Below are positions 1-28,484 of a stretch of 28,484 nucleotides of DNA, one piece after another. The stretch's first letter is position 1; each line of letters opens with the position of its first letter. Source of the stretch: a virus. The DNA lies in IMG/VR virus record IMGVR_UViG_3300044624_001503, positions 1-28,484 of that record; one strand, given 5' to 3'. Below the pieces are notes generated by a model. The model was not told where the DNA came from and made no database searches. It worked only from the letters and a program-made list of their open reading frames with translations. The translations under genes and the position numbers were made by a program.

Positions 1-309
1 ATACATGAGTCCGTTGACATGATTTTTTGCTCGCCAACGAAATACACAATCGTTGTTGGTGTCGTCTAGCTCAAGTGTGAGATTAAAGAATGCCGGATCT
101 GGAACATTGTCGCCATCGATAAGAACAAAACGGTCAGTATCACTAGCGTTGCCTGCGGCCTTGTGAGCAGCATCTGATCCTTTTACACCATCTACACGGC
201 GGGCCCATGGTACCATGTTCTTAATCTTAACCCAATTTTCCTCAGCATTTGGTTCCTCATATGTTAGATAGATGCAGTCTAAGTCTGCAATATCAATATT
301 ATACTTCAT
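1..309 (-). CDS. Glycosyltransferase-like protein, N-terminal part (runs off window)
   Basis: The ATG is at 309 and the frame stays open to base 1, giving 103 residues with the C-terminus outside the window. The protein starts MKYNIDIADLDCIYLTYEEP. It then has a WARRVDGVKGSDAAHKAAG stretch and, at residues 60-75, RFVLIDGDNVPDPAFF. A hydrophobic strand leading into an Asp-Gly-Asp (residues 65-67) is typical of the metal and nucleotide-sugar site of GT-A fold glycosyltransferases, and proteins of this look are frequent in marine T4-like phages. It overlaps the end of the upstream gene by 11 bases and a GGAG lies 11 bases before the ATG. The sugar and acceptor cannot be told. That the frame is a gene is near certain; the GT assignment is an inference from the motif. 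Confidence 0.75.
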   Translation of the reverse strand, partial: MKYNIDIADLDCIYLTYEEPNAEENWVKIKNMVPWARRVDGVKGSDAAHKAAGNASDTDRFVLIDGDNVPDPAFFNLTLELDDTNNDCVFRWRAKNHVNGLMY

Positions 310-652
310 ACGCTTTTATACTCCATTTGACATGTTCTTTATTTGAATCAACAACAACTGTAACATCGCGAGGATCACAGGCAATGCCAGTGGGTTGATT
401 GGGTACTAATTTTAAAATAGTAATTGGCGGTTTGACAATAGTCAATTTTCCGTCAACTACTCTTGCATTGGTCGGACCGAGTTGATATGTTTCTGCATCT
501 AATTCGATATAGTTGCCCGGCAAATCTTCCATGCTGTAGCAAATTGGCCATCCATTGTCATTGTAATACAATCTAAACGAAACTACAGGTGGTGTCCACG
601 GTTCTAGATTATTAAACACTTTCCAGAAGTTGTCCGTTGTGGCATTACTCAT
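299..652 (-). CDS. Conserved phage hypothetical protein, 117 aa
   Basis: I do not recognise a function. From the ATG at 652 it starts MSNATTDNFWKVFNNLEPW and continues with a strand-rich region (SFRLYYNDNGWPICYSMEDL, then PGNYIELDAETY). The N-terminal DFW and RLYYND..G.P..YSM.DLPGNYIE pattern recurs in small proteins of marine T4-like phages. There are no membrane segments and no catalytic motif. An earlier ATG pair at 685 and 682 is possible and would add 11 residues. I chose 652 because it gives the compact eight-base overlap (ATGAGTAA) with the upstream stop, as seen elsewhere in this operon, and because the recognisable pattern begins just after it. The downstream gene starts inside its last codons, so the two are probably co-translated. 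Confidence 0.75.
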   Translation of the reverse strand: MSNATTDNFWKVFNNLEPWTPPVVSFRLYYNDNGWPICYSMEDLPGNYIELDAETYQLGPTNARVVDGKLTIVKPPITILKLVPNQPTGIACDPRDVTVVVDSNKEHVKWSIKAYEV

Positions 653-911
653 CTTGATTTTTGTCTGCTTTAATTTTGGCATCAAACTTCTTCTCTTGCA
701 TGGTTTTTTCGTTGAATGCTTTGCGTGGATTCATACAAAAGATACAATTTGAATTGCCACAACTAAAAAGGCTACATTTAAGATACTTGTGCGGATTTGC
801 CAACACATGCTTCCATCCGTAGGCTTTGGCTACCTTCATTTTATTTTTTACAACGTTGTCCTTTTGATAGATACGTTTGCTGTGTTTAAGTTTATCGTCG
901 TCTTTACTCAT
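645..911 (-). CDS. Small basic protein with four-cysteine cluster, 88 aa
   Basis: The start at 911 is supported by an AGGAG seven bases upstream; a longer frame back to 947 has no such site. The protein is highly basic. It holds a four-Cys cluster, C46-x4-C51-x4-C56-x2-C59, followed by NPRKAFNEKTMQEKKFD. This CGN..C..C.NPRK..NEKT.QE..F pattern occurs in short uncharacterised proteins of marine phages and bacteria. Four closely spaced Cys suggest a small zinc or other metal-binding knuckle, and the Lys/Arg-rich flanks would suit nucleic-acid or ribosome contact; both are inferences. It overlaps the glycosyltransferase-like gene before it by eight bases. Confidence 0.8.
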   Translation of the reverse strand: MSKDDDKLKHSKRIYQKDNVVKNKMKVAKAYGWKHVLANPHKYLKCSLFSCGNSNCIFCMNPRKAFNEKTMQEKKFDAKIKADKNQDE

Positions 912-1641
912 GTGCCCACTCCTTTCGATGATAATGCACAAATCCATGTTGCACCACTGTGTTGATTCTAAATGGATCTGTTTCCCAAGTTAATTCTTTT
1001 GTCCAATCTGCGCCTTGCATAGGAGTAACATGTTGTTTCATGTGTACAATGTTAGGTCCTAGGCCACACGGCAAGGTCACTTCTTCAACACCTACTATTT
1101 GTGCGGCCATTGCATATACTACATCGGTGCTCGGTACATCCTCTGCAAACTTTAATAAACGTTGATACTGTTCCCAATTTTCAAATATAGCACGTACTGA
1201 GTCAAAAAATTTATTAGCAGTTGGACTCAACCTCCAATAGGTAACAGCATTGTAAACATCTGGCAACGTGTTCTCGTCAAATATTTTACGATAGAAACGT
1301 GTTGTTGCCGGTTGTCCATAAATGTCTCTGGCTCCTTGACTAATAACTACATCTCGGTGTTCAAACAATGTCCACCAATGATCAACGGGGCTTGCAACAA
1401 TCATGTCAGCTTCTAGTTTAATAGTTTGTCTATAAGGGCTGGCCCAAAACACCTGCCAATCGTTGGCATAACCACCAACATCACCAAATGGCAACATCTC
1501 TCTGGTTAAAACGGTTACATGTGCGTTGGGATGGAAGTGCTTAATTGATTTTTCTAGCCGTTCTGCACATGCTGTATAGTTAACCTCAGCCGTGTCAAAG
1601 GCCGGAATCAAATAACCGCGTTCATGAATAACTGGCAACAA
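904..1641 (-). CDS. Glycosyltransferase-like protein B (GT-A type, EAD motif)
   Basis: About 245 residues. The N-terminal RGYLIPAFDT strand is followed by a helix and a second strand, HVTVLTRE, as in the nucleotide-binding half of GT-A glycosyltransferases. At residues 74-84, IKLEADMIVAS places Glu-Ala-Asp (77-79) where the neighbouring paralogue has Asp-Ala-Asp. The two proteins align along much of their length: SPYRQT vs SPWDRT, FENWEQYQ vs RDNWDYYK, and STDVVYAMAA vs RNDHALSIAL. There is no ATG at the right place. Two tandem TTG codons (1641 and 1638) follow an AGGAG, at 3 and 6 bases respectively, so translation very likely starts at TTG. The start overlaps the previous gene by up to 20 bases. 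Substrate unknown; phage fibre, capsid or host-surface glycans are possible acceptors. Confidence 0.8.
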   Translation of the reverse strand: MLPVIHERGYLIPAFDTAEVNYTACAERLEKSIKHFHPNAHVTVLTREMLPFGDVGGYANDWQVFWASPYRQTIKLEADMIVASPVDHWWTLFEHRDVVISQGARDIYGQPATTRFYRKIFDENTLPDVYNAVTYWRLSPTANKFFDSVRAIFENWEQYQRLLKFAEDVPSTDVVYAMAAQIVGVEEVTLPCGLGPNIVHMKQHVTPMQGADWTKELTWETDPFRINTVVQHGFVHYHRKEWAHE

Positions 1642-2422
1642 TTTCTCCTAGTTGTTGTTTGCCCATGGCATGAAAATCTTGGTCAGCAATTTCAATGTAC
1701 TGTCGGCGACCTTGCGGGGTAACGTAGTTGACACAATATTGATCCTGGCCAGTGCATTCTAATTTGTGCCCAGGAGTTAAACTTGCCAAGTTCCATGGCA
1801 TGGCCGTGTAATCTAAAGTATGACCGTTGACTGTATTTAATGCAATGCTCAACGCATGATCATTTCTATAACTAGGGCTGGTATTGTGGTACAATTGCTT
1901 GTAGTAATCCCAGTTGTCTCGTATCATTGCCATCATGTCAAAAATAAGTTTTGCTTGCAAACAACGATCAAAAATCATGACAGTGGCCCAACTCATAGGC
2001 ATGTTGTTTAATCCAAACACATTTAAATCAGCAAAGTTGCTGAGTCCAGTGATGTCATATGCTTGTCTGTGGCATACAAATTCCAAATTGGAGTCTAACA
2101 TAACTTTAAGTTGACTACTGGCTACAACATAGTCGGCATCAATTACCATGGTTCTATCCCAAGGGCTAAGATTATATGCATCCATGCGATTAGTATTATG
2201 CCATTTTACATTTGTATCATAGTCACTAAAGTATCTGCGATTGTTGCCGGTTGTTTGAGCAAGTATGCAACGTTCATGAGCTTGTGCTGTGAATTCTTGA
2301 TTGGTCACAATAGCAGTAGGTATATTCAAGTGCCTGTTAATGTTGCTGGCTGACCATCGTGCCAGTGCAAGATAATCAATCTGGTCATTGTTGTAGGCAA
2401 AGATTACCGCACCAGTGGTCAT
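1622..2422 (-). CDS. Glycosyltransferase-like protein A (GT-A type, DAD motif)
   Basis: 266 residues. It opens with a strand (GAVIFAYNND), a helix and a second strand (IPTAIVTN), then at residues 88-101 has WDRTMVIDADYVVA. Asp-Ala-Asp at 95-97 after a hydrophobic strand is the usual DxD metal and sugar-nucleotide motif of GT-A enzymes, with a GT8-like spacing. Later come RNDHALSIALN and a His-containing segment that could complete the site. It is paralogous to the next gene, which has EAD at the same position. Its start overlaps the preceding stop as ATGA (2422-2419), consistent with coupled translation. The family is inferred from motif and topology; donor and acceptor are unknown. No signal peptide, so it would act in the host cytoplasm. 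Confidence 0.85.
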   Translation of the reverse strand: MTTGAVIFAYNNDQIDYLALARWSASNINRHLNIPTAIVTNQEFTAQAHERCILAQTTGNNRRYFSDYDTNVKWHNTNRMDAYNLSPWDRTMVIDADYVVASSQLKVMLDSNLEFVCHRQAYDITGLSNFADLNVFGLNNMPMSWATVMIFDRCLQAKLIFDMMAMIRDNWDYYKQLYHNTSPSYRNDHALSIALNTVNGHTLDYTAMPWNLASLTPGHKLECTGQDQYCVNYVTPQGRRQYIEIADQDFHAMGKQQLGEIVASYS

Positions 2423-2724
2423 CGTTTTTGATTTAAACTTTCATATTCTACTAGCCATGCATTCAGTTGCTCTTGTAATCTTGGTTTCATTAGTTCACAT
2501 AATTCCTTGGCATTTACTTCTACGGGTGTTTCGTATAAATCTAATATTACAATTCTTTCATCACCGTACAAACTAAGAAACGTTATCATTTCGGGAGTAG
2601 CTTTAAACATGCCACCATTCCATCCAAAAGTCAATTTGGCTTGATATTTTTCTTTTAGCAACCGACGTGCGGCCACATGGTCAAAACGGGCGCGGCTGTG
2701 TCGAATCAGTTGGTCAGTATCCAT
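2419..2724 (-). CDS. Conserved T4-like phage protein, 101 aa
   Basis: A small soluble protein starting MDTDQLIRHSRARFDHVAAR. Its core is LTFGWNGGMFKATPEMITFL, then an acidic LDLYETPVEVN stretch and a C-terminal helix ending in LNAWLVEYESL. The HARARF..., NGGMFKATPE and DLYETPV.VN patterns are widespread in T4-like phages of marine hosts, where the protein usually sits near tail-fibre genes and has no known function. It is the first gene after a terminator-like hairpin and lies directly behind a promoter-like sequence. There is no Shine-Dalgarno sequence, and the predicted transcription start falls on or next to the ATG. The following glycosyltransferase-like gene overlaps it as ATGA. Confidence 0.85.
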   Translation of the reverse strand: MDTDQLIRHSRARFDHVAARRLLKEKYQAKLTFGWNGGMFKATPEMITFLSLYGDERIVILDLYETPVEVNAKELCELMKPRLQEQLNAWLVEYESLNQKR

Positions 2725-2730
2725 ATGTAT

Positions 2731-2759
2731 ATTATACTACAAATATAGGTAAAGGTAAA
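2731..2759 (-). promoter_or_regulatory. Sigma70-like promoter for the glycosyltransferase-like operon
   Basis: Read on the minus strand there is TTTACC (2759-2754), a 17-base spacer, then a perfect TATAAT (2736-2731). Six bases (ATACAT) separate it from the ATG at 2724, so transcription would begin at about the A of ATG and give a leaderless or nearly leaderless mRNA. TATAATAT is also a partial match to the T4 late element TATAAATA, so late recognition is an alternative. The -35-like hexamer touches the terminator hairpin just upstream. Confidence 0.6.
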
Positions 2760-2775
2760 GGGTCTACGACCCTTT
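2757..2775 (-). terminator. Hairpin terminator after the 330-aa structural gene
   Basis: AAAGGGTC (2757-2764) and GACCCTTT (2768-2775) form a perfect 8-bp stem with a 3-base loop. It lies 22 bases past the stop codon of the 330-residue gene and before the promoter-like site of the next operon. On the minus strand the stem ends in TTT and is followed by ACCTTTACC, so the U-tract is weak. The position between two transcription units is the main support. It could also act as an mRNA 3'-end stabiliser. Confidence 0.6.
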
Positions 2776-2797
2776 TGGTGAAACGTTCAGTAACCGA

Positions 2798-3790
2798 TTA
2801 GGCTACTGAAGCTGCAATTGAGGGTGTACCCCAGGTATTGGTTAGATATGTTGTGCTTGGTGGAACAAAACGGCATAATACTGCTGGTGCTGTTCCAAAT
2901 GTCGAATATGGGCTAGCAGTGTCAGTACCACCAGAAATATTTGAAGTTACGCCAGTGCCAGCATCAAACCACGTTGTTGTCAAGGTCAACGTAGTCGACC
3001 CTGCATTAACCGCAGCCTGCACACGAACAAAGTCACCAGTATATGGACTTACTGTGCTGTTCAATTGAAACAATGTGCTTGCGGCTGCACCAGGAGTCAA
3101 ACTATACCAACCTGTGGTTGTTGCAAACGGACTTGGCGTTCCAGATCCGCCTACACGAGTTGTTCCAGTGTAAGGAACACCAGCGATTGTTTGCGCCGCA
3201 CTGTTTACACGACCACTCACATACAAAGTGCCGACTGTGCCAACTAAATTGTTCCAGTTTACATCATTAGTTTGACCAGTTGATGTTTTGCTCATGTCCA
3301 AACGAATCAATCCGCCTGCATTCCAAAAATAACGTGCTTGATCTGCACTTGGGAATGTAATCACATGGGTCCATGTTATTGTCCAAGAACTTGCACCAGA
3401 CCCAGTTGCACTAGTTTTGGCTGTGTTGCCTGACCATGTCGAACTAGTTGTTCCGCTTGCTACTGCGTTTCCACGATTGGTAGTGCAGTTGGTCAAGTCG
3501 GTGTTTAAAGCAGCCAAAATACTAATAAGACTACCTGCGGTTGGGTTACTACGTGAAGTGATAGTTGTGCCAGTGTGACTGGCAAGACTAGAAATTCTGT
3601 TATTCAAATCAGCCCACTGGGTGGCTGTGACAGTGGCGCCAACGGCCACTGTGCTCAGTGTTGTACTTTGGCCGTAGCCTCGATCTGTTGTGCCTGTGCC
3701 CCAGATGCTGTTTACGTTTGCGCCGGAGGTATTGTTGGCAAATCCATTATAGTCTGTGGCTTCAATCAGCGAGCCTGAAGTGTACGTCAT
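2798..3790 (-). CDS. Virion structural / tail-fibre-type protein, 330 aa
   Basis: The protein is rich in Thr, Ser, Gly and Ala with almost no charge, as in phage fibre and surface proteins. It starts MTYTSGSLIEATDYNGFANN. It then has VGATVTATQWADLNNRIS (about residues 49-67), GTTITSR, a repetitive ATGSGASSWTITWTH region, and QARYFWNAGGLIRLDMS near the middle. Proteins with this N-terminus and the YFWNAGG.IRLDMS core are common in marine myoviruses and are usually called virion structural protein. The C-terminal half is predicted beta-strand. AGGA lies 7 bases before the ATG, and the start is 13 bases after the stop of the fibre protein gene. It ends the structural transcription unit, since a hairpin follows. 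Receptor binding or decoration is inferred; no domain with known activity is visible. Confidence 0.85.
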   Translation of the reverse strand: MTYTSGSLIEATDYNGFANNTSGANVNSIWGTGTTDRGYGQSTTLSTVAVGATVTATQWADLNNRISSLASHTGTTITSRSNPTAGSLISILAALNTDLTNCTTNRGNAVASGTTSSTWSGNTAKTSATGSGASSWTITWTHVITFPSADQARYFWNAGGLIRLDMSKTSTGQTNDVNWNNLVGTVGTLYVSGRVNSAAQTIAGVPYTGTTRVGGSGTPSPFATTTGWYSLTPGAAASTLFQLNSTVSPYTGDFVRVQAAVNAGSTTLTLTTTWFDAGTGVTSNISGGTDTASPYSTFGTAPAVLCRFVPPSTTYLTNTWGTPSIAASVA

Positions 3791-3803
3791 TGTTGCTTCC
3801 TAA

Positions 3804-5168
3804 TTATTTGATTGTAACAATAGCTTCTACAACACCTTCGTTGTCTTCCAATTTATCATGCAAAGCACGGCCCAACGTATTAAACGCTGTTGCTTCGCCT
3901 GAGCGAGCTGCACGTGCCAGCCCATTACCGGCACTGACCAAACGATCGCCTTTGCGTATGCTACCAACCACACGTACAGGTACACGTCCTGTCATAGCAA
4001 TTGGAGGATGCGTTGCATCGGTGCCTGCACCCGAATTCATCAGGTAAGCAGCTTGTGTACTAATAACACCAAATACGTTTTCACTCAATTCGTTAACAGC
4101 ACAAGTGATTTCTGCTGTGCCACCTAGCTCAACTACAGTACCTGCTGGTTGTTCAATATCAATTGCAAAACGTTCTGCAACGTCAGCGTATTGTGCAGAA
4201 GTTGCCTTAGCAAATACTGTGTTAAAGTAACCAGAACTGCTACCAATGTTGCCTACACCATTGCCGTTGAGATTTGTAATTCCAACTACGCCAACAGCGG
4301 CTGTGGTTCCTACAATAGAAAGAGCTGGTGTTAATACACCACCTACGTTGACACCAATTACCAAATTACCGTTGCTAGTTTGATTGTAAATCTGTGCTTG
4401 TGTGCCAGCCACAGTCAACCGCATGTCTGAGTTTAAACCAACACTTAAACCACCGTTATTGAGTACACCTAGTGTGCCAGTGGTTGATGTGTTTGTGTCG
4501 GCTCGCATGAATTGATTACTGAGCAGGCCATTCAATGCTTGAGAATTTGTTGCAGTGCCTTGGAACAATGGAACTTGACTTCCTACCAATGTGCTTAATG
4601 TAATACCAGGCAATACAGATGTGAATCCAGAAATTGCTACCTGGGGAGTAAATGCTGCATCCTTACTAATGATGCCAACTACACTGTCTTGTACAAATAA
4701 TTTAATAACAACGTGACTAACTGCTGTGTTGTCAACAATGGTGTCAACGATAGCGCCAGTGACTCCAGTGCCTGCTGTAAATTGTGGACCGACTAGTAAC
4801 CATTGTGTACCGGTGTATACTTTGAGCTGAGCATTTGTGGTGTCGTACCATAAGTCGCCAATAGAGTTACTGACTGGTGCGCTTGCACTAGCTGTGGCAG
4901 CTCCGATGGTTTTAAATACTGTACCATTATAAACTTTAAGCTGGTTAATACCAGAGTTAGTATCAAACCATAGTTGACCAGTAAGCGGTGCACCTGGTGC
5001 TGTAGTATTTGCACCATTCTCTAATAGATGAATAAAGTTTTCATCTAAAAAATCGCCGTATCCAGCATAGTTCTTACCAATTAAGGTCATTGAACTAGAT
5101 GTGTTAATAGTACCGTCTGCGATCACCGCAAAGATTGTACCATTTGTAAGGTTAATTGTATATGCCAT
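3804..5168 (-). CDS. Tail fibre protein with conserved C-terminal domain, 454 aa
   Basis: The N-terminal part has IGKNYAGYGDFLDENFIHLL followed by two copies of a short beta repeat, GQLWFDT...QLKVYNGTVF (residues 64-86) and GDLWYDT...QLKVYTGTQW (104-123). Both are typical of marine T4-like fibre proteins. The middle is low-charge, Thr/Gly/Asn-rich and probably forms a trimeric beta shaft. Residues 306-337 hold NIGSSSGYFNTVFAKATSAQ and then YADVAERFAID. The C-terminal domain follows (about 340-454; PAGTVVELGG, VFGVISTQAAYLMN, ALTGRVPVRV-like AMTGRVPVRV, KGDRLVSA). It resembles the Peptidase_G2-type end domains of phage fibres, which serve in folding or trimer assembly. No catalytic residues can be assigned. 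GGAG lies 9 bases before the ATG and a TAAATA late-promoter-like core lies 25 bases before it. Confidence 0.85.
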   Translation of the reverse strand: MAYTINLTNGTIFAVIADGTINTSSSMTLIGKNYAGYGDFLDENFIHLLENGANTTAPGAPLTGQLWFDTNSGINQLKVYNGTVFKTIGAATASASAPVSNSIGDLWYDTTNAQLKVYTGTQWLLVGPQFTAGTGVTGAIVDTIVDNTAVSHVVIKLFVQDSVVGIISKDAAFTPQVAISGFTSVLPGITLSTLVGSQVPLFQGTATNSQALNGLLSNQFMRADTNTSTTGTLGVLNNGGLSVGLNSDMRLTVAGTQAQIYNQTSNGNLVIGVNVGGVLTPALSIVGTTAAVGVVGITNLNGNGVGNIGSSSGYFNTVFAKATSAQYADVAERFAIDIEQPAGTVVELGGTAEITCAVNELSENVFGVISTQAAYLMNSGAGTDATHPPIAMTGRVPVRVVGSIRKGDRLVSAGNGLARAARSGEATAFNTLGRALHDKLEDNEGVVEAIVTIK

Positions 5169-5193
5169 TTATTTCTGCTCCGTCCTGGTCAAG

Positions 5194-5199
5194 TATTTA
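5194..5199 (-). promoter_or_regulatory. Late-promoter-like TAAATA before the 454-aa fibre gene
   Basis: On the minus strand the gap reads GCGGTAAATACTTGACC, where GGTAAATA matches T4 late TATAAATA at 6 of 8 bases. Transcription would start near 5187, leaving a leader of about 19 bases that includes the GGAG ribosome-binding site of the fibre gene. The motif is short, so it is supported mainly by its recurrence in other gaps of this window. Confidence 0.45.
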
Positions 5200-5221
5200 C
5201 CGCTTCTTAATGTACCCATAT

Positions 5222-5830
5222 TTATGCGGCACTCAAATTAGTCAGCGTTTGAATACGCAAAGTATAGTCTATTTGAATCTGCCGATTCAAACTCTTTTGT
5301 ACTGGGTGAAAAATTACATGGGTAATAAGACGTAGATCTGTAGCACTACCATTCCAACATTTTAAACCCAATTCGTCAAAAACATATTCACCATTGAAAT
5401 TGGTGCTGTTATCAAATGCTTGTTGACCGGGTGGTTCACCGTAGTCTAACAAACATGTTACTAATATATCTGTATACACACGCCCAGGGGTGTGCAAAAC
5501 TGTCATTTTGTTATTTGTAGGATCTGTATCAGCTGCTGAATTATCGTCAACAACTTTGGCATAAGTTTCATTGTATAGGTCGGCATTTTGACCTGTGGTA
5601 TTGGGTGGCAAATAGGTGATAACACCAGTAGGGTCTACACTGCTGCCACCGTTGCCAAATGCCATTTGATAGATAAATCCTACGTTTCTATCACTAAGTG
5701 ATTGTGCCATGGCAATACTGATATTTTCATAATGAATGGCGTTCTTTTTATCTACCAAAACTTCGCCTGAATTAGGGTCTGTAATTTTTACAAACCCTTC
5801 AATTTTGGTCAGCCCCGGCTGAATAATCAT
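5222..5830 (-). CDS. Virion structural protein, 202 aa
   Basis: An acidic to neutral, strand-rich protein with no membrane segment. Its N-terminus carries IEGFVKITDPNSGEVLVDKK (residues 11-30), followed by NAIHYENISIAMAQSL. The middle has MAFGNGGSSVDPTG, and the C-terminus has FDELGLKC, then LITHVIFHP and a final strand IQIDYTLRIQ. The pattern of an N-terminal strand pair, an AFGNGG loop and a C-terminal I.YTLRI strand is seen in structural proteins of marine myoviruses, but I cannot assign a T4 gene number. The gene upstream repeats the IEGFVKI.DP..GEV.V.K motif. GGAG lies 8 bases before the ATG, and the start overlaps the preceding stop as ATGA. Probable fibre-attachment or baseplate-periphery component, by position only. 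Confidence 0.8.
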   Translation of the reverse strand: MIIQPGLTKIEGFVKITDPNSGEVLVDKKNAIHYENISIAMAQSLSDRNVGFIYQMAFGNGGSSVDPTGVITYLPPNTTGQNADLYNETYAKVVDDNSAADTDPTNNKMTVLHTPGRVYTDILVTCLLDYGEPPGQQAFDNSTNFNGEYVFDELGLKCWNGSATDLRLITHVIFHPVQKSLNRQIQIDYTLRIQTLTNLSAA

Positions 5831-5970
5831 GCTCGTTTCTCCACAAATATTTCCTTAGTCTTAGGATCAAAAATCTTCACGTGTCCCTCAACCGAAATAG
5901 CGCCAGTGTCGTTGGGACGCTTGTTAGCAGCAGGTGTTGTTGGTTGTTGTTGGGTACTATTTTGCTTCAT
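5827..5970 (-). CDS. Small protein, 47 aa, duplicate of the neighbour's N-terminus
   Basis: A complete short frame from ATG at 5970 to TGA at 5827, with an in-frame TAA six bases before the ATG. It fills the gap between the giant gene and the 202-residue gene and ends in an ATGA overlap with the latter. Residues 1-22 are polar and probably disordered (MKQNSTQQQPTTPAANK). Residues 26-46 read VEGHVKIFDPKTKEIFVEKR. This aligns without gaps to the neighbour's IEGFVKITDPNSGEVLVDKK (residues 11-30), with at least 11 of 20 identities by eye. This makes a real coding gene likely despite the size. It looks like a stand-alone copy of one beta hairpin with a flexible lead; a linker, chaperone or competitor role in assembly is speculation. 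Confidence 0.75.
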   Translation of the reverse strand: MKQNSTQQQPTTPAANKRPNDTGAISVEGHVKIFDPKTKEIFVEKRA

Positions 5971-5974
5971 GATT

Positions 5975-5980
5975 TATTTA
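5975..5980 (-). promoter_or_regulatory. Late-promoter-like TAAATA between the giant gene and the 47-aa gene
   Basis: The minus strand after the giant gene's TAA reads GGCTAAATAAATC and then ATG. GCTAAATA matches T4 late TATAAATA at 6 of 8 bases. The spacing would put the RNA start within a few bases of the ATG at 5970, and there is no Shine-Dalgarno sequence. Weak on its own. Confidence 0.35.
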
Positions 5981-5983
5981 GCC

Positions 5984-8900
5984 TTAAATTGCACCCCGTA
6001 AAAACCTTGCAGCCTGGGTATTGGTATCTTGCAATGCTACACCATTGCTAGGGGTGTTTATGCCAGGCGCATACCATGTTACACCACGGCGTACTAACAT
6101 GGTTACTTCAACCCCTTCTGGAGGAGCTACATAGAAGTTAACTACAACTGGTGCGTCATCGGTGATAAAATAAGTACCTTGTTGACGTATTCCAGCAACG
6201 TATACTTCGACTGTGTCGTCGGACAATGTGCTGTCTTCCCCAAAATATGTGGTAATGTTACTGGCGGTAAATGTAGTGGTTGTGCCGTCGGCTACCTGAG
6301 TGTTGCTGACCACATAATCTTGGAATTCTGCTGGCAATAGATTAGCACGGCCCATGTCATATATTTCACTGTTAATTGCATGTGTACTTGCTGCTGTGCC
6401 AGCGGTTCCGCGCATTAGACTATAAACAGTATTGGTTGTGGCATCTCTATAGCGATACATGATACGTTCGCCGTTGATTGTGATTACTCCCCAGATATTG
6501 TCAGTCAAACTTGGATTGCCAAGTTTGCTAGCGTCGGCAACATAAATCACATCATCTAATTGCCCTAATTCTTGAACCAATGTAGTTGTGCTATTTGCAG
6601 TTATTCTATAAGTTAATTGCAGGCCGCGCATGTCTTGGAATATTCTAAATGCCATGGCTTCTGGAATTGTACTTTGGGTAAATTCTGTAACCATGACAAT
6701 GTCACCGGGATTCATTACACCGGATGATAAGATCACTTCGTTTCCAGACATTACAAATCCAGATCCAAAGAATAATCTACGACCATTTAATGTTACCCAC
6801 AATCGATCTGGCGCTGTTTGTCCTGGACGCAGATATAATTGGTTGGCTGTAACAGTAGCTGGGATGCTGGTGCTATAATCAAAACTGCCTGGCGTGCCAG
6901 TGATATTGCCAGCGTCAAAGTCTGTGGTATCATACCCTTCAGCAATTAAAACTCCGTCGGTGACTGGACCAACCCAAACCTGGGTTAAAATGTTTTGTTG
7001 TCTTGTGTCGTTCCAGGTTGTTACTGTTATAACATCTCCTAAAATTGGAACTAATCCTTGATCCACTGCAAAGAACAACTGATTACTAACAATGAATACC
7101 TGTGTGTTTGTTGTTACGTATACTAACAATTGATCACCCGGGTCCGGAGTAAAGTTTAACGTAATTGTACGATTTACTCCTGGAACATATGGATCAACAT
7201 AATAGTCAGTGTACGGTACTAGAGGAATGCTGTTGTTATAAACCACAACTTCGTTTTCAGAAATAACGTCTTGTGTAAAGCCCAACCGTGTTGGCAATTC
7301 AAATACCAAACTGCTACCATCGCTGACGTATTCTGCACCGGCTGCTGTTCTTGCTCGCAGTCCATTGACTGTAACAACGGCATTTACTGGATTGGTGTAT
7401 CCTGCAAAGTTTTCTAATGTAAAGGTTGTAGAGGTGCCATCAGCAATGAAACTTTGTGTTTGTGGAGTGCTCCAACTGTAGTTGACCGGCAATCCGTTTA
7501 TTGTGGTTGGACCAATTGCAGTAACGCTGAGACTATCGGCATCTGTAAATGTTTCGCCAAACTCAATCGATGTATTACCGGTGTTGGCTCTGAATGTTAA
7601 TGTGCCTTCTGGAAGACCGTCGGGCGCAGAACTAATAATCAAGGTTGTTGTTCCAACTTTGCTTAATACTGTTTGCCCTGCAGTAAATCCGGTTCCCGTA
7701 ATGAGACTTCCTACAGCAATACCCACTGTACTTGTAACTACTAAGGTAGTTCCGCTGCTGCCATTTGGGTCGTAAACGGCAGTGATCACATCGGTTGACC
7801 ATTCTGGAGCATAGGTATAGTTTGTATTCAAGAATCCGTTTACAAAAATAGCCAATTCAAAAATTTGACTGTATAACACAGGAATAACCAACTCACTACC
7901 GACATCAGCACCATTGTAACGATTATCAAATAATTGATTTCCGCCGCCTAGCGCATACACAGAAATTACAATTATGTCGTTGTTGTTCACACCGTTGTTG
8001 ATAGTAACTGTTTGATTTACATAATCAACAGTGTAATTTACAAATTCGCATAGTTGTGTTCCAGCAGTTTGATTAGCTACTAAAACTGTGTCAGGATATG
8101 GTAACAGACCTGCCCAATTAAATGTTGTGTTGGTTGATGAATAGGTGTATTTGATTTTCTTAAGAGGAAACCCATGTCCATCTAGAGCCCAGTCACTGCC
8201 GCTACGAGTGTAAACACGCATATCTAAGGTATCAAACTCGCTGCCTGGAATTAACTCTTCTGGAGCATAACTGCTAAAAGTATCAACATATCCACCGCCG
8301 TCGACATTGATATCGGTTGGGCGAGTGCCTAGATAAACGTCAAGATATTCGCTGGCATAGATTGCATCTAAAATTCCTGGATCGTATGTAGGACGACCTT
8401 CTGGTCCATAGGACAAGTTATCGTATGGATTGATATCGTAGTTGCCAACGTCAAATCCAGTGTTCTGATCAAAATTTGGCCCGGTTACTTGTACACCGGG
8501 ATATTCGACTCCGTCAATTAACAGTGGTAAACTTAATCCAGGTTGATTTACAGTAGGTACATATAAACCCATTGTACGATCAACACCGCTTAGTGTGCTG
8601 GCAGATACTTCTGTCCAGTCTTCAAAATTAAACACCGGTGAATCAATTGCTGTGCTGTCTGGATTGCTTGCTTCCCAGACTTTGTCTAGGTAACGTACTT
8701 GTGTTCCATTGTCATAGCTAACGTTGGGTTGCCATTCAACAATAGTGGTTTGATACTGGTAACGGTCATATTTGATTGTTGTTTTGATTGCACGTACCAG
8801 ATCGTTATTCATTATGGTACTGGCTTTGGCTCCTACGCCATTGCCGCCAACAAATATTATCGTAGGAGTAGTAGTATAACCATATCCATCAACCACAAGG

Positions 8901-11900
8901 TTAATTTCTGTCAATCTACCAGCACTGTTTACAACTGCTGTAGCTGTGGCCGGGGTGCCTGCATAGGTCAATGATGCGGTGCCGTCTACTTTAGTGCCCG
9001 ACGTAAACTCTGGTGCTGCTAATCCAGTGGTTCCGGCCGACGTTACTGTGTATAAATTTGTACCGTAAAATACTTGCTGGCCTAGTATGTATGCAGTACT
9101 AGGTTGCCATTCGGTTCCAACCACAACCGTTGGGGTTACTGTGTAACCTGCGCCAGCATTGTCAATGGTTATTTGTTCTATGTACAGGACATAATTGTTA
9201 AACCACTGTGTCCAGGGCCATTGTAACCAAATTTCAGCCTGGCTGGTTACATCACTAATTGAGCTTTCAACTGTGCTGTTGCTTTTTTGATATGGTAACA
9301 GTACTGGACTAACAAATTGAGGTATCTGTAGTGCCAAATCATAATACGCAGGCACATCAAAGTCAGTGAGATTGCCCAGATAAGAATCTGCACCGTCATA
9401 AGTCAAATTGAATTCACGTATTTGTACATGGTATGGTTTAACTTCTTGGATGTAATCCAAGACAAATGTTTGGTTGTCTTGAAGATAATTTTGGAAGGGC
9501 AACAATGCTCGAATTTTATGATCCACATCGATCAAACTAGTTTTTAACAACCATTCTGGAGCTGCTAATTCACTATAGATAAAATTAAACATCAAAATCA
9601 AACTACGATTTCGTTCAATCAACAAATCATCAGTGAATAGCTCTTGATTGATTGCTTGAATTATTTTACGAGTTTCAATAGTTGGCTCTTGGTCAAAATA
9701 TTGAGCATCAAATACTTCAACATCAAATCCAAAGTTTCCAGCACTATAATTCCATATTTCCTCTTTGATTGCAATAGTACCATCTTGCAATCCCACACGA
9801 TCCCATCCAGTATCGACACGCAGATAAATTTCAAATTTACCTTGTGCATTTGCTGTTACCTTAACACTGCTTCCAATCGGCGCCTGGGTCAACGACAGTG
9901 TCGACAATTCAGAATAAATTGGAACTTCAGCAATTGTATTGATGGTGTTATTATATCCAGGTTGATACCAGTCAATGGTATTCCAATATCTGCGAGTATC
10001 GTAATTTTGTACACGAACCAACTCGGTCACACGTTCGCCTGGCAATATGCCCGCAGTTACTTGATAAATTGTCCACAACCCATTTTCACTACTGTCCGAT
10101 ACAATTAAATATTTCCACCCCAATGGAACTTCATTTAGATTTTGAAAACTAAGTTCTTCCAGATTGGCTAACCGTTGATTCCATTCACCTGATCCAGCAG
10201 CTGGTTCCGGCTCTCTACTGTTTAATAAAGATAAACTCTTGGTTTCAACAATAGGATACTGACTAAACACTGTGTTGGCGCGAGTAAGATAGTTTTTCAA
10301 TGCAGAAAATCGATTAACAAACATGCTTTGTCTTGGACGGAATTGCACTCCGTATTGCTCGGGCGGACTTAACAATGGATCTGGAACACTGGCGCCAGCT
10401 GCGTTGGTGCCACAAAAACTGTCTTGTAATTTTCTATACAATGTATCATTTAAGAAACTGTCAGCTCTGCCATCTGCAATCAGCGCATATTCTTGGTGTA
10501 CATTTGCATCAGTTAACTGACGGTCAAATTCTACGTGTAAAATTGTATCTTGAGCACTAATAATATCTTTGGAATTGTAAATAGCCAGTGTGCTGGCATT
10601 CAACGGAGCAATGTATGAAATTCCGCTACTGCGTGGATTTTCAATATATCTTGCAATGCCAACTGGACTCAGAGTTTTTCCGCTGTTGACTGCAATGCTG
10701 TTAAGTCCTCGTACCCAGAAATAATATCTTGTTTCAAAAATATTTTCTTTGTTTAATTGAGTGCTAATTGTGTAGGTTTCAGTACTTAATGGTATTCCGT
10801 CGCCGGTGTAACTCAATGGTGGAACATCACTGGATATCCATTGATAAATGTCTACACGACTTCCTGGGAAAACTTGCCCCCAGCGACGGCTTGCGTATAC
10901 AATATCGTCTTGATTGGGATCAATGAATCGTACTGTGTCTGTGTCCCACCAAATTTCTCCTACGTGTTCGTTGGCCCAGCTATTTCCGTTGTTATGGATT
11001 GGGCCAACATTATAAAAAGCTGGATCAACTGCACCCAAGTAATCAATGTTACGACGGGCAGCACCAAGAATTTTACCTTGTAGTGGATCAAAGAAATCAA
11101 AATATGTTTGTGTTGCACTAGTCAATCTGTCATACATGAACACAGTGTTGAGTTGGTCAATGTTTACAGTTGGAAGTGCTGCATGTATAACTGCCCATGA
11201 TGGACTGTTGTCTGTGTTTTCAAAGATACTTACTATACCGTAGTTGCTGTTGGATACGTTAATGTCATTTCCGGGCGCACCGATCATCAATCGGCCCTTA
11301 CGGAAGTTTACAGCAAGAGCGTAACGATCTCCAGTGTTAACTACTGTGTCAAATAACTGTTGCCCAAATACAAATGCTCCCGGATTTGATGCACTGGCAT
11401 TGGCACTTGGAAGGAAATCAAAAGTATAGGCATCGCCACTTTGATACACTACACTAAAGAAGGTAGTACTACGATCATCAAAATATGTAGTGCCAGAATC
11501 AAACGTCACCGGAATATATGTGTCTGCGTTTGGTGCTCCGATGATCAAGTTTACGGCATTTGAATCAATGTCCAGACTGGTTCCAAAGTAAGCATAATCT
11601 GTGGGATTAGGGCTTACAAGAGTTTGTGCAAATGTATAAGTTACCCAACCAATATCGTCAAAGGCAGACCCATTGACTCCAGGTAACACAGTTAGTTTGT
11701 TACCATCTGTGGCAGCAGCTGAATTGATAACATTGAGAGTCATTCTGCCAGACACAACAACAATGTCGCTGTTTACTACTGGTGCAGTAGTAAAGGTAAT
11801 TTGTCGTGTGGTTGCGTTGTAGGTGTAATCTGTGTTGAGTATTTGCAGTACGTCATCCACATAAACCACTGTGGTATAGGAGCTGGCAACGCTGTACAAA

Positions 11901-14900
11901 GTACCAATGCTAAATGTTCTAGTAGCACCATCACCTGTAAAGGCTAAATCACTAGTAGTGGATGCAACCACGTTAGGTATGTTTGAAGCGTTAATTACAG
12001 CAACCAACCCTGCCACTGTGTTATTAGGTGAATTTGGTACTGTAAACACGGTGTTGTTAATTCTCAACGTGTCTCCAACAGTGAGTGTTGGATTAGCAAT
12101 GGTACTAGTAATAACTCCATACAAACGACTTTGATTTATATTGCGTTGTGCGCTACCTTCTTGCGGACGTGTAACACTGTCAAATGGTGCGCCTGTGTAG
12201 ATACTGCAATCATTTGGGCAAATTACTGTAGCTGTACCAAATGCACTTTCATCAGTTGGATCGTTGGCTACAATTTTTTGAACTTGTTTAAATTGATTTG
12301 TTTCAATTTCTAAGATATCACCCACAACTAAAGTTACAGAATTAGCAAGTATAATATCAGATCCGCTGACAGAGAATTGCCCATTGATGTATTCTGCACT
12401 GTTGGTTAAGAATGTATTATTTAAAATTACACTGACAGGTTCTTCAAATGCGCCGGGTATGGCATACGTCAATTGTGCTGGGTCTGTAATTAGATATCTA
12501 ACAACTGTACGGTCAAACACATACACACTACCAGCGCGATCTATTGTTTGTGATTGAGAATTTACTGCATCATCAAAGTTAGCACCAATTAAAACTTGGC
12601 GACCATCTGTAGTGGTAGCAAGACTGGCACCAAATCTGGCATTGTTATCGAGTCCAGGCACAGTGATTGTGCTTAGGTATTGCCAATACGTCGATGAACT
12701 TACACTAATGATTGCGCCAGCAGGTGGCAATGCTAAAAATGTTAAATCTTGTGTTCCAGCAGTGCTATCTTCATTGAATTCATAATCAAGATGTGGGCGT
12801 TGTATTTCGCCATCGACTATTACTGTAAATGCGTAAATGTTAGTAGCGGTATACAGGTATTCTTGTAGTTGAAAAATTGCTGTAGTGCTATCGCCAGATC
12901 CGGTGCTGGTAAATGTCAGTATTTCACCATTGTCATCAATAGTAACTACCGTGATTACAAGATCATCGGCTGGGGATGCGCCACCTATAACGGTGCCATA
13001 GATTGTAAGTGTGTCTCCAATTCCGTAACCAGACCCTGGAACCACCAAAGTAGGAAAGTACTCACCGCGGGTGACATTGACTGTAAATGCGGCGCCGTTG
13101 CCTATGCCAGATGTTATATTTTGTAGTACTCCGTAGTAAGTTGTGCTGTCTAATTGTGCTGCTTTTCTACGGCGAATGTTCAATCGCAAACCAGCAGTTG
13201 GTGTAGTCAATAGTGTAATGTCATTGATGCCTACAATATAGTCAATTGCATATACCAAGTCTACGTTGGTACCACTTTGTAAATTATCCAATTCAACTTG
13301 AACTTGATTAGGATAGGTATTGTCGATTGTGATGTAATCACTATAGTTAAATGCAGTAGTAACTCCATCAGTAATATAAGTTACTTCTTGATCTTCTAAA
13401 TCATAACGAGCATAAGCGTAAACTCGGTTAACAATCGGCGCACTGATGTACATCCAACGTTCATCTGGGCTGATTGTCACGGCGGTTCCAAATTCAGTTG
13501 GTCCAAAGTTTTGATCTGGTGCCAATAGTAATTGACTGAAAATGTAATCGTTGGTTCCTGGAACCAAATATAACACAGTAGCATAACCACTGTTGTTACG
13601 ACTTTGACTTGCAGCCGCAACAGCCCAAGTTTTGTTGCCAAAATCAACAGCATTACCAAATCCTGCAACTTGCGGTGCATTTAATTCTAAATTTATGTTA
13701 GGAGCATACTGTCCATTAAGATCAGTTCTGTAGGTGATGACTGATCCTGCACCGCTGTTAAAATTAGGTGCTCCGACCAGTGCCGTAAAGTTATCTGCAC
13801 TTTGAGCCAGACTGGTGCCATAGAATGCATTGGCTTCTAGCGGTACACTTTCTAATCGGACAAATCTTGAGAATGGATTTTGTTTTTCCAATACTTCCCA
13901 ATGTCCAGACCCGTTGTCGTCAATCCAGGCACGGGCGCCTGGGACCAATTGATTTGCATACGGCAGTTGTGCCACGTCGCTGGCCTGCGCTACTCGTGCC
14001 GTTTGTAGGAACAGTGCCAGGCCATCGCCGGTTAGTGTGGTTTGATTGGTGTTTACAAACGCATACGCAATTATAATAGAAGTGATTCCAGGAACTGCTA
14101 ATACTCTATATACTCCATTTACAGCGTCATTAAAATAACGAATAATAATTAAATCGCCAACAGATAAATTGTGTGCGGCAGTAAAATACGCCACACTAGT
14201 ATCATTTAAATTGTCCGAAATTTGTACCAGCCGCCCTGGCACTTTTTCACAACGATAAATGTTCCAATCATAACTGTTGGTCTTGGCTACCCAAATTATA
14301 GTGCCTATACCAACAGAGTCAATACTTTGTGCTATACTCGATGGATCGTCTAAACTGAATACTGTGATATCTACGTCATCTAAGTTGACATAACCAGCCG
14401 ACGGTAAAGCAGTATCAGTAATTGTTTTGTAACTGGTTGGAAGTATGTCAGGGCTGGTAATCTTGTAACTTTCTCTCCAAATATTTTCAAGCAAAATTGT
14501 TTGGTCAGCAATGCTGGGCTCTTGCGGTAATGTTACTTGAACTATGCTAGGGTCTGACTGTAATAAATTTTCAAACAAACGCAATTCAAAGAAACTACGG
14601 TTGGCATTGGCACCGTAAGTAGCAGTAAGAACCGCCCAGTTTTCATAAATGTTATATTCACCGGATTCTTTGCCCAGGTCGGCACGAGTAAACAATTCAG
14701 CTGATCGAATTGTTCCTTTACTGCCTAGGAATTGTTGATAAATGTTGACCTGGCTTACATCGTCTAGGTTCAAGGCACTCATGTATTCTCTTGGTCGGAA
14801 TCCAATCAAGCCATAACTCAAAAGATCGTTGTCGCGTTCTAAGTTTGCACTATAGATGTTGTAACTGTTGGCCAACTGATCTGCCTTGTTGGCAATGTTA

Positions 14901-17900
14901 GGCAACAATCCTTCTTGGATCAACTGATAGTCGGCTTTGACCCAATCATTGTAGTCAAACAGAACTTTAGGTTGCACAATGGTTTGTGCTGACCAGTAAA
15001 TATTTTTATAAAGAACAATCTCGCCCTTGGTGTACTTGCGATTGCTTTGCCATTCACGTACATTGTTTTGATTAAGGATAAATCCTTGTGCGTCAACGGT
15101 GCCGTTCCATTGTGTTGAAGTAGAGGCCGAAATTCTTATACGATTTTGACGTGCGGCAGTAACTGGATCATACAATAAGTCTGCAAAAATACTTACGTTG
15201 TCCAATATTACCATGTGTTCGTAGTCGGTGAAACGTAAATTCAGATATGAAATGGTTTGACCTGTGGCACTACGAATCGTAAATGTGTTTTCATTCCGGT
15301 CAATTATTAGATCTCGTGTGGGTAATACTCCGCGATTTTGATCCAACAACATGTTCTCAGGAGTCAGACTCTCAATTGTGTCTACAACTGCACCTTCGCG
15401 AACTGCGATGAGTTTGTTGGCAACCGGATTAAGATTTATTAGAGTTCCAGTTGCCCAGCCCTGCTGGCTGAAATACAAGAACTCCTGTGCCATTTGATTC
15501 CAATTCAATTGGTAACCATTTTCTACATCTGTAAATTGCAATCCTTGGCTTTGTAGCCATGCACCGTAACTAAGAATGAAATCAACTACCATGGTGGTGT
15601 TGGTAAATGTATATCCGTATGGCACCTGTACCAGATTGGTTGTGTACTGTGCGGGCACACGCACAGTAGCACCGCCAGCACTTATTGTTTGTTGCAATCC
15701 ACTGCTGGCACTGGCCAGGATAGTAAAGTACGGGTCAGTTGTGCTGTAACCAAACACAGCATATCCGTTGGGAACACGTTCTACTACCAGCGCACTGTAT
15801 GTGATCTCTGCAAACGGTTGATTTTTATAAAGTAATAAGTTATAGCTTTCGTCGGGCAACAATAGGCTAGAATTTTGACTGTTAGGGCTGCTCTTTTCTG
15901 TAAAGACCTTGAGATATTGTTTGTCAGTAAAGCTGGCCATTCTGTAACACAGTCTTACATCAAGATTGGCCAGATCTGTTGACAATGCGTCGGTACTGTT
16001 ACGACCCAACTGTTGATTGTAATCAATAATCCAGTTTACATAACTTGCCTTGCTGGTACCATTCCCATAAAGTTCAATGGCATACAGTGCATTTGTGTTG
16101 GTTGCACTGGCATTGTAACGATAACGACCCTTGTACAAAAATTGCCCAAGTTCATCATTGTATTTGTACAGGTCTCTGTCAACAAACAAGTTGAAAAATT
16201 CTGCAGGACGTGTCAATGCCAGCAGACGCATGACTGCAAATGGATAATCACTACTGGTCCACCAAGCAGCTTCTACCGGTCCACCGTCGCCTACGTTCCA
16301 ACTCTTACGAAATGCTGTTGGGTCATAGTTACCCACTACGCTGTCAATTGGTGCTAGCAATACACCTTCGTCACTGACAGGAATAACTTTTGTTAATCCA
16401 GGTCTGCGATATTTAGGAATCACATATGGAGTAATTGGATCAGCTACCAAGCCAGCTTCTAGATCGTCCCACAAAACCAAGTTATCACTGGTGTAAGGTG
16501 CAGGGCCATAACGTTCTATCCACCAATCAGGACGTTCAGTAAATCCTAACATTTCCCATGGGGTAGTTCCAGGAGATATAGTGTCGTAGAAGTATTTGTA
16601 AATTCCGCGCCATGCACCCAGCAACGGCGATTCAACAGTACTGCTAATTTCTGCATTGGCATCTAATTTACTACCAGCACTGCTGTAATTGTAAGTGAAT
16701 GGGTTGTTGGCTTGATAGTCTTGTGTTTTGTAATCTAATTTGTTCCAACCCACCCAACTTAAAAAACTTTCGCCAAGTAACTTGGTAACTTCGGCCTGTG
16801 CGTAATTTGTGGTGCGGAAGAAACCAGGAGCAACATCGCTATAGGTCAACGGAACTGGATTGCCATCTGTTTTGAGATTGCTGTAAATGCGATTTTCAAA
16901 TTCCAATAATACTTCATCTCGTATGTCACCAAATGCCACAGTGATACTACCGTCGTGGCCTTGAATTACCACTGTTGGATTTACATAGGTAGAGTCCAAA
17001 TATGCTTGAGGACGAAACTTAGGATACAGTCCCATTTTTGTTGGGGTATTTGGACAAAAGTTTCCAGCGGTATTACCGTACTCACGCAAAGTAATAACAT
17101 CGCCGGTGACCAATGAATTGAGTATAGTTATGGTTGGACCGGTGGTACTAACGGTATAACCAAAACCACGTTCTAATAGTATAGTAACTCCATTGCGTGT
17201 TAGATAAACCAATAAGCCAAGATAATTTGCTGATGTAAAATCGTAAGTTTGTACAGTATCAAATGTTTGGGTGCTGATAGGTGTCACAGTGTAAACTGTT
17301 TCAGTGTATACACTACTGGCCGGCAACATGTCAGACCAATAAAATGGATTTATGTCTGTGCGTCCTTGAGTGATTTCAAAAATAGCACTGTCAAGAATTT
17401 GTGCAACACTATCATTGCCGTAATCGTTACGAATAACTGTGTCAAGAATTAAATTTTTATACTTGACATATTCGCGACTGTTGTAGGCCAAACTTGCATA
17501 AATGTCATATTCTTTATTACGACTAAAATATCCAGTCAGAGTCAGCGGTGAACTTTGTTGTAAAATTTGTAAACCATAAGGAACAATGTTGCCCAGGTCG
17601 CGTGTATTGTTGGCGCCATTGATTGGGCCCACTAGATCTATTAAATTTTCAGCAATGGTACCGTAGTGTCCGCGTATTGTGCCCAATGTAAAGGTTGAGC
17701 TATTTTCGCTAAACGGATTGTTGCTCAGGTTAATTGGAACTTGATAGAATCCTTGGTCACTGACTTGATCGCTTAATACAGCAACTTCAATTATGTCGCC
17801 CGGAACATAGGTTTTTAATAATATAATTGTCGTTGTGGTTGCAGTAGTTGAGACAGAATAGGTACTGGGGTCTTGAAACTGTGCATTAACATACAGTTGC

Positions 17901-20680
17901 ACCGGCGGAACCTCATTCATGTGATCTGCAATATTGACTGCTATGTCTAGTCTAAGTGGGGTTCCTTCATAGGTAAATTGAAATTGTTGGCGACTCAGGC
18001 TAGGAGTTGCTCCTGTTTGCCAACCAATCTCTCTGATAAAATCAACACGATTTTGATACTCACGCACAAATCCAAAACTAATATTTTGTGTCGAGCTGAC
18101 CGAATTTATAACGTAAACAAATGTATCTGTATACAAATTGTTATCAAATACAATGTCACCAATGTTGGTCAAACTCAAATACTTCAATGCAAAACCTAAC
18201 ACAGGATCCTTGGGTCCGGTGCCCGGTGCATAACTTAATAATTTAGATCCAATGAATGTTGAACTAGGATATTTGTCTCGATTGCTAAGACTGATACCGG
18301 CATCATCATAAACATCAAACAATGGTGCTTGATTTATGCCAGTTTTTTGTTGAGATTCGGCCCACTCGACTCCGTCATACCAATAACTCTTGCCTTGTTG
18401 GTTAATACCGCTCAAGCAAACAACCGTTTGATTTATCAATACATCAGCATCAGATGCAGGCACCAAGTTAATGATAGGCTGTGGAATCAACGGTGGTTGA
18501 GTGTCCGGTACAATTAACTCGACCACATAAATTTTATTTCTTACATTTGCATCTTCATCGGCTGCAAATATAACTCGGCTACCTTCTGCAAACGTGTAAC
18601 CATCAATGCTGTAACCTGTTGTACCGTTAATAGTGCTCAACGCATCAGTCACCGAAAAATCAATGATGTTTACTGGTTGCTTGCCTTCAGTCCCAAAGTT
18701 AAATAATTTTGTTCCAGCACGAAATTCTAAAATTGGACGGCGACCCCTGAATGCATTATCAACTACCGGTTCGGTGTTGTTGTAAGCTGCACTGGCATTG
18801 ATAACATCTATATGGAACCAGCGATTACTTCTTGTCCACGGGTTTAAATCAGGACTAGCGCGGTTAATTGTGAGATAATCTAGCTGTAATGGTGCATTTA
18901 ATGTGGCGTCATAATTGCCCACATCATATGGCGTACTATCAAAGGGCACTGTTGCGCTTTGTGTGTATGTTTCTGGGGTAATAAAATCAGTCACCGGTAT
19001 TAGTCGAATACTTGTGCCTACACCTTCAACATAATATGTTTTATTGACATAGTTGGCTGGAATGACATTGCCACGGAATGTCACCGACAGACCATTGGTA
19101 AACTCAACACCATTGGGGCTGATATAATGTTTTTTCCCAAGAATTAAATCTACATCCAATGTAGGGCTGCCAGATTGATCAATTAACTCAATGCGACCAA
19201 ACATGTCAGGATCAAGACCGTCTTGGTAGTATAGTAATTCTTTGGTTGCAGTTAACAGTGGAATTTTTTCAAAAATACCGTCAGCGTCCTTATACCATTG
19301 TGTACTACTCCACTGTGTTCCGTATAAAATTGAAAACTTCTCAAGTTGGTTAATGGTAGTCAGGTTTATTAAGTTAATAACCTGTATGGGCCCCACTGTG
19401 ACGTATTCAATTTTCCAAAGATTATACCGTTGGTCTTCTGGCACAGACCCCCAACCAGCTGCATTGTATTGGAATACTAGTGTACGGCCTTCAAGATTTG
19501 AAATGTTGTCAATGCCATTATGTTCTGCTATGAACGCATCAACCGGCTGACCTTGAATTTGCTCGTAGGTAAGGTTGGTAATAAGGTCAACTGGACCTAC
19601 TATTGGTAGATCATAATAAAAGTTTTGTGCAGTGCTAAACGGAACGTTGAATGTAATAGTTCCAAGATCTTCACCATTGTTAAACACGCCAAGCACATCT
19701 CTGCTGCTGATGTTTGGTGTACTGAGAACTACACCTTCTACACCAGGATCACTCTGAATCCAAAATCCCGGCCCTGTGCCAGGAATAGCGTCAACAACAC
19801 TGATTTGTCCACGCATGTTAAATTGGTTGGCACTGGCATAGTATAAAGTGTCGGGTGCATCTTGAGGTACTACAAAAGTCAGCGTGCCGGTTGAGTTGCC
19901 GTTGTTGGTAACTCCAACATTATATGCATCTACGTTGCCAAGGCTTGCTTTGGTTTTAATCCAGAACGGAAATACCCCATTCATGATAAAGGTAAACACA
20001 TAGGTATTACCACGAACCAATGTCAACGTTGGATTATTTTGGTAATCAATTACATAAGCACTGATACCATTGTTGCCAACACGAAAATTGATTTCTTCTT
20101 TTTGATTTTGTGCTACTTGGAAAGTATAGTTTCCGCCGCGCAATAAAGTAACAGCAGGATTGGTGCCGGCCAAGCCACTAAAGGTATAAACACCATTGGC
20201 ACGACTGACCACAAAATTGTCTGTCAATGGAACAGTAGTTGCAGAAACATCTACGTCCAATGGGCCTGCTGGCAACCAGTAATACTGTTGGTAGTTTACA
20301 AATTTGTCAAAATCAACAAATGGATCCCAACTGTAATATTCGCTGGTGTAGAGTCTGTCAGCATTGTTAGTAAATGCGCCTTGCAAAGCTAGTGCATCAC
20401 TGATGCCGGGATATGTTATGGCATCTTCAATTTTTTGTGTTTCGGGGTCAATTCCAATGACCCCAGGCTCTAATTGATAATTGTTGCGACTGGCAGTCGG
20501 CTCAATTACATATCGATCTAGTGGATTGACTCCGGGACCAACTTTGCGTCCTACATAGCCTTGTGTTTTTTGGAACTGAGGTTCCTGAACTAATTGATCA
20601 AGCGTCGCTGATAAAAATTGTCGATTAACCGGAGTTTGGAATATTTCTGGTAAAAAATCAACTGTGCGTACTCTTGCCAT
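5984..20680 (-). CDS. Giant baseplate wedge / tail-fibre mosaic protein, 4,898 aa
   Basis: One uninterrupted frame of 14.7 kb, about 540 kDa, starting as TAATG on the gp6 stop with GGAG seven bases upstream. By order (spike, gp25, gp6, then this gene) it sits where T4 gp7 and P2 gpI sit. T4 gp7 has only 1,032 residues. Residues 1-170: conserved N-terminus (RTVDFLPEIFQTPVNRQFLS; YYWLPAGP near 131). 205-297: cupredoxin-like. About 1236-1268: HDGSITVAFGDIRDEVLLEF. About 1303-1407: aromatic-rich, with WWIERYGPAPYT. Carbohydrate-binding-like modules lie near 1873-1915, 3853-3907 and 3978-4025. About 1982-2038: FLGSKGTIRSAELF...YGANANRSF. About 2284-3158: seven FG-GAP repeats with insertions. About 3202-3278: GEIWWDTDTVRFIDP. 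About 3682-3772: DYIQEVKPYHVQIREF. 4170-4898: repeated beta domains ending in QAARFLRG. The C-terminal and propeller parts probably face the host. Structural role is firm; exact T4 equivalence is inferred. Confidence 0.9.
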   Translation of the reverse strand: MARVRTVDFLPEIFQTPVNRQFLSATLDQLVQEPQFQKTQGYVGRKVGPGVNPLDRYVIEPTASRNNYQLEPGVIGIDPETQKIEDAITYPGISDALALQGAFTNNADRLYTSEYYSWDPFVDFDKFVNYQQYYWLPAGPLDVDVSATTVPLTDNFVVSRANGVYTFSGLAGTNPAVTLLRGGNYTFQVAQNQKEEINFRVGNNGISAYVIDYQNNPTLTLVRGNTYVFTFIMNGVFPFWIKTKASLGNVDAYNVGVTNNGNSTGTLTFVVPQDAPDTLYYASANQFNMRGQISVVDAIPGTGPGFWIQSDPGVEGVVLSTPNISSRDVLGVFNNGEDLGTITFNVPFSTAQNFYYDLPIVGPVDLITNLTYEQIQGQPVDAFIAEHNGIDNISNLEGRTLVFQYNAAGWGSVPEDQRYNLWKIEYVTVGPIQVINLINLTTINQLEKFSILYGTQWSSTQWYKDADGIFEKIPLLTATKELLYYQDGLDPDMFGRIELIDQSGSPTLDVDLILGKKHYISPNGVEFTNGLSVTFRGNVIPANYVNKTYYVEGVGTSIRLIPVTDFITPETYTQSATVPFDSTPYDVGNYDATLNAPLQLDYLTINRASPDLNPWTRSNRWFHIDVINASAAYNNTEPVVDNAFRGRRPILEFRAGTKLFNFGTEGKQPVNIIDFSVTDALSTINGTTGYSIDGYTFAEGSRVIFAADEDANVRNKIYVVELIVPDTQPPLIPQPIINLVPASDADVLINQTVVCLSGINQQGKSYWYDGVEWAESQQKTGINQAPLFDVYDDAGISLSNRDKYPSSTFIGSKLLSYAPGTGPKDPVLGFALKYLSLTNIGDIVFDNNLYTDTFVYVINSVSSTQNISFGFVREYQNRVDFIREIGWQTGATPSLSRQQFQFTYEGTPLRLDIAVNIADHMNEVPPVQLYVNAQFQDPSTYSVSTTATTTTIILLKTYVPGDIIEVAVLSDQVSDQGFYQVPINLSNNPFSENSSTFTLGTIRGHYGTIAENLIDLVGPINGANNTRDLGNIVPYGLQILQQSSPLTLTGYFSRNKEYDIYASLAYNSREYVKYKNLILDTVIRNDYGNDSVAQILDSAIFEITQGRTDINPFYWSDMLPASSVYTETVYTVTPISTQTFDTVQTYDFTSANYLGLLVYLTRNGVTILLERGFGYTVSTTGPTITILNSLVTGDVITLREYGNTAGNFCPNTPTKMGLYPKFRPQAYLDSTYVNPTVVIQGHDGSITVAFGDIRDEVLLEFENRIYSNLKTDGNPVPLTYSDVAPGFFRTTNYAQAEVTKLLGESFLSWVGWNKLDYKTQDYQANNPFTYNYSSAGSKLDANAEISSTVESPLLGAWRGIYKYFYDTISPGTTPWEMLGFTERPDWWIERYGPAPYTSDNLVLWDDLEAGLVADPITPYVIPKYRRPGLTKVIPVSDEGVLLAPIDSVVGNYDPTAFRKSWNVGDGGPVEAAWWTSSDYPFAVMRLLALTRPAEFFNLFVDRDLYKYNDELGQFLYKGRYRYNASATNTNALYAIELYGNGTSKASYVNWIIDYNQQLGRNSTDALSTDLANLDVRLCYRMASFTDKQYLKVFTEKSSPNSQNSSLLLPDESYNLLLYKNQPFAEITYSALVVERVPNGYAVFGYSTTDPYFTILASASSGLQQTISAGGATVRVPAQYTTNLVQVPYGYTFTNTTMVVDFILSYGAWLQSQGLQFTDVENGYQLNWNQMAQEFLYFSQQGWATGTLINLNPVANKLIAVREGAVVDTIESLTPENMLLDQNRGVLPTRDLIIDRNENTFTIRSATGQTISYLNLRFTDYEHMVILDNVSIFADLLYDPVTAARQNRIRISASTSTQWNGTVDAQGFILNQNNVREWQSNRKYTKGEIVLYKNIYWSAQTIVQPKVLFDYNDWVKADYQLIQEGLLPNIANKADQLANSYNIYSANLERDNDLLSYGLIGFRPREYMSALNLDDVSQVNIYQQFLGSKGTIRSAELFTRADLGKESGEYNIYENWAVLTATYGANANRSFFELRLFENLLQSDPSIVQVTLPQEPSIADQTILLENIWRESYKITSPDILPTSYKTITDTALPSAGYVNLDDVDITVFSLDDPSSIAQSIDSVGIGTIIWVAKTNSYDWNIYRCEKVPGRLVQISDNLNDTSVAYFTAAHNLSVGDLIIIRYFNDAVNGVYRVLAVPGITSIIIAYAFVNTNQTTLTGDGLALFLQTARVAQASDVAQLPYANQLVPGARAWIDDNGSGHWEVLEKQNPFSRFVRLESVPLEANAFYGTSLAQSADNFTALVGAPNFNSGAGSVITYRTDLNGQYAPNINLELNAPQVAGFGNAVDFGNKTWAVAAASQSRNNSGYATVLYLVPGTNDYIFSQLLLAPDQNFGPTEFGTAVTISPDERWMYISAPIVNRVYAYARYDLEDQEVTYITDGVTTAFNYSDYITIDNTYPNQVQVELDNLQSGTNVDLVYAIDYIVGINDITLLTTPTAGLRLNIRRRKAAQLDSTTYYGVLQNITSGIGNGAAFTVNVTRGEYFPTLVVPGSGYGIGDTLTIYGTVIGGASPADDLVITVVTIDDNGEILTFTSTGSGDSTTAIFQLQEYLYTATNIYAFTVIVDGEIQRPHLDYEFNEDSTAGTQDLTFLALPPAGAIISVSSSTYWQYLSTITVPGLDNNARFGASLATTTDGRQVLIGANFDDAVNSQSQTIDRAGSVYVFDRTVVRYLITDPAQLTYAIPGAFEEPVSVILNNTFLTNSAEYINGQFSVSGSDIILANSVTLVVGDILEIETNQFKQVQKIVANDPTDESAFGTATVICPNDCSIYTGAPFDSVTRPQEGSAQRNINQSRLYGVITSTIANPTLTVGDTLRINNTVFTVPNSPNNTVAGLVAVINASNIPNVVASTTSDLAFTGDGATRTFSIGTLYSVASSYTTVVYVDDVLQILNTDYTYNATTRQITFTTAPVVNSDIVVVSGRMTLNVINSAAATDGNKLTVLPGVNGSAFDDIGWVTYTFAQTLVSPNPTDYAYFGTSLDIDSNAVNLIIGAPNADTYIPVTFDSGTTYFDDRSTTFFSVVYQSGDAYTFDFLPSANASASNPGAFVFGQQLFDTVVNTGDRYALAVNFRKGRLMIGAPGNDINVSNSNYGIVSIFENTDNSPSWAVIHAALPTVNIDQLNTVFMYDRLTSATQTYFDFFDPLQGKILGAARRNIDYLGAVDPAFYNVGPIHNNGNSWANEHVGEIWWDTDTVRFIDPNQDDIVYASRRWGQVFPGSRVDIYQWISSDVPPLSYTGDGIPLSTETYTISTQLNKENIFETRYYFWVRGLNSIAVNSGKTLSPVGIARYIENPRSSGISYIAPLNASTLAIYNSKDIISAQDTILHVEFDRQLTDANVHQEYALIADGRADSFLNDTLYRKLQDSFCGTNAAGASVPDPLLSPPEQYGVQFRPRQSMFVNRFSALKNYLTRANTVFSQYPIVETKSLSLLNSREPEPAAGSGEWNQRLANLEELSFQNLNEVPLGWKYLIVSDSSENGLWTIYQVTAGILPGERVTELVRVQNYDTRRYWNTIDWYQPGYNNTINTIAEVPIYSELSTLSLTQAPIGSSVKVTANAQGKFEIYLRVDTGWDRVGLQDGTIAIKEEIWNYSAGNFGFDVEVFDAQYFDQEPTIETRKIIQAINQELFTDDLLIERNRSLILMFNFIYSELAAPEWLLKTSLIDVDHKIRALLPFQNYLQDNQTFVLDYIQEVKPYHVQIREFNLTYDGADSYLGNLTDFDVPAYYDLALQIPQFVSPVLLPYQKSNSTVESSISDVTSQAEIWLQWPWTQWFNNYVLYIEQITIDNAGAGYTVTPTVVVGTEWQPSTAYILGQQVFYGTNLYTVTSAGTTGLAAPEFTSGTKVDGTASLTYAGTPATATAVVNSAGRLTEINLVVDGYGYTTTPTIIFVGGNGVGAKASTIMNNDLVRAIKTTIKYDRYQYQTTIVEWQPNVSYDNGTQVRYLDKVWEASNPDSTAIDSPVFNFEDWTEVSASTLSGVDRTMGLYVPTVNQPGLSLPLLIDGVEYPGVQVTGPNFDQNTGFDVGNYDINPYDNLSYGPEGRPTYDPGILDAIYASEYLDVYLGTRPTDINVDGGGYVDTFSSYAPEELIPGSEFDTLDMRVYTRSGSDWALDGHGFPLKKIKYTYSSTNTTFNWAGLLPYPDTVLVANQTAGTQLCEFVNYTVDYVNQTVTINNGVNNNDIIVISVYALGGGNQLFDNRYNGADVGSELVIPVLYSQIFELAIFVNGFLNTNYTYAPEWSTDVITAVYDPNGSSGTTLVVTSTVGIAVGSLITGTGFTAGQTVLSKVGTTTLIISSAPDGLPEGTLTFRANTGNTSIEFGETFTDADSLSVTAIGPTTINGLPVNYSWSTPQTQSFIADGTSTTFTLENFAGYTNPVNAVVTVNGLRARTAAGAEYVSDGSSLVFELPTRLGFTQDVISENEVVVYNNSIPLVPYTDYYVDPYVPGVNRTITLNFTPDPGDQLLVYVTTNTQVFIVSNQLFFAVDQGLVPILGDVITVTTWNDTRQQNILTQVWVGPVTDGVLIAEGYDTTDFDAGNITGTPGSFDYSTSIPATVTANQLYLRPGQTAPDRLWVTLNGRRLFFGSGFVMSGNEVILSSGVMNPGDIVMVTEFTQSTIPEAMAFRIFQDMRGLQLTYRITANSTTTLVQELGQLDDVIYVADASKLGNPSLTDNIWGVITINGERIMYRYRDATTNTVYSLMRGTAGTAASTHAINSEIYDMGRANLLPAEFQDYVVSNTQVADGTTTTFTASNITTYFGEDSTLSDDTVEVYVAGIRQQGTYFITDDAPVVVNFYVAPPEGVEVTMLVRRGVTWYAPGINTPSNGVALQDTNTQAARFLRGAI
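8603..8746 (-). other. Carbohydrate-binding-like module 3 in the giant protein
   Basis: Residues about 3978-4025 read VEWQPNVSYDNGTQVRYLDK, then VWEASN and, after a Pro/Asp/Ser stretch, FNFEDWTEV. The W-x-P-x-x-x-Y-x-x-G-x-x-V-x-Y...W layout and the closing DW match short CBM5/12 (chitin-binding type 3) modules. Ligand unknown. Confidence 0.55.
8956..9121 (-). other. Carbohydrate-binding-like module 2, inserted in a GxGY repeat
   Basis: Residues about 3853-3907 contain EWQPSTAYILGQQVFYGTNL, then YTVTSAGTTG and TASLTYAG. The Trp, the AY..G..V.Y..N.Y core and the AGTTG loop match CBM5/12-like modules used in phage fibres. It interrupts a glycine-rich beta repeat: GAGYTVTPTVVVG lies before it and GYGYTTTPTIIFVGG after it. 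Confidence 0.55.
11205..13835 (-). other. Seven FG-GAP repeats: predicted beta-propeller in the giant protein
   Basis: Residues about 2284-3158 contain seven FG-GAP-like units. They are YGTSLAQSADNFTALVGAP, FGNAVDFGNKTWAVAAAS, FGTAVTISPDERWMYISAP, FGASLATTTDGRQVLIGA, FGTATVICPNDCSIYTGAP, FGTSLDIDSNAVNLIIGAP and YALAVNFRKGRLMIGAPGN. Several end in a strand such as GSVYVFD or GIVSIFEN. Seven is the blade number of integrin-alpha-type propellers. Insertions of roughly 100-260 residues between units 3-4, 4-5 and 5-6 include fibre-type strands (DGVTTAFNYSDYI; VVYVDDVLQ). A surface-exposed adhesion role is inferred from the family. Confidence 0.75.
14936..15064 (-). other. Carbohydrate-binding-like module 1 in the giant protein
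   Basis: Residues about 1873-1915 read EWQSNRKYTKGEIVLYKNIY, then W and, further on, DYNDWVKAD. The spacing W...Y..G.IV.Y....Y/W....DW is that of CBM5/12-like modules. It lies in the N-terminal half, so it may be architectural rather than ligand-binding. Confidence 0.5.
19790..20068 (-). other. Cupredoxin-like domain without copper ligands
   Basis: Residues about 205-297 show the marine-phage cupredoxin-like pattern: NPTLTLVRGNTYVFTFIMNG, FPFWIKTK, GTLTFVVPQDAPDTLYYASA and NQFNMRGQISVVD. In copper-binding members the first His precedes the PF and a Cys and His sit before the M.G. Here these positions are Val-Phe-Pro-Phe and Ala-Ser-Ala-Asn-Gln, so copper binding is unlikely and only the fold is kept. 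Confidence 0.6.
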
Positions 20681-23600
20681 TAAATTACTCCGCTTCCTGG
20701 GGCTGTTCTAAGATTTGTACTGGTCAATGCTTGTATCACTTCAATGTTATTAACTGTGGCTGCATTAACAAAAATTTGATTAGGGGCTGAGCGAATTTCA
20801 TACAGGTCACCAAAATATTTTTGTTGATTCAGTGGAACTAAAACCACGCTACTTACAATGTCGCCAATTTGGCTGTGCAGGTACGCTGCCAATTCACTGA
20901 AATAGAAAGTATCTCCAAAATTCCACTTGTCAATACTGAAATACGCATCCATGTTAGCGACAACTAAATTTTTAATTTCACTAACACTGGCTGTGCTGTT
21001 GGCAGCCTTAATTACTTTAATGGTTGCACGTAATTCTTCACTGGCCTTTTCGCCAAACAATGGTTTGAATTCTACAGTGTTAACAATCACATTATCGCTG
21101 ATCATTTTATAATTTTGGAGGCCGGCATAGTCTGTTGTGAGTTGGTCAATGGTTGGCGGTTCTGGTTGTGCTACAGTGCCGGTGGAGTCTTTGATCCAAT
21201 TTTGATAGGCAGTATAATAAGCCAATGTCACAACATAAAGATCGATAATGTTGGTCGTACCTGGGTCTAGTCTAGAAGTAAGCGGACTATTATGACGATA
21301 TTGGAAGTACAAACTTTGGCGTCCAATTCTAGCAATAAAATCAGTACGTGCTACCAATGTGCGCACACCTGTGGTTATGTCGATCACTAATTCATAAAAC
21401 AATCCGCTGGTGTAGTCGTACCCAACACTGTTGTCTATGGTTGGATTGTACGCATAAAAAATCTGCCCATCAACATATTGTAACTTAACTAGTTCTAATT
21501 CGTCCAATGTGGCATAGTCACTGTTTACTATGCCTGGCTCGACTAACAAATAGCGTTGTAAATTATCAAAGTCGACCGTAGCCTGCAAAAATACCAATTT
21601 GAGATTTGGTGTCACAGATGGCGCAACAATGTTGTTGAAAAAGTCAGGATTATCAGGAACTCCGTCATTGTCACGGTCTTCAAATCCTACTAAGACTTGG
21701 AAATCATCAACATAGCCGTCGCTTTGAACTGGTTGTCCAACAATGCGTAAACGAGTGTCTCCTTCGAGTGGTAAATTGCTGTCGGGACGACTATTGGTTT
21801 TAAGTACATTTACAAAGTCACGAATTGTGGTTCCGGTGCGGCTATCATAAATCTGTTGGTCACTGAAGAAGAAGAATCGTGTTTCTAACACTGATCCAAA
21901 ATAATAGTCAAGGCTACGAGATGCTACTGTGTATTTTTCACCATCAGTTGTGGCTTGAATAAACCATGATGCATCGTTGTTAATGCCTGCGGTACTGCCG
22001 GCGTTGACCAGACTAAATGGAGCACCAACATCAAGATTGGTGCTGGTAATCAAATACCAGGTAGATGTTAGGTTGTTGTATCCAAGTCCAAAATTACGAT
22101 TTAATGTAACCTGGTCCAATATGTTCTGACGAATTGATGTTGGTAAGTCTGTTACAAACAATGGAATAACTTGCGTGGCAATGGCTCCGGTAGGAATATA
22201 ATTGTTTAAAACAACAGGTCCAACACCGTCGGGAAAATTTCCAAGGCCTTGATTTGTTCCATCAATTACAACTGCTTGCGGGCTGGCCCATAGAACCATT
22301 TTTTCATCAGCACGGGTAGGAACACCTGCTACTAATTGATTGCTGGCGTTGAAAAAATAACCAGCTGGTGGCACAAATTTTACCAAGCTGCCAACTACAA
22401 TATATTTTTTATTGTCGCTAGCATAGGAACCAATGGATAATGGAGTGCCTTCACTGTTTTTAAAATAACCAGTTGTTTCGTTGGCTAATGTTGTGCTTTC
22501 CTGCCAGATGCAATCTAATGCACTTAGACTCGGACGTACATAGTTAGCATAGTAAAATTGTCTTGCGCCATCACCAATTAAGGCTGGTTCAATTTGATTG
22601 GTAACTACGCTGGCAATATCGTTGTTGGTCAGCCAAGTGAACTCAAAGCTGGGCAAGTTGTTGGCTTCATACAATGCGCCGTCACTACTGAATGTGTTGG
22701 TGCTAGAATACTTTCCGGTGGCATCTAATAGATCTAGATAACGACTGGTACCGATACTGGCACGATTCAATGCCTTGCTTTTTAAAATACTGTTGTAGGC
22801 TGTGAACGGAAAGTTATTATAGTCTTCGCCGTTGACCATGCGATTCTGTGTGTAGTAACGAGCAGGAGCACGTTGCTTGATTTCACCAATGGTTTCGCGG
22901 CTTTGTGCATTGGTAACTGGCTGTGTGATGCCACAGGTGAACGTAATTGTTTGTATTTGTCCTGTACGACTTATGTAGCTAATAGGAATTACTACACTTT
23001 GCATTTCTTCTGGATTGACAATGTAGGTCAACCCGTTGCTGGCCCGAACGTATGCTCTAAATGTGCCCACAGGAATTGTTGAGAACACACCATCGCCAAA
23101 GTTTAAAGTTATTTGGTCATTGGCACGACTTGTAACACTGAATAAATTTCTAATGTCCGGGCTTAACTGTTCTACCGCTGCTGCATAAACACTTTCTACA
23201 TACTGCCACTCACTGGCAATATTGCCAAGATTGTCTAATTGGTATAGCCAACGATCGGTGTTGTTTACACCCTCGATGTTGATGTTAACTTGACGATTGC
23301 TGATACGCTCTGGCAGATTAAAATCTTGATTTTGCAAAACACCTTGTTTGAATAAAAAGAAGTAGCCAGTGTTGGCGCTTGAAAATCCCAACTCGTCGTT
23401 GCGGAATAAAACATTAAATTGTCCATTGGGTTTTGGACTGGGTTCATAAACAAAACTTTGTCCAGCGGCCGTGGCATTAACCACCTCGAATGGCATGTTA
23501 ACACCATCAATGGTTGATGTGTATGGAATCACTGGCAAAAATCCAGGAACTAAATTTACAGTATATTCGTCGGTGCGAACGCCAAGTATTGTGTTTCTTG

Positions 23601-24123
23601 CACCAGGCCGACCGATACGTTGTGTGTCAACCAAGGCCGCATTGATAATGGCTGTGAACTGCTCTTGCCAATTAAAGTTTGTTGGGTCTGCCCAATTTAC
23701 AGTAACATTAGAAAGATTTGCACCAGTGTAATCAATTACGTTTTCGGTGGTTTGTACCGAAAATACCTTGAGGTATCCTGATGCTTCTGTGTTGCGCTTG
23801 GGTGTATAGCTGACCAGATTGGCCAATTTTACCACGCTGTCTCTACGCTCAGCTGTGTCTAAATAGTTTTCTCTTGTGTTCAGGTCTGTTCGAAAAGCCA
23901 GAGCTTGGCCCATAAAGGCCATGACATCAAGCAAGGCAATAAATTCTGAACTTTCAATGTAGTCGTTGAATGTTTCTGGGTAATATAAGCGCAAGTAATC
24001 TACAAAACTTTTACGTAAGGTTTCAAAATCGTAGCTTTGAAAGTCTGCTTCTCGGTAGGTTTGATAGATTCTTTTCCAATCTTCGACGCCAAATATCGCA
24101 GTTTGTCTTGTGGTTGTGGCCAT
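20680..24123 (-). CDS. gp6: Baseplate wedge protein, gp6 / P2 gpJ family, 1,147 aa
   Basis: Part of the wedge that joins the hub and forms the inner baseplate ring. The N-terminus has the family's helical region: SFVDYLRLYYPETFNDYIES, then ALLDVMAFMGQALAFRTDLN and DTAERRDSVVKLANLVSYTP (about residues 44-116). Residues about 336-383 have ITLNFGDGVFSTIPVGTFRA, the FGDG motif of baseplate J-like proteins. About 406-438 have SRETIGEIKQRAPARYYTQN followed by RMVNGEDY, another signature. The C-terminus has WNFGDTFYFSELAAYLHS. T4 gp6 has 660 residues, so this one is enlarged. Extra material lies between the core and the C-terminal domain and includes a DRDNDGVPDNPDF calcium-like loop. GGGAA lies before the ATG and an AATAAATA element lies 19-26 bases upstream. 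Its stop overlaps the giant gene's start as TAATG. Confidence 0.9.
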   Translation of the reverse strand: MATTTRQTAIFGVEDWKRIYQTYREADFQSYDFETLRKSFVDYLRLYYPETFNDYIESSEFIALLDVMAFMGQALAFRTDLNTRENYLDTAERRDSVVKLANLVSYTPKRNTEASGYLKVFSVQTTENVIDYTGANLSNVTVNWADPTNFNWQEQFTAIINAALVDTQRIGRPGARNTILGVRTDEYTVNLVPGFLPVIPYTSTIDGVNMPFEVVNATAAGQSFVYEPSPKPNGQFNVLFRNDELGFSSANTGYFFLFKQGVLQNQDFNLPERISNRQVNINIEGVNNTDRWLYQLDNLGNIASEWQYVESVYAAAVEQLSPDIRNLFSVTSRANDQITLNFGDGVFSTIPVGTFRAYVRASNGLTYIVNPEEMQSVVIPISYISRTGQIQTITFTCGITQPVTNAQSRETIGEIKQRAPARYYTQNRMVNGEDYNNFPFTAYNSILKSKALNRASIGTSRYLDLLDATGKYSSTNTFSSDGALYEANNLPSFEFTWLTNNDIASVVTNQIEPALIGDGARQFYYANYVRPSLSALDCIWQESTTLANETTGYFKNSEGTPLSIGSYASDNKKYIVVGSLVKFVPPAGYFFNASNQLVAGVPTRADEKMVLWASPQAVVIDGTNQGLGNFPDGVGPVVLNNYIPTGAIATQVIPLFVTDLPTSIRQNILDQVTLNRNFGLGYNNLTSTWYLITSTNLDVGAPFSLVNAGSTAGINNDASWFIQATTDGEKYTVASRSLDYYFGSVLETRFFFFSDQQIYDSRTGTTIRDFVNVLKTNSRPDSNLPLEGDTRLRIVGQPVQSDGYVDDFQVLVGFEDRDNDGVPDNPDFFNNIVAPSVTPNLKLVFLQATVDFDNLQRYLLVEPGIVNSDYATLDELELVKLQYVDGQIFYAYNPTIDNSVGYDYTSGLFYELVIDITTGVRTLVARTDFIARIGRQSLYFQYRHNSPLTSRLDPGTTNIIDLYVVTLAYYTAYQNWIKDSTGTVAQPEPPTIDQLTTDYAGLQNYKMISDNVIVNTVEFKPLFGEKASEELRATIKVIKAANSTASVSEIKNLVVANMDAYFSIDKWNFGDTFYFSELAAYLHSQIGDIVSSVVLVPLNQQKYFGDLYEIRSAPNQIFVNAATVNNIEVIQALTSTNLRTAPGSGVI

Positions 24124-24142
24124 GGTTATTCCCGTGTTCTAT

Positions 24143-24150
24143 TATTTATT
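24143..24150 (-). promoter_or_regulatory. Late-promoter-like AATAAATA before gp6
   Basis: On the minus strand the 46-base gap after gp25 reads TTGTAATAAATAATAGAACACG. AATAAATA matches the T4 late promoter TATAAATA at 7 of 8 bases. A start about 6 bases downstream would leave a leader of about 13 bases containing the GGGAA ribosome-binding site. This is the best-placed of the late-promoter-like elements in the window. Confidence 0.5.
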
Positions 24151-24169
24151 ACAAGAATAATCTGGGTAG

Positions 24170-24544
24170 TTAAACGTAGGAGGCTCTACGTTGCGTCTGA
24201 TCAAAAAATATGCTTAATCTTTCTGCATCGGTGCTAGGAACAACACTGATTTCTAACTGTATAAGTATGCCATTTTGTTGTGGAAATAGTTCAATGCTGT
24301 CAACAAACAGGCGGGGGTCACCGCCAGCTACACGTTGTATCTCAGTAGTCAGTGCTCGTTCAGTTTCTTGTAATTGATTTTCAAATACAAAATCCCAAAT
24401 AGTTGTTCCGTATTGCGGTTTTCCAACCAGCTCGCCTTGTCGTATATTAAATGCATTAAGTAAGTCGCGTTTAATCAACTCAAAATCAACTAATGTGAAT
24501 TTTTTGTTTTGATCAATGGTGTTAAATCCGATAAATGTTGGCAT
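24170..24544 (-). CDS. gp25: Baseplate wedge / sheath initiator, gp25 (P2 gpW) family, 124 aa
   Basis: Small wedge protein that connects the baseplate to the first sheath ring in contractile tails. T4 gp25 has 132 residues, close to this length. The family signature is clear: ELIKRDLLNAFNIRQGELVG (residues 22-41), continuing KPQYGTTIWDFVFE. Then comes a helix (TERALTTEIQRVA), the EPR-like GDPRLFVDSIEL (75-86), and a final strand LIQLEISVV. The order gp25 then gp6 is the same as P2 W-J. There is no Shine-Dalgarno sequence; the 18-base gap after the previous stop holds TGTAAATA. Confidence 0.93.
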   Translation of the reverse strand: MPTFIGFNTIDQNKKFTLVDFELIKRDLLNAFNIRQGELVGKPQYGTTIWDFVFENQLQETERALTTEIQRVAGGDPRLFVDSIELFPQQNGILIQLEISVVPSTDAERLSIFFDQTQRRASYV

Positions 24545-24549
24545 GATTG

Positions 24550-24555
24550 TATTTA
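24550..24555 (-). promoter_or_regulatory. Late-promoter-like TAAATA before gp25
   Basis: The 18-base gap between the 604-residue gene and gp25 contains TGTAAATA on the minus strand, 7 of 8 bases to T4 late TATAAATA. It ends only 5 bases before the ATG, so a transcript from it would be nearly leaderless. Alternatively the gap is simply an AT-rich initiation region. Confidence 0.4.
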
Positions 24556-24562
24556 CACTTTA

Positions 24563-26377
24563 TTAAACCAAACGATTTGCTATGTTCTGTGCCCGAGACG
24601 CCAGTGCTTGTGCTTGATTTACAGTGCTTGTAACTTGCCCGGCAATGGCTTGTCCTTGGCTTACTAATGCTTGTCCTTGCCCTTTTAAATTATTTAAAAT
24701 ATTTTGAGCTTGAGTTATGTCTAATTTTGCCAGAGTAGATTCCAATGATGGATATTCAAATGTTGGCACTGGTATTTTGGCACTGCCTAAAATTCGATTA
24801 AATGCAGCATTAACTGTGGTACGATTAACTGTGTTGCTGAATCCAGCCGCTATTTGCGTGCCTGATACTAGGTCGCCGCCACCATCAAATAAATTTCCTA
24901 AATTAGCAAAATTAGTAAGACTTCCAGCCAATGATTGTGCTTGCGAAACCAAGGCTTGTGCTTGTCCTTGTAATCCAGCCACTACTGCTTGTGCTTGTCC
25001 TTGCAGGCCCGAAATAGTACCGGTTACTAAAGATTCTGCTCGAGTTTGTAAATTGGTTAATGCTGTTCCGGCCAATCCTTGCAGGTTACCAAGATTTGCC
25101 AAATTCCCAAGATTAGCAATGCCTCCCAGTTGATTGCTTAAACTCAAACTGTATTGTGCGGCCTTGCCATAAGTGTTTAATGCCGCGTTAAGGTCACCAA
25201 GATTGCCAGGCACTAAATTTGTAGCATAGTTTTGTAAAGTGTTTAGATTTGCATTGGCCAATGCTGTCACGCCGGTGGTCACAGTATTGACGCTAAGTGC
25301 CGGAATATTACCAATTGTTCCCAGTGCTCCGTTGACCCAGGCCGCCGCTGCCTGAGTACCAAATTTACTGGCATTGGTAACCAATGCTCCAACATTGTTG
25401 GTTATTTGATTAGAAACAGTTGTGCTGAGTGTGTTAAAATTTAAATCGACTGCTGTAGTTGATACTCCAGTTACTGCACCCGAGGTCAGTGTAGTTAACT
25501 CGGTGACCGGACTAGACACCAATTGGTTTAGCAATGTATTTTGAGCTTGGGCATTTAATACCAACCCATTCAGACTGCCTAGGTTGCCTCCCAACAATGT
25601 TAATGCACTCACTGTTTGTAGTCCGCTTTGTGTGTACACCTGTCCATTGACAAAATCAACACCTGGATCTGTGTATTGAGAGATCACTCCAGTGGCACTA
25701 AGAGAATCATATGCCTGTTGCATGAGTGTTGTTTGAATGCTGGTTTGCAGATTAAAATCATCAACCAGGTCGGCCAACGAATTTACTCCGCCTAGTCCTG
25801 TCCAAATCGCCGGACTATTCATCACTTCAACAAAGTTGTCTGGATTAGTAATAAATCTTTCTGATGTTCCGGGTTTTACATACCCAGCCTGCTCTAACTG
25901 AAAACAGTTAAGACCGTATGCACCAATTCCCTTTTCTTGAGAAATGTCAGTGCTGGGTTGATCCACTAAACTTGCAATTTGCGACAGTAATACTTGTACT
26001 TGGTAGTCGGATAATATTCCAACAGGGTCCGGACCCAGTGTGTTGTTTTTAGTGGCAACAATATCGGCCTGGTTGATTGGATTTTCTAAGGGAATGTTTA
26101 TCAATGACGGAATACTTGTTACTACCGGTAGTCCTTGAATAACTGCAAGTACTGTGATATTTTCAACGCCGGCTATGCCTCGATCTAGTCGACTGAGTTC
26201 AAATTTTGTTAATCGTGTGGCGGTTCCGGTGAGGGTCTGCCCAGCAGTGTATCCAACCAAGCTGCCAGCGGCCACTTGTTCGTAAAAGATCAAATCGGCT
26301 TGTGTTCGTGTGGCATCAGGTGGACCGTTGACCACAAACACATCGCCACTGGGAAGAGTATATTCAAAAATACTCAT
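24563..26377 (-). CDS. Hub/wedge-region structural protein with coiled-coil-like C-terminus, 604 aa
   Basis: It starts as ATGA on the spike gene's stop. Residues 1-100 are strand-rich (FEYTLPSGDVFVVNGPP; ADLIFYEQVAAGSLVGYTAG; FELSRLDRGIAGV). Residues 148-172 read EKGIGAYGLNCFQLEQAGYV and then KPGT. Residues 187-233 have NSPAIWTGLGGVNSLADLVD and a helix ending SLSATGV. This G.YG...QLE.AG..KPG ... WTG..G..SL..L pairing occurs in other marine phage structural proteins. It weakly recalls the layout of lysozyme or transglycosylase-like domains, but I cannot place catalytic residues. The rest is Ala/Gln/Asn/Leu-rich with few charges. It ends in 11-residue repeats (LQGQAQAVVAG, LQGQAQALVSQ; about 459-480) and a terminal helix. 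T4 has no obvious counterpart between gp5 and gp25. A rod or tape-like part is possible. Confidence 0.8.
   Translation of the reverse strand: MSIFEYTLPSGDVFVVNGPPDATRTQADLIFYEQVAAGSLVGYTAGQTLTGTATRLTKFELSRLDRGIAGVENITVLAVIQGLPVVTSIPSLINIPLENPINQADIVATKNNTLGPDPVGILSDYQVQVLLSQIASLVDQPSTDISQEKGIGAYGLNCFQLEQAGYVKPGTSERFITNPDNFVEVMNSPAIWTGLGGVNSLADLVDDFNLQTSIQTTLMQQAYDSLSATGVISQYTDPGVDFVNGQVYTQSGLQTVSALTLLGGNLGSLNGLVLNAQAQNTLLNQLVSSPVTELTTLTSGAVTGVSTTAVDLNFNTLSTTVSNQITNNVGALVTNASKFGTQAAAAWVNGALGTIGNIPALSVNTVTTGVTALANANLNTLQNYATNLVPGNLGDLNAALNTYGKAAQYSLSLSNQLGGIANLGNLANLGNLQGLAGTALTNLQTRAESLVTGTISGLQGQAQAVVAGLQGQAQALVSQAQSLAGSLTNFANLGNLFDGGGDLVSGTQIAAGFSNTVNRTTVNAAFNRILGSAKIPVPTFEYPSLESTLAKLDITQAQNILNNLKGQGQALVSQGQAIAGQVTSTVNQAQALASRAQNIANRLV
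24954..25003 (-). repeat. 33-bp direct repeat encoding hendecads
   Basis: The 17-base word GCTTGTGCTTGTCCTTG (plus strand) occurs at 24954-24970 and 24987-25003, a period of 33 bases or 11 codons. It encodes consecutive LQGQAQA units in the 604-residue protein. A diverged relative encoding LKGQGQALVSQ lies further downstream in the gene, near 24660-24690. Confidence 0.75.
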
Positions 26378-27909
26378 TTTTTAGTAATACTCCAATCATC
26401 GGCTATTACTGGTGCGCCAGGAGGCGGAGTTGCTTGGCCTTTTTCCAAAGAAATTTTGACTGCAACCCCTTGATTATGATATGGATAAGGCTCGTGTGTT
26501 GGTGCTCGTGTCACAATACTTTCTGTGCCTGTTGGACTAACTTGCCAACCGGTGCTACTGTTGAATTCTACACTGGGTTGCAAATACTTGGTCAATCCCT
26601 TTACCACCGGCACAGGGTATTGAGCTCCACCGTTAAGGTTAATGAGTGTGCCTTTAAGATTTAACGTTAGACCTCCGTCTATGCTAGCCTGTCTACCAAC
26701 TAATGCAAGTTGTCCGTTGGATTTCATTCCCAGTTTAGTCATGCTAAACAGAGTAAGATCTTTTTTGCTGGCCAAACTAACTTCTTCGTCGCCTTGAATG
26801 CTGGTTTTCATTTTGCTTTTCATGTTTATATTGTTACCAGCATACATGTTGATGTCTTCATCAGCATGAATATTAACAGTACCTTCACTGCGTAAATTTA
26901 TACTATTGGTGGTGTAGACATCCATGGTGCCTTCTTGGCCAAACTCTAGCCAGGCTTGACCATTGGAGTGACAAATGTAAAAACAGTTGCCATCGTCACT
27001 CATGGTAATTTGATGGCCTTTGGCTGTTCTAATACGAACCAAATTATCGTTACCCTCAAGGTCGCCGTCATCCATGACAAGGGTATGGCCGCCGCGACGA
27101 CCAATCACTGTAATGCTGGCCTTGGTGGCGCCTTCTAATTCTTGTTTGATGCCCTTCTCTCCGCCGGCACCGGCACCGAGTCCACCAGAATATATAGCAC
27201 GACCGGGGGTGCTGATTCCATAACAATTGCTAGGACTTTCTCGTTGACTACTAGAACCAATAGATCCTCTGACCGGATCGTTAATTAACCCTTGCTGAAA
27301 TAATATGCCAGCAACATAACTGTGTATTGGTTTTGGTTGATCATAGAATTTTGGATTTTCATTGATTGCTTTGTTTTCGTTGTTAATCTCTGTGACTGGC
27401 AGGTACGGAGCATTTGCAAAATACGTGGTTTGATTTTCATTTCCAGTTTGTGCTTTTGCCCTGGGTACAGATCCAATGGCCGGGATCATGTGATTGATGC
27501 CTTGTTCTGGAATACATCCTATATAAAATCCTTGGTTGGGATCTCCTGCAACAAAGAAACACAACACACTGGTCCCTATGTCGGGGGGCGTAAACCACAT
27601 GCCGTAACTTTGTTGATTGCCTGACAAATACGTGCCAACCCCGGCGGCACCTTGCTTGGGTGTTGCTCCGTAAAACGGCGGGCAATAACTCACTGTTCGC
27701 CATAGGCTCTTGTCGGTGTAGTTAATGGGCTTGGTCTTGTCTCTTGGACCAGCAAACTGTTCAATGTACACTTGCAATCGTCCTTGACGCGAAGGGTCTA
27801 CATTGTTGGTAACTGTACCAATAAATGGTCCAAATTCTGTAGGACTGCCGCCGCGATCAAATTTGTAACTCTTGGGCGTGCCGCGACTGCGTTGTATATT
27901 TTCACTCAT
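26374..27909 (-). CDS. gp5: Baseplate central spike, gp5-like, without lysozyme domain, 511 aa
   Basis: Trimeric spike at the tail tip. Residues about 27-135 form the gp5/VgrG-type OB domain: FGPFIGTVTNNVDPSRQGRL, WFTPPDIGTSVLCFFVAGDP and QGFYIGCIPEQG. Residues 270-330 carry the conserved GRRGGHTLVMDDGDLEG, RIRTAKGHQITMSDDG and WLEFGQEGTMDVYTT. From about 325 to 425 are needle-type beta-helix repeats (INLRSEGTVNIHADEDINMY, NINMKSK and onwards). T4 gp5 has 575 residues with a lysozyme domain between the OB and needle parts. Here that stretch (about 150-265) is short and Gly/Ser-rich, with nothing lysozyme-like. A further 85 residues follow the needle, including VTRAPTHEPYPYHNQGV, a motif seen in marine gp5 homologues. 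The start overlaps the previous stop as TAATG. Confidence 0.9.
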   Translation of the reverse strand: MSENIQRSRGTPKSYKFDRGGSPTEFGPFIGTVTNNVDPSRQGRLQVYIEQFAGPRDKTKPINYTDKSLWRTVSYCPPFYGATPKQGAAGVGTYLSGNQQSYGMWFTPPDIGTSVLCFFVAGDPNQGFYIGCIPEQGINHMIPAIGSVPRAKAQTGNENQTTYFANAPYLPVTEINNENKAINENPKFYDQPKPIHSYVAGILFQQGLINDPVRGSIGSSSQRESPSNCYGISTPGRAIYSGGLGAGAGGEKGIKQELEGATKASITVIGRRGGHTLVMDDGDLEGNDNLVRIRTAKGHQITMSDDGNCFYICHSNGQAWLEFGQEGTMDVYTTNSINLRSEGTVNIHADEDINMYAGNNINMKSKMKTSIQGDEEVSLASKKDLTLFSMTKLGMKSNGQLALVGRQASIDGGLTLNLKGTLINLNGGAQYPVPVVKGLTKYLQPSVEFNSSTGWQVSPTGTESIVTRAPTHEPYPYHNQGVAVKISLEKGQATPPPGAPVIADDWSITKK

Positions 27910-28484
27910 TAAGCTTCTCTATCCATTAGTTGTGTTGTGCCTGTGGTTGTGCCTGCCAGGCCTGCATTGTAATCGGGTGAAATAGTACTTGTTGCTTCTG
28001 ATGCAGGACTAGGATTAGGCAATTCATTTTGTTCTCCATACGAACTTATATTTCCGTTACTAGTGGGCGCCTCTGGTGCTGGGCTGTTGATTGGTTGTGG
28101 ATCACTGTCGCTTTGTTGTCCAGAATCATCAGGAGTAGGTGAGCTAGTAATTGACCCGTCGGTTCCGGTAGCAAGCATTGATCCGTCGTCAAATGTTTGC
28201 AATGTGGTACCATCGTCAAATGTTTGCACTCCATCTGTGCCACTGGTTCTTGAGGTGCTAGATTGTGTAGTAGTGTTTTGTGTGGCCGATGCGCCAGCCA
28301 CAGAACGCCCTTCGGTATTTTGTGTGCCTTTGTCTAGCTCAATCATCAGGCGACCTTCTACTTCTTGTTCAAATCTGCCTTTGCTAAATGTGTTTCTGCA
28401 TTTGATAGCAGTGTAGGTTGCATTTTCTTGTGGCATGCCATCTTTGGTGCTTTGTTGATTTACATCTATAATGCCAGTGTCAAA
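27909..28484 (-). CDS. Probable hub-associated protein, C-terminal 191 residues (runs off window)
   Basis: The frame is open from base 28484, so the in-frame ATG at 28436 is probably internal. The visible part starts FDTGIIDVNQQSTKDGMPQE, then ATYTAIKCRNTFSKGRFEQE and VEGRLMIE. After that it is a Ser/Thr/Pro/Gly/Asp-rich, apparently disordered tail with 9-residue repeats (TFDDGTTLQ, TFDDGSMLA). The folded end, with CRNTFSKG.FEQE, looks like the last domain of a hub-type protein (the gp27 / P2 gpD role), as expected for the gene directly before the spike. That identity is an inference; the N-terminal domains lie outside. It ends as TAATG with the spike gene. Confidence 0.6.
   Translation of the reverse strand, partial: FDTGIIDVNQQSTKDGMPQENATYTAIKCRNTFSKGRFEQEVEGRLMIELDKGTQNTEGRSVAGASATQNTTTQSSTSRTSGTDGVQTFDDGTTLQTFDDGSMLATGTDGSITSSPTPDDSGQQSDSDPQPINSPAPEAPTSNGNISSYGEQNELPNPSPASEATSTISPDYNAGLAGTTTGTTQLMDREA
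28187..28240 (-). repeat. 27-bp tandem repeat coding TFDDG units
   Basis: The plus-strand word CGTCAAATGTTTGCA occurs at 28187-28201 and 28214-28228, a period of 27 bases or 9 codons. It encodes TFDDGTTLQ and TFDDGSMLA, followed by a diverged third unit, GTDGSI, in the disordered tail of the hub-associated protein. Confidence 0.7.

Follow-up and report, generated by a model that had tools for sequence, protein, structure and literature searches.

The giant protein (4898 aa) encoded on the minus strand at positions 5984..20680 is likely the gp7-type wedge protein in the baseplate of a jumbo phage of the T4 superfamily, from the assemblage that includes RaK2, PA5oct and Atu_ph07, and it carries lineage-specific surface insertions. 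The DNA analysed here, hereafter the window, is a complete IMG/VR record of 28,484 bp and very probably covers just part of a larger virus genome. This reading builds on an established frame, gene order and group of homologues, and on the established presence of homologues in virions. The giant reveals no new kind of system, and its remaining interest lies in an unannotated relationship to gp7 and in what became of gp8 and gp11.

Integrity of the Giant Reading Frame

The frame starts with ATG and runs for 4,898 codons without a stop, in a window that contains no N, and its product has a mass of 539,968 Da (540 kDa) and a pI of 4.3. The uninterrupted 14.7-kb frame reported in the preliminary description was therefore confirmed, also by the coding-type substitutions described below, and its size, given there as nearly five times that of T4 gp7, corresponds to a factor of 4.7 (4898/1032).

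As the giant is known from a single metagenomic contig, it could be asked whether misassembly, which the preliminary description had named as a way to overturn its proposal, or a chance joining of frames had produced it. However, an independent contig (L008) was 99.9% identical to positions 15730-28484 (12.7 kb), spanning the N-terminal third of the giant, and open frames of 4458-4953 codons were found in seven independent IMG/VR records of 228-349 kb. Moreover, when the giant was compared with three homologues, each of the ten sections of 500 residues showed more differences at third codon positions than at first and second ones, indicating coding constraint along the entire frame. The third-position excess, together with the similar-length frames in independent records, shows that this is not a chance frame. 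On comparative evidence misassembly is very unlikely, and we give an artificial origin of either kind next to no credence.

Gene Order and Family Membership

On the minus strand, the gene order of the window is hub protein, 604-aa protein, gp25, gp6, giant, 202-aa protein, and 454-aa fibre-like protein. The baseplate hub (26374..27909, minus strand, 511 aa) presents a gp5-type OB domain, and the gp25 baseplate wedge subunit (24170..24544, minus strand, 124 aa) was recognised by Pfam GPW_gp25 with an E-value of 4.5e-7. The gp6 baseplate wedge subunit (20680..24123, minus strand, 1147 aa), the expected wedge partner of the giant, matched the profiles phrog_10646 (E 6.5e-287) and phrog_219 (E 6e-24). 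The giant thus lies directly after gp25 and gp6, in the gp7 position assigned to it from the beginning, and this order points to a location in the wedge.

The giant is a member of an already known family of very large jumbo-phage tail-baseplate proteins: over its core, it matched the profile of PHROG 10938 ('virion structural protein', 3,324 positions) with an E-value of 1.3e-302. A tblastn search with residues 1-2,000 matched 89 of 50,697 phage records, nearly all of the matches listed being jumbo myophages, and at least 594 loci with relatives of the giant were found in IMG/VR. Some other relatives exceed 5,100 residues. Giant proteins in the gp7 position are therefore widespread, and they are mostly annotated just as 'virion structural protein'. 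Given the lengths of the environmental frames and of these longest relatives, the window protein is typical of its own clade. The environmental records G001-G008 (228-349 kb), seven of which hold the frames mentioned above, share with it ~51-72% identity across the N-terminal 1000 aa and, in the two records checked, a downstream cassette of ~201, 463-580, 325 and 102 aa, and they differ from it only in the usual variable regions.

Among isolates, a homologue directly follows gp6 in PA5oct (gp355, 3,857 aa), Atu_ph07 (gp180, 4,449 aa), Phosso (4,555 aa), 121Q (gp582, 3,323 aa), RaK2 (ORF070, 3,326 aa), Vibrio 2.275.O (3,771 aa) and XbC2. According to the literature, AP-J-162 has a protein of 4,455 aa related to that of Atu_ph07, and RsoM2USA has one of 2,541 aa related to that of CBB (PMC11242549, PMC8504454). 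The isolate giants of PHROG 10938 resemble the window protein in the conserved core, in following gp6 where their loci were fetched and in being virion proteins where tested by mass spectrometry, but the inserts of the window protein at aa 146-500 and 2220-3150 are longer than most, its C-terminal extension is a different one, and identity in the core is ~20-38%. Salicola phage SCTP-2 is an exception to the gene order, its giant (3,807 aa) not being beside gp6. In this phage (L005, 6633-15923 and 16001-27424) a protein of 3,096 aa precedes the giant, and gp6 lies at record position ~231 kb. The 'moraphage' lineage (PMC12619734) was considered as a possible match for the window, and no link between them emerged.

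Presence in Virions

The baseplate role proposed in the preliminary description is supported by mass spectrometry of homologues in virions. PA5oct gp355 was identified as a virion protein by ESI-MS/MS, according to the note in its record. In phAPEC6, gp245 (381.88 kDa) yielded 17 unique virion peptides (PMC7247149), this protein being taken as a homologue because its size fits and it follows gp244, a baseplate wedge protein of 131 kDa. Likewise, CBB_236, taken as a homologue from its place beside the gp6 homologue CBB_237, was represented by 21 virion peptides with 7.7% coverage (PMC5259590). The giant is very probably a baseplate protein.

Relationship to gp7

The T4 gp7 profile (phrog_964) gave no match in 13 related genomes, comprising seven environmental records and six isolates, while T4 itself was found as a control. 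A relationship was instead suggested by the cyanophages, whose genes annotated as gp7 encode 3007-5195 aa (phrog_2885: P-SSM2, 5195 aa; P-TIM68, 4307; S-SM2, 4156; S-SSM7, 3007). Cyanophage gp7 matches residues 723-814 of T4 gp7 at 96-97% probability through a segment of the form FYxxKGTxxSxxxLF. A similar segment was found by profile comparison in the giants (GFRPReYM...FLgsKGTirSAEL), at aa 1957-2049 of the window protein (14534..14812, minus strand; GFRPREYM...YQQFLGSKGTIRSAEL). This signature aligns with aa 177-263 of cyanophage gp7, in the register of T4 gp7 734-760, and one weak match of a giant to T4 gp7 falls on the same residues 734-760, that is, on the K-G-T motif. In profile-profile comparisons with cyanophage gp7, the signature reached E-values of 5e-5 to 1.8e-3 over only ~90 residues, and its score was 36-41, whereas none of 60 column shuffles scored higher than 24.8. 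At the sequence level, the K-G-T signature is thus suggestive of remote homology between the giant and gp7, through a short segment of modest significance. The wedge-type N-terminus of the preliminary description did not hold: the N-terminal 560 residues show no detectable similarity to gp7, and the gp7-like stretch lies far inside the chain.

Structural comparison was carried out with AlphaFold models of two core sections, aa 1600-2240 and 3140-3800, with mean pLDDT values of 71 and 76, the signature helices being of low confidence. T4 gp7 was not among the listed matches when both models were searched against the PDB. The matches for aa 1600-2240 were ubiquitin E1 enzymes with TM ~0.1, and none for aa 3140-3800 was better than E 0.13; being uninformative, they were discarded as evidence. 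A PDB sequence search detected no relative of the giant, 121Q gp582, the window gp6 or cyanophage gp7.

It could be proposed that the giant at this position is a structural component of the baseplate or tail that does not descend from gp7, and that another protein plays the role of gp7. The lack of a HMMER-level match to T4 gp7, the lack of a structural match and the restriction of the signature to ~90 residues would all agree with this view. Nevertheless, the giant stands beside gp6 in nearly all relatives, the score of its signature is well above those of the shuffles and in the T4 gp7 register, and no other gp7 candidate was found, so that we consider this alternative unlikely. Compared with T4 gp7 (1032 aa), the giant agrees in gene position and in the register of its weak signature, but the T4 protein is far shorter and shares no HMMER-level similarity with it. 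The points that count against the gp7-type reading are the null result with phrog_964 in the 13 genomes, the short signature, the absence of gp7 from the PDB matches, and the SCTP-2 giant that is not beside gp6.

A parallel in organisation is offered by cyanophage gp7, which also follows gp25-gp6, is of giant size and carries the K-G-T signature. However, its signature lies near aa 190-230 rather than ~1980 as in the window giant, and a separate gp8 is encoded downstream in several of these phages. In the N-terminal 700 aa compared, the signature and a single module in common were the only similarities detected between cyanophage gp7 and the giant, and cyanophage gp7 used as a query on viral contigs retrieved one locus. 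By its annotated coordinates, P-SSM2 gp7 (75005-90592; L146, 13980 onward) has 5,195 aa, more than the window protein. Synechococcus phage S-SSM7 (L147, 13995-23018 and 24084 onward) presents two genes of ~3,000 aa annotated as gp7, with a gp9-like gene between them.

Conserved Core and Variable Insertions

Three blocks are conserved relative to distant isolates (aa 1-145, ~500-2210 and ~3150-3785), summing to ~2,450 residues, close to the full length of the RsoM2USA relative. The N-terminal domain (aa 1-145; 20246..20680, minus strand), with the motif LPEIFxT..FL, is common to all jumbo-phage homologues examined. It is followed by a lineage-specific stretch (aa 146-500) holding a mobile domain of ~110 aa at ~aa 190-300 (19781..20113, minus strand). 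This domain recurs at the C-terminus of the gp9-like phrog_677 and, with 45-52% identity, in proteins encoded by two Prochlorococcus phages, P-SSM2 and P-SCSP2, and it may resemble a cupredoxin-like fold. By alignment, conserved core 1 spans ~aa 500-2210 (14051..19183, minus strand). A variable insertion (aa 2220-3150; 11231..14023, minus strand) with FG-GAP stretches and beta repeats separates it from conserved core 2 (~aa 3150-3785; 9326..11233, minus strand), the end of which reads KTSLIDVDHKIR...EVKPYHVQIREF. The C-terminal extension (aa 3786-4898; 5987..9325, minus strand) holds CBM5/12 stretches and beta repeats and is poorly conserved beyond close relatives.

The adhesion-type domains and fibre-type beta repeats announced in the preliminary description were recovered: FG-GAP was matched in two stretches and CBM5/12 in three, and a beta unit of ~60 residues recurs near aa 913, 1136, 2435, 2595, 2914, 4411, 4451 and 4796, four of these eight positions having served as seeds of the profile.

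Taking together its position, the presence of homologues in virions and the gp7 signature, the conserved core would probably join two gp6 subunits and so form each wedge arm, a contact with gp6 that we infer. Six giants per baseplate would be expected by analogy with T4. The beta-rich insertions and the C-terminal extension, with their FG-GAP, CBM5/12, beta-unit and mobile fibre-type modules, probably project from the wedge, where they may serve as spacers or contact surfaces with low affinity, as the domain types and their variability suggest. Host recognition itself would be performed by separate fibres, with dedicated fibre and pin proteins produced from separate genes. The map of core and insertions and the tentative gp7 signature turn the assignment into a testable one.

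Separate or Merged gp8-gp12 Functions

The preliminary description had gone further and proposed that parts of the functions of gp8 to gp12 may have been merged into this chain, which would then serve as wedge and receptor-binding apparatus at once. The absence of these genes from the window, put forward in support, says little, since the record is a 28.5-kb fragment and the genomes of relatives measure ~300 kb or more. A search for separate gp8-gp12 genes, which it had recommended, was run in the 13 related genomes, and its outcome was divided: gp9/gp10-type proteins proved to be separate, and no homologue of gp8 (phrog_977) or gp11 (phrog_963) was found, although gp6, used as a sensitivity control, was detected in 12 of the 13. 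In the latter search, a sub-threshold match of 28 residues in Atu_ph07 was disregarded, and sequence methods may miss diverged gp8 and gp11 homologues.

Besides the missing gp8 and gp11, the merger could draw on the carbohydrate-binding-type and fibre-type modules of the chain and on the domain at aa 190-300 that also occurs in gp9-like phrog_677. However, the giant was divided into eight sections, none of which reached 3% probability against the profiles of gp8, gp9, gp10, gp11, gp12 and gp53. G001, G002, G005 and G007 have separate genes for proteins that bear the gp9/gp10 anchor at the N-terminus (INIGNTANDGTGDPLRSAF..., cf. T4 gp10 INIGNVVDDGTGDYLRKGG), which in these relatives contradicts the merger for this type of protein. 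In PA5oct, the gp10 C-terminal domain belongs to a separate protein encoded three genes beyond the giant, gp12-type sequence occurs in separate genes in Vibrio 2.275.O, and the window itself has a separate fibre-like gene after the giant. Furthermore, cyanophage gp7 genes of at least 4,000 aa coexist with a separate gp8, and the adhesion-type modules of the giant are variable parts that differ between relatives. In phage MIJ3, which carries the giant, long fibres were described as attached to a spiky baseplate (PMC6892783). The merger is accordingly unsupported by these comparisons, and we hold it to be decidedly improbable.

Matches to the cyanophage gp8 profile (phrog_438) inside the giants were evaluated as a fused gp8 and rejected. 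They fall on profile positions ~185-300, the best alignment of this profile with T4 gp8 lies at positions 3-86, and several matches per chain occur in some phages. Judging from these alignments, we read them as a shared beta module.

Since gp8 and gp11 were not found in the 13 genomes, a takeover of these two functions can be considered in a narrower form, in which both were lost in the jumbo-phage assemblage and their structural roles passed to domains inserted into the giant gp7, perhaps with a share for the phrog_11259 protein described below. We regard this as a speculative and rather unlikely scenario; were it true, the periphery of the baseplate would be built unlike that of T4. The core/insert map and the signature make the replacement of gp8 and gp11 in these phages a concrete structural question.

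Genes Downstream of the Giant

The 202-aa protein (5222..5830, minus strand) belongs to phrog_11259, which is conserved in 87 phage records, mostly of the jumbo phages that also have the giant. Its gene is located directly or nearly after the giant in some phages, whereas in RaK2 and 121Q several kb separate the two, and its product is a candidate partner of the giant. The possibility that it is a hidden gp8, gp9, gp10 or gp11 was rejected at the sequence level, no gp8-gp12 similarity being detected.

The fibre-like protein of 454 aa (3804..5168, minus strand) has families in common with PA5oct gp359, a virion protein by mass spectrometry. Beyond the fibre cassette, the frames at 1-309, 904-1641 and 1622-2422 have a glycosyltransferase- or glycan-related look on weak evidence, the first matching PF13641 with an E-value of 0.036 and the other two having no Pfam match. 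A Ser/Thr/Gly-rich protein of 330 aa, without Pfam or PHROG match, is encoded at 2798-3790, and its counterparts at the equivalent place have 327 aa in G001 and 324 aa in G002.
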